The notes under the pieces were generated by a model that was given only the letters and a program-made list of their open reading frames with translations, was not told the DNA's origin and searched no databases. Shown in pieces: positions 1 to 63,046 of a DNA stretch of 63,046 bases. The stretch is from Bacillus sp. 522_BSPC. Its GTDB lineage: Bacteria; Bacillota; Bacilli; Bacillales; Cytobacillaceae. Position numbers and translations under genes: made by a program. The first letter of the stretch is position 1. Each line of letters opens with the position of its first letter. The DNA lies in contig NZ_JVDT01000074.1 of the NCBI RefSeq assembly GCF_001076885.1, positions 1-63,046 of the forward strand, in the 5' to 3' direction.

Positions 1-87
1 AAATAGGATACATATCAGAGTGGTTACTATAAAGGCGCCTGGACTTCTCAAAAATTGCTTACATTTCCCCCATAATACAGCCTTCAT
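1..87 (-). CDS. ABC-2 permease, partial (LnrN-like, 5' end only)
   Basis: Only the first 29 codons lie in the window and the gene runs off the left edge. The ATG overlaps the stop of the preceding permease gene by four bases (ATGA), so the two are probably translationally coupled. The visible N-terminus has a short basic stretch (KCKQFLRSP) leading into a hydrophobic segment, the usual start of an ABC-2 type membrane subunit. The order ATPase, permease, permease matches the LnrLMN (YfiLMN) linearmycin exporter of B. subtilis. The identity is an inference from context. Confidence 0.6.
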   Translation of the reverse strand, partial: MKAVLWGKCKQFLRSPGAFIVTTLICILF

Positions 88-1337
88 CGAATCCCCCCTT
101 TTTTCCTCAAGATAATGGCACTAATCAAGAACAATGTAACAGAAAATAGAAGGATAGCCTTAATCTGTCCCCATAAATCTGGCAGTGAATAGCCTTGATA
201 CACTTTTAAATAAGCAGTAATGGCAGCTCCTCCTGGAGAATATTCTCCTAACGTCTCCATAAACCCACCAATTGCACTTACATTAAAAAAGCTCCCTCCA
301 ATAAAGGCGATGATAGGCACTATTAAGGAAGATAAAATCCTTTCCACATTTGGCGAATTGGTAGCAAAGGAAATAGCGGTTGCAAATGTTGCAAATGTTG
401 CTGCCATTACATTTATTGTCAAAGTAACCACTAAATGATTTAGCATACTAGGAAAAACTATACCGTAAATAGTAGCTGTTAAACTAAATAGAATAGTCAG
501 CTGTAAAAAGGACAAAATAAATGCTGCGAAAAATATTCCTAAAAAAAATATAAATTTCGGAACATTTGCGAGAAGTATTCGCTCATACATCAGCTCTTCC
601 TTTTGCTGATATGCGAAACCTGCTACTGTTGTAGAAATATAGAATACAAACATGACACACATTCCCACTCCATAATAAGCAAATGCACTAATATCTTTTT
701 TCTTTTCAAAATTTTTAATTTGTTCATCTGTTTTGATTTTTATTAACGCTGCATATTCGAGTTGAAGCTCTTCGGCAGTTTTTATATATACCCACTCTTT
801 TTGATAACTATCGATAATATCCTGGATAATGGTTACCTGAAGGGATTGCTTCTCCTTTGTCATTAGTGTCCAAGCAGGAATATCTGTTTCTTCCTTTAAC
901 AAATTCGCATAAAATTCAGCAGTAAATCCTTCTGGAATAACTAGCACACCATCAAAATCCTTTTCCTTTACCTTTGTCCGGTCACTAAATTCGGTAATGG
1001 ATAAAATATTCTTTAACTCTGGATTTCCACCGACTTCTTTAATAAATATTTCAATTGGTTGGAGTGATTGAATAAGTGCTATCTTCTCTCTCTTCTCCTG
1101 TTCACTTCTATTTGATTGGTTCACTATATCTATTGCTTTTTGCTGCCCTTTGTTTGCTTCATCCTCCACTACAACAGCAAGCTTTGCATGCACTTCCACT
1201 TCGCCGTTATTATCCAATGCCCCTAACGCACTTCCAAGTATGGTAATAAGCACAAAAGGCATGAGTAATAAAACAATAAGCTCCCTGGGTCTTCTCCAAA
1301 TCATCAATAACTCTTTCATTATCATTTGCAAGAGCAT
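84..1337 (-). CDS. ABC-2 type exporter permease (LnrM-like)
   Basis: A 417-residue membrane subunit of an ABC exporter. A first membrane segment (about residues 20-40) is followed by a large outside domain of roughly 180 residues rich in charged residues, then five or so membrane segments between about 220 and 410. This is the ABC2_membrane_3 layout seen in drug and lipid exporters. The start ATG has a strong site (AGGAGGG) seven bases upstream and lies 12 bases after the ATPase gene. The next permease overlaps its stop. With the ATPase and nearby kinase/regulator it resembles the LnrLMN system that removes polyene antibiotics in B. subtilis; the substrate here is unknown. Confidence 0.85.
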   Translation of the reverse strand: MLLQMIMKELLMIWRRPRELIVLLLMPFVLITILGSALGALDNNGEVEVHAKLAVVVEDEANKGQQKAIDIVNQSNRSEQEKREKIALIQSLQPIEIFIKEVGGNPELKNILSITEFSDRTKVKEKDFDGVLVIPEGFTAEFYANLLKEETDIPAWTLMTKEKQSLQVTIIQDIIDSYQKEWVYIKTAEELQLEYAALIKIKTDEQIKNFEKKKDISAFAYYGVGMCVMFVFYISTTVAGFAYQQKEELMYERILLANVPKFIFFLGIFFAAFILSFLQLTILFSLTATIYGIVFPSMLNHLVVTLTINVMAATFATFATAISFATNSPNVERILSSLIVPIIAFIGGSFFNVSAIGGFMETLGEYSPGGAAITAYLKVYQGYSLPDLWGQIKAILLFSVTLFLISAIILRKKGGIR

Positions 1338-1348
1338 TTTATACCCTC

Positions 1349-2284
1349 CTAATCTCTTAGCTGACGGCCAGTTAGATGCAAGAAAACATCTTCTAATGTC
1401 GGCGTCTCAATATTTACAGAGAGTACAGTTGTCTTCTGCTCTTCGGCAATTCGCAAAATATCTTTTAACAAATTTACTTGTCTTGGTACGATTACTGTAA
1501 TAACAGATTGTTGAATAGAGATGTTTTTAATATTTTCATGTTGACGGAGTGCTTCTGTAAATTCGTGTTTTATCATTTCTACCTTAATATTTATCGCAGT
1601 TTCTGCAGAAAGAATGTTTTTAATCTCCTCGTTTGTTCCGGAAGCAATAATCTCCCCATGATCCATAATATAAATCCGATCACATAGAAATTCTACTTCT
1701 TCCATATAGTGACTCGTATAAAGCACCGTTATTTGTCTCTCTTGATTTAGTCTTTTAACGGTTTCTAATATATAATTTCTTGATTGTGGGTCAATACCGA
1801 CAGTTGGTTCATCCATAATGATGATTTCTGGTTCATGTATGAGAGCTACGCCAATGTTTAATCTCCTTTTCATTCCTCCTGAAAAAGTTTTAACTAAGTC
1901 CTTTTCTCGTTCTTTTAAACCGATGATATCGAGAACTTCATCCACTCTCTTTTGTAAAATTTTTTTTGGGATCCGGTGCATTTTTCCGAAGAACAGAAGA
2001 TTTTCCCGTGCAGACAGATCCATATAAACAGCAATTTCCTGTGGAACGACTCCAAGTATTTTTCGTAACTTCTGGGGTGTTTTTAGGATGCTTTCATTAT
2101 TAAGTCGCACATCTCCATCATCAGGGGAAATTAAAGAGGATATCATGGAAATAGTCGTAGATTTTCCCGCACCATTCGGTCCAAGTAAACCAACTATTTC
2201 TCCTTTCTCTAAATATAAATTAACGGAATTCACCACTTGCTTCTGTTTATAAGCTTTAGATAGATTCATTATCTCTAACAACAC
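1349..2284 (-). CDS. ABC exporter ATP-binding protein (LnrL-like)
   Basis: A 311-residue nucleotide-binding subunit. It shows Walker A (GPNGAGKST, about residues 35-43), the ABC signature (FSGGMKRR, about 134), Walker B with catalytic Glu (IIIMDEPTVGID, about 154-165) and a switch His (TSHYMEE). The C-terminal extension of about 90 residues is typical of DrrA/LnrL-type drug exporters. The start is GTG or the following TTG, preceded by AAGGAT. It leads a three-gene operon with the two permeases and lies divergent to a CorC/HlyC-type gene. It energises export by dimerising at the membrane. Confidence 0.88.
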   Translation of the reverse strand: MLLEIMNLSKAYKQKQVVNSVNLYLEKGEIVGLLGPNGAGKSTTISMISSLISPDDGDVRLNNESILKTPQKLRKILGVVPQEIAVYMDLSARENLLFFGKMHRIPKKILQKRVDEVLDIIGLKEREKDLVKTFSGGMKRRLNIGVALIHEPEIIIMDEPTVGIDPQSRNYILETVKRLNQERQITVLYTSHYMEEVEFLCDRIYIMDHGEIIASGTNEEIKNILSAETAINIKVEMIKHEFTEALRQHENIKNISIQQSVITVIVPRQVNLLKDILRIAEEQKTTVLSVNIETPTLEDVFLHLTGRQLRD

Positions 2285-2329
2285 ACATCATCCTTTCTTT
2301 ATACAGAATAATGAAAAAAAACAGCGATT

Positions 2330-2378
2330 CCTATACCTAATGGTCATTTCTTTGCAAAAATAAAATGACTCTAGTCAT
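2330..2378 (-). promoter_or_regulatory. candidate promoter and response-regulator operator for the ABC exporter
   Basis: On the minus strand TTGCAA (2352-2357) and TATAGG (2330-2335) are 16 bases apart, a plausible sigma-A promoter. Just upstream lie two nested dyads, ATGACT-CT-AGTCAT (2365-2378) and GTCATTT/AAATGAC (2343-2349 with 2363-2369). NarL/LuxR-type regulators such as the one encoded at 3847-4497 often bind such dyads. The assignment to that regulator is an inference. Confidence 0.4.
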
Positions 2379-2447
2379 CAAAGCATATTTTCCATAAAAA
2401 AGGGTAAAACAAATAGGAAAGAAGCCGTTGGAAAGGAGCTGAAGAAT

Positions 2448-3767
2448 TTGGGCATTTTAGTCCTAGTCATCTTAATTGCTTTAAACGCTTTCTTTGCCGC
2501 AGCAGAAATTGCGCTCATTTCCTTGAATGACAATAAAATTAAACATATGGCGGATACAGGTCATAAGAAAGCTAAAATAGTTTATAATCTCCTATCAGAG
2601 CCTAGTAAATTTTTAGCTACCATCCAAATCGGGATTACGCTAGCTGGCTTTCTCGCCAGTGCCTTTGCAGCTGACAGTTTCTCTGGCCACTTAACAGATT
2701 TACTTTTAACAATGGGAATCCCCCTCTCTCAGGGACTGCTTGATTCTATTTCAGTCATTATTATTACTCTACTGCTATCCTATTTCACCCTTGTCTTTGG
2801 TGAATTAGTTCCAAAACGAGTTGCTTTGCGAAAAGCAGAAGGAATTGCTCTGTTCGCTGCAAGCCCATTAACGATACTTTCGAAAATAACAGCTCCTTTT
2901 GTCGCTTTTTTAACCTTCTCTACCAACATGGTTGCTCGTTTATTTGGAGTTAGACCAGATGATGAGGACGAAGAAGTAACAGAAGAAGATATAAAAATGA
3001 TGATTGATGTTGGAAATGAAAAAGGTAATATTGACGAAGATGAACGAATGATGATTCATAATATTTTTGAATTTGATAATAAAAATGTCACTGATATTAT
3101 GACCCATCGTTCCAATATGGTAGCAATCCCTTCCGATTACACATTAAAGGAGATAATAGCTCTTGTAAATCATGAAATGTATACTCGCTATCCTGTGTAT
3201 GAAGAAAATATCGACAATATTATCGGCATTCTTCATTCTAAAGATCTTTTAGCCTATATGGGGGAAGAAAATGACGCTTTTAAATTGCATGATATTATTC
3301 GCAAGCCCCATTTCGTATTGGAATCGAAGAGAACAGATGAATTATTTATACAGATGCAAAAAAACAACATCCTTTTTGCCATTGTCGTCGATGAATATGG
3401 AGGAACGGATGGAATTGTTACAATGGAGGATCTGATTGAGGAAATCGTTGGAAATATTTTTGATGAATACGATGAACCGAAGCCTCCTGAGATAAAAATT
3501 ATCGGTGAACATACCTATCTGCTCCAAGGAACAATTAGTTTAGATGATGTTCAGGAGTTGTTAAAAATCACCTTGCCGGTAGAAATTTATGATACATTAA
3601 GTGGGTTTCTAATAAGCAAGATTGGTTATATTCCAAATGAGCAGGAAAAACTCACTGTTACGTTCAAAAACTTTGAATTTCAGGTAGAAGAGATTGTAGA
3701 TCGCCGAATTAGTAAAGTGAAAGTAACAAAAATACTAGAAACGGAATCTCCGTTAAAACAATCGTAA
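2448..3767 (+). CDS. CorC/HlyC family transporter (DUF21-CBS-CBS-CorC_HlyC; MpfA/YhdP type)
   Basis: A 439-residue membrane protein with TTG start and AAAGGAG nine bases upstream. The N-terminal DUF21 domain (about residues 1-180) has four hydrophobic segments with the LVFGELVPK motif. Two CBS domains follow (about 210-330, containing MTHRSNMVAIP and the second-repeat signature VDEYGGTDGIVTMEDLIEEIVGNI). A C-terminal CorC_HlyC domain of about 80 residues ends the protein. In B. subtilis MpfA (YhdP) of this family exports magnesium. The gene stands alone on the plus strand between two parts of what is normally one contiguous antibiotic-sensing locus. Confidence 0.85.
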   Translation: MGILVLVILIALNAFFAAAEIALISLNDNKIKHMADTGHKKAKIVYNLLSEPSKFLATIQIGITLAGFLASAFAADSFSGHLTDLLLTMGIPLSQGLLDSISVIIITLLLSYFTLVFGELVPKRVALRKAEGIALFAASPLTILSKITAPFVAFLTFSTNMVARLFGVRPDDEDEEVTEEDIKMMIDVGNEKGNIDEDERMMIHNIFEFDNKNVTDIMTHRSNMVAIPSDYTLKEIIALVNHEMYTRYPVYEENIDNIIGILHSKDLLAYMGEENDAFKLHDIIRKPHFVLESKRTDELFIQMQKNNILFAIVVDEYGGTDGIVTMEDLIEEIVGNIFDEYDEPKPPEIKIIGEHTYLLQGTISLDDVQELLKITLPVEIYDTLSGFLISKIGYIPNEQEKLTVTFKNFEFQVEEIVDRRISKVKVTKILETESPLKQS

Positions 3768-3770
3768 AAA

Positions 3771-3826
3771 AAGCGTGTCTGTAATCACCATAGCATTTGG
3801 TTGAATACTGGACACGCCTTTTGTTT
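3771..3826. terminator. bidirectional rho-independent terminator
   Basis: The stem GCGTGTC (3773-3779) pairs with GACACGC (3811-3817). A T-rich run follows on the plus strand and an A-run precedes it, giving a T-run on the minus strand. It sits between the convergent CorC-type gene and response-regulator gene and can serve both. Confidence 0.75.
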
Positions 3827-3846
3827 GTTTGGCTTTGCATCCACTA

Positions 3847-4497
3847 TTAAATATAATCATTTCTCACTGCATAGATTGCTAATTGGGTTCGATCTCTTAA
3901 TTCTAACTTGGCTAAAATTTGGGTAATATGATTTTTTATAGTTCCAACAGATAATAATAATTCGCTGGAAATTTCTTTATTGGTTTTTCCTTGTCCAATC
4001 TTTTTCACAATATCTATTTCTCGCTTCGTCAAAGGAATGTTGTGGTTGTGGCTAAAAGCCTTCTCCTGAATAGCTTCTTTCTTTAAAAGCTTAGGCATTA
4101 ATTTAGCGGCAACTTGGTCATGTATCGAGATGCCACCTGATAAACAGCTCTTTATGCTATTTACTAAACTAACGCTATCTGTCGTCTTAAGGAGGAACCC
4201 ATTTGCTCCTTCTTGAAATGCCTGTATGGCATATTCCTCATCGTTAAATGTAGTCAGAATAAGTATTTTAATATGTGGATATTGCTGGCGAATTCGTTTC
4301 GTTGCTTCCATTCCATCCATAATTGGCATGCGGATATCCATAAGGATAATATCTACTATTGTTTTTTCTAATAAAGACAATACTTCTTTCCCATTTTCTG
4401 CTTCCGCAACAACGTGGATTTCTTCGTCTTGCTCAATGATCATCTTTAATCCATTTCTGACTATTGCTTGATCCTCCGCAATTAACACATGAATCAT
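3847..4497 (-). CDS. NarL/LuxR-family response regulator (LnrK-like)
   Basis: A 216-residue two-component regulator. The receiver domain (1-120) shows acidic residues in LIAEDQ, the phospho-acceptor in IILMDIRMP (about Asp54), the switch Thr (ILTTF) and the conserved Lys (LLKT). The C-terminal LuxR helix-turn-helix (about 150-215) has LTKREIDIVKKIGQGKTNKEIS and VGTIKNHITQIL. Its ATG overlaps the kinase stop by four bases. It probably activates the ABC exporter at 84-2284, as LnrK does for lnrLMN. Confidence 0.85.
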   Translation of the reverse strand: MIHVLIAEDQAIVRNGLKMIIEQDEEIHVVAEAENGKEVLSLLEKTIVDIILMDIRMPIMDGMEATKRIRQQYPHIKILILTTFNDEEYAIQAFQEGANGFLLKTTDSVSLVNSIKSCLSGGISIHDQVAAKLMPKLLKKEAIQEKAFSHNHNIPLTKREIDIVKKIGQGKTNKEISSELLLSVGTIKNHITQILAKLELRDRTQLAIYAVRNDYI

Positions 4498-5603
4498 TTT
4501 TCTCCCCTCCCAACAGGAATATTTCCTTGCAGGATAAATTCTCCATCTAATTGAAGAACCTCTAATTTCCCTTGTCCCTCCTCTATTCTTTTTGTCATGT
4601 TGTCTAAGCCAAACCCATAATGAAATGGATGCTTATGAATATATGGATTTCTAATCTCAAAAGTTAGATTTCCAATCGGAGATACACCTAGCGTAATATG
4701 TACGGCCTTTGAACTTCCATATTTCATGGCATTTGTTATTCCTTCCTGTATGGAACGATAAAGAACAGCATTTTGCTTATTGCTTAGATTGACTAGTAGT
4801 ACTCCTTGCTTTGTTGTAAAATGGACGTGAATATTGTTTTCACTTTCCAATTTTTTTATAAGTGCAATAATAGAAGCAATTCCACCAGATTCCCCCACTT
4901 GTAATAGTCGAACCGCCTTCCTTGTTTCTTCTAAGCATTCTTCTGTCATATCCTTCAGAATCCTATATTGTTCTTTATTCTCTTTAATCGAATATTGTTC
5001 GATTTGCATCATTAATGCTGTTAGCTTATGACCAACGGAATCATGCATTTCTCTAGCAATGAGATTCCGTTCTTCCACTCTTGCCGCATGTTCATTATGA
5101 TAGGATTGTCTTTTTTGTATACGATAATCGTTTAATAAAGATTCATATGTATCTCTGATTTGTAGATAATCTTTATCTAGCTCGTTTAAACGAATGAGTA
5201 AATAGGAGATTAACAGAAAAAGAGTGATCCAAATAAAAGGGACATAGGATGATATAATAATTCCTATTGCACTATTTATCAAAAACAATGAGCAAATTAT
5301 TATACGAAAAAAATTTGTTGATACGTATCTACCCACTTCCATCGTAAAATAAAGCATTAATAGGAAGAGATAGCCATGTAGCTCAACTTCTGTTACAAGC
5401 AGCGTTATATCAAGAAGAATCAAAATGAATAAAAAAGGAATGCTTTTTCTTTTAAAAACAGGTACAAGAAAATAAAATCCAAGAATAATAGCGAAAAGAA
5501 ATAATAGCATAGCGAAATTCCATGCATCTGTTCTAAAGGCTTGATATAAAGCTCCTATACAAAGGAGTAAAAGTATTCCAATGTTCATGGTAAGTACCTT
5601 CAT
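4494..5603 (-). CDS. sensor histidine kinase, HisKA_3 type (LnrJ-like)
   Basis: A 369-residue membrane kinase. About six hydrophobic segments fill residues 1-145, with little extracellular loop, so it may sense its ligand within the membrane. The dimerisation/phospho-acceptor helix follows (IAREMHDSVGHKL, His about 187). The HATPase_c domain has an N-box-like segment (QEGITNAMKYGS) and a G-box (YGFGLDNMTKRI). The start ATG is preceded by GGAGGC. It is co-transcribed with the regulator. In B. subtilis the homologous LnrJ responds to linearmycins; the ligand here is not known. Confidence 0.83.
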   Translation of the reverse strand: MKVLTMNIGILLLLCIGALYQAFRTDAWNFAMLLFLFAIILGFYFLVPVFKRKSIPFLFILILLDITLLVTEVELHGYLFLLMLYFTMEVGRYVSTNFFRIIICSLFLINSAIGIIISSYVPFIWITLFLLISYLLIRLNELDKDYLQIRDTYESLLNDYRIQKRQSYHNEHAARVEERNLIAREMHDSVGHKLTALMMQIEQYSIKENKEQYRILKDMTEECLEETRKAVRLLQVGESGGIASIIALIKKLESENNIHVHFTTKQGVLLVNLSNKQNAVLYRSIQEGITNAMKYGSSKAVHITLGVSPIGNLTFEIRNPYIHKHPFHYGFGLDNMTKRIEEGQGKLEVLQLDGEFILQGNIPVGRGEK

Positions 5604-5654
5604 GTATTGCCTCCATTTCTCCCAATACTTTTTAACGCTGAGCAGAATTAATTC

Positions 5655-5697
5655 TTTTGAAAAAAGGCTTGTAGAAATAATTCTTCTACAAGCCTTC
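5655..5697 (-). terminator. terminator of yisL
   Basis: A 13-bp perfect stem (5664-5676 with 5684-5696, AAGGCTTGTAGAA) with a 7-base loop is followed on the minus strand by a run of T. Confidence 0.85.
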
Positions 5698-5709
5698 AGA
5701 CTCTAAAGA

Positions 5710-6048
5710 TTAAATACTATATCCTATTACCAACACGAGAATAAAGGAAATAACCAATAAAATCCACAGTGTTTTCGTATTTTCTCCTTTTTTTGTGCGA
5801 ATAAGAACCATTTCAAGCATCCCAATCACCCAAATGCCGACTAGCATTTTTATTGTGTGCATGAAATCCATGCCTGTTTTTGCAAGCAAGCCAATTCCCG
5901 AACCAATAATCAGAATGTATACGACACGCAATACCATATGGAGGATTTTACTTCCCTTTTCTTTTCCAGCTTTATGTAAACCGAATGATATGGCAAATAG
6001 AACTAGTCCAATAATCCATGTCAGTACATGAGCATCTGTAGAACTCAT
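5710..6048 (-). CDS. yisL: YisL family membrane protein (DUF1516)
   Basis: A 112-residue protein with four predicted membrane segments and few charged loops, the size and layout of YisL. The start ATG is preceded by GGAGGGAG. It lies beside yisK, as in B. subtilis, and has its own strong terminator. Function is unknown in the family. Confidence 0.82.
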   Translation of the reverse strand: MSSTDAHVLTWIIGLVLFAISFGLHKAGKEKGSKILHMVLRVVYILIIGSGIGLLAKTGMDFMHTIKMLVGIWVIGMLEMVLIRTKKGENTKTLWILLVISFILVLVIGYSI

Positions 6049-6112
6049 ATATCTCCCTCCTTTTCTCCATCATTTTAACACATATCGTAACCTTCCTTCT
6101 ATTCGCGAAACA

Positions 6113-7018
6113 TCATACGTCCTTTATTACTTTATTAAAAAGGGTGCCGATTCCTTCAACAGCAATTTCAATCGAATCCCCACCCTTTAAAAAACGTGGC
6201 GGATTAAAGCCTTTCCCCACTCCAGCAGGTGTTCCAGTTGCAATAATATCACCTGGCTCTAAAGTCATTCCTTTAGACAATACATGAATTACCTCTTCGA
6301 TTGGAAAGATAAAATGCTTGGTATTCGACTTCTGTCTAATTTCACCATTGACCATTGTCGTAATATTTAATTCATTCGGATTCGGAATGCTGTCCTTTGT
6401 CACAATCCATGGACCCATCGGTGCACTTGTATCAAGGCTTTTTCCGATAAAAAATTGTTTATGTTTCTTCTGCAAATCTCTTGCAGTGATATCATTCAAT
6501 ATCGTATAGCCAAATATATAGTCCAATGCCTCCTCCTTCTTAATTCCTTTCCCTCTTTTTCCAATCACAACAGCAAGTTCACCCTCGTAATCAAGTTGTT
6601 CCGTTACTTCCCTATGCTCCAGAATGTTATCCGTATGTCCAATAATAGTTGTAGGAGCTTTCGTAAAGACCATTACATGCTCTGGAATATCCTCTTTACT
6701 TCCCATTTCAATTGCATGTTCCACATAATTTTTTCCTACACAAAAGATATTTTTTCTTGGTCTAGGAATAGGTGCTAGAAACTTCACTTTTTCCAGTGGG
6801 ATATAATAACTAGCATGGTCATTTTGTTCTTCTACCCAATGAATTAACTCCTTCACATTGTCCAAAAATCCTTCTTGTTCTATGCATGTAACAAGGTCTT
6901 CATCATATGATCGTTTTCCCGTACGTTTCTCTTCTACATCATTTAAGGGCAATATCCCTGCTTCTTCTACTAATCCTATAAATACTTTGTCATCAAATCC
7001 AACCGTTGCAATCTTCAT
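6113..7018 (-). CDS. yisK: fumarylacetoacetate hydrolase family protein YisK
   Basis: A 301-residue FAH-fold enzyme. The catalytic barrel has the family signatures ICVGKNY-type (FCVGKNYVEHAIEMGS), the metal-binding LDYEGELAVVIGK, GYTILNDITARDLQ, and the late TGTPAGVGKG. The start chosen is the ATG at 7018, which gives MKIATVGF and has GGGAGG seven bases upstream; a further in-frame ATG 21 bases upstream lacks a site. B. subtilis YisK has oxaloacetate decarboxylase activity and interacts with the cell-shape protein Mbl. The gene diverges from gerPA. Confidence 0.88.
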   Translation of the reverse strand: MKIATVGFDDKVFIGLVEEAGILPLNDVEEKRTGKRSYDEDLVTCIEQEGFLDNVKELIHWVEEQNDHASYYIPLEKVKFLAPIPRPRKNIFCVGKNYVEHAIEMGSKEDIPEHVMVFTKAPTTIIGHTDNILEHREVTEQLDYEGELAVVIGKRGKGIKKEEALDYIFGYTILNDITARDLQKKHKQFFIGKSLDTSAPMGPWIVTKDSIPNPNELNITTMVNGEIRQKSNTKHFIFPIEEVIHVLSKGMTLEPGDIIATGTPAGVGKGFNPPRFLKGGDSIEIAVEGIGTLFNKVIKDV

Positions 7019-7248
7019 TTTTTTCCTCCCATTTTTCAAACATGTAAGAAAATTATAAACTTTCTTTATTAATTTTCCAAATAAAAAAAGATTTGTTCAA
7101 ATAGAAGCAAAGTGAGCTTATCAACAGATAAAAAGAAATGAAAGGCTCTTTATAGAACTTCCCTTCCTTCTTGCTGTATTTCTTGTCATAGTACAACCAT
7201 TCATAAGAATAAAGTAGTTAGGAGAAGAATTTATCTGTATAGGTGAAT

Positions 7249-7276
7249 CACCTATTTTGCGGAGTTCCATAGTATG
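7249..7276 (+). promoter_or_regulatory. candidate sigma-K promoter of the gerP operon
   Basis: CATAGTAT (7268-7275) fits the sigma-K -10 pattern CATANNNT. An AC (7250-7251) lies 16 bases upstream at the -35 position. gerP operons are transcribed in the mother cell by sigma-K in B. subtilis and B. cereus. No sigma-A-like promoter stands out before gerPA. Confidence 0.5.
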
Positions 7277-7306
7277 TATAAGAATATTGTATAAAGGATG
7301 TTGAAT

Positions 7307-7528
7307 ATGCCAGCAATTGTTGGAGTAGCTCAAGTTATTTCAGTGGGAGGTAGCTCTATTTTTAATATTGGGGATGTATACAAAATGATGCCTATCTCTA
7401 ATGCGAAAACATTTTCTGGATCTGGCTCTTTTAATACAGGTGATGGATTAAGGGTTACTAACTATCGCAGTTCTACTAATACGTATGATAACGATGGACT
7501 GGATCAGCCAATCGCAGCAAATGCGTAA
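7307..7528 (+). CDS. gerPA: spore germination protein GerPA
   Basis: A 73-residue protein of the GerPA/GerPF family, starting MPAIVGVAQV with AAAGGATG upstream. An in-frame ATG three codons earlier overlaps the site. The family hallmark GSGSFNTGD is present at about residue 41. GerP proteins sit in the spore coat and are needed for germinants to reach their receptors through the coat. First gene of gerPABCDEF. Confidence 0.92.
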   Translation: MPAIVGVAQVISVGGSSIFNIGDVYKMMPISNAKTFSGSGSFNTGDGLRVTNYRSSTNTYDNDGLDQPIAANA

Positions 7529-7550
7529 GTAGACTAAAGGGTGATGTGTA

Positions 7551-7790
7551 ATGAATTATTTTATCCAACAATCGATAGTCATAAACACCATTAAAATTGG
7601 AGGTATTTCCAACTCCTCTGTATTACAAATAGGAAGTGCAGGTATTATTAAACCTGCTTCGTATTTATATAATACAGGCGGATTCACAGAATCAGCTCCT
7701 GAACTAAAACCAGATGAACCTGGTCCTAACGTAGCAGATGAGGAAACACTTTTCTCGCCTGCAGTTCCCTTGCAGTCTCCTCGAAAATAG
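7551..7790 (+). CDS. gerPB: spore germination protein GerPB
   Basis: A 79-residue protein with the GerPB hallmark of an N-terminal hydrophobic/polar strand pattern (IVINTIKIGGISNSSVLQIG) and a variable acidic tail. It starts 22 bases after gerPA with GGTGATG upstream. It belongs to the coat permeability system that lets germinants through. Confidence 0.88.
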   Translation: MNYFIQQSIVINTIKIGGISNSSVLQIGSAGIIKPASYLYNTGGFTESAPELKPDEPGPNVADEETLFSPAVPLQSPRK

Positions 7791-7817
7791 GTATTAAGGA
7801 AAAAAGGGGGGATAGAA

Positions 7818-8453
7818 ATGTCTTATGATTTTTACCAATATAGTGAAAAAATGAGCCATTATTTACAGCTGCTTGAAAAAAGAATAAAGGATTTAGAAAA
7901 ACAAGTAGCCACCCTGACCAATGAGATTACAACAATAAAAGAAAAACCAAGTGTTCATATTGAACGAATTGACTACAGTTTTGATCAATTAAAAGTGGAG
8001 ACACTGGAAGGTACACTAAATATTGGACTCAATCCAGAAGATTTAAGCAATATTGAAGAGCTAGCTATTAATCCGAATTCACCCATTAATCAACCACATG
8101 CTCCTTTCTATCCACCCATTGATCCAAAGCAAATGATGAATCGGTCCATGGATATTGAAGAAGAAATGAATCAATATATTCAATTAGAACTGCCAGACAT
8201 CATTCGAAAGAAGCAAATAGAACTAAATATGCCGGAAGAGGAATCATATATCTCTTTTATACAAGAGGATATTATCAAGCAAATGCCAACCAGAATCCAA
8301 TATTATTTACAGCAAGGTTCTAATCGTAAACAAAAGGAAGGCAAATTAACCAATGAAGATATTATCCAAGCCTTAAAGGAAGAAATGGAAAATGGAGTCC
8401 ATTTATTTTTAAGCCATATACCAGATAACATGAAAGGAAGTGGAAAAGAATGA
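7818..8453 (+). CDS. gerPC: spore germination protein GerPC
   Basis: A 211-residue soluble protein, the largest of the gerP set. Residues 10-50 form a coiled coil (LLEKRIKDLEKQVATLTNEI) followed by HIERIDYSFDQLKVETLEGTLNIGLNP, typical of GerPC. The start has GGGGGG upstream, and the stop overlaps the gerPD start (ATGA). Confidence 0.9.
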   Translation: MSYDFYQYSEKMSHYLQLLEKRIKDLEKQVATLTNEITTIKEKPSVHIERIDYSFDQLKVETLEGTLNIGLNPEDLSNIEELAINPNSPINQPHAPFYPPIDPKQMMNRSMDIEEEMNQYIQLELPDIIRKKQIELNMPEEESYISFIQEDIIKQMPTRIQYYLQQGSNRKQKEGKLTNEDIIQALKEEMENGVHLFLSHIPDNMKGSGKE

Positions 8454-8629
8454 ATTTTCAAGTATATAACCGAGAGCTTCAAGTTGGAAATATAAATATC
8501 ATCGGTGTTGCGAGCTCCTCTATTTGCTTGGTAGGAGATGCACAATCCATTCAATTGGCCTCTACATTCGATACACCCGCTGAATCACTAATAATAGGTC
8601 CATTTGTTCCACTGCATCCGAAAATTTAA
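8450..8629 (+). CDS. gerPD: spore germination protein GerPD
   Basis: A 59-residue protein beginning MNFQVYNREL and containing the GerP-type segment VGNINIIGVASSSICLVGDA. It overlaps the gerPC stop by four bases, so it is probably translationally coupled. Size and position match GerPD. Confidence 0.88.
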   Translation: MNFQVYNRELQVGNINIIGVASSSICLVGDAQSIQLASTFDTPAESLIIGPFVPLHPKI

Positions 8630-8631
8630 TC

Positions 8632-9138
8632 ATGCTACAGCGAACATCTGTTGTCGATTTAATCAATGTTAGGACAGTATCCTTTTCTTCGATTGTAGAG
8701 ATTGGTGACGCTATTTACCATCAAGCCGTTTCACGAGCTATAGCTGTTCAAAGGCAGAAGGAGCTCTTTTATGGAAAGGAAGGGGCTTATGAAGACTATG
8801 CTGTCTTTAAAGAACCAATTCCATTAACCCCTATAATAGAAAACGTAGAATGCCATTTTGAAAATATGAAACCCATTATTAAAGTTCATCATATAGATAT
8901 TACAGGAATATCTTCCTGCTCTTTATTGCAAATTGGCAATTGTCGACATATGTATGCAGAAGCACGGATTAAGCATATTCGTCAAATCGAGCAAACTATT
9001 GCGTCAGAGGTTGGAAATAATTTAATCCAATTAAATGAACCTAGCCAATTAGGTGTTCCAACCTCCCAAAGTCCTGTTACTGTTACTGGTACAGATAATA
9101 CTGGGTCGCCATTTTCAGATGTGGAGCAAGAACAATAA
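8632..9138 (+). CDS. gerPE: spore germination protein GerPE
   Basis: A 168-residue protein starting two bases after the gerPD stop, with no clear ribosome site of its own, which suggests coupling. It has the GerPE N-terminal pattern (RTSVVDLINVRTVSFSSIVEIGD) and a central repeat of similar style (HIDITGISSCSLLQIGNC). It is somewhat longer than the usual 125-150 residues because of a low-complexity Ser/Thr/Pro tail. Confidence 0.88.
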   Translation: MLQRTSVVDLINVRTVSFSSIVEIGDAIYHQAVSRAIAVQRQKELFYGKEGAYEDYAVFKEPIPLTPIIENVECHFENMKPIIKVHHIDITGISSCSLLQIGNCRHMYAEARIKHIRQIEQTIASEVGNNLIQLNEPSQLGVPTSQSPVTVTGTDNTGSPFSDVEQEQ

Positions 9139-9206
9139 AGGGATGGCTCAATAAGAAGGGCTTCCTCCCTTAATAAGAATAAGCTATGTAACAAGGAGGT
9201 AAAAAA

Positions 9207-9425
9207 ATGCCTGCAATCGTAGGTCCAGTACAAATTGTTAACGTAGGGGAAGGAATTGTCCAATTTGGGGATTCATTGTTTATTTCTCCTAAAGGAAATT
9301 CTAAAGCAACCTTAGGCTCAGGTACCTCCAATACTGGAGCTTTTATCATTACAAACAATGGTGTGAATGCAAGTAACTATGTGGACACTAGTTTACTAGA
9401 TCAACCAGTTGTTGCCAATAACTAA
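9207..9425 (+). CDS. gerPF: spore germination protein GerPF, copy 1
   Basis: A 72-residue GerPA/GerPF family protein (MPAIVGPVQIVNVGEGIVQFGDSLFISPKG) with AAGGAGG seven bases before the ATG. It sits in the gerPF position. Copy 2 follows 58 bases later and is nearly the same protein. Confidence 0.85.
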   Translation: MPAIVGPVQIVNVGEGIVQFGDSLFISPKGNSKATLGSGTSNTGAFIITNNGVNASNYVDTSLLDQPVVANN

Positions 9426-9483
9426 CATAATATTCAACCCGTTCTATAGATAGTTATTTTTATCTTGCAAGGAGGATAGAATC

Positions 9484-9702
9484 ATGCCTGCTATAATAGG
9501 TCCGATTCAAATTGTCAATACAGGAGCAGGAATTGTTCAGTTTGGAGATTCTCTATTTATCTCTCCTAAAGACAATTCAAAATCAACAATAGGTTCAGGC
9601 ACTGGGAATAGAGGTGCATTTGTTATTACCAATAATGCGGTTAATTCCAGTAACTATACAGATAGTAGTGGCGTTGATCAGTCAATAACCGATAATAACT
9701 AA
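9484..9702 (+). CDS. GerPF paralogue, copy 2
   Basis: A 72-residue protein, the same length as copy 1 and matching it over most of its length (shared segments IVQFGDSLFISPK and GAF-ITNN). It has its own GGAGGAT site and ends just before a strong terminator, so it is the last gene of the operon. The spacing and equal length point to a tandem duplication of gerPF. Confidence 0.85.
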   Translation: MPAIIGPIQIVNTGAGIVQFGDSLFISPKDNSKSTIGSGTGNRGAFVITNNAVNSSNYTDSSGVDQSITDNN

Positions 9703-9708
9703 ACGAAA

Positions 9709-9750
9709 AAAGGCATCTCGCAGAAGTTTTTGCGGGATGCCTTTTATTCT
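9709..9750. terminator. bidirectional terminator, gerP operon and addA
   Basis: An 11-bp stem (9712-9722 with 9731-9741, one G-U pair), CTTTTATT on the plus side and a run of A on the left flank. It separates the convergent gerP and addBA operons. Confidence 0.85.
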
Positions 9751-9773
9751 GCACTATTTAAATTAGAATGTTT

Positions 9774-12700
9774 TTATAACTCCAACACTTGTCCACCATC
9801 AAAGAAAAACAAATATTTCTCTTCTATGTTTCGCTTTAAGATTTTTTCTAATGCTTCTGTATATAGCTCCATTTGTATTTTATACCGTGATTCCAGTATC
9901 GGCTTAGCCTCTTCATACCCTCCTTTATACCGGGCAGTTATCGTGTCTGTTTTATAATCAAGCAACACCGTGCCTAACTCATCTTCAAAGAATACATCAA
10001 TAATTCCCTGTACAAGAACTGGCTCTTCTTCTCCCGACCAGTCTGCATATACTCGACTTGCTGGATAGGCAATATTAAACGGAATTTCGCGTACAAGCTT
10101 TGGTGCTTGCTGCATTCTTTTTCCTAGAGAGGACTGGAAAAAAGATAGGATAGAGGAAATATCAATTACTTCCACTTGCTCACTTGTTAATAATTCTTTT
10201 CTAACCATCTCTTCTAATAATTGCTTCAGACTAGCTTCTGTAACCTCCGCTTTTACATCAACATGCTGCATAACCATATGCATTGCGGTTCCGATTTCTG
10301 CTGGACTTAATTTTTTTTCCTGCATAAACCTTGGTCGATTCCACACGGTTTGCTTCCACGCCTTTACAAGCTCTGTTCCACTTTGAGCATCTCGCAGTTC
10401 CCCTTGGCGTTTTAATTCAGAAACAGACTGCTTGGAGCGATGTGACGTACTTTCTTCTGAAGAATACGACCATGCAAATGTTTCTTTTATTGCTTCCTTG
10501 TAAACAGAAGAACTTTCTATTTTTTTCCCCTCTACTATTTTATTTAACCATTCCTCATCCTTTATCTCTTCCTCAACGGATCGGGTTAAAAGCTCTTCTT
10601 TTTGCAATACTTTCACTTCCCAATTGGATGGATGGGAAGAAATTTCGTCTTTTTCACTCCAGCTTTCTAAATGAATCCATGTATTGTCCCGATGTCTGAC
10701 TAACGCCGGTCCAATCCAATCTAAATAAGACTTAGCTTGTGCACGATCAAATTCATTTAAAAGCCAATTCGAATGTCCTGCAATCTGTGACCATTTCTGT
10801 TTTGCCTTTTCTATATCTTTTACAGCACCTATTAAAATCAGCTTTTCCTTTGCTCGAGTTAAAGCAACATATAATACGCGCATTTCTTCTGCAAGGAGCT
10901 CCATTTTTTTCTTTTTGGAAAACGCAATTTGAGGAAGAGATGGGTAGGATATACGCTTTTTCGCATCAATATATTTCGTAGCAAAGCCTAAATCCTTATC
11001 AAGTAAAAAGTTTTTTCTTAAATCCATCGTATTGAAATTGCGTCCCATACCTGCCATAAACACAAAAGGGAATTCCAAGCCTTTACTGCTATGAATGGTC
11101 ATAATTCGAATAACATCTTCTTGTTCCGTTAAGGCTCTTGCAGCACCTAAATCATTTCCTCGATCTCTCATTCTCTCCACGAAGCGAAGGAAGCGGAACA
11201 ACCCACGAAACGATGTCTCTTCATATTGACGAGCTCTATCATAAAGTGCACGCAAATTAGCCTGACGCTGATTTCCTGCTGGTAAGCCCCCAACAAAATC
11301 ATAAAAATACGTTTCACGATACAGCTTCCAAATCAGCTCCGATAAAGCTCCTCTTCTTGCCTCCGAACGCCACTCAGCCAATTTATCAAAAAACGGTCTG
11401 ATTTTTTCATATAGTTCTTCTTCTTTCATCCTGTTCATATGGATATACACCTGAATAGCTTCATAAAAAGCTCCTTGCTTTTTCGCAATTCGCAATTTAC
11501 TTAACTCCTCTTCTGATAACCCAACAATCGGGGAGCGAAGAACCGATGCAAGAGGAATATCTTGGTATGGATTATCAATAACCTTTAGTAAAGACATCAT
11601 GATATCCACTTCTGTTGATTCAAAATAACCGGTTGTTAAATTAGCATATGTCGGTATATTATACTGCTTTAATTCTTCCATAATTTGCGGAGCCCATGTC
11701 ATGGACCGTAATAAAATGACCATATCCTTATAACGAATTGGTCGGTATGCTTTTAGTTTTGCATCATATACCTCTTGGTTTGTTTCCAACAATTCTTTAA
11801 CCTTTTCAGCAATAACTCTTGCCTCCAATTGTGATTGCTCTAGTTCTGCTGCATCTATACCTGTTGTCTCTCCATCTATTTCACTATCTTCACTAGAATC
11901 AGCACTTTGATTTACTAATGCAACTTCAATCGGATAAGAATTTTCTTCTGGATAACTCGCACCTAGCTTTAATTCAGCACTTTCATCGTATTCAATTTCG
12001 CCTACCTTTACTCCCATAATTTGCTTAAAGAGAAAGTTCGTTCCTTCTAATACTTCTTTTCTACTTCGAAAGTTTTTTGCTAAATCAATTTTAAAGCCAG
12101 CGTCCTCCCGCTCTTGAAAGCGAAGATATTTGGCTAAAAATAAGTTTGGTTCCGCTAATCGAAACCGATAGATACTTTGTTTTACGTCCCCGACCATAAA
12201 AAGATTTCCTTCCGATTCTCTATCCTTTGTCACTAGTTTTAGAATAGATTCCTGAACTAAATTCACGTCCTGGTATTCATCTATAAGGACTTCTTTAAAT
12301 TGAGCTCGATAAAATAATGCAGCTTCTGATGGAATTAGTTCATTTTCTTCTGGACGACTTAAAATGGATAGACAATAATGCTCTAAATCAGCAAAGTCGA
12401 CTAATCCTTTATCCATTTTTATTTGCTGAAATCTTTCTCCAAAGGCTTCCACTAGATAAACAAGTGTCTCCACGTGTGGCTTCATCTCCGCCATATCCTT
12501 TAAAAAGCTTTGCGGCTTTCTTGTAAAAAGATCACCTTGCATTTCTTGCAATATTTTTTTGGCACGCTCTCTAATTCTTTGCCCCTCTTCTACTAGTGAA
12601 GGATCATAGTCGTCTCCTTTACAAGGCTTTGCTCGTGAAAATTTCAATTTCTGCATTGCCTCATATAAAGTTTCCCAAGATTGAGCCTTTGCTTTTTCAA

Positions 12701-13511
12701 GAATGGAAACCAATTCCAAATCCTCTAGAAAATTGCTTGCACGTGGTGCTGGCCCTCCCGGAAGCTTCGTCAATTCATAGCCATATTCAAGTAGCTTCCT
12801 TACTCCTTCTAATTGCAGTTCCACATCATCGATTAAATGCTTCACAAATGGTAATTCCATGATATCTGCATCTTCTCCGATAGCATACATCTTGATTAAA
12901 GACTGTAAATAAGCAGAAGGAAATGGATTAGAACGAGAAAAATCATATATTTCTTGAATCATTCGCTGCAAAGCATCATCACTGCGATCATTTGTAAAGG
13001 CATCAACTAAATCAAAAAATGCTACATTATTTTCCTTCCCATATTCCTCTTCAAATAGATCTTCTAAACATTCATCTCTTAATAATTGTCCTTCTGTTTC
13101 ATCTGCAATTCTAAATCCTGGATCTAAATCAATAACATAATAATATTTTCGAATGACTTCTAAACAGAAAGAATGAATTGTCGAGATATGAGCTTTATTT
13201 AAAAGCGCCAATTGTCTTTTTAAATGCTGAGATGTTGGATTCGCATTAATTTCCTTTTCTAATACTTCTCCAATCCGGTGCTTCATTTCAGCTGCAGACG
13301 CATTCGTAAACGTAACAACAAGCAATTCATCGACATTTATCGGCTGATCGGATACAATTTTCCGAATCATCCTTTCTACTAAAACAGCTGTTTTTCCAGA
13401 TCCTGCTGCAGCAGCAACTAAAATGTCCTGCCCACTAGACATAATCGCCTTCCATTGATCATCTGTCCAGGTTACATCTGCTGGCTTGTCCGGTATGCTA
13501 ATCTCTTTCAT
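9774..13511 (-). CDS. addA: ATP-dependent helicase/nuclease subunit AddA
   Basis: A 1245-residue UvrD-type helicase with RecB-like nuclease, partner of AddB in double-strand break end resection. It shows Walker A (AAAAGSGKTAVL, residues 33-44), motif Ia (VVTFTNASAAEMKHRI), motif II (VLIDEYQDVN, about 395-405), GDVKQSIYRFR, motif V (TIHSSKGLEFPFVF) and motif VI (VALTRAKEKL). The C-terminal nuclease motif is intact (GIIDVFFEDELGTVLLDYKTD). GAGGAGG precedes the ATG, which overlaps addB by 14 bases. In B. subtilis sbcD and sbcC follow addA; here the gerP terminator follows directly. Confidence 0.95.
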   Translation of the reverse strand: MKEISIPDKPADVTWTDDQWKAIMSSGQDILVAAAAGSGKTAVLVERMIRKIVSDQPINVDELLVVTFTNASAAEMKHRIGEVLEKEINANPTSQHLKRQLALLNKAHISTIHSFCLEVIRKYYYVIDLDPGFRIADETEGQLLRDECLEDLFEEEYGKENNVAFFDLVDAFTNDRSDDALQRMIQEIYDFSRSNPFPSAYLQSLIKMYAIGEDADIMELPFVKHLIDDVELQLEGVRKLLEYGYELTKLPGGPAPRASNFLEDLELVSILEKAKAQSWETLYEAMQKLKFSRAKPCKGDDYDPSLVEEGQRIRERAKKILQEMQGDLFTRKPQSFLKDMAEMKPHVETLVYLVEAFGERFQQIKMDKGLVDFADLEHYCLSILSRPEENELIPSEAALFYRAQFKEVLIDEYQDVNLVQESILKLVTKDRESEGNLFMVGDVKQSIYRFRLAEPNLFLAKYLRFQEREDAGFKIDLAKNFRSRKEVLEGTNFLFKQIMGVKVGEIEYDESAELKLGASYPEENSYPIEVALVNQSADSSEDSEIDGETTGIDAAELEQSQLEARVIAEKVKELLETNQEVYDAKLKAYRPIRYKDMVILLRSMTWAPQIMEELKQYNIPTYANLTTGYFESTEVDIMMSLLKVIDNPYQDIPLASVLRSPIVGLSEEELSKLRIAKKQGAFYEAIQVYIHMNRMKEEELYEKIRPFFDKLAEWRSEARRGALSELIWKLYRETYFYDFVGGLPAGNQRQANLRALYDRARQYEETSFRGLFRFLRFVERMRDRGNDLGAARALTEQEDVIRIMTIHSSKGLEFPFVFMAGMGRNFNTMDLRKNFLLDKDLGFATKYIDAKKRISYPSLPQIAFSKKKKMELLAEEMRVLYVALTRAKEKLILIGAVKDIEKAKQKWSQIAGHSNWLLNEFDRAQAKSYLDWIGPALVRHRDNTWIHLESWSEKDEISSHPSNWEVKVLQKEELLTRSVEEEIKDEEWLNKIVEGKKIESSSVYKEAIKETFAWSYSSEESTSHRSKQSVSELKRQGELRDAQSGTELVKAWKQTVWNRPRFMQEKKLSPAEIGTAMHMVMQHVDVKAEVTEASLKQLLEEMVRKELLTSEQVEVIDISSILSFFQSSLGKRMQQAPKLVREIPFNIAYPASRVYADWSGEEEPVLVQGIIDVFFEDELGTVLLDYKTDTITARYKGGYEEAKPILESRYKIQMELYTEALEKILKRNIEEKYLFFFDGGQVLEL

Positions 13512-16500
13512 TCCTGTTAGCCTCCTCTCGGATTAATTGCAGCACTTCATCCTTTGAATAGGCTGGCAATTGTCTATATTGGTTTGTTTCTAATGCTTCA
13601 TCAAATTGGCAAACAGATTTAAACGAACAGAAAGTACAAGGCTTTTTCTCATTTAAGCGATACGGTTCAATGCCTACTTCCCCACTAATAATTTTGTTTC
13701 CTGAATCCCTATATTTATGGCGAACAAACTTTTGCATTTCACTAAAGTCTTCTTTTGTTGCGACTTTAGAAGCTTTTGTTAGAGTTCCATCTGTCTTAAA
13801 ACCTGCTGGCACAATTGGAGAACTCCCTTTTTCTAACGTTTCATCCATTAGCTGAATAACTCGCTCTTCTCCAAGCATTAGCCCATTCATTTTAAATTTC
13901 TTCAATAATTCTTCTTCGATTTCATCTAATGTTAATATTTTCTTACTAGAAATCATCGGATTGTGTACATGAAAATATAATACTCCTGCTGGGCTCGCTT
14001 CCTTATCTACTAATATTGTACTGTTTGTAATAATTAAATCTAAATAAGTAAGCATCTGTAAAGATAGTCCATAATATACTTCATTCATATTTAATTCTTG
14101 GCTACTTGATTTATAGTCGATGACTCTTAAATATACTTCTTCTCCAACAACCGCTTTATCGACACGATCGATTCTTCCAATCAAATCCATATTTGAACCG
14201 TTTTTTAACGGAAAAGAAATGGATGGAAGCTTTCCTTTTGGACCAAATTCTAGTTCTAAATCAATTGGTGAGAAGCCACTATGCTTAGCATGTTCGCTTA
14301 AAATAAGGGAAGCCCTACTGATGATTTGCTCTAACTTTCTTTTTATATAATGATGTCTATTTGTGCTAAGCAATATTTCATTTTGCAATTTAGGTGCGAG
14401 CATATCTACGGCATCCTTTGCAAGCCGCTCACATTGCTCTCTCGTTAAACTAGACCACATTAACTCCTTATTCATCACTGTTTCTGCTATATATTTCAAG
14501 GCAGCATGAAATAAATCACCGATTGCCGGTGCCTCTAAGCGATATACTTGTCGTTCTCGGAGCTTTAATCCATGTGTCGCAAAATGTGAAAATGGACAAG
14601 CATGAAATAATTCCATCCTAGAGACACTTGCCGAAATAGTATCTCCATATAATTCACTGCTTGTTTGTTCTGATAATTTTTCTGTTTGATTTTGATACGT
14701 TAAACTAGAGAACACCTTTTTGGCAGGTTCTCTCCAATTTGTATTCTCTATATATTCATTGTAAACATCCCACCAGAAATCATAGATAGGATATTCTCTT
14801 TTCTTTAAATAAAGCTGTCCTGTTAAATAAGATAAGGTCGTTTGAAAATGGACCACATAATCCAGCTGCCCTTCTTCTGACAGCTCTTTTGGATCTGACA
14901 TAAAGAAGAGAGTAGTGGCATTAGGAAATAAATCTCTCATTCTTTTGATATAAGTAGATGCCAAAATAGATTTCCCTTCATCATTTGCTAACGGATAGGT
15001 TAAGTAAAGACAATCAGATGGCGTAGTAAATGCTTTGTATGCAAGAAATTCTTCATCTAACAGTCTCGTTTTACTTGTAGGAGCTAGCTTCATTCCTTTT
15101 TGTTGCAAAGCTTCTCTATCCGTGTCTGCAAGTATTCCTTCATCCTGAAATCTCGATGGAAAAACACCTTCGTTTAGACCGATAACAAACGCTACTTTTA
15201 TATCATTTAACCGAGACTGTTCTATATCGGCGATTAAAACCTGATCCAGGGCTGGAGGAACGAGGGAGAATTTCAATGTATCTAAACCGGCATTCACAAC
15301 TGTTGCAAATTGCTTCGTTGAAAATTCCTCTTCTCCTAGTATTTCTACAAATTGATCAAGCATTTCCACTATGCTATTCCATGCTTGATCATGTTCTCCA
15401 GCTTTTACTAGCTCTCCTTTTTCCTCTAACTCATTCTTCCAGTATTCCATTTTCAGCGGTACTTCAAGTTCTTCTAAAAATAGATATAAAGCTTCACATT
15501 TAGCGCGTCCTGTTTTCCCTCTTTTCAAACGGTTTTGAAGGCGAATTAACGGCGCAGTTAAAGACAAACGCAGTTCATTTAATTCTTGCTCGAATTCTTT
15601 TTCTGCATCTGTCTGAACTCCTTGCTCCCATTCTAATCCTTGGATTCTTCTATATTTCCAACGCTCTTTGGAAGTCCACTTATTTCCTTTTATTCCATAA
15701 GCAAGACAATAATTTTCAAGTCTATCTACCTTTTCTCGAATATTATTTTTGCGTTCATGGAGTGGGAAAAGTAACTCCGTTTTTATAGAACGAAATACAG
15801 GCTCATAACGCCAATTTGTTTCAAAAATTTCTAAAGAAGAACGAATCAGTTCTACTAAAGGATGATCATGCATTCTGCTTTTCTGATCAATAAATATTGG
15901 AATATGATAGTCTCTAAAAACCGTTTCAATAATATTTTGATACGTAGCCAAATTACGAGAAAGTAAACTTATCTCCCGATAACGGTAGTGCTTATCTCTA
16001 ACAAGCTTGACAATTTCCCGCGCAATCCCTTCTATTTCTGCGCGTGGATTAATGCTTTCCGCAAATTTGATTGTTGTTTCTTCTGTATAAGCTTGAACTG
16101 GTCTGCTGTCAAAATGAGTTTCTATATGCATTAACGACGGATGGCTATCTTTTTTATATTCCGTAAACTCTACAATATCAACTTCAACTCCTACTTGCTT
16201 GGCCATCGAGTGAATGGTTTGAAAGGATTCTGTCGACATTCGAAATAAGCTTAAGTCATCATGTTGTGAAAATGAAGGATCTAATGTATTGGTAATTGTT
16301 ACCCTTTCACAAAGGTGCATTAACTGTTGAATAATCAAATATTCTTGAGGAGTAAAGCTATAAAAACCATCGATATAAATTTCCGCACTTTTCAAATAGG
16401 AGGATTCACTCATCTTTTCCGCAAGTAAACGAAAATAATCCTCTCCATCGATGTATTTACCGATCAATCTTTGTTCAAATTGCTCATATATTAGTTCAAG

Positions 16501-16989
16501 ATCACTGATTTTATCCATTAATGCCTTTGCTGATTCCTGGTTGTCCTCTATTTGTTCTTTTGTTGTTAGCAGTTCTTCAGGAGTAACCGTGTATCTCCTA
16601 AATTCAGTGACTAGTTGTTCAACCTGCTCTATAAATCCATTTTTATCGGCTACCTTTTTAAAAAGAGTTAGCTTATTTTTATTTTCTTCAATAATCTTGC
16701 GTATGAGCATATTAACACCAATACTATTTATATGGTAGCGACTAATTCCACCAGTCTCTTGCAATATTCTCCAAGCAAGACGAGTAAAACTATACACTTG
16801 TGCCCGAAACATTCCTTGAACCTCAGATCCGGATAGTAATCGCTGATCGGATAAAAAGGTCATCTGATCTGGGACAATATAAATTACAGGATTGCCTTCC
16901 GGATTTGCGGCAAGCTTTGCTTGGATCTCTTCTATACAAAACGTTGTTTTTCCAGTACCAGATCGACCTGCTAATAAGCGAACAGTCAT
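13498..16989 (-). CDS. addB: ATP-dependent nuclease subunit AddB
   Basis: A 1163-residue subunit that recognises Chi and carries the second nuclease. The N-terminal Walker A is LAGRSGTGKTTF (about 6-17). The iron-sulphur nuclease domain has its four Cys: one in HACPFSHFA (about 800) and three near the C-terminus in KKPCTFCSFKSVC. The nuclease motif LIGRIDRVDK followed by LRVIDYKSSSQ is present. The start ATG has GGGAGGG upstream. It forms a two-gene operon with addA. Confidence 0.95.
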   Translation of the reverse strand: MTVRLLAGRSGTGKTTFCIEEIQAKLAANPEGNPVIYIVPDQMTFLSDQRLLSGSEVQGMFRAQVYSFTRLAWRILQETGGISRYHINSIGVNMLIRKIIEENKNKLTLFKKVADKNGFIEQVEQLVTEFRRYTVTPEELLTTKEQIEDNQESAKALMDKISDLELIYEQFEQRLIGKYIDGEDYFRLLAEKMSESSYLKSAEIYIDGFYSFTPQEYLIIQQLMHLCERVTITNTLDPSFSQHDDLSLFRMSTESFQTIHSMAKQVGVEVDIVEFTEYKKDSHPSLMHIETHFDSRPVQAYTEETTIKFAESINPRAEIEGIAREIVKLVRDKHYRYREISLLSRNLATYQNIIETVFRDYHIPIFIDQKSRMHDHPLVELIRSSLEIFETNWRYEPVFRSIKTELLFPLHERKNNIREKVDRLENYCLAYGIKGNKWTSKERWKYRRIQGLEWEQGVQTDAEKEFEQELNELRLSLTAPLIRLQNRLKRGKTGRAKCEALYLFLEELEVPLKMEYWKNELEEKGELVKAGEHDQAWNSIVEMLDQFVEILGEEEFSTKQFATVVNAGLDTLKFSLVPPALDQVLIADIEQSRLNDIKVAFVIGLNEGVFPSRFQDEGILADTDREALQQKGMKLAPTSKTRLLDEEFLAYKAFTTPSDCLYLTYPLANDEGKSILASTYIKRMRDLFPNATTLFFMSDPKELSEEGQLDYVVHFQTTLSYLTGQLYLKKREYPIYDFWWDVYNEYIENTNWREPAKKVFSSLTYQNQTEKLSEQTSSELYGDTISASVSRMELFHACPFSHFATHGLKLRERQVYRLEAPAIGDLFHAALKYIAETVMNKELMWSSLTREQCERLAKDAVDMLAPKLQNEILLSTNRHHYIKRKLEQIISRASLILSEHAKHSGFSPIDLELEFGPKGKLPSISFPLKNGSNMDLIGRIDRVDKAVVGEEVYLRVIDYKSSSQELNMNEVYYGLSLQMLTYLDLIITNSTILVDKEASPAGVLYFHVHNPMISSKKILTLDEIEEELLKKFKMNGLMLGEERVIQLMDETLEKGSSPIVPAGFKTDGTLTKASKVATKEDFSEMQKFVRHKYRDSGNKIISGEVGIEPYRLNEKKPCTFCSFKSVCQFDEALETNQYRQLPAYSKDEVLQLIREEANRNERD

Positions 16990-17211
16990 CCAATCCCTCC
17001 CCTTTTTTTCTCTATCACCATAATACTTTATATGTATATAACATCATATCATAGAAACACATGTTTCCATAGAAAAGCGACACTGGATAATTTTTCTCAT
17101 CCTCAACTTAAACGATACTACTCGAATAGTCGTGAAGAAATGAGAAATAGGGAAAAGCTTTATTACTCCTCGTGTGCTGATATCTCCTGACTTTATACCA
17201 ATCAAAACAAC

Positions 17212-17243
17212 ATAAAGAAAAAAGAACTCAAACTTGAGTTCTC
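17212..17243 (-). terminator. terminator of the signal peptidase gene
   Basis: The palindrome GAACTCAAACTTGAGTTC (17224-17241) is followed on the minus strand by a T-rich run. Confidence 0.7.
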
Positions 17244-17257
17244 CTTTATCCATCCTT

Positions 17258-17812
17258 CTAAAAGGTAAATTGAATTTCATTAAATGGCCAATAACGCAAG
17301 CTAACTTTTCCAACTACTTGATCAATGGAAATGAATCCGAAATGGCGACTATCCCAACTTCCTAATCGATTATCCCCTAATACAAATAATTTCCCTTTTG
17401 GAACAGTAGCCTCCCCGGTTAGTTCTTTTAACGTAAAATTCCCCGTTAGCCTTCCGGATGAAACTTGTTTACGATAATCATTTAGAAATGGCTCCTCATA
17501 CTTTTTCCCATTTATAAATAGATGGTCATCTCTATATTCTACTCTATCTCCAGGGATGCCAATTACTCGTTTCACATAATCATCATTTTCATTTGCATGA
17601 AAAACAATAATATCAAAGTGATCAAAATCAGTCATTTTATAACCAACTTTATTAACAACTAATTTGTTTCCGTCCTGTAATGTAGGCATCATCGATTCAC
17701 CTTCCACTACATAATTGGAGAAGAAAAAAGCACGAATTATAACAAAGATGATAATCCCGATTGCAAATGCCTTTAACCATTCTATGCTTTCTTTCTTTAT
17801 AGCTTCTTTCAA
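17258..17812 (-). CDS. sipV: type I signal peptidase (SipV-like)
   Basis: A 184-residue membrane peptidase that removes signal peptides outside the membrane. One N-terminal membrane anchor (about 14-33) is followed by the Ser nucleophile in GESMMPTL (Ser40) and the Lys general base in YVKRVIGIPGD (Lys81). The later boxes GDNRLGSWDSRHFG are intact. It starts with TTG after GGAGGAGATAGAGG. It neighbours yhjE as sipV does in B. subtilis; the choice among SipS/T/V rests on that position. Confidence 0.85.
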   Translation of the reverse strand: MKEAIKKESIEWLKAFAIGIIIFVIIRAFFFSNYVVEGESMMPTLQDGNKLVVNKVGYKMTDFDHFDIIVFHANENDDYVKRVIGIPGDRVEYRDDHLFINGKKYEEPFLNDYRKQVSSGRLTGNFTLKELTGEATVPKGKLFVLGDNRLGSWDSRHFGFISIDQVVGKVSLRYWPFNEIQFTF

Positions 17813-17851
17813 CCTCTATCTCCTCCAAATAAATTTTGCAGACCATCTTTT

Positions 17852-18472
17852 CTAATGGCTTCTCTCTTTCTCTTCCATTCCCGGATTATTCATTTTTATC
17901 TCGATTCGTTTCCCAATAGCCCAAAGAATAAAGATAGCTATCCCAACAGGTATTGTACGTAATGGCTGCGCAATCATTGATTTCAAGTCATAGCCAATAA
18001 AGCTAATCGTACTAATCATGACTAGTTTACCTGCTATAACGGCAAGCACATATTGGCTCGTACTAATTCTCGATAAACCAGCCACTATATTTACAAGTGC
18101 AGAAGGTGTAAACGGAAAACATAGCATTAAGAACAACGGACCAAATCCATGTCGCTCAATCCAGATTATTGGTTTCTGCACCTTTTTATGTTTTCTTAAA
18201 AAGCTCAGCAGTCTTTTTTTCCCATACTTTCGGATTATCGAGAATACTAGCAATGCACCTAAGATTGTTCCAGCCCATGAATATAAAAATCCTAGCCAAA
18301 ATCCAAAAGCATTTACATTAGCCATAATAAAAACAAAAAGCGGCAAAAAAGGGATAAACGCCTCAATCATTGGCAATAAGACCCCTGGCAACGGTCCGAA
18401 CGAGCGATAACTGTCAATTAAGTCCATTATATTTTCAAGCGTAAACCATTCTTTAATTAAGTTCATATCCAT
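17852..18472 (-). CDS. yhjE: TVP38/TMEM64 (DedA-like) membrane protein YhjE
   Basis: A 206-residue protein with about five membrane segments and the SNARE-associated/VTT domain layout, including FGFWLGFLYSWAGTILGALLVF and the FGPLFLMLCFPFTPSALVNIVAGLS re-entrant region. The ATG at 18472 has AAGGGG eight bases upstream; an in-frame TTG lies two codons earlier. It lies 39 bases upstream of the signal peptidase gene and is probably co-transcribed. Members of this family act in lipid scrambling or membrane homeostasis. Confidence 0.82.
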   Translation of the reverse strand: MDMNLIKEWFTLENIMDLIDSYRSFGPLPGVLLPMIEAFIPFLPLFVFIMANVNAFGFWLGFLYSWAGTILGALLVFSIIRKYGKKRLLSFLRKHKKVQKPIIWIERHGFGPLFLMLCFPFTPSALVNIVAGLSRISTSQYVLAVIAGKLVMISTISFIGYDLKSMIAQPLRTIPVGIAIFILWAIGKRIEIKMNNPGMEEKERSH

Positions 18473-18699
18473 GAGCAAAACCCCTTGTATAACAACTTAC
18501 GCATCTTTTTGTATTTGTATTCTTTTAACTCTGGCGTTTTTGATGAATCCACTTAAAACACAAGTGGACTTCATACCATTTCCCTTCTATTAGAACCTTT
18601 TGTTGCTATAGCATTTATTAGCAAACAATCTACTTAACTATTCTAGTTTAATTCTTTATTCTTTCTAAAATATAAAGAATATGTTAAAGATAATTCAAT

Positions 18700-19641
18700 T
18701 TATTGTGCCAAAAATTCTTTTATTGCTGTTTTATTCGCTTCTAAATCGACAGATAAGACAGCAGCTCCATTTACTCGCATATCTTGGAAACTTCCATCTA
18801 CTGGAACTCTTAGCGACTCTACCTCATGATTTTTTGAAGTCAATAATTCCTTCCCAATAAACAGCATATCCCCTGTTTCCATACTCGTATTAATGTAAGG
18901 CATTATTACCCCTGCTAGTTTTGGCAGCTTAGCAAATGTCTGTACAGCAGAAACTTGATCAGCAAGTGCTTGCAATGTTTTTTGTTGTCTTGCCACCCTT
19001 CCGAAATCAGATTCTGCATCATGTCGGAAACGCACATAGCCTAGTAACTGCTTGCCATTTAAATGTTGCAATCCTGGCTCCAACGTTACGCCTATATTTT
19101 CAGACATTTGTTTCTCTACATTGATTTCCACACCATCTGGAAATACTTCATCAACTACAGCTTCAAATCCTTCAAAATTAATAATCGCATAATATTGCAA
19201 TTCTATATCAAAATTTTGTTTGATTGTTTGCCTTAAAAGCTCAGGACCTCCGAGAGTATAGGCAGTATTAATCCTCCCTTGACTATATCCAGGTATATCC
19301 ACATACATATCTCTCATGAGTGATATTAGTTTATATGTACCATTATCAGGATGATATTGGGCTACCATTATGGTATCTGTTCTGGATTGATTTTCCCCTT
19401 TACGCTGGTCACTTCCAAGCAAAAGGATATTCGTTCCACCATTACTATCCTTTTCCCCATTAAATTCGTATTTAACCTCGTCTACTCCAATCTTCCCTAA
19501 CGACTGTTTTTCTCCTTGCTTAAATTGAATAATACTGTATATACCTACCAAAAATATAAATAGAATTAGGAATAGAAAGAAAACCCTCCCTTTACGTAAT
19601 TTCCTTCTTTTCTTTCCTTTTCTATATTCCGCTCTCCCCAT
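18700..19641 (-). CDS. LytR-CpsA-Psr (LCP) family cell-wall polymer ligase
   Basis: A 313-residue membrane-anchored protein: a basic N-terminus (KGKKRRKLRKGR), one membrane segment (about 20-40), then the extracellular LCP domain. Family motifs are present: NILLLGSDQR, SRTDTIMVAQYHP with the Arg/Asp pair, ISLMRDMYVDIPGY, RINTAYTLGG and FRHDAESDFGRVARQQ. LCP enzymes attach teichoic acids or other undecaprenyl-linked polymers to peptidoglycan. The ATG at 19641 is preferred because AAAGG lies nine bases upstream; an ATG at 19659 overlaps that site. It stands alone. Confidence 0.85.
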   Translation of the reverse strand: MGRAEYRKGKKRRKLRKGRVFFLFLILFIFLVGIYSIIQFKQGEKQSLGKIGVDEVKYEFNGEKDSNGGTNILLLGSDQRKGENQSRTDTIMVAQYHPDNGTYKLISLMRDMYVDIPGYSQGRINTAYTLGGPELLRQTIKQNFDIELQYYAIINFEGFEAVVDEVFPDGVEINVEKQMSENIGVTLEPGLQHLNGKQLLGYVRFRHDAESDFGRVARQQKTLQALADQVSAVQTFAKLPKLAGVIMPYINTSMETGDMLFIGKELLTSKNHEVESLRVPVDGSFQDMRVNGAAVLSVDLEANKTAIKEFLAQ

Positions 19642-19659
19642 TTCATTAATCCTTTCCAT

Positions 19660-19982
19660 ATTAAAGTTCTTTTTATTTTTTTATGACTCTTTATTACTAT
19701 CAAGTGTAACCTTTGTACAAAAATATAGACCTTCTTCTCCTTGTAAATCCTGTTTGCTATTGAACTCTTTCATTTCTTAATGGATAGCTTTCTTTTTACT
19801 ATCATAACAAAAAAAGTTCTTTTCTACATTTTTTTCTTGCTTAAAATTACATTACAGGATAGAATTATACTTTTTCTATTTATATACACTTACTTATACT
19901 TCGGTATTTTATAAGTTAATCTTAAAAATGGAAGACCCATTTTGCTTCAGATTATATAGGCAAAAATAATAATTTTGCGCAT
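19660..19982. other. intergenic stretch, no gene seen
   Basis: A very AT-rich region upstream of the LCP gene and downstream of the peptidase gene. No reading frame of note and no convincing repeat were seen; the LCP promoter must lie here. Confidence 0.5.
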
Positions 19983-20012
19983 AAAAAAAGGCGCCAGATG
20001 GCACCCTTTTAT
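19983..20012 (-). terminator. terminator of the S9 peptidase gene
   Basis: On the minus strand a short stem (GGTGCC/GGCGCC with flanking A-T pairs) is followed by a T-run. Confidence 0.75.
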
Positions 20013-20019
20013 TTAATCG

Positions 20020-22011
20020 TTATACATATTTCAAAAACCAATTGTTAATATAGTTTAGTCTTTCTATTCTAAGTGTAGGTTTTCCACTTCTTGAAAGTTC
20101 ATGATTTGATTCTGGGAAACGGACAAATTTCGTTTCTTTTTTTTGCACCTTTAAGGCAATAAATAATTGCTCTGCCTGTTCAATTGGACAACGAAAATCT
20201 TTTTCTCCATGCAATATAAGCAATGGTGTTTGCATATTATTTACATAAGCTAATGGAGAATGCTTCCACAGTGTTTCAATATCATTTAAGTCTGCTTTTA
20301 TTTGCCAATCAGTAAAGTAGTATCCTATATCACTAACTCCATAAAAACTTATCCAATTGGAAATAGAGCGCTGTGTGACTGCTGCCTTGAAACGATCCGT
20401 ATGACCTATAATCCAGTTTGTCATGAAGCCACCATAGCTCCCTCCTGTAACCCCTAAACGAGAAGCATCGATAAAATCAAATGTCTCTAGACAATAATCC
20501 ACCGCATCCATAATGTCTTCATAATCCTTCCCGCCATAATCTCCACGTACAGCATCTACAAATTGCTGCCCATAGCCATGACTTCCTCTCGGATTAATAA
20601 ACAATACCGCAAACCCATTAGAAGTTAGTGTTTGGAATTCATGGAAATAGGAATTAGCATACATTGCATGTGGTCCCCCATGAATTTCTACTACCATTGG
20701 ATATTTTTCGCCCGCTTTAAAGTCTTGTGGCTTCATTAACCACCCATGCAGCTCCCAGCCATCTCGAGAATGAAATTGTAATGGCTCAGCTTCAGAAAAT
20801 GTATGTGTTTCCGCAAACTCTTTATTTACATCTGTAATTTGCTGAACCTCGCCTGTCTCTAAATTTAGGGTGTATAAATCTCCTGGATGTGTAGGTGTAC
20901 TAATAGCTACAATCGCTCTTTTTAAACTTCCGCCAGTTGATAACCCATACACATGATGATTATCGATAAGAGACGGATAGATTGCACCTGAAATATTTCC
21001 AAAATAGACAATGGTATTTCCATGGTCAGTTCCTAAAAAAGTAAAGCTTTCATTATCCTCTCCCCATAGTATGCCAGGTGTTACAGATCCCTGTTGAAAA
21101 TCTCCGATTGCATAATCGCCAACATTTACATCCCATTCCGGTGTTAAGCATTGTAGATAATCAGATTCTAAATCATATACCCATATTTTTGACAGAGTCG
21201 CATTCTCGTATTCTCTGCCACTTCCTATCAATCCTAGTCTTTTGCTATCAGGTGTCCAAGTTGCTTTTCCATAAGAGCCATTACTTTCTGTAACCTTCTT
21301 CCAGTTCCGTTCTTTTCTATTATATAGATAAATATCTGCAATAAAGCTAAAATCCTTTTCATCGCTTTCATCTGCACTAATTGCTATGTACTGTCCATCA
21401 GGGGACCAGCTTTGCACATAATAATTATTTTCTCCTGATGTAATCTGCTCTAGATCGCCACTTTCTATATTTATGATAGCAATATGATCATAGCTTCCAT
21501 CCCAAAAGCCCTTGCCGTCCGATTTGTACTTCATATTAGTTACTTCTAGTGAAGTAACCTTTTCCTCTTTCTTCTCCGTTATATTTTCTTTGTCTTCAAC
21601 TGTTTCTCCCATTTTTAAATTACATTGAAAAGCTATTTCCTTGCTATCCGGGGACCAAACTGGATTACTTACTCCATTGGCTAAAAAGGTTAGTTGCTTT
21701 GCTTCTCCACCTTGCTTATTTAATAAAAACAATTGATTTTTCCCAGATCGATTCGAAATAAAGACAACTTGTTCTCCATTCGGTGACCATCTTGGTGAAT
21801 AGTTTCGATCTTTCCCAAATGTCCATTGAGTTGTATCTAATGTATCTAGACGCTTATAAAAAATATTGGAATAATACTTATCGGTCTCTTTACAAATGGA
21901 AGTGAGTACATATAAACATTCCTGTCCTTTTTCATTAACCTGAGGATCAACGACAGATTTTAATTCATACAAAGCTTCTGCATTTATTCTATTGCTTTCT
22001 TTCAATTTCAT
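20020..22011 (-). CDS. yuxL: S9 family prolyl oligopeptidase YuxL
   Basis: A 663-residue serine peptidase. An N-terminal seven-bladed propeller (about 1-400) has repeated WD40-like/TolB motifs (SPRWSPNGEQVVF, PVWSPDSKEIAF, SWSPDGQYIAIS, ATWTPDSKRLGLI). The alpha/beta hydrolase domain has the nucleophile in VTGGSYGGFMTNW, acid in LHGEKDFRCP and His in ESNHELS. The ATG at 22011 is used because AAGG lies eight bases upstream and the length then matches YuxL; an upstream in-frame ATG would add 13 residues. It probably trims peptides in the cytoplasm. Confidence 0.85.
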   Translation of the reverse strand: MKLKESNRINAEALYELKSVVDPQVNEKGQECLYVLTSICKETDKYYSNIFYKRLDTLDTTQWTFGKDRNYSPRWSPNGEQVVFISNRSGKNQLFLLNKQGGEAKQLTFLANGVSNPVWSPDSKEIAFQCNLKMGETVEDKENITEKKEEKVTSLEVTNMKYKSDGKGFWDGSYDHIAIINIESGDLEQITSGENNYYVQSWSPDGQYIAISADESDEKDFSFIADIYLYNRKERNWKKVTESNGSYGKATWTPDSKRLGLIGSGREYENATLSKIWVYDLESDYLQCLTPEWDVNVGDYAIGDFQQGSVTPGILWGEDNESFTFLGTDHGNTIVYFGNISGAIYPSLIDNHHVYGLSTGGSLKRAIVAISTPTHPGDLYTLNLETGEVQQITDVNKEFAETHTFSEAEPLQFHSRDGWELHGWLMKPQDFKAGEKYPMVVEIHGGPHAMYANSYFHEFQTLTSNGFAVLFINPRGSHGYGQQFVDAVRGDYGGKDYEDIMDAVDYCLETFDFIDASRLGVTGGSYGGFMTNWIIGHTDRFKAAVTQRSISNWISFYGVSDIGYYFTDWQIKADLNDIETLWKHSPLAYVNNMQTPLLILHGEKDFRCPIEQAEQLFIALKVQKKETKFVRFPESNHELSRSGKPTLRIERLNYINNWFLKYV

Positions 22012-22260
22012 CTTCCTTCCCTTATTTAAAGTAACTATATATTTCGACAACTGAAATAATTTCCCCTCCTTCTCTCTCTCTTTTCTTCTAAAAAATTTTT
22101 TCAGGAATTACAGCATTAATATCCACCTTCCTAAATTTACATGTAACATGCTTTTTAGAGACTGTGAAAAATATCATTATCAACTTGAAAATTACAGCCA
22201 AACAAGGTATTATCGAATAAGAACAAATGTTCTATAACATATAAGAAGGGGTCAATGATT

Positions 22261-22626
22261 ATGACACGAATTCCTGAAATAGAAAGGGACATTATGGAAA
22301 AAGCTATTTATCTTCCTATGCTTTTAACTATACTTAATCGGGATCTGCAGGTCATCAAAAAAAGTAATTTTAAGCTAAAACAACCTTATATAGACCTTAT
22401 AGAAAATACAATGAATGCAGTACAAACGGAGTTAAAAAAAACGAAGAATTATATGTATAAGCATGCTTTGAAGATTCAAGAAGTAAATCGTGATGAAGCA
22501 TTTACCATGTTTTTGTTTATTTACAACGGTTATGAGGAATATCATAATTACTTTAACCCACGTCTTCGGAATAAAGTTCAAGAACTATTAGAGTATTATT
22601 TATACAAAAGGTTTACTATTAGTTAA
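22261..22626 (+). CDS. conserved hypothetical protein, possibly YhjD
   Basis: A 121-residue soluble, mainly helical, basic protein with a Tyr-rich C-terminal part (FLFIYNGYEEYHNYFNPRLRNKVQELLEYYLYKR). No catalytic motif was recognised. The second ATG is chosen because AAGGGG lies nine bases before it and only three before the first. It is convergent with comK. In B. subtilis yhjD, a protein of similar size, lies between comK and sipV, so this may be its counterpart; that is positional inference. Confidence 0.65.
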   Translation: MTRIPEIERDIMEKAIYLPMLLTILNRDLQVIKKSNFKLKQPYIDLIENTMNAVQTELKKTKNYMYKHALKIQEVNRDEAFTMFLFIYNGYEEYHNYFNPRLRNKVQELLEYYLYKRFTIS

Positions 22627-22652
22627 CAAAAGTAAATAAAAAAAGCTCCTTT

Positions 22653-23240
22653 TCAATTGCTATCCGATTTACTCCACTTCTTTTTATATTTCATTTGGTT
22701 TTCTGCCAGCTCTATCTGTTTATCCATTCCACTTTTATACGTGAGTTTGGGATTCATACTAGCTTCATAATTATAATGTTGCAAAGTTTTATATGAATTC
22801 GTCCTCATTATTTGATTTCTCAGAGAATAGATGGAAATCCCTATTTCAATCTTTTGTGAGTTTTGGAAGGTGATTCTTACTTTGGACGCTTCTATTTTTT
22901 TAATGTCAAGAATATGATGAAGTGAAATCCATGCACAGTTTTGATTTCTAGGAGAATGAGTAGGAAAAAAATAAACAGAATTATATGGATCAATTACGAT
23001 TGGAACCTTATGGTAATAGGTCATTAACCGACGAGTTCCCTCTCTCCTTCCTTCATAGGAGCTCCCCAGATAACTACAGGTATTTTTAACAATCATTAGC
23101 GGGCTATGTTTGCATAAAAAAACGTTATTTTGTTCGTATATCTTTGAATAGATAACACCATTAGCCAACTTATAAGGGAGCACTGCTCGCGTATGATAAT
23201 TAATAGCATAATTATCAACTATTACATATTTTTCTTCCAT
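22653..23240 (-). CDS. comK: competence transcription factor ComK
   Basis: A 195-residue protein. It matches ComK over the central region: the LGSSYEGRREGTRRLM segment (B. subtilis FGSSYAGRKAGT), the VPIVIDPYNSVYFFPT segment (IMVDPSNQIFLFPT), and the Cys/Trp of NCAWISLHHI. ComK binds AT-boxes as a dimer of dimers in the minor groove and switches on DNA-uptake genes. The ATG at 23240 follows GGAG with 10 bases between; a TTG one codon earlier is also possible. The C-terminal tail, which in B. subtilis carries the MecA/ClpC degradation signal, is divergent here. Confidence 0.88.
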   Translation of the reverse strand: MEEKYVIVDNYAINYHTRAVLPYKLANGVIYSKIYEQNNVFLCKHSPLMIVKNTCSYLGSSYEGRREGTRRLMTYYHKVPIVIDPYNSVYFFPTHSPRNQNCAWISLHHILDIKKIEASKVRITFQNSQKIEIGISIYSLRNQIMRTNSYKTLQHYNYEASMNPKLTYKSGMDKQIELAENQMKYKKKWSKSDSN

Positions 23241-23373
23241 CAATAAATCACTCCTTTTATTTAGTAAACTAACCTAATAATAGCACTTTTTACCTAATTA
23301 ACCTAAATACTTCCTAAATTTTCAGAACATAGACATACTTTATAATCAAATTTCTAAATTATTAAAAAATAGA

Positions 23374-23402
23374 TTGATAATTATCAAATTTTCCCATATA
23401 AT
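23374..23402 (+). promoter_or_regulatory. sigma-A promoter with palindromic operator, IDEAL-domain gene
   Basis: TTGATA (23374-23379) and TATAAT (23397-23402) are exactly 17 bases apart. The -35 box is the left half of a perfect palindrome TTGATAATTATCAA (23374-23387). A repressor bound there would block RNA polymerase. The binder is unknown; the palindrome resembles a shortened Fur-type box. Confidence 0.65.
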
Positions 23403-23430
23403 ATTAAAAAGGCATCAGGAGGGAAAGACA

Positions 23431-23661
23431 ATGAATGATAAGTCCTACACTGAGTTTACAAAGTTAAGTGGCAAGAAAAAGAACACAGAAACTTATGTAA
23501 AAGACCTCTACATTGAAATGCTGCTTTCTGAAATTCAATTAAATAATGAAAAAGCAAGTTTGATGTCCTTGATTGATAAAGCCATTGATGAACGAAATAA
23601 AGAAAAATTTAACGAACTAAGTATTAAATTCAACTTATTATGTAAGCGCTTCGGTACTTGA
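23431..23661 (+). CDS. IDEAL-domain protein (YhzC-like)
   Basis: A 76-residue protein. The IDEAL domain is visible in YIEMLLSEIQLNNEKASLMSLIDKAIDERNKEKFNELSIKFN. The start ATG has GGAGGG seven bases upstream. It is divergent to comK, the place yhzC takes in B. subtilis. IDEAL domains occur in small Firmicutes proteins and in ComK neighbours; the role is not established. Confidence 0.82.
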   Translation: MNDKSYTEFTKLSGKKKNTETYVKDLYIEMLLSEIQLNNEKASLMSLIDKAIDERNKEKFNELSIKFNLLCKRFGT

Positions 23662-23684
23662 TAATAAAGAGTTCTAAATAATTT

Positions 23685-23750
23685 AAGGATGCCCCAAAGA
23701 GCTAATCCAGCTAGCTGAATTAAGCCCTTTGAGACATCCTTTATCTTTTG
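23685..23750 (+). terminator. long imperfect hairpin, probable terminator
   Basis: An 18-bp stem with three mismatches (23685-23702 with 23724-23741) encloses a small inner palindrome (CAGCTAGCTG). TTTATCTTTT follows on the plus strand. It closes the IDEAL-domain gene and may be part of the repeat next to it. Confidence 0.6.
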
Positions 23751-23768
23751 CTCATGATAGTTATCTAT

Positions 23769-23875
23769 GTTTTTAAATTTAGTCAAGTATAAAAACTAAG
23801 TCGTTTTTACATCTATGTTTAAAATAATAAACACGAGCATTTATGCAAAATGATTACATAATACTTCGTGTTTAT
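23769..23875. repeat. dispersed intergenic repeat, copy A
   Basis: The segments 23769-23805 and 23825-23875 match the copy at 37510-37546 and 37635-37685. The first shares GTTTTTAAAT and TAAAAACTAAGTCGTT. The second is a hairpin with AATAAACACGA/TCGTGTTTAT arms. Copy A lacks the GC-rich middle and the terminal inverted repeats of copy B. Confidence 0.75.
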
Positions 23876-23963
23876 CGTTATTTGAAATAAAGGTAGCTTT
23901 ATTCAAGAGCTAAATTAGAGATTATTCGTCTTTAAAGATTAGTAGTATCCCACATGGAAACGA

Positions 23964-25244
23964 TCATTCTTGCTGTTGATTTTGCAAACGGATACTTTCC
24001 TCTTCTAGCTTACTGATTCTTTCTAGCATTGTCGGATGACTATAACGGAATATTTTTACTAATAAAGGTGGGTTTACTTCACTCAATCCCGTTTTTGCTA
24101 ACTTTTGAAAAGTAACAATACCTGCTTCTGGATCTTCTGTAAATTGGACTGCATAGTCATCAGCCCTTTTTTCTTCATATCTTGAAATTAAATTAGTTAC
24201 TGGATTTACAGCAAACAGCAACATGGAAATTAATAAAAGTACTAGAGGAAAAGAATGGATATCCTCTACTCTCGATATTTTAAGTGCATCTCCCCATCTA
24301 TTCACAATCCAGTGCATTAATTTATAAACAAAATATAAACCAAACAAGGAAAAGAATAAAGAAATGCCTATCCCAATATAAATATGTTTTTCTACATAAT
24401 GAGCCATTTCATGTGCCATAACAAATAAAATTTCGTCATTCTCTAATTCCTTTAAACTCGTATCCCATAGGACAATTCTTGCATTGCTTCCTATTCCAGT
24501 AACATATGCATTTAATGCACTAGTTTTATCAGACATATTCACTTCGAAAACATGGTTAGCTGGTATATTCGAAGCACTCGCTAACTTCAATATTTCAGCC
24601 TCTAATGCCTTATCCTTTAAAGGGGTGAAATCATTATAGAGCGGATCAATAACAACCGGTTGGATAAACGTGAGAAATAATGTAAACGGAATAGATAAAA
24701 ACCATGCATAAAGCCACCATCTCTTTTGACTTTTTTTCATAAGCCAATATAAAACGATGACAAGGAGATACAAAATAACATAATTCACCCAAAAATCAAT
24801 CATTTCGTCCTTCATCCAGGATGGAAAGCTTTGTGTAGAGATATGATAAGTCTTTGATAAGGAATAACTGATATACCCAAGAGGAAAGGTCAAAACAAAT
24901 GCTGTTATATTCAGCCAAAATAAATAAATAGCTGTTTGTAGCGGCTTATATTTAGCAGAAGACTCTCCCCATTTTTTAAATGCTTTCGAAAAACCAAATA
25001 ATAAAATGAATAAGTATAGAAGCCATTCAAATGGTGTTGATATAAAAAACAAGAAATTTCTTACCCGTGAATATTCCTCACTTAATACTAATTCTCTGCT
25101 ATTTAGAAAAGTACTTGGATCAGCTCTAGACCCCTGAAATTCAAATGGCAAAGTTGGACTAGTGTATTGAAATAAATACCAATAAAAAAACAAGCCGTAT
25201 AACACATAGGCAACCACTGCATAAAAACCAATTTTTCTAGTCAT
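23964..25244 (-). CDS. yhfN: M48 family membrane metallopeptidase YhfN (Ste24/HtpX-like)
   Basis: A 426-residue zinc peptidase embedded in the membrane. The zinc motif is LFVMAHEMAHYVEKH (HEMAH, about residues 274-278), with the third ligand in RYEEKRADDYAVQFT. About seven hydrophobic segments surround it. The family signature SDKTSALNAYVTGIGSNARIVLWD precedes the motif. It resembles the CAAX protease 1 branch. The ATG has AGGAGGG upstream. Likely role is membrane protein quality control. Confidence 0.88.
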   Translation of the reverse strand: MTRKIGFYAVVAYVLYGLFFYWYLFQYTSPTLPFEFQGSRADPSTFLNSRELVLSEEYSRVRNFLFFISTPFEWLLYLFILLFGFSKAFKKWGESSAKYKPLQTAIYLFWLNITAFVLTFPLGYISYSLSKTYHISTQSFPSWMKDEMIDFWVNYVILYLLVIVLYWLMKKSQKRWWLYAWFLSIPFTLFLTFIQPVVIDPLYNDFTPLKDKALEAEILKLASASNIPANHVFEVNMSDKTSALNAYVTGIGSNARIVLWDTSLKELENDEILFVMAHEMAHYVEKHIYIGIGISLFFSLFGLYFVYKLMHWIVNRWGDALKISRVEDIHSFPLVLLLISMLLFAVNPVTNLISRYEEKRADDYAVQFTEDPEAGIVTFQKLAKTGLSEVNPPLLVKIFRYSHPTMLERISKLEEESIRLQNQQQE

Positions 25245-25322
25245 AATCTCCCTCCTGCCTAGTACAACCTATTATTAATAAGTAGTCCAAAAAAGAATTT
25301 TTAGAACTAAAAGGAGTATTTT

Positions 25323-25451
25323 TTGCTATTTATTTTGTTTATCTTATTAGTCATTGGAATCGACATCTGTTTAACACTGTTTTATCAGTTAAACATAAAA
25401 AATTGTCCGCGCCATTCCACTAAAGAAATATTATTCACTGAAAGAACGTAA
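25323..25451 (+). CDS. candidate 42-residue membrane peptide
   Basis: A TTG start preceded by AAGGAG with a six-base spacer. It encodes a strongly hydrophobic N-terminal helix (LFILFILLVIGIDICLTLFY) and a short polar basic tail. The reading frame ends where the lplJ terminator hairpin begins. No homologue is recognised. The good ribosome site in an otherwise empty intergenic region is the reason for listing it. Confidence 0.4.
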   Translation: MLFILFILLVIGIDICLTLFYQLNIKNCPRHSTKEILFTERT

Positions 25452-25497
25452 AAAAGCATCCTAAACAATAGGATAACCACTATCATTTTAGATGCTA
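25449..25497 (-). terminator. terminator of lplJ
   Basis: The stem AGCATC..GATGCT (25455-25460 with 25491-25496) extends inward through TAAA/TTTA pairs. A T-run follows on the minus strand. Confidence 0.75.
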
Positions 25498-25515
25498 AAA
25501 TATGCTCTGAAGTTA

Positions 25516-26505
25516 TTAATAAATCAATTGCAGAAAATCTTCTTTTGTTACATTCCCAAAATAATGCTTAATAGAAATGTCTTCTAATGCCTTTTCTAAC
25601 TCTGCGCGGTCATAGCGGATACCAATAAGGCGTTTCTCGATATCCTCTACATCGCCAACACCAAAGAAGTCACCATAAATTTTACAGTTTTTCACAATTC
25701 CTTTAACCACATCGAATCTTACATCAATTTGCCCAACTGGGAAACGATGAGAATGCTGCAGATTGAATTTAGGTGATTTTCCATAATTCCAATCCCAATT
25801 TTGGTATCTTTCTTTTGATAATTGATGAATTTTCTCCCAATCTTCTTCTGTTAATACATACTCTTGGATATTCTCTTCCCCGTCAAAAAGATAAACTAAT
25901 AAAAGACGACGAAACTCTTCCACCGATATTTTTTCTGGTAGAAATTCAGTAATGTTCGCTACTCTACTTCTTACAGATTTAATCCCTTTTGACTCAATTT
26001 TGTCTTTTTTCACTTTTAATGCTGACACAACATGATCCATTTCAGAATCAAATAACAAGGTACCATGGGTAAACATTCTTCCTCTTGTAGAGAATTGGGC
26101 ATTACCAGAAATTTTTCTACCTTCTGCAAGAAGATCATTGCGACCACTTAATTCAGCATTTACTCCCATGCTTTTAAGCGCTTGGACAACAGGCTCTGTG
26201 AATTTTCTAAAATTATGAAAGCTATCCCCGTCATCCTTTGTAATAAAGCTATAATTTAAATTGCCTAAATCATGATAAACAGCACCGCCACCAGACAATC
26301 TTCTGACAACATGTATGCCTTTTGATTCTACATAATCGGTATTAATTTCTTCTATCGTATTTTGGTTTTTCCCAATAATGATGGAAGGTTCATTTATATA
26401 AAATAAAAGAAAAGTTTCATTTATGTCTAGATTTTTCAAAGCATATTCTTCTATTGCAAGATTAATACGCGGATCTGTAATCCCTTTATTATCTATAAAT
26501 AACAT
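25516..26505 (-). CDS. lplJ: lipoate-protein ligase LplJ
   Basis: A 329-residue enzyme that adenylates free lipoate and transfers it to lipoyl domains or GcvH. The ligase signature RRLSGGGAVYHDLGNLNYSF (about 69-88) and the Lys-containing EGRKISGNAQFSTRGRMFTHGTLLFD are intact, and a C-terminal LplA domain follows. The ATG has AAGGGGTG upstream. It stands as a single transcription unit. Confidence 0.92.
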   Translation of the reverse strand: MLFIDNKGITDPRINLAIEEYALKNLDINETFLLFYINEPSIIIGKNQNTIEEINTDYVESKGIHVVRRLSGGGAVYHDLGNLNYSFITKDDGDSFHNFRKFTEPVVQALKSMGVNAELSGRNDLLAEGRKISGNAQFSTRGRMFTHGTLLFDSEMDHVVSALKVKKDKIESKGIKSVRSRVANITEFLPEKISVEEFRRLLLVYLFDGEENIQEYVLTEEDWEKIHQLSKERYQNWDWNYGKSPKFNLQHSHRFPVGQIDVRFDVVKGIVKNCKIYGDFFGVGDVEDIEKRLIGIRYDRAELEKALEDISIKHYFGNVTKEDFLQLIY

Positions 26506-26659
26506 AAAAAGACACCCCTTAAAATTTTGTAGAATTATATCCTATTTTCCCGAATTTAATTACCCTTTTATACTATAACGAAAAAACCTGAAATAATCAC
26601 TTCATTTGTACTTTTTTCATAGAATTGGCAAAGTTTTTTATAACACAGATTTGGCTGCA

Positions 26660-26688
26660 CAATCAAAAAGCTGCTATTTGGCAGCTTC
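26660..26688 (-). terminator. terminator downstream of yhgE
   Basis: AAGCTGC (26669-26675) pairs with GCAGCTT (26681-26687), with a T-run on the minus strand. A second small AGCAGC hairpin lies closer to the gene (26736-26749). Confidence 0.6.
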
Positions 26689-26751
26689 AAGAATTTCTAT
26701 CATAAATATCCAATAGAGTTTCTATGAAGATACAAAGCAGCAGCTTTCTTA

Positions 26752-28971
26752 TTATTCCGCAGTAACTTCCATGTCATTGTTTATATAATGACGTCTATAT
26801 TTAAAGATAAAGTAAATAGCTGTACCTGCAAAGAACAATATTGGATAAATCCCCAAAATCTCTGCATTATGCCACATATACTCAAAATCACCAGTTGAGA
26901 TTACCGCTTTTAAGCCAGCTACTGAATAAGACATTGGCAATAGATTGTGGATATGTTGTAATACATTTGGTATTAACTCTAACGGAAATGTTCCCGCACT
27001 TGTAGTTAATTGGAAAATCATGATTATTACGATAATAAACCGTCCAGGATTTCCAAATAACGTAACAAAAAATTGGATAATCGAGAAAAATACTAAACTA
27101 GTTAGAACAGTAAATAGGATAAACAACGGTACGCTTTGAACTTCCATACCCAAAATAACGAGCAATACAAAGGACGCAACTAGTGCCTGCAAGACACCCA
27201 CTCCAACTAGAATGATCGTTTTGCTTAAAAACCAACGCATACCACTTTTTGGCTGTCTCTCTGGTTCGGCAAAAGAGAAAACGATAGATAACATTAAAGC
27301 ACCAACAAACAATCCAAGTGAGATAAAATATGGAGCTAAGCCCGTTCCGTAATTCGGAACATCCGATACCTTTTCTTGGTCCACTAAAATCGGTTCTGCA
27401 ATCATATCATAGGTTTTTTCATCCGAATGTATGGAACTTGCTTCCTCCGCTCCATCGGATAATTTAGAAGATAGCTCTTTACTACCATCCAATAAGGTAG
27501 AAGTTCCATTAACCAGTTCCTTTGAACCGTTTTTCAGCAAGTTGGTTCCATCTGATAAAGCAGTGGAACCAGTTGCAAGTGTATTCATTCCTGTTAGCAA
27601 TGTATTCGCACCTTCAGCTAAATTAAAAGACCCATCGACAGCTTTTGAGAATTCAGAGGCATACTGATTCATTCCAGACACAAATTGTTCTTGACCAGCT
27701 ACCTGTTGCTTTACCCCACTTTCTAACTTCGAGCTACCATCACTTAACTGATTAACACCTGTTTGAAGCTGTTTTTGACCTTCATTTAATTCAGTTAGAC
27801 CGCTTGAAAGGCTCACTCCACCTTCTGCCAGCTGGTCTGCTGCTTGGCTCAAAGCCACTGTATTTGTAGCAATAGAAGAGCTTCCGTCCACCAACCCTTG
27901 AATGGCTGCCATTAACTGCTGTTGATTTTCTTCTGGTAATCCTTGTAGCATCGGCATAATCGAATTTATTGTTTCCTGTAAGGTTTTAGCACCTTCATTT
28001 AATTGATTTGCTCCAGCAGCTAATTGTTCTGATTTATCACTCCATTCTGTTAAACTTTGCGATAAATTATCTGAACCAGTTTGAAGCTGATTTGTCCCTT
28101 CGATTAGCGAAGGTATACTCGCTTTAACTGTATTGATTCCATCTTTTGTTTGAGACACGCCATCCAGAATGGATTGATCCCCTGCTTGTAATTGCTCAGC
28201 GGCAGTACTTAATTCCCCTTGTGCGGATTGTAACTCCGATAACCCTTTATTCAAATCCCCCGCACCATCTGCTAGCTCTTTCACTCCATCATTCGCACTA
28301 TTTACACCATCAGAAAATTGAATTGACTTTTCAGCAAGTGTTTTTAAGTTAGAATAAACCTCTTCTGTCCCAGATTTAATTTTATCTGTTCCTTCTTCTA
28401 AATCTTTTGCACCAGAGCTTGCTGTTTTTAAGCCATCTGACATTTCTGTAATGTTTTCAAAAATAGATTCCGCATAAGTTTCCGTTACTTCTTTACTTAC
28501 ACCTTGCTTAATTTTTTCAATTGCAGAGTTCCCTATTTGAGAAGAAATAAAGTTATAGCCAGGATTAGAGATATATTTCAAATCTAATTTCTGTGGATTA
28601 TCTTCAAGTAAGGTCGTCGCATTTTCCGAAAAATCTTTTGGTATCTCTATCAACATATAATACTTTTGCTTTTCTAAATTTTCATATGCTGTTTTTTTAT
28701 CAACAAAAATAAAGTGGAAATCTTCGCTGTCCTTTAAGTTTTCAACTAAATCGTTACCAATCTCTAATGATTTCCCGTTCATTTCTGTCCCGGTATCTTC
28801 ATTAACGACTGCAACGGGTAATTTGTCTAAGTTTCCATAAGGATCCCAAAAGGCCCATAAGTAGATGCCTGCATATAATATTGGAATAAATACAATAGCA
28901 ATAACAGAAATGAGCATCATTTTATTTTTAAAAATAGAGGACAGCTCTGCCTTTAATAAACTTTGTTTCAT
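26752..28971 (-). CDS. yhgE: YhgE/Pip-domain membrane protein (ABC-2 type exporter-like)
   Basis: A 739-residue protein. One N-terminal membrane segment (about 20-42) is followed by a YhgE domain (about 45-160) and a long outside region (about 180-520) of near-heptad repeats with Gly and Leu (patterns LAxGxxxLxxG, e.g. ELADGAGDLNKG, QLAAGANQLNEG). Five or six membrane segments end the protein. The Pip/YhgE family includes phage-infection and exporter proteins. The internal ATG at 28971 is used because GGAGGGG lies six bases before it. It lies downstream of yhgD, its likely regulator. Confidence 0.88.
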   Translation of the reverse strand: MKQSLLKAELSSIFKNKMMLISVIAIVFIPILYAGIYLWAFWDPYGNLDKLPVAVVNEDTGTEMNGKSLEIGNDLVENLKDSEDFHFIFVDKKTAYENLEKQKYYMLIEIPKDFSENATTLLEDNPQKLDLKYISNPGYNFISSQIGNSAIEKIKQGVSKEVTETYAESIFENITEMSDGLKTASSGAKDLEEGTDKIKSGTEEVYSNLKTLAEKSIQFSDGVNSANDGVKELADGAGDLNKGLSELQSAQGELSTAAEQLQAGDQSILDGVSQTKDGINTVKASIPSLIEGTNQLQTGSDNLSQSLTEWSDKSEQLAAGANQLNEGAKTLQETINSIMPMLQGLPEENQQQLMAAIQGLVDGSSSIATNTVALSQAADQLAEGGVSLSSGLTELNEGQKQLQTGVNQLSDGSSKLESGVKQQVAGQEQFVSGMNQYASEFSKAVDGSFNLAEGANTLLTGMNTLATGSTALSDGTNLLKNGSKELVNGTSTLLDGSKELSSKLSDGAEEASSIHSDEKTYDMIAEPILVDQEKVSDVPNYGTGLAPYFISLGLFVGALMLSIVFSFAEPERQPKSGMRWFLSKTIILVGVGVLQALVASFVLLVILGMEVQSVPLFILFTVLTSLVFFSIIQFFVTLFGNPGRFIIVIIMIFQLTTSAGTFPLELIPNVLQHIHNLLPMSYSVAGLKAVISTGDFEYMWHNAEILGIYPILFFAGTAIYFIFKYRRHYINNDMEVTAE

Positions 28972-29044
28972 GTAATTCCCCTCCATTTTTCCATAACTCT
29001 ATTATTCTTTTCCATTACTTTCAATTATTAATTACAAATCCCCT

Positions 29045-29635
29045 TTACTTAGAAACTAGAGAATCACCTGATAATCCATAAAATAAATGCATTTCTAAAC
29101 TAGAAGCTATTTCCTCTGAGCTTAGAGGCGGGTGGTTTTTCTCCCACTCAAATATTAATGCTAAATATACTTTAAAGATAATAAACGAGGTTAATTCTGT
29201 ATCCTTTATTTGAATTTCCCCTTTATCTACTGCCTCTTGCACACGTATCTTCATATAATTTAATATGGCATTTTCTAAATGACTAATAACTTCCTTTACT
29301 TCTAAAGTGCCGATTTCTCGTTGCTCTTGAAAAAGTTTAACCGTCAACTGATGTTCTTTGCGGTACTCAAGCATATTCATCAATGCACGATGGACATTTT
29401 CCATAAACGTAGAGGATGGATCAAATGACTCATCTGCTCTTTCCTTCATTTCTGCTATCAAATCATTTATGATTTCGTAAAAAAGCTCTTCCTTATTCTT
29501 AAAAAAAGTATAAATGGTTCCTTTTCCTACGTTTGCGATTTTAGCGACATGATCCATAGTTGTTGCTTTATAGCCGAACATGGAAAATGATTTTGCCGCT
29601 GCTTCTAAAATAAGATTCCTACGATCAACAGTCAT
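29045..29635 (-). CDS. yhgD: TetR family regulator YhgD
   Basis: A 196-residue repressor-like protein. The N-terminal helix-turn-helix is clear (RRNLILEAAAKSFSMFGYKATTMDHVAKIANVGKGTIYTFFKNKEELF). The remainder is a ligand/dimerisation domain. The ATG at 29635 has GAGGTGG seven bases upstream; an upstream in-frame TTG has no site. It probably controls yhgDE through the dyad at 29829-29855. Confidence 0.86.
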   Translation of the reverse strand: MTVDRRNLILEAAAKSFSMFGYKATTMDHVAKIANVGKGTIYTFFKNKEELFYEIINDLIAEMKERADESFDPSSTFMENVHRALMNMLEYRKEHQLTVKLFQEQREIGTLEVKEVISHLENAILNYMKIRVQEAVDKGEIQIKDTELTSFIIFKVYLALIFEWEKNHPPLSSEEIASSLEMHLFYGLSGDSLVSK

Positions 29636-29828
29636 ATATCCCACCTCTTTCTTATAGCGCAATTTTCCATATGTAAGCAGAAAACAAAGCACCAGTCTTT
29701 TCCTTCCTATTATTAAGCGAGTAAATATTCTCCATTAACTGGTTCACTCAAAAACATGTCTCCAATGTACTCTAATCTTAAAAATATAAAGGAAAAACTC
29801 CCTTATGAAAGACCGCTTCTATTACGAG

Positions 29829-29855
29829 ACTGACTAAAATAACGTTTCGGTCAGT
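29829..29855. promoter_or_regulatory. candidate TetR-type operator upstream of yhgD
   Basis: The inverted repeat ACTGAC (29829-29834) / GTCAGT (29850-29855) has partial symmetry inward (AAA/TTT). It lies about 195 bases before the yhgD start, in the only gap where the yhgDE promoter could be. Confidence 0.45.
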
Positions 29856-29895
29856 TAGTACAAAGAAGAATATATCACAGTGTTAAGCTGCTTGC

Positions 29896-29937
29896 AACAA
29901 AAGAAACCAAGCGATTTTCGTAATAATCACTTGGTTC
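29896..29937 (-). terminator. terminator of the hemEH operon
   Basis: A 12-bp stem AACCAAGCGATT/AATCACTTGGTT (29905-29916 with 29925-29936, one mismatch), followed on the minus strand by TTTCTTTTGTT. Confidence 0.78.
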
Positions 29938-29978
29938 CGTTTACAATATAATAATGTCAAGAAAAATTATTTTTTAGC

Positions 29979-30923
29979 TTATCCTTTAGTAGGTACGGCA
30001 ATTTCTTTTAATACGACTGTTGCTAATACATCAATAAATTCTGGCTGTGCGTTCGGCATTTTTGGTCGATAATAACTTGCACCAACTTCTTTTGTAACTA
30101 CCAAGCATTCGTAGTCATTGTCATATAAAACCTCTAAATGTTCTGCAACAAATCCTACTGGAACATAAACAAATGCTTTATATCCATATTTATCGTATAG
30201 ATCTCTTGTTAAATCCTGAACATCTGGTCCTAGCCAAGGATCTGGTGTATTGCCAGCACTTTGCCAACCTAGATAATAAGTAGAAATTCCTGCCCCTTTT
30301 GCAATTAAATTTGCTGTTTCCTTTAATTGCTCTGGATAAGGGTCTCCATATTGAAGAATTTTTTCTGGCAAACTATGTGCTGATACGATTAAAGCTGCAT
30401 TATCTCTTTCTTCTTGAGACATTTTGCTATATGTCTCTTTTAGTTGATTTACCCAATAGTTGATAAACTTAGGCTCTTTATACCAACTTTCAATACTATG
30501 AATAGTTAAATCGCCTAGCTTATCCGCTTCTGCTTTTGCACGATTATTATATGATTTAATACTAAATGTAGAATAATGTGGAGCTAATACAATACTTACT
30601 GCTTCTTTTATCCCATCATCATGCATCATCTTTACGGCATCTTCTACAAATGGTTCAATATGCTTTAAGCCCAAATACATTTTAAATTCAATATCCTCTT
30701 GAATTTCATTAAGACGGGCCTCCAAGCCTTTTGCTTGTTCCATCGTAATTTTTGCTAATGGAGAAATCCCGCCAATTGCTTCATAGCGACTCGTTAAGTC
30801 TTGAAGCATTTCATCTGTCGGCTTTCTGCCATGTCTAATATCCGTATAATATCTTTCAATATCCTCTTCTTTATATGGAGTTCCATATGCCATCACTAGA
30901 AGACCCATTTTTTTACGACTCAT
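29979..30923 (-). CDS. hemH: coproporphyrin ferrochelatase HemH (CpfC)
   Basis: A 314-residue soluble enzyme that inserts iron into coproporphyrin III in the Gram-positive haem pathway. AYGTP near the N-terminus, the metal-binding His in [10 protein letters not shown] (about 185) and Glu in [15 protein letters not shown] (about 265) are present. No membrane anchor or Fe-S tail, as in B. subtilis. GAGAGG precedes the ATG. It lies 66 bases after hemE. In B. subtilis hemY follows; here yhgD does. Confidence 0.94.
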
Positions 30924-30989
30924 TTCATTACCTCTCTTCTTTCCTATTATTTTGTATCTTATTTCTTTATATATCCTTTTAAATAATTT

Positions 30990-32048
30990 TTATTTACCTT
31001 CACGCTTGCTTAATAAATCACCAGAATAGTCATGAATAAATCCAGTCAATCTTTTCAACACCGCTGGATCTACATCCGGGAATACGCCATGCCCTAAATT
31101 AAAGATAAAGCCAGGGGTTTTAATACCTTGCTGAATAATTGCTTTCGTTCTCTCTTCAATGACACTCCATGGTGCAAGCAGAACTGCCGGATCCAAATTC
31201 CCTTGAACTGCTTTTTTTATCCCCATTTTTCTTGCCTCAGATATAGGTAATCTCCAATCTAGGCCAACTACATCGAGGGGAAGGTCGTTCCATTCTAAAG
31301 CTAAATGGCTTGCACCAACTCCATGCATAATTAGTGGTACATTTTCATCCTTTAACGCTGAAAAAATTCTTTCCATTACAGGCTTAATAAAAATACGATA
31401 GTCTACCACGTTCAATGCGCCAACCCATGAATCAAAAATTTGAATAGCACTAGCTCCAGCTTGAATCTGTGCCTTTACATAGGTAATAACCATATCGCCA
31501 AGTTTATCCATAAGAGTAGTCCAGGCTTCCGGTTTTGCATACATAAATGCTTTTGTTTTATGATAATTTTTCGATGGACCCCCTTCAATCATATAACTGG
31601 CAAGGGTAAATGGTGCACCAGAAAAACCAATTAAAGGAACATCTAATTGCTCGGTTGTAAGGAGCTTAATCGTATCAAGGACATACTTAATATCTTGTTC
31701 AGGATGTAACATACCAAGTTTTGCAACATCATCCATTGATTGAATGGGATTCTCTATCACTGGTCCAATTCCTGATTTTATTTCAACATCAACACCGATT
31801 GCTGGAAGTGGTGTCATAATATCTTTATAAAGCACGGCTGCATCGACATCATACTGATCGACTGGTAATTTCGTAACATATGCACATAATTCTGGCTGAT
31901 GTGTTATTTCGAATAAAGAATATTTTTCTTTAATTGCTCGATATTCAGGTTGGGAACGACCAGCCTGTCGCATATACCATACCGGAACATAATCAGTCGG
32001 CTGTCCTTTTGCCGCTTTAATAAATGTATCTTTCACTTGTTTGCTCAT
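30990..32048 (-). CDS. hemE: uroporphyrinogen decarboxylase HemE
   Basis: A 352-residue cytoplasmic enzyme that decarboxylates uroporphyrinogen III to coproporphyrinogen III. Signatures are [15 protein letters not shown] (substrate Arg), the Asp in [31 protein letters not shown] and [12 protein letters not shown]. The ATG at 32048 gives the same length as the B. subtilis enzyme; a GTG five codons earlier is also in frame. First gene of hemEH, under PerR-box-like sequences. Confidence 0.94.
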
Positions 32049-32117
32049 CCTCTTAATGTCCACCTTTCAAAGGTATGATTTCCATTGTATCTATATTAGT
32101 GGTTATACTCAACTTAT

Positions 32118-32156
32118 TTATAATCATTATTAAATTATAATATTTATAAATATTAT
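32118..32156 (-). promoter_or_regulatory. two PerR-box-like sequences in the hemE promoter region
   Basis: TTATAATCATTATTA (32118-32132) and TTATAATATTTATAA (32135-32149) each match the PerR box TTATAATNATTATAA at all but one defined position. The second is part of a perfect 20-bp palindrome (32137-32156). On the minus strand a TATAAT lies inside them. AT-rich background raises the chance of coincidence. Confidence 0.45.
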
Positions 32157-32552
32157 GCAAGTAAAAAGTTTTGAAAGCGGGAAATTTTTTTGCACTTTCC
32201 CAATTACTTTTCTCAAAAACTTATCATCCCCAATAAAAAGGAATGTCCTCACTCACCAGACACTCCACCTTATTTTATGTAAAATTACTCCCACTCAATC
32301 ATGCATACATTTTAATAATATATCTTTTTCACTACCTTTGCATAGATAACTCATCGGATTGTCACAATTTAGACATTTTTATCCGATTAGCCATGCAGCA
32401 CCCCAACAATTAAAAGCATCTTAGAAAAACATCTGCTTCTTCCTATTTGCGATTATTTAAAAATCCGTTAAAGGTTTATTCATGTGCCTCCCTTCTCTAT
32501 TTCCATAGTAACTTTTCCATTTTTATTGTATGCTAATAGTATCTTGTGACAT
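32157..32552. other. intergenic stretch between hemE and hmoB
   Basis: AT-rich sequence with no gene seen. The hmoB promoter is expected near 32500-32550, but no clear -35 box was found. In B. subtilis pbpF lies at this place; nothing of it is visible here. Confidence 0.5.
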
Positions 32553-32565
32553 AGGAGGAAGATCA

Positions 32566-33084
32566 GTGAACATCTATCTTACTAGCGGAACATATGATTA
32601 TTTATGGAAAAAATACGAGAATGAATTTTCTAAAGAAACTTTATTGTTAATGCAAGATATAAATAGTGACAGGGCAATACTGCTTCATGAAAGTCAGAAT
32701 CCTTCTTTTTTCAAGGAACCAAGAAGCTATGACATTTTATTTACCTATGGAATATTAGAAAATAACGGATTTATAACAATGAATTATGTACCTGTAAGTG
32801 AAGATAATAAACCTGTTTATGAGCATAATATAATGAAATATTTTTCATCTAATCCACATAGAGAAATGAAAGCCATTCGATTCCTCCGTCCTAAAAAAGG
32901 AGATACTTTTATTATCCTTTGTCTATGGGAAAATAAAGCAAGCTATATTAAGTGGATGCAGCATCCAGAAAATGCAAATGCGCCAATCGGAAATAATAGT
33001 GAAAAAGGCTGGAATAATTCGCAGCATTCTATCTTTAATGGAAAACCATATTTCATGCAATTAACGATTCCAGAGGAAGATTAA
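32566..33084 (+). CDS. hmoB: haem-degrading monooxygenase HmoB
   Basis: A 172-residue protein with a C-terminal antibiotic-biosynthesis-monooxygenase fold (about 95-165, including FLRPKKGDTFIILCLWENKASYIKWMQH) and an N-terminal extension, the HmoB (YhgC) layout. It cleaves haem to bilin, iron and CO in the cytoplasm. The GTG at 32566 is chosen because GGAGG lies eight bases before it; a reading frame extends 12 codons upstream without a site. It is divergent to hemE, linking haem breakdown and synthesis. Confidence 0.85.
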   Translation: MNIYLTSGTYDYLWKKYENEFSKETLLLMQDINSDRAILLHESQNPSFFKEPRSYDILFTYGILENNGFITMNYVPVSEDNKPVYEHNIMKYFSSNPHREMKAIRFLRPKKGDTFIILCLWENKASYIKWMQHPENANAPIGNNSEKGWNNSQHSIFNGKPYFMQLTIPEED

Positions 33085-33119
33085 TCATACATAATCCCTG
33101 TAGCCTGCTGAACAACTAA

Positions 33120-33755
33120 CTACCTTGTCTTAATTATGCCATTTCGATTTGCATAAACAGCTGCTTGTGTTCGGTCGGCTACTCCTAGCTTGGATAATAT
33201 ATTGCTAACATGGGTCTTTACCGTTTTTATCCCGATATATAATTCCTCACTAATCGCTTGATTTGTCATGCCTTCTCCAATACACATTAGTACTTCCGAT
33301 TCTCTTTCTGTTAGATCATCATGGGGTTTTCTTTCTGTTGCTCGTAATTTTTTGACCATAACATTAGCAACTTTAGGCTCAATTATTGCTTCTCCACTAT
33401 TGGCTTTATTAATAGCCTGAACAATTTCAAAGGCACTCGCTGTTTTTAGTAAATAGCTAAAGGCACCTGCCTCTATCGCTGGAATTACTTGAGCTTCATC
33501 ATAGAAGCTTGTTATAATAATGATTTTACAGCTAGGATATTCTGTTAGAATGGCTTTAGTTGCTTCGATTCCATTTCCGTTTTCCATCAGTAAATCCATC
33601 AGGACAATATCTGGCTTTTCTTTTATAACAAGCTGAACAGCCGTTTGACCACTATTGGCTTCTCCTACAATTTGAATATTCGACTCTGTCATTAAATAAG
33701 ATATAATCCCTTTCCGGACCATCTCATGATCGTCAACAACTACTACTTTAATCAT
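33120..33755 (-). CDS. liaR: response regulator LiaR-like (VraR)
   Basis: A 211-residue NarL-family regulator. The receiver has VVVDDHEMVRKG, phospho-acceptor Asp in IVLMDLLMENG and KTAS. The LuxR helix-turn-helix has LTERESEVLMCIGEGMTNQAISEELYIGIKTVKTHVSNILSKLG. The ATG at 33755 has AAGGGGTGG upstream and overlaps liaS by eight bases. With LiaS and LiaF it forms a cell-envelope stress module. Confidence 0.82.
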   Translation of the reverse strand: MIKVVVVDDHEMVRKGIISYLMTESNIQIVGEANSGQTAVQLVIKEKPDIVLMDLLMENGNGIEATKAILTEYPSCKIIIITSFYDEAQVIPAIEAGAFSYLLKTASAFEIVQAINKANSGEAIIEPKVANVMVKKLRATERKPHDDLTERESEVLMCIGEGMTNQAISEELYIGIKTVKTHVSNILSKLGVADRTQAAVYANRNGIIKTR

Positions 33756-34791
33756 TTTCCCACCCCTTAGTCGAAACTCTAATATCAATATATGTACCTT
33801 CTCCAATTTTCGAGCGAACTTCCATTATGCCACCAATTTCTTCACAACGCTCTCTCATCGTTTTTAATCCATAGGAAGCTATCCTTTCTATAGTTGGATC
33901 AAATCCTTTTCCATTATCTCCAATATGTAAATGAGCATAATTTCCGCGCTCTTCCAAAATGATTCTTACTTTATCTGCATGGGAATGACGAAGCACATTG
34001 GATAAGGCTTCCTGTACGATTCGAAATAAATGTTCTTGTCCAGCCGTAGTTAAACCTTCTATTTCATCAATGCTCGCAGAAAAATGGAGCGTTGTTTTTC
34101 CCTTCAATTCTTGAATTAGCTTAATAATTCCATCACACAATGTATCATTACTTAATTCAACGGGCCTTAAATGTAGCAATAATGCTCGCATTTCTCCTTG
34201 TGCTTTTCCTGCAATCGACACAATTTCTTTTAACTGTTCTTTTGCCAAAACTGGATTGCTGTCAAAAACTTTATATGCAGCAGAAGACATCATGTTTAAT
34301 GCAAATAATTGTTGACTGACAACATCATGCAAATCTCTTGCAAGTCTTTGCCTTTCTTCTATAACTGCAGCATTATGAGCAGTTTGGCCAAGTGTTATTT
34401 TTTCATTTGCTAATCTTTGCAATGAATGGACTTGTTCTTGTTGATAGTCTGCAAGTTGATTAAGTTCTTCTTTCACACCGTATACATACTCATTCGTGGA
34501 TAGCTGCATTTTCCCTGGTATTTTCCCTCTCCGTAAAGACGATGTAAACCAAAATACCTCATCTAATTGCTTCTTAATCGTGCTATTCCATTTAAAGGCG
34601 AAGTAAAAACCAATTATAGAAGTTAGGAAAAACCAAATAACTGCTAAAATGAAACTTTCTATAGCTGTCATAACAAAAGCAGAAAACAAATATAAATAAA
34701 TTTGTATACTTATAAATAACAATAAAGCACTAATCATACTTGTTAAAGCTACATTTCGGTAATATCCATAACGGCTACTTGTCTGCTTCAT
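33748..34791 (-). CDS. liaS: sensor histidine kinase LiaS-like (VraS)
   Basis: A 347-residue membrane kinase with two N-terminal membrane segments (about 14-36 and 43-66) and almost no outside loop, the intramembrane-sensing layout. The phospho-acceptor His is in EERQRLARDLHDVVSQQLFALN (about 165). The HATPase has VQEALSNVLRHSHA and DNGKGF / YGLKTMRERC. The order F-S-R matches liaFSR. Confidence 0.84.
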   Translation of the reverse strand: MKQTSSRYGYYRNVALTSMISALLLFISIQIYLYLFSAFVMTAIESFILAVIWFFLTSIIGFYFAFKWNSTIKKQLDEVFWFTSSLRRGKIPGKMQLSTNEYVYGVKEELNQLADYQQEQVHSLQRLANEKITLGQTAHNAAVIEERQRLARDLHDVVSQQLFALNMMSSAAYKVFDSNPVLAKEQLKEIVSIAGKAQGEMRALLLHLRPVELSNDTLCDGIIKLIQELKGKTTLHFSASIDEIEGLTTAGQEHLFRIVQEALSNVLRHSHADKVRIILEERGNYAHLHIGDNGKGFDPTIERIASYGLKTMRERCEEIGGIMEVRSKIGEGTYIDIRVSTKGWEND

Positions 34792-34799
34792 GTTTCCTC

Positions 34800-35537
34800 C
34801 TATACCTTTTGCACAGCTATATCGCCTATATTTATTAAAATATTCAATTTAATTTTTTTTATTGCCTCTTCATAATCGGGTGTTACATACTCTAAGCTAT
34901 TTCCAAGCCCATCTCTAATTGATTGAAGTATGCGTACTTCTCCAATTTTCGCTTCTGCAGTAACATTCATCGCTAAATCATCTGGAACAATAATTTTTAT
35001 GTCACCAATTCTAGCATGTATAAACAATTCAGTTTCTCCTTCTGGAATAAAGGCTTTGCTAAAATCGATATAGACATCTCCTATCCCATGAGATATATGC
35101 ATTGGTTCAACAGACCAGTTGTCTGTGTTATATTTCACGTCGCCAATTCGAAATGATTTCTTTGTGTAGCGGTTTCCTCCATTATCATATTCAAAAGAAA
35201 ATTTCTTTGGGCTAATAAGCCTTAATGCCAAAAGAATAATTACTAATGGCCATAATCTCCAAAAATCCACGAAACCAAATTCCAATACTTGGAATCGATC
35301 CAATATTAATAAAATTGAAAACACAAGAATAAATAAAGTGAAAAACAAATTATTTTTCCTCTTTAATGAAATATGATAAAGAGATAGACTTCCATATATA
35401 AACAACAAAAACGGATATATTATGACAAATATTTTTTTTATTTCCAAGGAAATGACACCTATACTAATGAGTAATAGGATAACGCCTAGAACCAGTAAAG
35501 TAATGGAAAACAATGTTTTGGGGATAGATTTTTTCAA
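34800..35537 (-). CDS. liaF: LiaF-like inhibitor of the LiaSR system (VraT)
   Basis: A 245-residue protein: about four membrane segments in residues 8-120, then a C-terminal beta-rich domain (GIGDVYIDFSKAFIPEGETELFIHARIGDIKIIVPDDLAMNVTAEAKIGEVRIL) typical of LiaF. LiaF holds LiaS inactive until cell-wall damage. The TTG at 35537 with AAGGG six bases upstream gives the family length; the reading frame extends 28 codons further without a site. Eight bases separate it from liaS. Confidence 0.82.
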   Translation of the reverse strand: MKKSIPKTLFSITLLVLGVILLLISIGVISLEIKKIFVIIYPFLLFIYGSLSLYHISLKRKNNLFFTLFILVFSILLILDRFQVLEFGFVDFWRLWPLVIILLALRLISPKKFSFEYDNGGNRYTKKSFRIGDVKYNTDNWSVEPMHISHGIGDVYIDFSKAFIPEGETELFIHARIGDIKIIVPDDLAMNVTAEAKIGEVRILQSIRDGLGNSLEYVTPDYEEAIKKIKLNILINIGDIAVQKV

Positions 35538-35991
35538 AGACTTCCCTTCTTTCTTTAAACATTTATACTTTGGGTGATATTTCTTCTTTCTATATGGATA
35601 AAATTCCAAAAAGGACAACAAGAATATAAACTTATTGTACTATCATTTCGACTATTTTTGTTCCTTCTATCGAAGTTTTTTTCTCCGTCCTTAGAAGTAG
35701 TCTCCATTTTTTCATGTAATAATTTCTCCTTACTTCAGATATAAGGAGGTTCCATAAAACGAAGCAGAATCTCCCCTGATCGATAATAATAGAAATCTTC
35801 TACTCATTGTCCTCCTCCTTTCTCTTTATTTGTTATCTCGAGCAATAGATATTACTTCCGTTAAGAGGGATACCCATTTTTCTTAAAAGGACTTATCACC
35901 TTTTACATGCAGCCACATAGTCTGTATTAACCGAATTGTGATAAATGCCTATTGCATTATCGACCTTAAATCGGGAAAGGAGCTGCATTAA
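35538..35991. other. divergent intergenic region, liaF and yhfA promoters
   Basis: About 450 bases without a gene. On the minus strand a TACAAT lies at about 35634-35639 as a possible -10 for liaFSR; no matching -35 was clear. yhfA has AAAGGAG nine bases before its ATG. No riboswitch-like fold was recognised. Confidence 0.4.
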
Positions 35992-37395
35992 ATGGGTATT
36001 GAATTAACAGCACTTCATTGGATATATGTATTATTTATTGTTTTTATTATCGGATTTATGGTTATGAGAAGAGATACAACATTTATTTGTATTGTCGGAA
36101 TCTTTCTTTTAGCCATTACAGCAACTGGGTCATTAAGCACGTCGATTAGCAGTATTTTTAATAGTTTTATCTTTGCGATCACAGAATTGTTACCTACTAT
36201 TGTGGTCATTTCCATCATCGTTGCAATGAGCAAAATTTTGACAAAAACAGGGATTAATGATGTGATGATTTCTCCCTTTTCGAAATTAATTCGTTCACCA
36301 AGTCTTGCATATTGGACGATTGGTATCGTAATGATGTTGATTTCTTTCTTTTTCTGGCCTTCTCCTGCAGTAGCATTAATTGGTGCTGTTTTATTACCAG
36401 TCGCGCTGCGTGTTGGTTTGCCAGGAATTGCTGTTGCCATGGCTATGAACTTGTTTGGTCATGGAATCGCTCTATCAGGAGACTATATTATTCAAGCAGC
36501 TCCAAAGCTAACTGCAGATGCTGCTGGTATCCCTGTGCAAGATGTCATGCATGCAAGTATTCCCCTAGTTATTGTTATGGGACTTGTGACCACTATTTCT
36601 GCTTTCTATTTTATTAAACGTGATATGAAAAGAGGAACATTAACTTATTCGACCGGCATCAAATCTTCCAGTACATCAGAACTACTTCCTTCAGTTAATC
36701 AATTACTGCTTAGCAGAACCCAAAAGAAATTATTTGCCATTCTTATTCCGATTCTTTTTATTCTTGACGTAGTTGCCATGTTTCTTCTAGATTTACAAGG
36801 TGGAGATGCTACTGCACTAGTTGGAGGAACATCCATTATTATTCTTCTTTTAATTACACTAGTAAGCTATAAAAACAAGGGGTTAGAAAAAACAACCAGT
36901 TATTTAATCGAAGGTTTTCAATTTGGCTTTAAAGTTTTTGGTCCAGTTATTCCCATTGCCGCATTCTTTTATTTAGGTGACTCAGGCTTTAATACGATTA
37001 TCGGGGACTTTCTTCCAAAAGAGTCACACGGAATTGTAAATGATCTCGGAGTTGCTATAGCTTCCACTGTTCCATTAACGAAAGAAATTGGAGCAGTCAC
37101 ATTAACTGCTGTTGGTGTTATTACAGGCTTAGACGGTTCTGGCTTCTCCGGAATTTCTTTAGCAGGATCCATTGCTGGTTTGTTTGCCCATGCAATTGGC
37201 AGTGGCATAAGCACCTTAACTGCTTTAGGGCAAATTGCTGCAATATGGGTTGGTGGCGGAACTCTAGTGCCTTGGGCGTTAATTCCTGCTGCTGCAATAT
37301 GTAATGTCGATCCATTTGAATTAGCTAGACGAAATCTTCTTCCAGTTTGTATCGGATTAGCGGTTACCACCATTTTCGCAATGTTTCTTATCTAA
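35992..37395 (+). CDS. yhfA: YhfA family membrane transporter
   Basis: A 467-residue polytopic protein with about 12 membrane segments. Repeated halves with Gly-rich re-entrant-type stretches (FFFWPSPAVALIGAVLLPVALRVGLPGIAVAMAMNLFGHGIALSGDYI and GFSGISLAGSIAGLFAHAIGSGISTLTALGQIAAIWVGGGTLVPW) suggest an ion-transporter (IT) superfamily carrier. It is next to the yhaA-type amidohydrolase as in B. subtilis. Substrate unknown. Confidence 0.78.
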   Translation: MGIELTALHWIYVLFIVFIIGFMVMRRDTTFICIVGIFLLAITATGSLSTSISSIFNSFIFAITELLPTIVVISIIVAMSKILTKTGINDVMISPFSKLIRSPSLAYWTIGIVMMLISFFFWPSPAVALIGAVLLPVALRVGLPGIAVAMAMNLFGHGIALSGDYIIQAAPKLTADAAGIPVQDVMHASIPLVIVMGLVTTISAFYFIKRDMKRGTLTYSTGIKSSSTSELLPSVNQLLLSRTQKKLFAILIPILFILDVVAMFLLDLQGGDATALVGGTSIIILLLITLVSYKNKGLEKTTSYLIEGFQFGFKVFGPVIPIAAFFYLGDSGFNTIIGDFLPKESHGIVNDLGVAIASTVPLTKEIGAVTLTAVGVITGLDGSGFSGISLAGSIAGLFAHAIGSGISTLTALGQIAAIWVGGGTLVPWALIPAAAICNVDPFELARRNLLPVCIGLAVTTIFAMFLI

Positions 37396-37455
37396 ATAGA
37401 CAGCCGGACCACACTAATAAATAATCAAGGTATTAAGCTTCATATTTTTAAAAAA

Positions 37456-37713
37456 AGGCTGGGACAAAACTAAATAACTAATCTTTAAAGAGGAACAATT
37501 TCTAATTTAGTTTTTAAATATAGTTAAGCGTAAAAACTAAGTCGTTCCATTGCGCTACAGACGCACGATGCGCCGGGGAGTAAGCTGATCCTCCACGCTG
37601 CGAGGGCACTGAAAAAGTATAGTTTTTCCAAATTAATAAACACGAAATTTTATGTAAATTAACCACATAAAAATTCGTGTTTATTATTAGTTGCACAGCT
37701 TATGTCCCAGCCT
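37456..37713. repeat. dispersed intergenic repeat, copy B, with terminal inverted repeats
   Basis: A 258-bp element bounded by AGGCTGGGAC (37456-37465) and GTCCCAGCCT (37704-37713). Inside are the TAAAAACTAAGTCGTT block also found at 23791-23805, a GC-rich middle (37547-37610), and a 51-bp hairpin (37635-37685) related to copy A. No protein is encoded, so it looks like a non-autonomous MITE-like element. Its right end forms the last codons and stop of the PAP2 gene. Confidence 0.75.
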
Positions 37714-38359
37714 CATTCTTACGTCTATTCAGTCTATCTTTAAAAGTTTCGTACAAACCTACCCATATAAATAACCAAATTCCTCCTAATAAGTAGCCAC
37801 CAATAACATCTGTTGGATAGTGTGCCCCTAAAGCAATTCTGCTTATCCCAATTAGTAGAATTAATACAAAGGCAGCACCTGCTAATATTAGTTTCCCTGC
37901 ATTTGCTTTTATTTCCTTTGCGATAAGATGGGCAATAAACAAGTAGAGAAGCAATCCTACCATTGCATGCCCACTAGGAAAACTAAAACTGTCTGCCTCT
38001 ATAGCATCCGCTGTTATCGGTCTAGGTCTTACTACTAGATCCTTTACCCATTTATTTAATTCATTACCTATTCCCACACATAGAACAAATGTGACAATCC
38101 CAGCATAATCTTTCTTTTTCCACCAAAGAAAAAGGATGAAAAGCAAGGCAATGATTCCAATCCCAATCTTATCTCCTAAATAAGATACCCCTTCCCAAAA
38201 AGGATTTAAGCTAGTTGAAAAAAGGATATGTATAAAATCAGTTATCGCTGTATCAGTGGCCAATTTCTCCTGACCAGATACGCCAATAATAAGAAGGATA
38301 AAAAATAAGAACGAAAGGATTAACAGACCCCAAGCCATTTTTGATTTTCTAATATCCAT
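37700..38359 (-). CDS. PAP2 family phosphatase
   Basis: A 219-residue membrane phosphatase with five or six segments. The three PAP2 motifs are KWVKDLVVRPRP, PSGHAM and SRIALGAHYPTDVIGG, with the catalytic His residues intact. It may act on undecaprenyl pyrophosphate or phosphatidate. The ATG has GGAGGG upstream. The last codons (Glu-Ala-Gly-Thr-stop) are contributed by the terminal repeat at 37704-37713, so the natural C-terminus may have been altered by the insertion. Confidence 0.85.
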   Translation of the reverse strand: MDIRKSKMAWGLLILSFLFFILLIIGVSGQEKLATDTAITDFIHILFSTSLNPFWEGVSYLGDKIGIGIIALLFILFLWWKKKDYAGIVTFVLCVGIGNELNKWVKDLVVRPRPITADAIEADSFSFPSGHAMVGLLLYLFIAHLIAKEIKANAGKLILAGAAFVLILLIGISRIALGAHYPTDVIGGYLLGGIWLFIWVGLYETFKDRLNRRKNEAGT

Positions 38360-38528
38360 GTTTTGCCCTCCATACGATATTCCATTTAAACCTTATTTTA
38401 ACAACATTCCCTTCATTAGGATAGGGGAAAATTAAGAACTAATCCTTTTCCATCTACCTTTCTCCTATCCTCCTACTTTTTCCATGCTATAATAAAAATA
38501 TTCAAAATAGTAAAACGAGGTGAAAGAG

Positions 38529-39737
38529 ATGCTAGAAGAAATATGGGAACAATTAGAGAACTATTATGACGAAATGGTCGAAATACGAAGATACCTTCAT
38601 CAGCATCCAGAATTATCATTTAAAGAGTATAAAACAGCTCAGTATATCATCTCTTTCTATGAAAAATTAGGAATTCAGGTTACTGGCAACATCGGCGGAA
38701 ATGGAGTAGTAGCAAAAATAACTGGAGGAAAACCAGGCAAGACAGTTGCTTTACGCGCTGATTTTGATGCCCTTCCGATACAGGATGAGAAAGAAGTTGC
38801 TTATAAATCAAAGGTTCCAGGTGTTATGCACGCCTGTGGTCATGATGGACACACGGCGACATTATTAATCCTTGCAAAAGTAATACATGAATTTAAAGAA
38901 AAATTGTCAGGAAATTTCGTTTTCATTCACCAACACGCAGAGGAATCAAACCCCGGTGGAGCAAAAGCGATGATTGAAGCTGGCTGTCTCGAAAATGTGG
39001 ATGCTATATTCGGTACTCATTTATGGGCGACGCTTCCTACAGGTACTGTTTCCTATAAAGCTGGTCCAATGATGGCTGCTGCCGATGAATTTAAAGTCAA
39101 GATTCAAGGACAAGGTGGACATGGAGCACAGCCCCATAAGACAAAAGATTCTCTTGTTACAGCTTCCCAACTCGTCATTAATCTGCAACAAATTGTCAGC
39201 AGAAAAGTTAACCCAATCCACAATGCTGTTTTAACAGTAGGCTACTTTGAATCTGGAAATGCTTTTAATGTAATTGCTGATACTGCTACAATAGGAGGAA
39301 CAGTTCGAACATTTAATTTAGAAACGCAAGCACTTATTAAAGAAGAGCTGGAAAGAGTGATAAAAGGAACCTGCTATACAGCGAATAGCACGTATGAATA
39401 TGAATATGATGATGGATATCCAGCTGTTGTCAATCACTCAGAAGAAACTTCTTTTTTAGCTCGTTGTGCCGAAAACATTCTAGGAGTGTTTGTGCAAGAA
39501 GGAGAACCAGAATTAACAGGTGAGGATTTTTCCTATTACCTTCAGCATAGAAAAGGAGCTTTTTTCTTTACAGGTGCAATGCCTGATGCAAACGGCCTTA
39601 CTTATCCACACCATCATCCAAGATTCGATATTAACGAAAAAGCAATGCTTATTGCAGCAAAAACACTTGGGTCTGTTGCAATTAATTACAATCTTACCTT
39701 TTCTGAAGAAGAAACGAATACAATTAAAATATCGTAA
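38529..39737 (+). CDS. yhaA: M20 family amidohydrolase YhaA
   Basis: A 402-residue metal-dependent hydrolase (N-acyl-amino-acid amidohydrolase/aminoacylase type). Metal-site motifs are VMHACGHDGHTA, HQHAEESNPGGAKAMIEAG and the late PHHHPRFD. The lid/dimerisation domain follows in the middle (GQGGHGAQPH). The ATG at 38529 has GAGGTG six bases upstream. It lies between yhfA and ecsC as in B. subtilis. Confidence 0.88.
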   Translation: MLEEIWEQLENYYDEMVEIRRYLHQHPELSFKEYKTAQYIISFYEKLGIQVTGNIGGNGVVAKITGGKPGKTVALRADFDALPIQDEKEVAYKSKVPGVMHACGHDGHTATLLILAKVIHEFKEKLSGNFVFIHQHAEESNPGGAKAMIEAGCLENVDAIFGTHLWATLPTGTVSYKAGPMMAAADEFKVKIQGQGGHGAQPHKTKDSLVTASQLVINLQQIVSRKVNPIHNAVLTVGYFESGNAFNVIADTATIGGTVRTFNLETQALIKEELERVIKGTCYTANSTYEYEYDDGYPAVVNHSEETSFLARCAENILGVFVQEGEPELTGEDFSYYLQHRKGAFFFTGAMPDANGLTYPHHHPRFDINEKAMLIAAKTLGSVAINYNLTFSEEETNTIKIS

Positions 39738-39747
39738 ATTCCAGAAT

Positions 39748-39790
39748 CAAAAGGAATGGATTCAACTTAACGAATCCATTCCTTTATTTT
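39748..39790. terminator. bidirectional terminator, yhaA and ecsC
   Basis: A 14-bp perfect stem (39750-39763 with 39772-39785), TTATTTTAATT on the plus side and A-rich sequence on the other. It overlaps the ecsC stop. Confidence 0.85.
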
Positions 39791-40509
39791 AATTGTTTCT
39801 GTTCTTGAAAATAACGCCAGCGATATACATTTTTAGCAGCCTCACCTAATTGATCTAATAAATTATAGTTTGCGTAGGCACCAACTGCGGCACCAATCCC
39901 TGGGACAAGCTGAAGCATTTTCACAAAATCAATAAAATCCCGATATTCCTGTTGTAGCTCCTGCCAGTTAAGACCCGCAACTTTTTGCTTTTCTTGTTCC
40001 CAATTCTCGATTACCTCTAAAACTTCTCTTCGTTTGCCTTCACTTGAAAAAGCTAACTGAAAGATATAAAGCAAATAGATTCTTTCTTCTAATTTGTCCG
40101 TATCATATCCATAGATAGTTGCTGTTTCCATCAAAAAGTTCATTTTAATAGAAAGTAATAGTGGAAAATCAGCCAATCCAAGCAGAATCCCACCGGCACC
40201 AGTTCCAGCGCCTTCTACAACAGCGATCTTTTTATATTGGCCAATCTTTTTCGTTAACTCCTCATCTTTTCCTTGTAAAGTGTGAAATCGTGGCAGATTC
40301 TTTTTCTTTAATATATTGCTACCAGCAAGCGTCGCTTGGATCATCTGTTTGATCGCTTCGGTAATTGTTTGCTGAATTTTATCGGGGATATAGGCATTTA
40401 TTTTATTCTGTGCCTTCTTGGATACTCTATTTAAAATAGAAGAACGTTTTTGAAGTTTACGTTTCCACTCCTCCACTTCTATGAATGCTCTCTGTTCATA
40501 TTCATTCAT
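39784..40509 (-). CDS. ecsC: EcsC protein
   Basis: A 241-residue protein of the EcsC family with the Gly-rich stretch VVEGAGTGAGGILLGLADFPLLLSIKMNFL and the later LVPGIGAAVGAYANYNLLDQLGEAAKNVY. Its role is unknown; in B. subtilis it is not required for EcsAB function. The second ATG (40509) is seven bases from GGAGG. A hairpin with T-run separates it from ecsB, so it may be transcribed at a lower level. Confidence 0.88.
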   Translation of the reverse strand: MNEYEQRAFIEVEEWKRKLQKRSSILNRVSKKAQNKINAYIPDKIQQTITEAIKQMIQATLAGSNILKKKNLPRFHTLQGKDEELTKKIGQYKKIAVVEGAGTGAGGILLGLADFPLLLSIKMNFLMETATIYGYDTDKLEERIYLLYIFQLAFSSEGKRREVLEVIENWEQEKQKVAGLNWQELQQEYRDFIDFVKMLQLVPGIGAAVGAYANYNLLDQLGEAAKNVYRWRYFQEQKQLK

Positions 40510-40577
40510 CTGCATTCCTCCTTTTGCTTATTCTTACGTTGACTATAAACAAATAGTTCTCTTTTTTCTATCTACTA

Positions 40578-40626
40578 ATCAAAAAGGAGCTTTAATCCTT
40601 GGCAAATGAAGGTTTAAAGCTCCTTA
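40578..40626 (-). terminator. terminator or attenuator between ecsB and ecsC
   Basis: A 15-bp near-perfect stem (40584-40598 with 40611-40625) is followed on the minus strand by TTTTTGATT. Confidence 0.75.
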
Positions 40627-40630
40627 TCTT

Positions 40631-41851
40631 TTAGGAATGTTTCACTTTTTTATTTATATACATTAAAACAAAAAAAGCAATAAAGGCTCCATTAACTATT
40701 AAAGAAATCACTGCATATAAAAAGTCCCCTTTAAGTGCAATAATAAGCGTTAAAACAAATCCTTGCCATCCTAAAATAGTAGCCATTATTTGCTTAAAAG
40801 CTTTTTCTCTATAAGAGGATTCGACTGGATAAATAGTAATCCATAGCTTGTTATCATAAGCATTCCAAAGCGGCAATAACTGCAAACCAGTTAAGAAAAC
40901 AAATAATACACTAATGAAAACTTGACCTGGTCCAAAAGATAAGAAAAAGATGAAAATTCCACTTATCACAGTTAACCTTAGTGTTAGTCCAAAATAGTCA
41001 CCTGCACGTATATAGGTTCTCCAATATAAATGGGCAAACACTTTATCTTTCACATAAGGAATTCGACTAAACAACAAATCAAGTAAACGTCTTCTTTTAA
41101 TATGATTTCTTAGTTTAGGTACCTCTGTAAACATATTCGCAAAACGATAAAAAGAGGCTAATCTTTTTTCATCCTGTTCGATTAAATATTCCCATTTTAC
41201 CCCTTTCTTGCTTGTCGCCTTCTGGAAATAAACAAGCAAAAATGCCATGATAAGGAGTAAAACAAGAATAAAGTAGGGAGAAGAATCTGCAAATAATAAA
41301 TAAAGTATAGCTAAATTCACAAAGAAACGCACAACAGTATCTGTGTAATGATAGTGAACATTTACATAATATTGAATATGCCAGCGAATAAGCAAATTAG
41401 CCCCTTTCGTGATCAATAGCACAATTAGTAAATACCAAAAACGGCTAAAGTCCCCCCCATGTACTTGTGCATACAACGGCATTAGTGCTGCCAAAAGGAT
41501 CAACAGTAAATATCCTTGGATAACAAAGCTAACCACCATTGACTTCAGAAAATATTTCTTCATTTTCATCTCAACAGCAATCAAAAAGATCCGATCGGCA
41601 TCCTTTAAAAAGGTATAGGTAGGACTATTTGTCAGAAAAAAAGTAAGGATAATGCTCATAATAAGCGCCACAGGAAAATCATCGGGAATCGTTTTCAGCC
41701 AGGCTTGATAGTAAAAGGCTGCAGTTCCTAACAAAAACACTAACACTATCACAAGATGTCCATTGAAAATATACTTTAAATATTGACCATATTCTTTTGC
41801 TGTTTGTCCAGCTCTATCTTTCCATAATTGCTTTTCATTAAATTCAAACAT
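40631..41851 (-). CDS. ecsB: EcsB, membrane subunit of the Ecs ABC transporter
   Basis: A 406-residue membrane protein with about eight segments and the start MFEFNEKQLWKDR typical of EcsB. It overlaps ecsA by eight bases. EcsAB affects protein secretion, competence, sporulation and, in B. subtilis, intramembrane protease activity (RasP). Peptide export is the favoured role. Confidence 0.9.
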   Translation of the reverse strand: MFEFNEKQLWKDRAGQTAKEYGQYLKYIFNGHLVIVLVFLLGTAAFYYQAWLKTIPDDFPVALIMSIILTFFLTNSPTYTFLKDADRIFLIAVEMKMKKYFLKSMVVSFVIQGYLLLILLAALMPLYAQVHGGDFSRFWYLLIVLLITKGANLLIRWHIQYYVNVHYHYTDTVVRFFVNLAILYLLFADSSPYFILVLLLIMAFLLVYFQKATSKKGVKWEYLIEQDEKRLASFYRFANMFTEVPKLRNHIKRRRLLDLLFSRIPYVKDKVFAHLYWRTYIRAGDYFGLTLRLTVISGIFIFFLSFGPGQVFISVLFVFLTGLQLLPLWNAYDNKLWITIYPVESSYREKAFKQIMATILGWQGFVLTLIIALKGDFLYAVISLIVNGAFIAFFVLMYINKKVKHS

Positions 41852-42584
41852 GTTCTTCTTCCTTTGTTAGAAGAATATATAGATCATCCAGTGTAGCACC
41901 TGGCATATTAAAGGCCGCCCTTAATTCCTCCATCGTTCCCTGACATTTAATTTTTCCTTCGTGAATAATGATAATCCGGTCACAATATCTTTCTGCAGTA
42001 GCAAGAATATGAGTAGACATTAAAATCCCTGCACCCTTTTCCTTCATTCTCTTAAGTTGATCGAGCAAAGACTGAATACCAAGTGGATCCAATCCAACGA
42101 ATGGTTCATCCACAATATAAAGAGATGGTTCCACTAGAAAAGCGCACATAATCATCACCTTTTGCTTCATTCCTTTAGAAAAATGAGCAGGAAACCATTT
42201 TAATCTTTTTTCCATTCGAAACTCTTTTAATAATGCTTCCATTCGCTTTTGATAGTCAGATTGAGATAATCCATATGCCATCGCCGTTATTTTCAAATGC
42301 TCTTCCAATGTTAATTCATCATATAATATAGGTGTTTCTGGCACAAAGGTAAACTCTTTTCGATAGGCCTCTTTGTCCCCTTCAAACGTCTTTCCATTAA
42401 TGAATATTTCTCCTTTATGGGGTTCCATTAAGCCAATAATATGACGAATAGTAGTACTTTTCCCTGCACCATTTAACCCAATTAAACCGACCATCTCATT
42501 CTTATTGATGGAAAAAGAAATATCTTTTAGAACAGGATTCTTTGTATATCCCCCAGTAACATTCTTTATTTCTAACAACGCCAT
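41844..42584 (-). CDS. ecsA: EcsA, ATP-binding subunit of the Ecs ABC transporter
   Basis: A 246-residue ATPase with Walker A (GLNGAGKSTT), Q-loop, signature (FSKGMKQKV) and Walker B (LYIVDEPFVGLDP). The ATG at 42584 has GGAGGT upstream; an in-frame ATT/ATG extension of five codons lacks a site. First gene of ecsAB(C). Its leader faces the motif-rich region 42600-43240. Confidence 0.92.
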   Translation of the reverse strand: MALLEIKNVTGGYTKNPVLKDISFSINKNEMVGLIGLNGAGKSTTIRHIIGLMEPHKGEIFINGKTFEGDKEAYRKEFTFVPETPILYDELTLEEHLKITAMAYGLSQSDYQKRMEALLKEFRMEKRLKWFPAHFSKGMKQKVMIMCAFLVEPSLYIVDEPFVGLDPLGIQSLLDQLKRMKEKGAGILMSTHILATAERYCDRIIIIHEGKIKCQGTMEELRAAFNMPGATLDDLYILLTKEEEHV

Positions 42585-42704
42585 ATTTTGTACCTCCAAT
42601 ATGTATTATCTATAGTTTAACAACATTCTCCGTTAATTAAAAATGATTGTGCAGAAAAACTTTTAATTCTTTTGTATATAAATTCTTAATCAGGACATTC
42701 TATT

Positions 42705-43222
42705 TATTGAAGGGGAGCACCAATGAAATATTGCAGTATAAACTTCAATATTAAATGAGGTGTTTGCAAAAGATTCTATAGAGATCTTTTAAAAGAAACT
42801 TCCATTCGTTTTTAAAGGGGATGTTTGCCTTGCATAAGCAAGATATAAACATAAGATCAGTAACACCAAGTTGCTTTCTATCAAAAGCAGCCTTATAAAT
42901 CATTTCCACTTTGAAATGAGGTGTTTGTCGCAGACTGTCATCCAATCTTTATACGTTGATAAACTTATAAAGACATTTAAGGGGATGGTTCGTTTGAACA
43001 ATGATCGATTTTTCTCATAAAAGTAAAACAATTCATTTTTAAATGAGGTGTTTATCAAAGAGAAGAACCCTAAACGATAAAAATAGAAGTTCTCTCCTTC
43101 AAAAAGAGGGTGTCCTTACAAGGTATTCTTATCATGTATTTCCATGTTAAAGGAGTTAACTTAAACTTCTCACTTGGAACATTTATGATAAGAGGCTCCT
43201 TACAAGGCACCCTCTTTCCTTT
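42705..43222. other. ecsA-hit intergenic array of repeated motifs and hairpins; candidate structured RNA
   Basis: No gene is seen in about 690 bases. Seven related motifs occur, reading on the plus strand as AAGGGG-type (about 42710, 42814, 42979), AAATGAGGTGTTT-type (42753, 42914, 43040) and AAGAGGGTG (43104). They are spaced about 43-100 bases, most often near 62. Small hairpins lie between (for example 42823-42850 and 42990-43001). The right end folds into a long hairpin, 43102-43121 with 43197-43217, whose inner arms TCTTATCAT/ATGATAAGA also pair. On the minus strand the motifs read CACCTCATTT and CATCCCCTT, resembling the 16S anti-Shine-Dalgarno tail. Strand and function are undecided. 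Confidence 0.55.
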
Positions 43223-43287
43223 TGGTGTTCATTAAAATAGCTCCTGTGTTAAAATATTGGTAATACATAATGAAGGAAGGTTTTTTT

Positions 43288-43710
43288 ATGAGTGACTGCA
43301 TTTTTTGCAAAATAATCGCTGGAGAAATTCCATCTAAAAAAGTTTTTGAAAATGAACATGTTATGGCTTTCTTAGATATAAGCCAGGTAACAAAGGGACA
43401 TACATTGGTGATACCTAAAAAACATGCGAAAGATATTTACGAATTAACCCCTGAAATAGCAAGCAATCTGTTTGAAGTGGTACCAAGTATTGCATCCGCA
43501 ATTAAAGAGGCTTATGAACCAATTGGGTTAAATCTTTTAAATAATAATGGCGAAAAAGCGGGACAGTCTGTTTTCCATTATCATATGCATCTCATACCAA
43601 GATACGGAAAAGGGGATGGATTCGGTGCAGTATGGAAAACAAATTTCGACGGATATTCAAATGAAGAATTAACAGAAATTGCGGATAAAATTAAAGAAAA
43701 AGTGAAGTAA
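43288..43710 (+). CDS. hit: HIT family hydrolase
   Basis: A 140-residue histidine-triad protein. It has CIFCKIIAGEIPS at the N-terminus and the catalytic HxHxH in VFHYHMHLIPRYG. HIT enzymes hydrolyse nucleoside-phosphoramidate or dinucleotide bonds. The ATG at 43288 has GAAGGAAGG seven bases upstream. It diverges from ecsA as in B. subtilis. Confidence 0.92.
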   Translation: MSDCIFCKIIAGEIPSKKVFENEHVMAFLDISQVTKGHTLVIPKKHAKDIYELTPEIASNLFEVVPSIASAIKEAYEPIGLNLLNNNGEKAGQSVFHYHMHLIPRYGKGDGFGAVWKTNFDGYSNEELTEIADKIKEKVK

Positions 43711-43878
43711 AGAGACAAAAGTAACAGCGAGTAAAGATATTTCTTAAAAAATTCATTTTTTCCAAAAGCTATATAATAATAATTTCCGTTTCATCTCATT
43801 CGTTCTTTCTCCCCTATCGTATCAACTATAAACATTTTCGAAGCTGGGGAAAATATTTTTTTAATAGCACAAAACCCC
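43711..43878. other. hit-serC intergenic region
   Basis: AT-rich, no gene seen. In B. subtilis trpP lies in this neighbourhood; no trace is visible. Confidence 0.5.
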
Positions 43879-43928
43879 AAAACACCATTTTGAAAAATTC
43901 TCATTTTTTCAAAAAAGGTGTTTTTTAA
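43879..43928 (+). terminator. terminator of hit
   Basis: AAAACACC (from 43879) pairs with GGTGTTTT (43918-43925), with further A/T pairing inside and a T-run at the end. Confidence 0.7.
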
Positions 43929-44022
43929 TCTGTACAAATCAGCGGAATTTGTTAGTATAAGGGTAATCTTTTTGTCTTTACCACATTACTAGTTGAAAAA
44001 GTGAATTTAGGAGGAAAGAACG

Positions 44023-45105
44023 TTGAAAAGAGCATATAATTTTAATGCAGGTCCAGCTGCTTTACCTGAATGGGTTCTACAAGAGGCAAAGGAGCATTGG
44101 CTGAATTTTAATGATACAGGAATGTCTTTAATGGAATTAAGCCATCGCAGCAAAGACTATGAGGCTGTACATAATGAAGCAAAAGAGCTCCTTACGTCTC
44201 TACTTTCCATACCAGATAATTATGACATTCTTTTTTTACAAGGAGGAGCAAGTCTTCAATTTACGATGGTACCAATGAACTTGCTTCCGAAAAATAAAAC
44301 GGCCTATTACGCACTGACTGGCGTATGGTCAGAAAAGGCAATCAAAGAAGCCGCTAAACTTGGCAATACAGCAATTTCAGTATCTAGTAAAGAGGATAAC
44401 TACACATATATTCCGAATCCTGAACAAATTGAATTGCCAAAGGATGCTGCTTATCTGCATATTACAAGCAACAATACGATTTATGGAACTCAATGGAGCA
44501 ATTATCCAACAAATTTATCTGTACCTTTAATAGCTGATATGTCCAGTGATATTTTAAGTACACCAATTGATGTATCACAATTTGGCATTATATATGCCGG
44601 TGCCCAAAAAAATCTTGGACCTTCTGGCGTAACGGTAGTTATCATTCGAAAAGATTTAATTAAAGAAGATAACACTTTGCCAACTATGTTAAGTTATCAT
44701 ACACATGCTAAGAATAATTCATTATTCAATACCCCTCCTACTTTAGGTATTTATCTTTTATCTCTAGTACTAAAATGGGTGAAACAACAAGGTGGTATCG
44801 AAGGAATAGCTAACATAAATAAGGAAAAAGCACAACAATTATATAATGTTATGGATCAAAGTAATGGTTTTTACCGAGGACATGCAGAAGAAAAGAGCCG
44901 TTCAAAAATGAACGTAACCTTCACTTTGCCGTCAGAAAAGCTTACAAAGGCCTTCTTACAGGAAGCAAAGGAAGCAGGATTTGTTGGTCTAAACGGTCAT
45001 CGATCTGTTGGAGGTTGCCGAGCTTCTATATACAATGCTGTTCCACTGGAACATGTTGTCGAACTAGCTAAATTTATGAAGGATTTTCAAAACAATCACC
45101 TCTAA
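44023..45105 (+). CDS. serC: phosphoserine aminotransferase SerC
   Basis: A 360-residue class V PLP enzyme that converts 3-phosphohydroxypyruvate to phosphoserine. NFNAGPAALPEWVL opens the protein, with GMSLMELSHRSKDYE, the PLP Lys in GAQKNLGPSG (Lys about 196) and GGCRASIYNA near the end. The start is TTG with AGGAGGA upstream. Length matches the family. Confidence 0.95.
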   Translation: MKRAYNFNAGPAALPEWVLQEAKEHWLNFNDTGMSLMELSHRSKDYEAVHNEAKELLTSLLSIPDNYDILFLQGGASLQFTMVPMNLLPKNKTAYYALTGVWSEKAIKEAAKLGNTAISVSSKEDNYTYIPNPEQIELPKDAAYLHITSNNTIYGTQWSNYPTNLSVPLIADMSSDILSTPIDVSQFGIIYAGAQKNLGPSGVTVVIIRKDLIKEDNTLPTMLSYHTHAKNNSLFNTPPTLGIYLLSLVLKWVKQQGGIEGIANINKEKAQQLYNVMDQSNGFYRGHAEEKSRSKMNVTFTLPSEKLTKAFLQEAKEAGFVGLNGHRSVGGCRASIYNAVPLEHVVELAKFMKDFQNNHL

Positions 45106-45183
45106 TAAATACGAAATATCCTTAAAAATAGTAATGATAACTTGATTACGTTATAATAAGGAAAAAGAGCGAGGTGTTAGCAA

Positions 45184-45534
45184 ATGAGCGCAAAATCATT
45201 CTTATCAGGATTTTTAATTGGAGGAATTGCAGCTGGAATTACTACCTTACTGACAACTCCTTACTCAGGAAAAGAAGTGAGAAGAGTCTGCAATGATAAT
45301 GGAAAAGCTTTTCTACAACATATTCAAGAATTAAAAATCGATTTAAATGAAATAAAAGATTCCATTAAAACTGTTACTGTAGAAGGAAAAACAGTTTTAA
45401 GCGACTTTATTGAAGACCTTAAACAATCCTTAGATACGTGGAAAGAAGAAATTAAGCCACATCAGGAATTACTTCAACAGGAACTCGATGAATTACAATC
45501 AACCATTAATGAGTTAGAAAATGATTTAAAATAG
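45184..45534 (+). CDS. yhaH: YtxH-domain protein YhaH
   Basis: A 116-residue protein with one N-terminal membrane segment (FLSGFLIGGIAAGITTLLTTP) followed by the YtxH-type YSGKEVRR and a long amphipathic coiled coil. Related general-stress proteins are membrane-attached. GAGGTG precedes the ATG. It lies between serC and scoC. Confidence 0.85.
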   Translation: MSAKSFLSGFLIGGIAAGITTLLTTPYSGKEVRRVCNDNGKAFLQHIQELKIDLNEIKDSIKTVTVEGKTVLSDFIEDLKQSLDTWKEEIKPHQELLQQELDELQSTINELENDLK

Positions 45535-45567
45535 CTTAGTCTTTACATGGCAAAAAATTTTTAAAAA

Positions 45568-45608
45568 AGTGGAGGTTTTCTAACAAGGAATCCCTCCATT
45601 TTTTTATC
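45568..45608 (+). terminator. terminator of yhaH
   Basis: TGGAGG (45570-45575) pairs with CCTCCA (45593-45598), followed by TTTTTTT. Confidence 0.75.
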
Positions 45609-46033
45609 TATTCAAAATCGCCTTAGTTATGTCACTTTTTCTAACACAACAATGTTAAATCTTTATTCGCATATAATTTTCCTAGTCCTTTTTCTACCAA
45701 TTATCACATTCCATTTTTTTACTTCTCTTTTTCAACAATTAATTTCTTATTCACTCTCCAAAAAAACTTCTCCCTTCTTTTTTCCTAATCCATAATTTTT
45801 TAGACAGGTAATCTCCCCACTTTCATTTTTTTCTATCCTTCCCAAACTTTATTTCCTCAAATATGTCTAAACAAATACATGAATTTTTATTTACTTTTTT
45901 ACATATCTATTCAATTAAGCGCTTACTTTAAATAAAAATTCTTATTTCTAAAAATTTTGTTAATTTTTATCTTTATTAATTTTTGTTTTATTGGCATAAT
46001 GTTTATAGATAACAGAAAAGTAGGTGATTGTGG
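45609..46033. other. AT-rich region upstream of scoC
   Basis: More than 400 bases, strongly T-rich, with no gene or clear repeat. The scoC promoter and any AbrB/SalA-type control sites would lie here but cannot be placed with confidence. Confidence 0.45.
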
Positions 46034-46603
46034 ATGAATGAAAGTCAGATTTCAATGAAGGATGCTTTACTCTTTACTCAAAGAATCGGACAACTTAGCA
46101 AAGCATTATGGAAGGCAATCGAGAAAGATTGGCAAAGCTGGATTAAACCGTATGATTTGAACATTAATGAGCACCACATACTTTGGATTGCTTACCAGCT
46201 AAACGGAGCATCTATTTCAGATGTAGCAAATTTCGGAGTAATGCATGTCTCAACAGCATTTAATTTTTCGAAGAAATTAGAAGAAAGAGGACTACTACAA
46301 TTCTCGAAAAAAGAAAATGACAAAAGAAATACGTATATTTGCCTTACAGATAAAGGGAAAGAAGTATTTGTTCAAATTATGGAAGATTATAATCCAAATA
46401 ATAGCTCAGCATTATCCGCCTCCTTGCCAATCAAAAATCTATATGGAAAGTTTCCAGAGCTTCTAGAAATGATGACAATCGTTAAGCATATTTATGGAGA
46501 CGATTTTATTGAAATTTTCGAAAAATCCTTTTCTAATCTTGACGATATTTTGGAAGAGGATGAAGGACATCTAAAGAAAAAAGATCCAGTATATTCTAAA
46601 TAG
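46034..46603 (+). CDS. scoC: MarR-family transition-state regulator ScoC (Hpr)
   Basis: A 189-residue winged-helix repressor. It matches Hpr/ScoC in length and in [50 protein letters not shown] and the wing ([18 protein letters not shown]). ScoC represses extracellular proteases and sporulation genes before stationary phase. The ATG at 46034 has AGGTGA six bases upstream. Confidence 0.92.
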
Positions 46604-46658
46604 AGAAATAGAAATTGGGGAATAGGACTCTAGGTTTGGGACATTCTTGACCGGTGGT

Positions 46659-46699
46659 AAAAAAGATAAGAGAGCAGGTTGCTTTCTTATCTTTTTTTC
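46659..46699 (+). terminator. terminator of scoC
   Basis: A stem AAAAAAGATAAGA(G)AGC/GCTTTCTTATCTTTTTT (46659-46675 with 46681-46697) ends in a T-run. Confidence 0.82.
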
Positions 46700-46970
46700 G
46701 GAAAATTTAAATAAGTTTTACAAATGTAAGTAAAATACATATAAAGCATGATATTTTTCTGTTTGCAAATAATATTTTTAATAAATGTCATAAATTTGTA
46801 TTAAGAGCCTATTGATTTTTTACTCTTTTCGTCGTAAAGTATCAAGGTAAGTTTGCTTGATTAAACGCAAGATAAGAAAAAGAAAAAGATATTCTTCCAA
46901 TTATTAGTTATTCAAGCGAGAATTTATTATTAAAAGTAGCTAAAAATTTCTCCCTATGGAGGGTATTAAC

Positions 46971-47519
46971 ATGAACTGTTGGAAGACTGTCAACTTCCAT
47001 AAAAAATATGGAACGCAGCGCCTATTTATTTTGTCTTCTATGACAACGATTGGTTGTTTTCTTTTCTTATATGTACCAATAACAACCTATTTTGCAAATA
47101 ACAAACTTTCTGACGATTATTTTTTATTATTTATGACATCTATATTGCTTATATATCCTTTACACAAATTATTGCATTTATTACCAATGATTCATTTAGG
47201 GGATAAAATTAAGAAAACATGGAATGTACAATTTTTACCTGTTTTACACATTCAAGTAAAAGAACCAATCGGAAAAATTCAATTTCAATTCGCACTAATT
47301 TTTCCTTTTGTCATCATTAGTGGATTATTACTTGTATCTTGCTTCCTTTTCACGAGCTATGTTCATTATTTTTTAATGATTTTCGCTTATCATACAGGTA
47401 TTTGTGTTCCAGATTTCATTCGGATAAAAAACCTCTGGAAATCACCACGTTCTTGCTATGTAGAAGAAAACGAGGATGGATTTGAGATATTAATAAATAA
47501 TGTAAGTGAATTATCTTAA
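46971..47519 (+). CDS. DUF3267 membrane protein (YhaJ-like)
   Basis: A 182-residue protein with four membrane segments. A His-rich segment (YPLHKLLHLLPMIHLGDK) at the second segment is typical of DUF3267, which is related to zinc metallopeptidases but often lacks a full HExxH; here no complete site is seen. The ATG at 46971 follows GGAGG; the earlier in-frame ATG overlaps that site. Its position after scoC agrees with yhaJ of B. subtilis, by inference. Confidence 0.72.
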   Translation: MNCWKTVNFHKKYGTQRLFILSSMTTIGCFLFLYVPITTYFANNKLSDDYFLLFMTSILLIYPLHKLLHLLPMIHLGDKIKKTWNVQFLPVLHIQVKEPIGKIQFQFALIFPFVIISGLLLVSCFLFTSYVHYFLMIFAYHTGICVPDFIRIKNLWKSPRSCYVEENEDGFEILINNVSELS

Positions 47520-47735
47520 ATGGATACTATTATTGTTTTACCAAACATATAATGAGATAAAACTAGAACGACTGATTTTCTAGCCTCCTAGAAAGATAGA
47601 TTGTAAGGAGGCAAAAAATCCTTCTGACGAAGAATCTAAGTTTACTGCCTAAAATAGTTGATAATACTATCTTTTTGTCCTGTTATTTGATAATGTAAAT
47701 ATCATACAATAAATTCTGCTTAAAGGAGGGAATCA

Positions 47736-47915
47736 ATGATGATCTCCATTTTCATTATTTTAGCTATTTTTATTTTATATAATATTAATAGACTAACAAA
47801 TGCCCTATGTTTACAAAAAGAAATTCCTGAAGAAAAACAACCAAAAGTCTTTCGAACGATAAATGTTCTTATTACCATTCTTTTGATTTCTTCCTATGTA
47901 GATATTCTTTTTTAA
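47736..47915 (+). CDS. small two-helix membrane protein, 59 residues
   Basis: Two consecutive ATGs follow AAAGGAGGG by five and eight bases. The product has a hydrophobic helix (IFIILAIFILYNI), a polar middle (LQKEIPEEKQPKVFR) and a second helix (VLITILLISSYVDILF). A strong terminator follows. No family was recognised; the ribosome site and terminator make it a credible gene. Confidence 0.65.
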   Translation: MMISIFIILAIFILYNINRLTNALCLQKEIPEEKQPKVFRTINVLITILLISSYVDILF

Positions 47916-47966
47916 GATTTTTTTAACTAAACAAACTCTGTCTTATATACGGAGATATGTAGAAAA

Positions 47967-48016
47967 GAAGCAATGTAATAGCAGTCCAAACAGACTATTA
48001 CACTTGCTTCTTTTTA
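47967..48016 (+). terminator. terminator of the 59-residue gene
   Basis: A 15-bp stem with one bulge (47967-47981 with 47995-48010), followed by TTTTTA. Confidence 0.85.
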
Positions 48017-48033
48017 TATGCCTTCAGATCAAC

Positions 48034-48123
48034 TTATAGCCAAGCTGCTCCGATGATTACTAATAAGATGAATAGTACTACTAATAAAGCAAAGCCTCCA
48101 CCGTAAACTCCTCCACCAGACAT
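48034..48123 (-). CDS. YjcZ-family sporulation peptide, copy 1
   Basis: A 29-residue peptide beginning MSGGGVYGGGF followed by a hydrophobic helix (ALLVVLFILLVIIGAAWL). The site GGAGGAAT precedes the ATG. YjcZ/SscA-type peptides are made in sporulation and are linked to coat assembly and germination in B. subtilis (SscA). Copy 2 lies 92 bases upstream. Confidence 0.85.
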   Translation of the reverse strand: MSGGGVYGGGFALLVVLFILLVIIGAAWL

Positions 48124-48215
48124 GAAGATTCCTCCTCTCTCTATCGTTCCAGTTGTTCTTTGGCGCATAAATAGGCACTCATCCTAGTAAGATTGCCTTT
48201 ATACGCTATTATAGC

Positions 48216-48299
48216 TTACAGCCATGCAGCGCCAACGATAACTAATAAGATAAACAATACAACGATTAAGGCAAAACCTCCGCCGTATACGTTACCCAT
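48216..48299 (-). CDS. YjcZ-family sporulation peptide, copy 2
   Basis: A 27-residue peptide (MGNVYGGGFALIVVLFILLVIVGAAWL) with AGGAGGTG before the ATG. It is nearly identical to copy 1 after the first residues, so a tandem duplication. Both lie where prsA is found in B. subtilis. Confidence 0.85.
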   Translation of the reverse strand: MGNVYGGGFALIVVLFILLVIVGAAWL

Positions 48300-48973
48300 A
48301 GTAACACCTCCTTTAAGGTTGCTACCATTTGTTTAAAAATTACATGGTGTTTCGGTTTTTCTACTTTCTTTTATTTATTGGCTTCCATACAACCATAACC
48401 AACTTATTCTAAATTTGTTTTTTATCAATATTCGTCCGTCCCTATTGGATGTTATTGGTCACTTGTTAGCCACAGATCTTATTTTAGATCCTCCATAAAA
48501 GAATGAACTAATATTTATAATACTTTGTACTGTATTACCACTCTCACTTCATCTTTTGCCATATAAACCGTAACAACCTTATGAATTTGCTTAACGCGAA
48601 TTCTTTGAGCTCTTTTTCAAGCTCAATTTATCATATGTATTCGCCCTAAATTCGGAACAGGACATATACCCATTTTTTTATAAGGAATGGAAGGCGCAAA
48701 AAAATAGCATCTCAAATAACTTTATGGAAAAGACATAAAAAAACAAAGAATCCAATCTACAAAATTCATTTCCATTAAACGAAGAAACGCTATTTAGGAA
48801 TGAATCTTATACATTTAATCCTTTGTATCAAAGAAAGTAAAACTTCCCTCAACGGTGATTTTTTCCTATCACACTATTGGTTTGGTTAGTTGAACCAATC
48901 GAATTATTTACAGACAGTTTACTGCCATTTACCACTGTAAAAAAAGAGTTAAATAGAAACTTCAAGCAGTTGT
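48300..48973. other. intergenic region, no gene seen
   Basis: About 670 bases of AT-rich sequence between the YjcZ copies and yhaL. No reading frame with a ribosome site, no repeat and no convincing hairpin were found. prsA, expected here from B. subtilis, is not present in any recognisable form. Confidence 0.5.
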
Positions 48974-49168
48974 TTAATTCTCATACACCCTCACTTCTCC
49001 ATCTCTACGTTTTTTCTCCTCTTCTAGTCTTTTCATATAAACCTCTCCTTCCCGTTCAATTATTTCATTTTCAATTGCTCTATCCTCTTTTCCAGTTTTA
49101 ACAGCCATAATCGCACTAATTGCAATTCCTCCCAATACAAAAATAACCCAAAGTGGAATTCCTAGCAT
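48974..49168 (-). CDS. yhaL: sporulation protein YhaL family
   Basis: A 64-residue protein: one membrane segment (PLWVIFVLGGIAISAIMAVKTGK) followed by a charged helix (EDRAIENEIIEREGEVYMKRLEEEKKRR), the YhaL pattern. AAGGGG lies nine bases before the ATG. It is directly downstream of the yhaM remnant, as in B. subtilis. Confidence 0.82.
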   Translation of the reverse strand: MLGIPLWVIFVLGGIAISAIMAVKTGKEDRAIENEIIEREGEVYMKRLEEEKKRRDGEVRVYEN

Positions 49169-49305
49169 TGAAAATTACCCCTTTCTAGTAATTTCTATCT
49201 TTTATTTCATCCTATGCTAGAAAAACTAGATTATTCCCTCTTATCGGCTTTTTTGCAAGAAATTACATTACTTGATTAGCAAAAGCAGCATTTATCTTTG
49301 GGATG

Positions 49306-49341
49306 CAAAAAAAAGGATGAGAACTCAGTGAACTCATCCTA
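49306..49341 (-). terminator. terminator of yhaM
   Basis: AGGATGAG (49314-49321) pairs with CTCATCCT (49333-49340); eight T follow on the minus strand. Confidence 0.82.
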
Positions 49342-49347
49342 GTCTTT

Positions 49348-49554
49348 TTATTTATGAAATGTTGGTTTGTAAAAGGAACGGTTTTCTAACGGAAAAACTC
49401 TTTCCGTAAATTCCCCTGGTTTCACTCGATCTAATACTCGATCCAGCATATTCATTTTTGCATCTAAGTTATCAATATAGTGTAAGATTTCCGCTTCTTT
49501 AATTAACGGAGCTTTTGGACTTCCCCATTCAGGCTTTCCGTGATGGCTGATTAT
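49348..49554 (-). pseudogene. yhaM: 3' remnant of yhaM, 68 codons
   Basis: The frame reads [18 protein letters not shown] at its start and ends [14 protein letters not shown], matching the C-terminal part of the 3'-5' exoribonuclease YhaM, whose full length is about 314 residues. Homology stops abruptly: the codon before the first Ile is TAG and the sequence beyond is unrelated. The break falls in the HD-domain SHHG motif. The 5' part of the gene is not in the window and may lie beyond the right edge. The terminator of the gene is intact. Confidence 0.88.
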
Positions 49555-49638
49555 CTATATATATAAAGTGAGAAAAATATTAAATATATAGTAGTTTCAA
49601 TACTTCTCTTGCATTTTTCTCATATATAGTGAGAAAAA
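49555..49638. repeat. left end of the island: TGAGAAAAA repeats
   Basis: Directly after the yhaM break are TGAGAAAAA at 49569-49577 and again at 49630-49638, each preceded by an ATATA tract. The second copy is also the right arm of a perfect dyad TTTTTCTCA (49614-49622) / TGAGAAAAA. Repeated and inverted sites next to a junction are what recombinase arm or core sites look like. Confidence 0.5.
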
Positions 49639-49759
49639 GTAAAGATTTATAGAGCCTACCTCTATTCAGGTGTAAGCAATTCTCTACCTTTGGCAATTTT
49701 CATTCCGCAACATCCTGTTTCTGTAAATTTTTAATTTATTTGTTCAATTATATATCAGT

Positions 49760-49948
49760 AGAGTCGCAACATAGGAGCGCGAGCAACTTCAAAAAATGTT
49801 AGAGGATCTACAGGAAGGTGACATTATTTTTGTTACTGACTCAACCCGAATCAATCGGAGTACACAGTACTTATTTGAATTGATTGATTTAATTCGAAGG
49901 AAAAAGGATAGCTTAAAATCACTCAAGGATACATGGCTAGAATCTTAA
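49760..49948 (+). pseudogene. serine resolvase fragment (Tn3-family)
   Basis: The frame reads REQLQKMLEDLQEGD, then IIFVTDSTRINRST, then FELIDLIRRKK and SLKSLKDTWLES. This is the conserved part of the resolvase catalytic domain around the helix after the Ser loop. A TAG interrupts it at 49772-49774, the N-terminal Ser region is missing, and the frame stops at 49946. It is a relic, probably from the same Tn1546-type transposon as the transposase fragment near 58.7 kb. Confidence 0.78.
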
Positions 49949-50397
49949 TAAGCAAAAACTGTGGCATCTCTTTCAAGCGGTCACACCAATCATAAGTTTC
50001 CTCCCGTACAATCTTTACTTTAAAACAAAAGGTCCTTTTTCTATGGAAGAATGTATTTATAACTATCTAAAGTCAGAGTCTAAAAATTAGTGGGATAACT
50101 TAGATGAATATTACAGTGGAAAAATGGTATCAGTTGGAGGCTGAAGCGATAACTTTACTTCACTAACGGATGCGTTCATTTTCAGATGGAGATGGAGCAA
50201 AAAAAGTACAAGTACTATATTAAGATAACGAGACCTTATCTACAACAAGGATTGAATCCCTAATCGTTTTAAAAGACACGACTATTGAAGATAAGCAAGT
50301 AATATAAGCTTGTAACAATGATTCTTTGAAATCTTCGATACAAGCTTAATAATCGATAACAAATTATTTATTAATACATATCAATTCGTATGCTGCT
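49949..50397. other. decayed intergenic sequence
   Basis: No intact gene. A 9-bp inverted repeat (AAGCTTGTA 50307-50315 with TACAAGCTT 50339-50347) near the cwlJ stop may help end its transcript but lacks a T-run. Short reading frames broken by stops suggest further relics that could not be named. Confidence 0.4.
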
Positions 50398-50838
50398 TTA
50401 CCATCTATAAACGCTTTCGCATGTATTAGCTTGGGGTTCATAATAACAATGTTGTTTATATTGACCTGCTAATGGTTGAGCGTACCAAGTAGGTGGGCAT
50501 TTACCATATGGATTGAAATACCAAAGAGCATATTTAGAAGGATGCTCTCTCCAATAATCTAATGCTTTTCGTGCTAATCTTTTTTCGACATCTCTTGCAC
50601 CTTGATAAAAAACATTCCCTTTTTGTACTGCTTCAAAAGAATAATTTCCTCCTTGTACTTGAAAAATCACGTCCCTTATTGACCTTAAATTTAAAAAATC
50701 TAAACAATCTGCTTTTAGTCGGTTTACAATGACATTACCAACCATAAGCATCCCTAGTCGTCCTTCTCCTTCAGCTTCTGCTCTCATCATCCTTGCCATC
50801 AATGCAACATCACTTTCGGTATATTTTACTCGTGGCAC
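50398..50838 (-). CDS. cwlJ: spore cortex-lytic hydrolase CwlJ
   Basis: A 146-residue protein of the SleB/CwlJ hydrolase family, close to the 142-residue B. subtilis CwlJ. MARMMRAEAEGEG carries the expected catalytic Glu, followed by MLMVGNVIVNRL, LWYFNPYGKCPPTWYAQP and HCYYEP. CwlJ sits in the coat and breaks down the cortex in germination. The GTG at 50838 is eight bases after GGGAG; a GTG three codons earlier overlaps it. It is here part of the island rather than the usual chromosomal place, so it may be an extra copy. Confidence 0.88.
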   Translation of the reverse strand: MPRVKYTESDVALMARMMRAEAEGEGRLGMLMVGNVIVNRLKADCLDFLNLRSIRDVIFQVQGGNYSFEAVQKGNVFYQGARDVEKRLARKALDYWREHPSKYALWYFNPYGKCPPTWYAQPLAGQYKQHCYYEPQANTCESVYRW

Positions 50839-50859
50839 TTTTATCACTCCCTATATCTA

Positions 50860-50888
50860 ATTATATGAACGTTGTTCATCAGAAATAC
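50860..50888 (-). promoter_or_regulatory. candidate sigma-E promoter of cwlJ
   Basis: On the minus strand CATATAAT (50860-50867) fits the sigma-E -10 box (CATACAAT) with one change. GTATTT (50883-50888) lies 15 bases upstream. cwlJ is a sigma-E gene in B. subtilis. A dyad ATGAAC-GTT-GTTCAT overlaps the spacer. Confidence 0.5.
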
Positions 50889-51014
50889 CTTGTTGAAGTT
50901 TACTAATGAGCGAGTTAAAATGAATTGTGAAAAAATCAGGAAAATAATACATAAGCTAATAATTTCATGAGAAATGAAGAGAATATGAATGATAAATGAA
51001 GGAGGAATGTAACT

Positions 51015-51455
51015 ATGGCATTAACACCTTATGACCCATTTAGACAATTAGTAAATATAAGAAGAGATTTTGACCGTATCTTTTCTGACCTACCGTTTGA
51101 TTTTAGTGGGGACAAAGAGCACTTTGGAAGTATTAAGGTAGATGTGCATGAAAGTGAAAATGAAGTTGTTGCAACTTGTGATATACCGGGACTTGAGAAA
51201 AAAGAAGACGTAAACATTGATATTGAAAATAATGTATTATCGATTAGCGGTTCTATAAACAAAACAAATGAAACAAAAGAAAAAAATATGTATAGAAAAG
51301 AACGTTACACAGGTAGTTTTCACCGAGCTATAACACTTCCGAGTCTTGTATCTACCGAGGGAGTATCAGCAACCTATAAAAATGGTGTATTAGAAGTAAA
51401 AATGTTAAAGACTACACCAAATAATAAAAAGAAAATTGATGTGGAATTTCATTAA
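51015..51455 (+). CDS. Hsp20/alpha-crystallin small heat-shock protein
   Basis: A 146-residue holdase. The N-terminal DPFRQLVNIRRDFDRIF, then the alpha-crystallin domain (about 40-140) with VDVHESENEVVATCDIPGLEKKEDVNIDIENNVLSISG and the closing YKNGVLEVKM. GGAGGA precedes the ATG. It lies in the spore-gene cargo of the island and may protect spore or stationary-phase proteins; that role is inferred. Confidence 0.9.
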   Translation: MALTPYDPFRQLVNIRRDFDRIFSDLPFDFSGDKEHFGSIKVDVHESENEVVATCDIPGLEKKEDVNIDIENNVLSISGSINKTNETKEKNMYRKERYTGSFHRAITLPSLVSTEGVSATYKNGVLEVKMLKTTPNNKKKIDVEFH

Positions 51456-51456
51456 A

Positions 51457-51645
51457 ATGAGCAAATTATATGAAGTTATGAAAGAATTTGATAAGGATTA
51501 TTTGCAGGAGATATCTAATATGCAACCAGAATTAGTGGATTTGCTTATATTAACTTGTCATTCTTCAAATAATAAGAAGAAAGCTATATTAGATGAACTT
51601 GCTCATAACATTAAGTCATCATATATTAAAAACAATATTAACTAA
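51457..51645 (+). CDS. small hypothetical protein, 62 residues
   Basis: The ATG is one base after the hsp20 stop, with no ribosome site of its own, so translation would depend on coupling. The product is helical and charged (EVMKEFDKDYLQEISNMQPELVDLLIL). No family was recognised. Confidence 0.5.
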   Translation: MSKLYEVMKEFDKDYLQEISNMQPELVDLLILTCHSSNNKKKAILDELAHNIKSSYIKNNIN

Positions 51646-52250
51646 TCTTCCGATTAGAACTATCTAAACAAGGGGGTGTCGAATTTGGCATCCCTATTGT
51701 TGTAACAAAGTTAAGAGGTAAAAAAAATGCCCTTACTGTATTTTCTTTATTTTTTGTGAGTTTTCACCTAAAGATACATAAGAAACTATGTATAGATTGT
51801 TGTAAGAACCAAATCTATTATACTAGAGTAATACAGGGTATTTATTTTGAATAAATTCAAACTTCGTTCAATTAATTACCTCGGTAGATAGTATTTAACA
51901 TAAGGATAACTTATCCCCCCCATTCCTTGCTTATTATTGCATAGAGGTAATTTCTTTTTCTACTTCTTCTTGAATTACATTGTTGAAAATAAGTATGCAA
52001 ATAAATGTACTTTAACTAAACTGTTTTAATTCAATAACTACATATAGAAAGCTCAAAAATACATTATTTTACTTATTAAAATGGATTATTGTCTCTTTGT
52101 TACTTATCTTTGCCTTATAAAATCAGAAAATGATTAACAGATGTCTTGTTATTAGAGGATGCAATTCACTATAAAATGTGAATGATAACTTCCAGTAATG
52201 TGTTTCAGTTATTATAGCAGAAATTGTGTCATTCTACTTGATGTTCACAA
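51646..52250. other. intergenic region, nothing identified
   Basis: About 600 bases, AT-rich. No gene with a ribosome site, no long repeat and no clear terminator were seen, apart from a weak stem near 51660-51710 (CTTGTTTAG-type and GGGTGTCG...GGCATCCC pairing) that may end the hsp20 transcript. Confidence 0.4.
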
Positions 52251-53081
52251 TTGGCTAAAAGAATGAACCATGCGTTAAACTTCATTGAAAATAAAGAAAT
52301 AGACTACAAAGAAACTGCAAAAGTAGCTAAATTTTCCGAGTTTCACTTTTCAAGAATGTTCTCTTCAATCTCAGGTGTATCGCTCTCAAAATATATTAGA
52401 CGTAGACGGTTAACACTCGCAGCATTTGAAATTCAAAAAAGTGAAATTCGGATCATCGATGTGGCAGTTAAATATGGTTATGTTTCTTCTGATACTTTCT
52501 CACGTGCTTTTCAAAAAATGCATGGAGTAACCCCTTCCAATGCTCATAATAGAGGGGTACAGTTAAAAGCCTTTCCCAGAATATCCTTTCAAATTACTAT
52601 TAAAGGAGATACCGAGATGGATTACAGAATTGAAAACCTTGATTTTGAATTAAGAATTGTAGGAAAAAGTAAGCCAGTAAAAACAAGCAGAGCATTTAAA
52701 ACAATCCCTACGCTTTGGAACACCGCGAAAAAAGATGGATTTATGCAAGAACTAGTAGCTATGTCATGGAAAAATCCAAAATGCACGCTTGAAAGCCTTC
52801 TGGGGGTTTGCGGAAAAGAAGCCGCCATAACAGATGAAGAATTTTCCTATTTCATGGGCGTAAGATACGATGGGGAATCCCCTGAAAATATGGAGACGCT
52901 TATTATACCCGCAAGTACATGGGCAGTATTTCCGAACATAGTAGATGCATGGAAACGTTTATATACCGAGTGGGTTCCTAACTCCGAGTATGAACTTGCA
53001 AATTTACCTTGTATAGAATGTTATTACGGTCCGAAGCATAAACCAAGACACGAACTCTGGGTCCCTGTTATCCCGAAGTAA
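52251..53081 (+). CDS. AraC-family regulator with GyrI-like domain, N-terminus doubtful
   Basis: About 276 residues. The AraC double helix-turn-helix occupies about 1-105 (ETAKVAKFSEFHFSRMFSSISGVSLSKYIRRRRLTLAA and VAVKYGYVSSDTFSRAFQKMHGVTPSNA). A GyrI-like small-molecule domain follows (about 125-276). Relatives begin with a W-L-x-R-M-N segment. Here N-W-L-K is encoded just upstream but in another frame, so one base may have been lost in the A-run at 52257-52260. Neither the TTG at 52251 nor the ATG at 52263 has a ribosome site. It may be inactive. Confidence 0.7.
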   Translation: MAKRMNHALNFIENKEIDYKETAKVAKFSEFHFSRMFSSISGVSLSKYIRRRRLTLAAFEIQKSEIRIIDVAVKYGYVSSDTFSRAFQKMHGVTPSNAHNRGVQLKAFPRISFQITIKGDTEMDYRIENLDFELRIVGKSKPVKTSRAFKTIPTLWNTAKKDGFMQELVAMSWKNPKCTLESLLGVCGKEAAITDEEFSYFMGVRYDGESPENMETLIIPASTWAVFPNIVDAWKRLYTEWVPNSEYELANLPCIECYYGPKHKPRHELWVPVIPK

Positions 53082-53213
53082 ATTCATATTCAGTAATAGA
53101 ATGTGTTTATGGGACTCTGCAGACGAAACGCAAATATTATACGCTATCAGAAATATAATTAAAAAGTCAATTCCATACTGAAGTGACCCCATAAAGTTAG
53201 ACAGGTTATTTCG

Positions 53214-54026
53214 TTAGGCGGCTTGCAGGGCATGAACTCGGTATTGTACCGGGCTCATGCCTTTTAATTTTGCCTTGATTCGTTTGTGATTATAGTAATT
53301 TATATATTTTTGTAGTTCTTTCTTAAAGTGTTCTATACTTTCAAATTCTTTTCGATAAAGAAATTCTGATTTCATGATGCCAAAGAAGTTTTCTATAACT
53401 GCGTTATCGTAACAGTTCCCTTTGCGAGACATACTTTGTGTAACACCCCGTTCACTAAGAGAATGACGATATTGCTTCATTTGGTAGTGCCAGCCTTGAT
53501 CCGAATGAATGAGGAGGGTATCATCGTCTCTTAAACGTTCAAAAGCCTGATCTAACATTGTAGAAACAAGAGAGTAGGTCGGTCTTGAGCCGATGGTATA
53601 GGTAATGATCTCCCCGTTAAATAAGTCTAAAATAGGTGACAAATATAACTTTTCTCCAAATAACTTAAACTCTGTTATATCCGTAACCCATTTTTGATTT
53701 GGTTTTTCAGCTTTAAAATTGCGATCTAAAATATTGGGTGCAATTTTTCCAACCGTTCCTTTATAAGATTTATATTTTTTCATCCGAACCTGACATTTTA
53801 TCCCTAATTCTTTCATGATACGCTGTACTTTCTTATGGTTGACCTTATGTCCGCGATTTCTAAGTTCATCACGAATACGGCGATATCCATAACAGCTATC
53901 ATTTTCCTCAAAAATCGTTTGAATCAATACTTTCAGCTCTGCATCAGGATCGGGACGACTGAAGTTTTTCACCCAATAATAATATGTGCTGCGTGGAATG
54001 CTTGCGAGCTTTATAAGTGCTTTCAC
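53214..54026 (-). CDS. IS3-family transposase OrfB (DDE integrase)
   Basis: A 270-residue rve-type transposase with HTH_21 (YGYRRIRDELRNRGHKVNHKKVQRIMKELG) and the DDE triad: Asp in WVTDITEFKL, Asp in LIHSDQGWHYQ and Glu in NAVIENFFGIMKSEF. The independent start would be the GTG at 54026. The frame is open further upstream through KQDKAQVVYELRHEF, so it is normally made as an OrfAB fusion by -1 frameshift. Confidence 0.92.
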   Translation of the reverse strand: MKALIKLASIPRSTYYYWVKNFSRPDPDAELKVLIQTIFEENDSCYGYRRIRDELRNRGHKVNHKKVQRIMKELGIKCQVRMKKYKSYKGTVGKIAPNILDRNFKAEKPNQKWVTDITEFKLFGEKLYLSPILDLFNGEIITYTIGSRPTYSLVSTMLDQAFERLRDDDTLLIHSDQGWHYQMKQYRHSLSERGVTQSMSRKGNCYDNAVIENFFGIMKSEFLYRKEFESIEHFKKELQKYINYYNHKRIKAKLKGMSPVQYRVHALQAA

Positions 54027-54052
54027 CGGAAATTCATGCCTTAATTCATAGA

Positions 54053-54574
54053 CTACTTGCGCTTTGTCTTGTTTGGTGATTTTCCCTTGTTTTGAACTAA
54101 GGCATTCAACTTTTTTAAATACGCATTTTCCATACGTAGATGTTCTAATTCCTTCTGAAGTGCTTCCATTGATCCTTCAGTCTGTTCTTGTTTTTTCGGT
54201 AATTCTTGATTGTCATTCTTCAAAGATAGTCGCCCCTTTTTCTTTGGTTGTAGGGCATCATATCCTTTTGTTTCATAAGCAACTTTCCATTTTCGAACCG
54301 TTTCATAAGATGGAATATTAAAAATCGCTGCTGTATCCCTGATAGACGTCCCTTGTTCGTTCATATAATTGAGTACATCTAGTTTAAACTTTGCGGGATA
54401 GGATGTATAGCGCTTTTCAAAAGCATCTTCACCAAAGTACTCATATTGTTTAATCCACTGGTGAAGAATACTCGGATGAACACCTATAAATTCAGCAACT
54501 GATTTTCCTCCTTCATTTCCATTTAAATATTGTTTTACTGCCTGTATTTTTTCTTCTGGAGAAAACTTTGCCAT
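54053..54574 (-). CDS. IS3-family transposase OrfA (helix-turn-helix)
   Basis: About 173 residues from the ATG at 54574, which has GGAGGTG upstream. Two helix-turn-helix units (VAEFIGVHPSILHQWIKQYE and IRDTAAIFNIPSYETVRKWKVAYE) precede a leucine-zipper end (MEALQKELEHLRMENAYLKKL). The slippery heptamer A AAA AAG at 54110-54116 (minus strand) in TTA AAA AAG is in the right place for the -1 shift into orfB. Confidence 0.88.
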   Translation of the reverse strand: MAKFSPEEKIQAVKQYLNGNEGGKSVAEFIGVHPSILHQWIKQYEYFGEDAFEKRYTSYPAKFKLDVLNYMNEQGTSIRDTAAIFNIPSYETVRKWKVAYETKGYDALQPKKKGRLSLKNDNQELPKKQEQTEGSMEALQKELEHLRMENAYLKKLNALVQNKGKSPNKTKRK

Positions 54575-54669
54575 AAAAAAACTGCACCTCCAATTGTTAG
54601 TTGTGTCTAACAATTGGGGTGCAGTTCATACATAAAGAATTGACTTTTGTGAAATTTGGCTAAATCACT

Positions 54670-55836
54670 CTAATAATGACTTTCTTGGTATTTCAATTTT
54701 CCTGAGTTCACTAACTTAACTTGAATGTTGATATGCTCGATACTATCCTTATTTAAAAAAAATGGCTTTTCTTTTATCTCTTGATTCCATCTCTGAGGGT
54801 TCTCCCGATATAATATTTCACCTAACCTATAAACATCTGAATTTATCTCCACTCCTTTTTCAAAAGTCTTTAAAATCTCATCTCTTATTATTTTTTTAGT
54901 GTTAGCAACTAACTTGTTTTCACTAATTTCTTTTAACTTTTCGTTTATTCCGGCTTGTAAGGATACGTTAATTTTATATCTCACTTGTTCGTTAGTAATA
55001 ACTGGAGTTATCCTCACCTTTGGTTTTTCTAATACTATAGAAACAACCGGTTGATCATCTTCAACTATCCACAAAGGAGATCGAACAGTTTTTTCATCTA
55101 TCCATCTTAGACCGTTTAAATCAGATTCAGAAAGCCATCCTTGTAGATGGTTATTTCTTATAAAGACAGCGCCGTCATTTCTTAACAATGGTGCTTTTTT
55201 ATCTTCCTCTTTCCAATTTTCAGTGGATATTTTTATTGAAGGAATGAAAGCTGTTTGTCCAACAGGATTGCTATCTCGAATAAATTGGAAAAATTGAATG
55301 GGTTGTATGTAGGATCTTTGCTTATAACTTTCATTTGGTTCGTGAAGAATCGTCGAGAGTCCAGATAAAGTGAAAAATGATTTTGTTTTAAGTACGTCTT
55401 CAATGGATTCATTTGTAGCATAAAATTGGATATTATAACGTATTTCTCTATATCGATTTATAAAATCAATAGAGGATTTGATATCTTGCTCAAGTAATGT
55501 ATTACTCAAAATCAATGTAGACACATGTCCCCAAAAAAGTCTTTGTTGTGCATCCTTGTATAATTGATTTAACGCTTCTGTCATCGTAATTCCCTCACCT
55601 CTCCCAATCCAAATCGGTGGTTGTTTATCAGGTCTAGCACCTTCTAGTTTAGCCACATTAGAAAAGTCCAGTAATTGAACATAAGCTATATATTTTTCAT
55701 CTTTATAGTCAATTCCAAGTGCTGCAACATAGTAAATATCTTGTATTTCTTTGATATTCCAACATCCCGATAATACCAGACTAAAGAGAGTTAGTATGCT
55801 AATTAAAAAGAACCTACGTAGTTTCAGGATTGTCAC
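54670..55836 (-). CDS. spore germinant receptor C subunit (Ger(x)C lipoprotein)
   Basis: A 388-residue lipoprotein. The signal peptide ends with lipobox LVLSGC (Cys about 25), followed by WNIKEIQDIYYVAALGIDY, a GerAC family start. Domains D1-D3 of the family fit the length. Its GTG overlaps the A-subunit stop (GTGA). It is the last gene of the B-A-C operon. C subunits sit on the outer face of the spore inner membrane. Confidence 0.9.
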   Translation of the reverse strand: MTILKLRRFFLISILTLFSLVLSGCWNIKEIQDIYYVAALGIDYKDEKYIAYVQLLDFSNVAKLEGARPDKQPPIWIGRGEGITMTEALNQLYKDAQQRLFWGHVSTLILSNTLLEQDIKSSIDFINRYREIRYNIQFYATNESIEDVLKTKSFFTLSGLSTILHEPNESYKQRSYIQPIQFFQFIRDSNPVGQTAFIPSIKISTENWKEEDKKAPLLRNDGAVFIRNNHLQGWLSESDLNGLRWIDEKTVRSPLWIVEDDQPVVSIVLEKPKVRITPVITNEQVRYKINVSLQAGINEKLKEISENKLVANTKKIIRDEILKTFEKGVEINSDVYRLGEILYRENPQRWNQEIKEKPFFLNKDSIEHINIQVKLVNSGKLKYQESHY

Positions 55837-57359
55837 TCCCCTTCATCCGTCTTTGTACTATCCCGCGTACGAACATAACTAACACGTTCTCTATAACTTT
55901 TCCATGGTAACCGAAATAGCGCCTTGAAAAGATCTGAACTAGACTTCGGAAATACTAAAGCTAAGTAAGGGATTCCGAAAGAACGTAACCTTGCCATATA
56001 AATGACAATCATAAATCCTCCAAGCATAAAACCGTATAAACCCATAAAAATCGAGCAAACAAGAACAAATCCTCTAAGAATGGATATTGAACTTGCTAAT
56101 ATTTGGTTCACTAGTGTATACCCTGAGATGGCAGAAAGAGCCGTAATAACGATGACCGAAGGAGAAATCAAACCCGACCGAATTGCAGCGTCTCCAATAA
56201 TGAGTCCCCCAACGACGGAGAGAGTTTGTCCAAGAGGGGAAGGTAATCTTTGACCAGCTTCACGGAACATTTCAAACAGGAATAAAACGATCATAAGTTC
56301 TAATGGTGCAGGAAATGGCAACCCCGATCTTGCAACAGTTATAGTCGCAAGAAGAGGAAAAGGGATTTGATCTTGATGGTATGCAAGCAATGCCATCCAA
56401 AACCCGGGTAAGTAGACAGCTAAAAGAAATCCCGCCCATCTATAAAATCGAGCTAATGACATGGGTAAATAATTAAAATGTGAATCCTCTGCTGCTTTAA
56501 TCAAAAAAGTAATGGTTACAGGAGCAATAATGACTAATGGTGAGCCATCTACTACTATGATTATTCTACCTTGTAATAAACATTCAACTGCAAAGTCAGG
56601 TCTGGATGTATCAGCAGAAAGTGGGAAAATAGAAAGTGATTGTTTGGACACCATCTCCTGCAATTGAGTTGAACTAATAATTCCATCAATCTCAACATTA
56701 GATAATCGTTCCCGAATAGTATCTAGCATCTCCGTATTAACCACATCTTCTAGATATAATAATCCCACCTTAGTTTGAGTTCTTGTTCCTATCGTATAAG
56801 TTTGATAAGATAGCGTTGGCGACCTTAGTCTTTTTCGAATTAGTGCAATATTTGTTGAGATATCCTCTGTGAAATTATCTCTTGGGCCACGAACAGATAC
56901 CTCGTAATTGGATTGTTCAGTTGAACGGTTTGGTTTATTGGATGCACTGACAGAAAAAAAAACACTAAATTCCGGAAAATAAATGACTAAATTACCATCG
57001 AAGATCTCTAAAGAGATGGAATTTAACCCTGTTTCCACCTTTAAAGGTGTCCATTCCAGATCATCTTGATTCCATTCCACGCCCTCTTTGAATATTTTAT
57101 AGTCATTTTTTGTTGTCATTTTTTTTAGTTGTGGAATAATAAATTGATTTATTTGTTTTTTATCAACTAAATTCTCACAATAGATAAATATGGTATTTAT
57201 TTCTTGTTGTTCATCAGTAAATTTATGGAGTACAACTTTAACATCCTCACTTTTTTGGTAAATTGAACGAATTTTTTCTTCATTTACTTCATCAGTATTC
57301 TGAAAGGTAGTATGATAAGAGTTCAGTTCCTTTTGTTTTTTATGTTTATTACATTTCAA
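55833..57359 (-). CDS. spore germinant receptor A subunit (GerA family)
   Basis: A 508-residue protein with a soluble N-terminal part (about 1-290), including the family segment GPRDNFTEDISTNIALIRKRL, and five or so membrane segments (about 300-470) with VARSGLPFPAPLELMIVLFLFEMFREAGQRLP and the IGDAAIRSGLISPSVIVI region. The start is TTG with GGGGAG seven bases upstream. It lies four bases after the B gene. Confidence 0.92.
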   Translation of the reverse strand: MKCNKHKKQKELNSYHTTFQNTDEVNEEKIRSIYQKSEDVKVVLHKFTDEQQEINTIFIYCENLVDKKQINQFIIPQLKKMTTKNDYKIFKEGVEWNQDDLEWTPLKVETGLNSISLEIFDGNLVIYFPEFSVFFSVSASNKPNRSTEQSNYEVSVRGPRDNFTEDISTNIALIRKRLRSPTLSYQTYTIGTRTQTKVGLLYLEDVVNTEMLDTIRERLSNVEIDGIISSTQLQEMVSKQSLSIFPLSADTSRPDFAVECLLQGRIIIVVDGSPLVIIAPVTITFLIKAAEDSHFNYLPMSLARFYRWAGFLLAVYLPGFWMALLAYHQDQIPFPLLATITVARSGLPFPAPLELMIVLFLFEMFREAGQRLPSPLGQTLSVVGGLIIGDAAIRSGLISPSVIVITALSAISGYTLVNQILASSISILRGFVLVCSIFMGLYGFMLGGFMIVIYMARLRSFGIPYLALVFPKSSSDLFKALFRLPWKSYRERVSYVRTRDSTKTDEGE

Positions 57360-57362
57360 GAA

Positions 57363-58442
57363 TTATCTCCCCTTTTCCCCTTTTAAAAAGGCTAATAACC
57401 CAATGCTTAAAGAAAAGATAAGTAAAAATAGGAATGATAAATAAAAATATATATTTTGCAAAAAGCGAACAAATTGCATATCACTAATAGGTAGAAGAAC
57501 CATCAACAATGTAATTAGTGAGCTAAACCCTATTAATAAATGTCTATTCTTATCGTTCTCAAATGGAAAGAGCTGTCCAATTATAAACAAACCTAAACTT
57601 ATTCTTATAAATCCACCTGACAGCCATTGATAAATAGAAAAAAAATCTACATGTTCAATATATTTACCAATTTTTAATAATCGCCATTCCTCGTATGCCG
57701 GATACCTCTGATTAGCAGCCTCTTCTGGACCAAAAATAGCAATCGAACCTAATAAGGGACCTAGGGTTAACCCTATCAAGATAATTCCGAGGAAAAGTAA
57801 ACTTCGAACCTTAATGTTGGGTTTTAATTTGTGTTGTAAGAAAAGTATAAGTGCAACTTCCATTAGAGAACCTGAACTATAGATCATGCCTTTCAAAACA
57901 GGATTCAAACCATGTTCTAATATAGGAAATATTTGAGCGTAATCCTTATGAGGAATATTTAGGCTCATGACAAAAAAACCTAAAGCAACAACAAAAACAA
58001 ACAAAAAACCTGAAATAATAGATAGGGTGGCAAAGCTAGATGTCGCAGCAAAAAAACAAATGATTAGAAAAACTATGGCTAAGATGAAAGTTGGACTTTG
58101 AGGGAAATAGGAAGTAACTGTCCAAACAATCATATCCTTTAAGGTAACTCCAATTAATAAAAGGATAAAAACATAGGCAACCGAAGAAAGACCCCAAGCA
58201 ACAACTTTACCAACTCGGTCCTTCATCCAAGTAAATAAATGGGAGTAATTTGTTTTTTTAATAATTACTCGTAGAAAAACAAGCCACCCCAAAAATAAAA
58301 CTCCTGAAATTAGTACAGATATCCAAGAATCCCTCTTTGCTGTGCTTAGTAACATGGGTATCACCATTACATGGTTCATTAATCCTATACTCATCATAGA
58401 GAGAACAAATATAGTAGAAAAACTTGCTTTATTTTGATCCAT
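57363..58442 (-). CDS. spore germinant receptor B subunit (GerAB-type permease)
   Basis: A 359-residue integral membrane protein with ten hydrophobic segments and the APC-superfamily GerAB fold (SWISVLISGVLFLGWLVFLRVI, Pro in MLLPISD). It binds germinants in characterised receptors. The ATG at 58442 has GAGGG six bases upstream. It leads an operon of order B-A-C; the usual orders in Bacillus are A-B-C or A-C-B. Confidence 0.9.
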   Translation of the reverse strand: MDQNKASFSTIFVLSMMSIGLMNHVMVIPMLLSTAKRDSWISVLISGVLFLGWLVFLRVIIKKTNYSHLFTWMKDRVGKVVAWGLSSVAYVFILLLIGVTLKDMIVWTVTSYFPQSPTFILAIVFLIICFFAATSSFATLSIISGFLFVFVVALGFFVMSLNIPHKDYAQIFPILEHGLNPVLKGMIYSSGSLMEVALILFLQHKLKPNIKVRSLLFLGIILIGLTLGPLLGSIAIFGPEEAANQRYPAYEEWRLLKIGKYIEHVDFFSIYQWLSGGFIRISLGLFIIGQLFPFENDKNRHLLIGFSSLITLLMVLLPISDMQFVRFLQNIYFYLSFLFLLIFSLSIGLLAFLKGEKGR

Positions 58443-58512
58443 TTTCAACCCTCTTACTCCATTATTTTTTTAACTATCCATCTCGTTTTTCCTTTTTGTT
58501 ATCATATTTTAT

Positions 58513-58541
58513 ATAATTACCTAATATTTGATTTATATTCA
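58513..58541 (-). promoter_or_regulatory. possible sigma-G promoter of the receptor operon
   Basis: On the minus strand TGAATA (58536-58541) fits the sigma-G -35 box. About 17 bases downstream lies AATTATA, a partial match to the -10 box (CATACTA). Receptor operons are forespore (sigma-G) genes. Confidence 0.3.
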
Positions 58542-58639
58542 CAAAAACAACTAAATAAAGTGTTGTGAAACAGCCACAGAAAATAATAGAAACCTTTAAA
58601 AATTCAAAGTATAACCAAAATCAAATTACTAGGTAGGAA

Positions 58640-58960
58640 CAATCGCGTTCTTAACTACTTACGTAAACATACCCCAAAATTGTTAGATGCCTTAGAAATC
58701 ACTTCTATATAAAATCAGGAGAGTCATTGCTTCACGCTATTGTGACCATTAAAGAGATGAACAAAAAATAATAAACGAAGAATTCCAGAAGGCGCACCTT
58801 TGAACTTTCTCTCAAATCGCTGGCAAAAGCACGTTTATGATGATGGGAATATAAATCGCCAATTATGCGTTGTCTGTTCTTACCAAGTTAAGAAATCTTG
58901 TACGCTCAGGTAACGTTTTTCTCCCGCACATATCACCATTGGATCGGATCGGAACGTACT
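58640..58960 (+). pseudogene. Tn3-family transposase fragment (Tn1546-type)
   Basis: Read in shifting frames, the sequence gives NRVLNYLRKHTPKLLDALEI, then ESLLHAIVTIKEMNKK, then KRRIPEGAPLNFLSNRWQKHVYDDGNINRQ. This is a middle part of a roughly 980-residue TnpA. At least two frameshifts and stops (58707, 58769) disable it. No other part of the gene was found. Confidence 0.75.
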
Positions 58961-59147
58961 TTCTAGGAGAATATTTATTTATATCTAGATTTTAAATCCA
59001 TCCCTACATCCACTTAGGATATAAAAAAATGCCTTAGCCTATAATATCAGCATTTTGTCGGCTGTACCTCTTTATGGGGTAAAAAAAAAAAGAGCCGAAT
59101 TTCTCAGTTTAGGGATTGGGAAATCAGGCTTTTTATATTGGAAATTC

Positions 59148-59179
59148 CTTATCGTTGTAAATCCGCATTTTCCTGATGC
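59148..59179 (-). repeat. Tn1546-type terminal inverted repeat
   Basis: On the minus strand, 59179 to 59148 reads GCATCAGGAAAATGCGG then ATTTACAACGATAAG. From memory this differs in about two positions from the inner 32 bases of the 38-bp Tn1546 terminal repeat. The last six outer bases do not match. It marks the right end of a decayed Tn3-family transposon. Confidence 0.72.
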
Positions 59180-59335
59180 ACAACGATTATAGGAATTGGA
59201 TATACCCTTATTTGTATAGTGGAAGTAGTTTCAAATCTTCAAGCTTGATTTTCAACGGAAGGTAGTACATTAATCAAATTTTACTTACTTAATCAAACAT
59301 TTAAGTTAAAATGATATAGAAAATGATAAATAAAA

Positions 59336-59369
59336 AAACTTTTACACTTTAGTGTGTAAAGTTTAGGAG
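59336..59369 (+). promoter_or_regulatory. hairpin or operator directly before the yhaM-like gene
   Basis: The near-perfect inverted repeat AAACTTTTACACT / AGTGTGTAAAGTTT (59336-59364) ends directly before the ribosome site AGGAG (59365-59369). It could be a repressor site or an RNA stem that limits translation. Confidence 0.45.
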
Positions 59370-59378
59370 TGATAATCA

Positions 59379-60611
59379 ATGAATGACATAAAATTTTATT
59401 TCTATGATTTTATCCCAGTTAAATTTGAGTTAACTGAAGATGATAGAGAACAGGTCCTAAAAGAATTTCCAACTCCTATTCTCCCTACTGGTGAAGAAAT
59501 TTTCAACATAAATGAATTTGAAAAAGGAATCAATGTTAAATTACGATTACTTCTTAATGACTTTAATATCGAATCAACCAAAACTAACAAACAATATTTA
59601 AAAATAAGATTTAGTAATAATTTTGGTTCGATAAATGCAAAATTATGGGACAACCAAAATGCCGTTGAAAATACTATCCCTTTACTTGAAGAATTCTCTA
59701 TTTTCGATGTTGAGGCTAGAATAGAAGATTATCGGGGGCATAAATCACTTACTATAAATAAAATGAAACCATGTGAAGAAGATATTAATCCCTTCACTTT
59801 TCTAGCTTACACTAAGCAAAATATTGAAGATTTTACTGTAGAACTTTTCTCATATATAAATGAATTGGAACAACCTTTTAAGGACATATCCTTAGCTGCA
59901 ATGAAACGTTTTTGGGACCAATTTTCTATTAGGCCAGCAGCAAAAGGATTTCATCATAATTATTTAGGTGGCTTATTAAAACATACAGTAGGTTTAATGA
60001 GGTTCGCAAGATTCATATTAAAACAAGAAGATAACCATTATCAAGCAATTATAAAGCTAATAAACGTAGTTGAAAAAGCACATAAGAAGGATATTTGGAA
60101 TCAACTTCAATCGGAGTCTATAAATCCTCAGCACATTGTATGGAAAGATACTATTGATCATCTTTATACAATGTTATATGGCGCAATGCAACATAGAAGT
60201 TCAGCTCCTAATTATGATTTAGTTTTTACAAGCATTTTATTTCATGATATTGGAAAATTACTAGAATATGATCATGCTGGCAAAAAGTTTGAGGAATTTA
60301 AATTCTTATTCCCAACGGCTGATCATTCTAATATTGAGAATAGGAAACAAACTGGAATAATCATGGATGAGTTAGGAGTAATGATAGGACATATCCCATA
60401 TGGTGTACTTATCCTCTCGAAAATAATAGAAACAGAAAATATAAGGATTTCTTTAGAAGACATACACCATATTTCCCACTGTATTTTATGTCATCACGGT
60501 CTTCCAGAATGGGGGGCATGTGTACGGAATCCACAAACAATTGAGGGTTACATTATTCATATAGTTGACTTTTTAGATAGCAGATATGAAAATACGGAAG
60601 AATTGAAATAA
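59379..60611 (+). CDS. YhaM-like protein: OB-fold plus HD-domain nuclease
   Basis: A 410-residue protein, about 100 longer than YhaM. An N-terminal extension (1-45) precedes an OB-fold (about 50-130: VKLRLLLNDFNIES, FGSINAKLWDN, DYRGHKSLTINKMKP). The HD domain keeps its metal residues: His202 in LLKHTVG, His289-Asp290 in FHDIGK, His372-His373 in CHHGLPEWG, and Asp397. About 50 extra residues lie between the first and second motif (230-280). YhaM degrades RNA and single-stranded DNA 3' to 5'. The ATG has AGGAG upstream. It is the nearest cargo gene to the integration module and may replace the broken yhaM, or serve a different purpose such as defence. Confidence 0.82.
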   Translation: MNDIKFYFYDFIPVKFELTEDDREQVLKEFPTPILPTGEEIFNINEFEKGINVKLRLLLNDFNIESTKTNKQYLKIRFSNNFGSINAKLWDNQNAVENTIPLLEEFSIFDVEARIEDYRGHKSLTINKMKPCEEDINPFTFLAYTKQNIEDFTVELFSYINELEQPFKDISLAAMKRFWDQFSIRPAAKGFHHNYLGGLLKHTVGLMRFARFILKQEDNHYQAIIKLINVVEKAHKKDIWNQLQSESINPQHIVWKDTIDHLYTMLYGAMQHRSSAPNYDLVFTSILFHDIGKLLEYDHAGKKFEEFKFLFPTADHSNIENRKQTGIIMDELGVMIGHIPYGVLILSKIIETENIRISLEDIHHISHCILCHHGLPEWGACVRNPQTIEGYIIHIVDFLDSRYENTEELK

Positions 60612-60615
60612 CCCA

Positions 60616-60663
60616 AAAGCCCAGCTAGGCACTTTATATATCTGCATAGCTGGGCTTTTTTTA
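60616..60663. terminator. bidirectional terminator
   Basis: AGCCCAGCTA (60618-60627) pairs perfectly with TAGCTGGGCT (60647-60656); T-run on the plus side and AAAA on the left. It separates the convergent yhaM-like gene and integration module. Confidence 0.85.
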
Positions 60664-61374
60664 TAAGTCATTCCACAAATCCAAACTAGAAGACTCTTTT
60701 TTACGCTTCTTTATATCAATAATTTTTGTTTCTTTATATATTTTTTCGCCAGTTTCAAGATCAAAAAATTCAAATGCTTCATGGTTAAATAAATTTTCTA
60801 ATGCTCTATTAACAGGCTTTGTTGAATTTTTTGTAGTAGTGAGTAAGTTTATTAGATTTTTTTCTTTCCTATCCTTACCATAATAAAAGAGTTTATAAAT
60901 AGTAGATTGAGCTAGTTTATTTAAATCTTCTAGTTCTTTAATTTTTTTCTTTTGATCAATTATTTTGTTGTTTAACTCCTTTATTTTCTTTTCACTTTTC
61001 TTTTCTTTTTTTAATAATAATTTTAATTCCTTTTCATAAGGCTCCAACGTCTTATATAGTTTAGATGGGTCTTTAATTAGTTTTTCGATTGAATCCTTTA
61101 TACTTGGAAGTTTAATTTCCGGATTCTCATTTTCTATAAGTATTGGAGTATTTACAGCTTCATTGTATCTTTCAATATAATGAAATCCTTCATAGGCTGC
61201 TTTTCTCCAATAGTATTCAGGAATGGATTTATCTAACCAACTAAGTTCGCCTTTTTCGAATAATTCTGTCACAAATTCAGCAAATGGTCTTTTGTTAATG
61301 ATTTTGACCTTATTTTCTTCTACATATCTGTCAAGTAATTCGTCGATTTTGTCTTTTGGATACTTGTTTGCCAT
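60661..61374 (-). CDS. coiled-coil partner of the recombinase (TnpC-like)
   Basis: A 237-residue basic, Lys-rich protein. Residues about 110-165 form a coiled coil (KLLLKKEKKSEKKIKELNNKIIDQKKKIKELEDLNKLAQ). The ATG follows GGTGA by eight bases and overlaps the recombinase gene by 55 bases. The position after a large tyrosine recombinase and the helical character match TnpC of Tn554-type elements, which helps orient integration. Sequence similarity to TnpC was not confirmed. Confidence 0.65.
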   Translation of the reverse strand: MANKYPKDKIDELLDRYVEENKVKIINKRPFAEFVTELFEKGELSWLDKSIPEYYWRKAAYEGFHYIERYNEAVNTPILIENENPEIKLPSIKDSIEKLIKDPSKLYKTLEPYEKELKLLLKKEKKSEKKIKELNNKIIDQKKKIKELEDLNKLAQSTIYKLFYYGKDRKEKNLINLLTTTKNSTKPVNRALENLFNHEAFEFFDLETGEKIYKETKIIDIKKRKKESSSLDLWNDL

Positions 61375-63046
61375 TCAATGTTCACCCCTGTCTGTTCATA
61401 GATATGATCAACACAAGCCCCGATACTTTCTAATAAATCTTTTAATTCCTTTGATTTTGTGTATAACACTTTTTTTAGTTTTATATCCAATTTCAGCTGC
61501 TCATTTTTATTACTATGAATTTGGTCATAGATATGTCCCAACGAATTATAAACCTTAATTGCTTTGTTCTCCGTAGAATCCATCCACTTAATAATCTCAT
61601 TATATTTTGTCTTAAATTCATCAAATTCTATTTTCCAATATTCATCACATATAAAACAGTGACGTTTACAACGTTTTATACTCGCTGAACACCAACCTAT
61701 TTCTAATTTATCCCACTTATCTCGGTCAGGCTCAGCGTTTTTTAATACAAAACGTCTTCTAAATTCATCATTTATTTTTGAACTAATTATTGGTTCATTT
61801 ATTGTTTTAAAAAAACTTGTTTTAAAGTATTGGCAATCCATGTCAAATAATCTCAATAGTTGAATAGTTGAAGAATCAGTTTCAAATTCCCTATGCTTAA
61901 AATAATGGGTTTGTGAGCTGAGAGATAAATGACCACCTAGACGAGCTATTTCTACCGGATGAAGGCCTTGAAGCTTCAAAAACATAAATGCTAAATGTCT
62001 TGTATCATTAGGTCGTAATCGCCTCTCAATATCGAAATAATTTCCTTCTTCACGACTTTTTGAAATTGTTTCAAGATTGTCATTCCCGACATCTCGAACA
62101 GAAAAATTATATGGTGGATTTTTAATAATGAATTCATAAAAATCGTATAACAATTTTCTAAAAGTTTCATGATCAATTATTCTATCATTACGTTTCTTGA
62201 CAAAACTATTAATTTTATTCTCTATAACATTTTCTCTAAGTTTTCTAATTACCATATAAGATATTAATGAATCCGACTCTCCGTATTTATTTGATTCAAT
62301 AATATAGGAATCTATGAAATTGTAAAAACTCTTATCAATCTCAATTTTATCAATAACTTGAATTCTTTTTTTGTTGTTTTTCTCCTTAGATCTAGGTAGC
62401 TCTAGATAATATCGAACTTTATTATCCGTTTCTTTTACTTTAAGAGAATCCCTTCGTATTTTAAGAAATTCACCGATTCTCATTGGGATTTTGGTAGTTA
62501 GTATCCACCAAATCCTTATTGGAGTAAAATATAAATATCGCCAATCTGATGAAGGAGTATTATCAAAAAAATTATTTAAGGCGAATAGGAACATTAAGCA
62601 ATCTCTGCTTGATGGAATTTCCCTCGGTTCTATTTCGAGTTTTTCATGAAGCTCACTGGCTAGCTGTATATATTCTTCCGTTGAATCCAATTCATCATAA
62701 AAATCTAAAAAATTCAATAAAGACTTTATCATTTCATGTTTTATCGATTTCGTCGCTTCGGATAATAAATATTCTTCTAAATCACTAACTTTTGACTTAG
62801 CTAAAGTTGAAGTAATATTTAAAACATCCACTAAATACTTGAAATATGCCGCAATAGTATTACCTGCATAATCCAATAAGAAATTCGATACCCAACATTT
62901 TAATACATCTAACATCATTGTATTTTTACATTCTATATATTTTCTGAAATCTATAGTGAGTATAGTATCACTATTTTCACTATAGACATACCATACAATA
63001 TCTTGTATGAGTAAAATGTTTGTGGGAGAATAAATATCCTTTTTGT
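61320..63046 (-). CDS. large tyrosine recombinase, 5' end beyond the window (Tn554 TnpB-like)
   Basis: The frame is open from 61320 to the window edge, so the start is not seen; counting from the internal ATG at 62918 there are 532 residues, with 42 more codons upstream in frame. Catalytic residues: Arg147 in PMRIGEFL, Arg307 in RPNDTRHLAFMFLKLQG, His330 and Tyr339 in LGGHLSLSSQTHYFKH. The usual first His of the HxxR box is Asn304. A C-terminal part of about 190 residues contains a Cys/His cluster (CSASIKRCKRHCFICDEYW), possibly metal-binding. The size, C-terminal extension and small coiled-coil partner resemble the integration module of Tn554, which targets one site in a host gene. Confidence 0.8.
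   Translation of the reverse strand, partial: KKDIYSPTNILLIQDIVWYVYSENSDTILTIDFRKYIECKNTMMLDVLKCWVSNFLLDYAGNTIAAYFKYLVDVLNITSTLAKSKVSDLEEYLLSEATKSIKHEMIKSLLNFLDFYDELDSTEEYIQLASELHEKLEIEPREIPSSRDCLMFLFALNNFFDNTPSSDWRYLYFTPIRIWWILTTKIPMRIGEFLKIRRDSLKVKETDNKVRYYLELPRSKEKNNKKRIQVIDKIEIDKSFYNFIDSYIIESNKYGESDSLISYMVIRKLRENVIENKINSFVKKRNDRIIDHETFRKLLYDFYEFIIKNPPYNFSVRDVGNDNLETISKSREEGNYFDIERRLRPNDTRHLAFMFLKLQGLHPVEIARLGGHLSLSSQTHYFKHREFETDSSTIQLLRLFDMDCQYFKTSFFKTINEPIISSKINDEFRRRFVLKNAEPDRDKWDKLEIGWCSASIKRCKRHCFICDEYWKIEFDEFKTKYNEIIKWMDSTENKAIKVYNSLGHIYDQIHSNKNEQLKLDIKLKKVLYTKSKELKDLLESIGACVDHIYEQTGVNIEWQTSIQKTKSTNYLTDM

Follow-up and report, generated by a model that had tools for sequence, protein, structure and literature searches.

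The window analysed here, one whole contig of 63,046 nucleotides from Bacillus sp. 522_BSPC, ends at position 63046 inside a genomic island that splits yhaM, a host gene for RNA degradation, at one exact site. The best explanation, which we consider probable, is that the island belongs with the site-specific integrative elements of GInt/SE/Tn554 kind, is dedicated to yhaM, breaks this gene and carries a divergent YhaM-like gene as its replacement. The carried gene was missed by the sequence-only reading of the same DNA, and it changes what the insertion means. Within the window, the element (49551..63046) runs without a break from attR to the recombinase module and continues off the contig, the rest being found on contigs C102, C197 and C207. 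The order of contigs C47, C102, C197 and C207 was deduced from their content and from the arrangement in Bacillus kwashiorkori, which leaves a gap of ~0.85 kb between C102 and C47.

The 3' end of yhaM was identified on the minus strand at 49348-49554 (NF010007 positions 243-313, E 3.7e-35), with a stop codon just upstream of it. The native remnant, stop codon present, occupies 49348..49544 and shares 76-89% nucleotide identity with the intact yhaM of 12 genus-mates. The 5' part is located in the same genome at C207:52778-53515 (NF010007 positions 4-249), where it runs into the other end of the element. In the 12 other genomes of the genus that were examined yhaM is uninterrupted without exception (12/12), and all of these copies score above the family cut-off. 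The sequence-only reading had proposed an island within yhaM, to be checked by a search for the 5' part and by comparison with close strains. Both checks bear this out, and both halves of the gene and both inverted ends are present in one genome. The truncation itself, placed earlier at the codon ATA (49552-49554), is real, but the exact boundary has to be moved: native yhaM ends at 49544, and ATA is element DNA.

At the junction in the window, native yhaM is followed by a 6-bp core (49545..49550) and, from 49551, by the inverted end of the element. The core at this cargo end, TCAGCC in yhaM sense, is a foreign footprint that is found in none of the genus-mates (0/12); among the 192 other family genomes, 4 have it in the codon context of yhaM, with long yhaM frames. 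The core at the junction on the side of recombinase gene [1], TATCCC, is the same as in the two nearest relatives, i.e. the host's own. The terminal inverted end, TTATCTATATA..GTGAGAAA (attR, 49551..49575, plus strand), is matched at only two places in the whole genome, attR and C207:53517-53538 (inverted relative to yhaM). The two junctions have an 11-bp inverted end in common and unequal 6-bp cores. This is the SE/Tn554 mode of insertion, in which a 6-bp attB core lies at the IntA/TnpA-side end and a foreign 6-bp footprint at the other. Longer direct repeats such as those of GInt (imperfect, ~10-17 nt) are not evident beside these cores and arms. A search of the relatives for longer terminal repeats with exact seeds gave nothing convincing; the topB junctions of L065 and L072, read by eye, have short arms with 6-bp cores, and the automatic best junction matches for L139, L143 and L111 were unconvincing.

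The target stretch consists of the conserved codons L-S-H in an HD-domain motif, and dedication of the element to this stretch is the best explanation. Tn554 itself inserts in radC; the target here is yhaM. yhaM looks like a dedicated target, since the same gene and codons are hit in a second species and the junction footprint matches yhaM alleles of other species, in keeping with the earlier suggestion of a yhaM-specific member. In that second species, B. kwashiorkori, the same kind of element splits yhaM and lies contiguously on one contig (~32 kb), with all four module genes, the YhaM-like gene and both yhaM halves. Where aligned, it is ~75% identical in nucleotide sequence to the element in the window. 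Strain SIT6 of B. kwashiorkori has an intact module, and its element is flanked by two identical cores.

The module genes have the order [1]-[0]-[2]-[3], over C197/C102/C47 in this genome and contiguously in B. kwashiorkori, and the order is kept in 14/14 relatives ([0] in two frames in L070). Two of the recombinase-type genes sit on contigs other than the window. Within the window, gene [2] (61320..63044, minus strand) is tyrosine-recombinase-like, with a match to PF00589 (E 6e-4) that falls below the curated cut-off; its 5' part is missing because the contig stops there. Homologues are present in 25 of the 192 other family genomes. Gene [3] (60661..61374, minus strand), the conserved fourth module gene, is coiled-coil-like and holds the place of GinD/Srap/TnpC, with a BLAST match in 10 of 14 relatives and the same ORF cluster in all 14. 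These two ORFs are the large recombinase and coiled-coil partner already recognised at the window end. Their description as a Tn554-like module holds insofar as a tyrosine-recombinase module belongs to the island, but not as the three-gene tnpABC of Tn554, as there are four genes, as in GInt/SE. Movement of the whole segment by the recombinases is our inference from the two ends, the footprint and the copy that is contiguous in B. kwashiorkori. The second recombinase gene, [0], is interrupted in this genome by an IS1595-type element; thus, the island has probably lost the ability to move on its own here. The element at L143 may be dead, because its [1] contains an internal stop.

Cargo in the window includes a serine recombinase remnant with a resolvase N-terminal domain (49775..49948, plus strand; PF00239, E 1.8e-9), a cell wall hydrolase (Hydrolase_2; 50398..50847, minus strand; PF07486, E 1.2e-17), an Hsp20 small heat-shock protein (51015..51455, plus strand; PF00011), an AraC/GyrI-type regulator (52251..53081, plus strand; PF06445, PF12833) and an IS3-type insertion sequence of two ORFs (53214..54613, minus strand; rve and HTH transposase domains). 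These are accompanied by a GerA-type spore germinant receptor operon (54670..58448, minus strand; PF03845, PF03323, PF25198/PF05504), encoding a permease (57363-58448), GerA (55833-57359) and GerAC (54670-55836). The region has three insertion sequences, of IS3, IS200/IS605 and IS1595 types. No Rfam matches at gathering scores were found in 40000-63046. The segment had been described as foreign-looking; it is an island, but the G+C content does not support the description, since the values of the segment (28-39%) and the flank (28-36%) overlap, and foreign origin was therefore dropped as a conclusion from G+C.

The YhaM-like gene (59379..60611, plus strand) encodes an HD-domain protein of 410 aa, the presumed replacement of the broken yhaM, and is complete here although recombinase gene [0] carries an IS. 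The protein is ~30% identical to the broken YhaM. It matches NF010007 in two stretches (E 1.4e-19 and 5.7e-7), the HD model PF01966 and a solved YhaM, 9h3f (E 2.2e-20). The alignment covers the N-terminal half of YhaM (NF010007 4-175; residues 46-213 of solved YhaM chains), and the OB-fold Pfam model is not among the matches of the protein. The aligned H, HD and D residues are invariant in 10 rows, i.e. the HD-motif is retained. The YhaM equivalog cut-off (NF010007, 460 bits) is missed, with 71 bits for the best stretch and 94 bits for the B. kwashiorkori copy. Because the score is far under this cut-off and identity to YhaM is so low, the activity of the protein may differ from that of YhaM. 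The gene and its B. kwashiorkori copy are 80.4% identical (dN 0.12, dS saturated), and on this comparison the gene is under purifying selection. Relatives were not confirmed in any viral contig and were not found in plasmids at E 1e-20; promoter and terminator scans near the gene gave no more than in shuffles.

We infer a recombination mechanism in which the element would be inserted at the yhaM codon stretch by its three tyrosine-recombinase-like proteins, helped by the coiled-coil-like one. The far end would then carry the 6 bp of the previous site, and the 6-bp core of the host would lie beside recombinase gene [1]. The cut would fall ahead of the last HD-motif residues and should inactivate yhaM, with loss of YhaM activity. 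The complete divergent YhaM-like gene, in its own reading frame right after the module, would then take over the lost function and make the insertion tolerable. Judged from sequence, functional replacement of the broken yhaM is thus the predicted role of this gene. yhaM is not known to be essential, so a replacement may be unneeded.

Related elements show similar pairs of target and copy. Fourteen elements (one weak) carry a homologue of the gene that they split or truncate; for eight, both halves of the target were located. The pairs span nine gene families (topB, rarA, radA, recU, bcp and others). The weak pair is L158 (E 2.5e-4), both partners of which are in 5'-deoxynucleotidase/YfbR families. 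Within-locus matches were obtained for 11 of 66 loci, versus a mean of 1.2 and a maximum of 7 in 20,000 for random pairing; the reverse test gave 11/67 versus a mean of 1.05 and a maximum of 6. L135, whose self-match looks like a Tn3-type transposase, provides one match in each pairing test and was left out of the replacement count; without it the result is 10/66, still over the random maximum of 7. The copy lies <=800 bp from the last recognised module gene in 11 of the 12 named loci measured. The second halves of rarA (L128) and bcp (L167) were not found in a further 40 kb each. Target-matching is not universal, since L129 and L166 carry a TopB or TopB-like stretch and a matching split gene was not found in the DNA examined. 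L068 adjoins a fragment that we take to be RadC-like from its motif SAHNHPSGD.

The YhaM-like gene might instead be ordinary cargo that resembles the target by chance, in an element that merely inactivates a dispensable gene. A second target copy is absent from the DNA examined in 11 of 14 family loci (present in 3/14), 55 of the 66 loci of the named set have no within-locus match, and GInt cargo is described as diverse (PMC5385486). We nevertheless regard chance as unlikely, because the same pairing recurs in B. kwashiorkori, matches are more frequent than under random pairing, whichever way the test is run, the matching gene usually lies directly after the module, and there are published precedents for bcp, recA and tgl. 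About equally improbable, in our estimate, is that the copy serves the element and not the host, acting as a decoy, regulator or stabiliser; if the element were lost, a yhaM scar and no YhaM-type activity would be left. A carried replacement would make such loss costly, GInts are described as often bearing post-segregational killing genes (PMC5385486), and the Tn552-II copy holds att motifs, and has been proposed to have a joint role in transposition (PMC12486829). However, the HD-motif residues are retained in the YhaM-like protein, and the gene can exist on its own. Three genomes of genus g3 have a relative with 73-77% identity at the yhaM locus instead of yhaM, bounded by yhaN and, where the contig reaches, yhaL/prsA, and inverted as it is inside the element; no recombinase module was found near it in the DNA examined from these three genomes. 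Finally, contig gaps and the three insertion sequences leave room for a history in which other events broke yhaM and the recombinase module is a separate nearby element. This is disfavoured and very improbable, since the matching inverted ends coincide exactly with the two yhaM halves and have no further match in the genome, and the equivalent in B. kwashiorkori is contiguous.

Beyond the yhaM-dedicated element with its replacement gene, we tentatively suggest, at rather less than an even chance, that this class of islands in Bacillota are insert-and-replace vectors, each lineage using one conserved codon stretch in a single housekeeping gene and supplying a divergent working copy that may outlive the island. 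As part of this reading, genus g3 can be seen as having the replacement as the host's only version, the island being gone; the opposite direction, capture of the gene by the element from a genus such as g3, is possible. Mobile elements usually avoid genes or break them. The present family seems to disrupt conserved genes of repair and RNA processing at a single motif and, in a fair number of cases, to pay with a replacement. If true, this would explain highly conserved coding DNA as a safe landing site, provide a route for swapping housekeeping genes for distant versions across species, and yield a rule for finding boundaries and targets, namely to look for cargo that matches whichever gene adjoins the element end.

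In the literature searched, yhaM as a target and the breadth of pairing in Bacillota were not found; single cases are published, namely recA islands, SE-6283/bcp and Tn552-II/tgl. SE-6283/Tn6283, a strand-biased circularizing integrative element of Vibrio alfacsensis, inserts in bcp and brings along a homologue of this gene, for which its discoverers suggested compensation (PMC5991714, PMC9345347, PMC10214605). As described there, it resembles the window element in the four-gene module at one end, the attB 6-bp core at the intA end and the footprint at the other, but its target is bcp and it belongs to Gammaproteobacteria, whereas the yhaM element is in Bacillota. On pSEA1, bcp lies 114 bp past the fourth module gene (srap and the others were assigned by gene order). 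With single SE sequences as templates, and hence low sensitivity, hhalign gave a marginal match of [1] to IntA (47.6% probability) and <1% for [0] to IntB, [2] to Tfp/IntB and [3] to Srap, so that kinship with SE-6283 proteins is undetected beyond that match and a remote one is possible.

GInt elements (three integrases, ginABCD), reported in Firmicutes, are alike in organisation, with a four-gene operon, cargo, a short AT-rich far end and site-specific insertion (PMC5385486). Here, too, one end has an operon of four genes, three for recombinase-type proteins and the fourth for a small protein. By contrast, the insertion sites described for GInts are between genes or at their ends, where complete inactivation is unlikely, and a carried target copy is not described in the available text (PMC5385486). 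The Tn554 family shares site-specific insertion within a gene and a brought-in 6-7 bp core, but has three module genes; its member Tn552-II (tnpABC) carries a target-gene-like tgl with a suggested rescue role, its target being CDS40/yolD-like and not yhaM (PMC12486829). The module recombinases of B. kwashiorkori are 466, 1,126 and 619 aa in size. Pure Tn554 membership is ruled out by the four module genes, [0] alone having 1,126 aa, and a RIT element by all three sizes, as the three recombinases of RIT elements have about 315-410 aa (PMC10214605). The mobile elements of Vibrio recA (RME) likewise split their target and bring a divergent copy, which in that case was shown to work; there, however, the target is recA and the copy lies at the opposite end from the integrase (PMC4405046, PMC4334540).

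The genome of Bacillus sp. 522_BSPC amounts to 5.14 Mb in 291 contigs, one of which (C47) is the window in its entirety. The sequence-only reading had described a truncated yhaM at the edge of an island, and this is borne out by a match to positions 243-313 of NF010007 at 49348-49554(-). The 5' part of the gene was located on a second contig (C207:52778-53515(+), NF010007 positions 4-249), where yhaM passes into new sequence at codons L-S; the resulting fusion frame is 297 aa, and the contig terminates 0.6 kb beyond it, within an IS200-type transposase. The two genes preceding yhaM there are, judging from gene order, presumably yhaO and yhaN. A full yhaM scoring above the family cut-off was found in 12 of 12 other genomes of the genus, the genome of the window being the sole exception among the 13. 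Both checks proposed in the sequence-only reading, recovery of the 5' part and an uninterrupted yhaM in relatives, therefore favour insertion. The presence of an island in yhaM is confirmed, and the identity of the element and its insertion site are given with high confidence. Beside this locus, no PrsA-encoding frame was seen at 47520-48970, where relatives (L204, from another genus of the family, g3, and Bacillus kwashiorkori) have one, and a tblastn search of 45000-49600 with a relative's protein, which we take to be PrsA, gave no match; prsA may have been lost from this place or moved.

The main point, missed by the sequence-only reading, is likely to be that the island brings its own substitute for the gene it breaks. 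A gene at 59379-60611 encodes a 410-aa protein that aligns with the N-terminal half and HD domain of YhaM, shares 27-31% identity with native YhaM, and matches solved YhaM chains over its own residues 46-213 (9h3f, E 2.2e-20; 9o7t, E 1.9e-16). Its only Pfam match is the HD domain. The HD-motif residues align between the two proteins, including the stretch CHHGLPEWG, which is the counterpart of the exact point where the host yhaM is cut. The score is far under the YhaM equivalog cut-off, and we thus call the protein YhaM-like rather than YhaM; it probably replaces the broken yhaM in function. The gene faces [3], the coiled-coil-like last gene of the integration module, with 49 bp between the end of [3] and the gene. 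Other cargo, at 50398-58448, looks spore-related (a GerA-type germinant receptor operon, a Hydrolase_2-type cell wall hydrolase and Hsp20).

Both yhaM halves end in an identical, inverted sequence, TTATCTATATA then GTGAGAAA, and a pattern search found this terminal sequence at only two places in the whole genome, namely the two yhaM junctions. The uninterrupted site in the nearest relatives reads TTAGTAT-TATCCC-ATCAYGG. The 6-bp core at the junction on the side of [1], the first module gene, is TATCCC, as in those relatives, and that at the other junction is TCAGCC. The latter core occurs in 0 of 12 genus-mates and, in yhaM codon context, in 4 of 192 other family genomes, within yhaM frames of 309-333 aa. 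For SE elements and Tn554, the target's 6 bp are described as going to the IntA side and those of the former site to the far side (PMC10214605), with which the present element agrees; we infer that TCAGCC dates from a time when the element resided in the yhaM of another species.

The label of a Tn554-like module was only partly right: the core rule fits, but the module has four genes, the third and fourth of which are the recombinase-type genes in the window. In 14 of 14 fetched family relatives the order is [1] (~450 aa), [0] (~770-1,250 aa, split over two frames in L070), [2] (~570 aa) and [3] (~240 aa). R, K, H-R and Y residues of [1] are invariant in all 14 aligned sequences, and we read them as the putative catalytic residues. 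In the genome of the window, contig C197 carries [1] and one part of [0]; the other part of [0] is on C102, and an IS1595-type insertion sequence, the same on both contigs, is attached to each part. With [0] interrupted in this way, the element is probably unable to move on its own. The insertion sequence (approximately 2713-4117 of L077) contains a passenger frame of 78 aa. C197 seems to us to begin in the terminal part of an IS605-type element, in agreement with the way C207 ends.

A scan of named genomes with the [1] alignment yielded 80 loci, the closest being that of B. kwashiorkori SIT6 (L097), whose [1] is 75% identical to that of the window's genome. Its element sits in yhaM at the same codons and is contiguous over ~32 kb: yhaM 5' part, an end with TTTCCC, four open module genes, the YhaM-like gene, more cargo, the far end with TTTCCC, and the yhaM 3' part. 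Nucleotide identity to our contigs is ~75% over aligned module parts and the YhaM-like gene; the two YhaM-like proteins are 80.4% identical (dN 0.12, dS ~2.8, saturated). Although synonymous sites between the copies are saturated, the yhaM remnants of both genomes remain open frames; we therefore regard the two insertions as independent and fairly recent, and the element lineage as old.

Among 193 family genomes (E 1e-25), the YhaM-like protein was found in that of the window and four others, all in genus g3 (4 of 5 listed genomes). In three of these (G003, G006, G007) the gene occupies the place of yhaM beside yhaN, oriented as inside the element and opposite to native yhaM (L204 9244-10512; L205 9285-10523; L206 4148-5227); in the fourth (G005) the gene has another location. 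Apart from yhaM and yhaL, the gene names used for the yhaM locus are presumed. Either an island decayed there and its replacement stayed behind as the sole yhaM of this locus, or the element acquired the gene from a genus of this kind. No module was present in the DNA fetched around the three genes (5.3 kb only for G006), a search of the G003 and G007 loci gave no yhaM remnant, and the tree of six copies is compatible with both directions.

We then searched within each element for a homologue of a frame at its own [1]-side flank (E 1e-3). Of the 80 loci, 66 were covered by sufficient DNA; a match was obtained in 11 and none in 55 (random pairing: mean 1.2, maximum 7 in 20,000); the reverse test, inside genes against flanks, gave 11/67 (random mean 1.05, maximum 6). 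One match in each test, at L135, looks like a transposase and was excluded as a replacement. With all tests combined, a homologue of the gene at the element's own end is present in 14 elements: yhaM (the window's element, L097), topB (L138=L072, L099=L065), rarA (L119=L073, L118, L128), radA (L143), recU (L139), an MrfA-type helicase (L111), an ATP-dependent DNA ligase (L140), bcp (L167, L168) and, weakly, a YfbR-type nucleotidase (L158). In eight of them (the window's, L097, L138, L099, L119, L143, L139, L111) the two parts of the interrupted gene were both recovered, one of those in L119 lying ~14.6 kb outward of [1]. Ten copies were scanned against NCBIfam, and all but the YhaM-like one matched a model of the target's kind, mostly over most of their own length, several under curated cut-offs; the L099 copy aligned over residues 18-637 of a 743-aa TopB. 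The copy starts <800 bp from the last recognised module gene in 11 of 12 copies measured in the 80-locus set ([3] was not recognised in L143 and L158), the distance being 2.4 kb in L118; the L099 copy sits not beside the module but at the opposite end of the element. The topB cores, TTGCAC at both ends of L065 and TTGGAC/CTGTAC in L072, would all code V-Q of the VQTPT motif, so that a different foreign core again appears to code the same residues.

Of 14 family loci, only three have a copy (L065, L072, L073). None was found in the fetched DNA (19-59.5 kb) for elements in or beside DUF72 (3 loci), comGA, radC, floT, an ATP ligase, a C5 methylase, a PP-loop gene, rarA (L069) and topB (L071); the names comGA (also Pfam T2SSE), radC, floT, ligase and PP-loop gene are our assumptions from the protein sequences. 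L129 and L166 carry TopB-type genes, and no topB target was found there. A carried replacement is therefore frequent without being a general rule, and the majority of the elements examined show none. In L068 the element end adjoins, at SAHNHPSGD (4470-4658 of the oriented copy), a frame that we take from this motif to be RadC-like; radC is the gene used by Tn554. Defence-type genes lie near the module in L061, L066, L067, L068, L070 and L071 (KAP ATPase, type I R-like, Mrr, ApeA, OLD-like plus UvrD-like helicase, FRG).

In the open-access literature searched, yhaM was not described as a target, and no account matched the present breadth of cases. The target of SE-6283 is bcp; its discoverers noted a bcp homologue, suggested compensation, and likened it to recA mobile elements (PMC5991714, PMC9345347); on the plasmid that carries this element, bcp follows the fourth module gene at a distance of 114 bp (module genes assigned by order). 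Islands in recA are described as carrying a divergent, working recA (PMC4405046, PMC4334540), and for Tn552-II of Staphylococcus a rescue role has been suggested for the target-gene-like gene that it carries (PMC12486829). Given these precedents, the idea of a carried target replacement is already known case by case.
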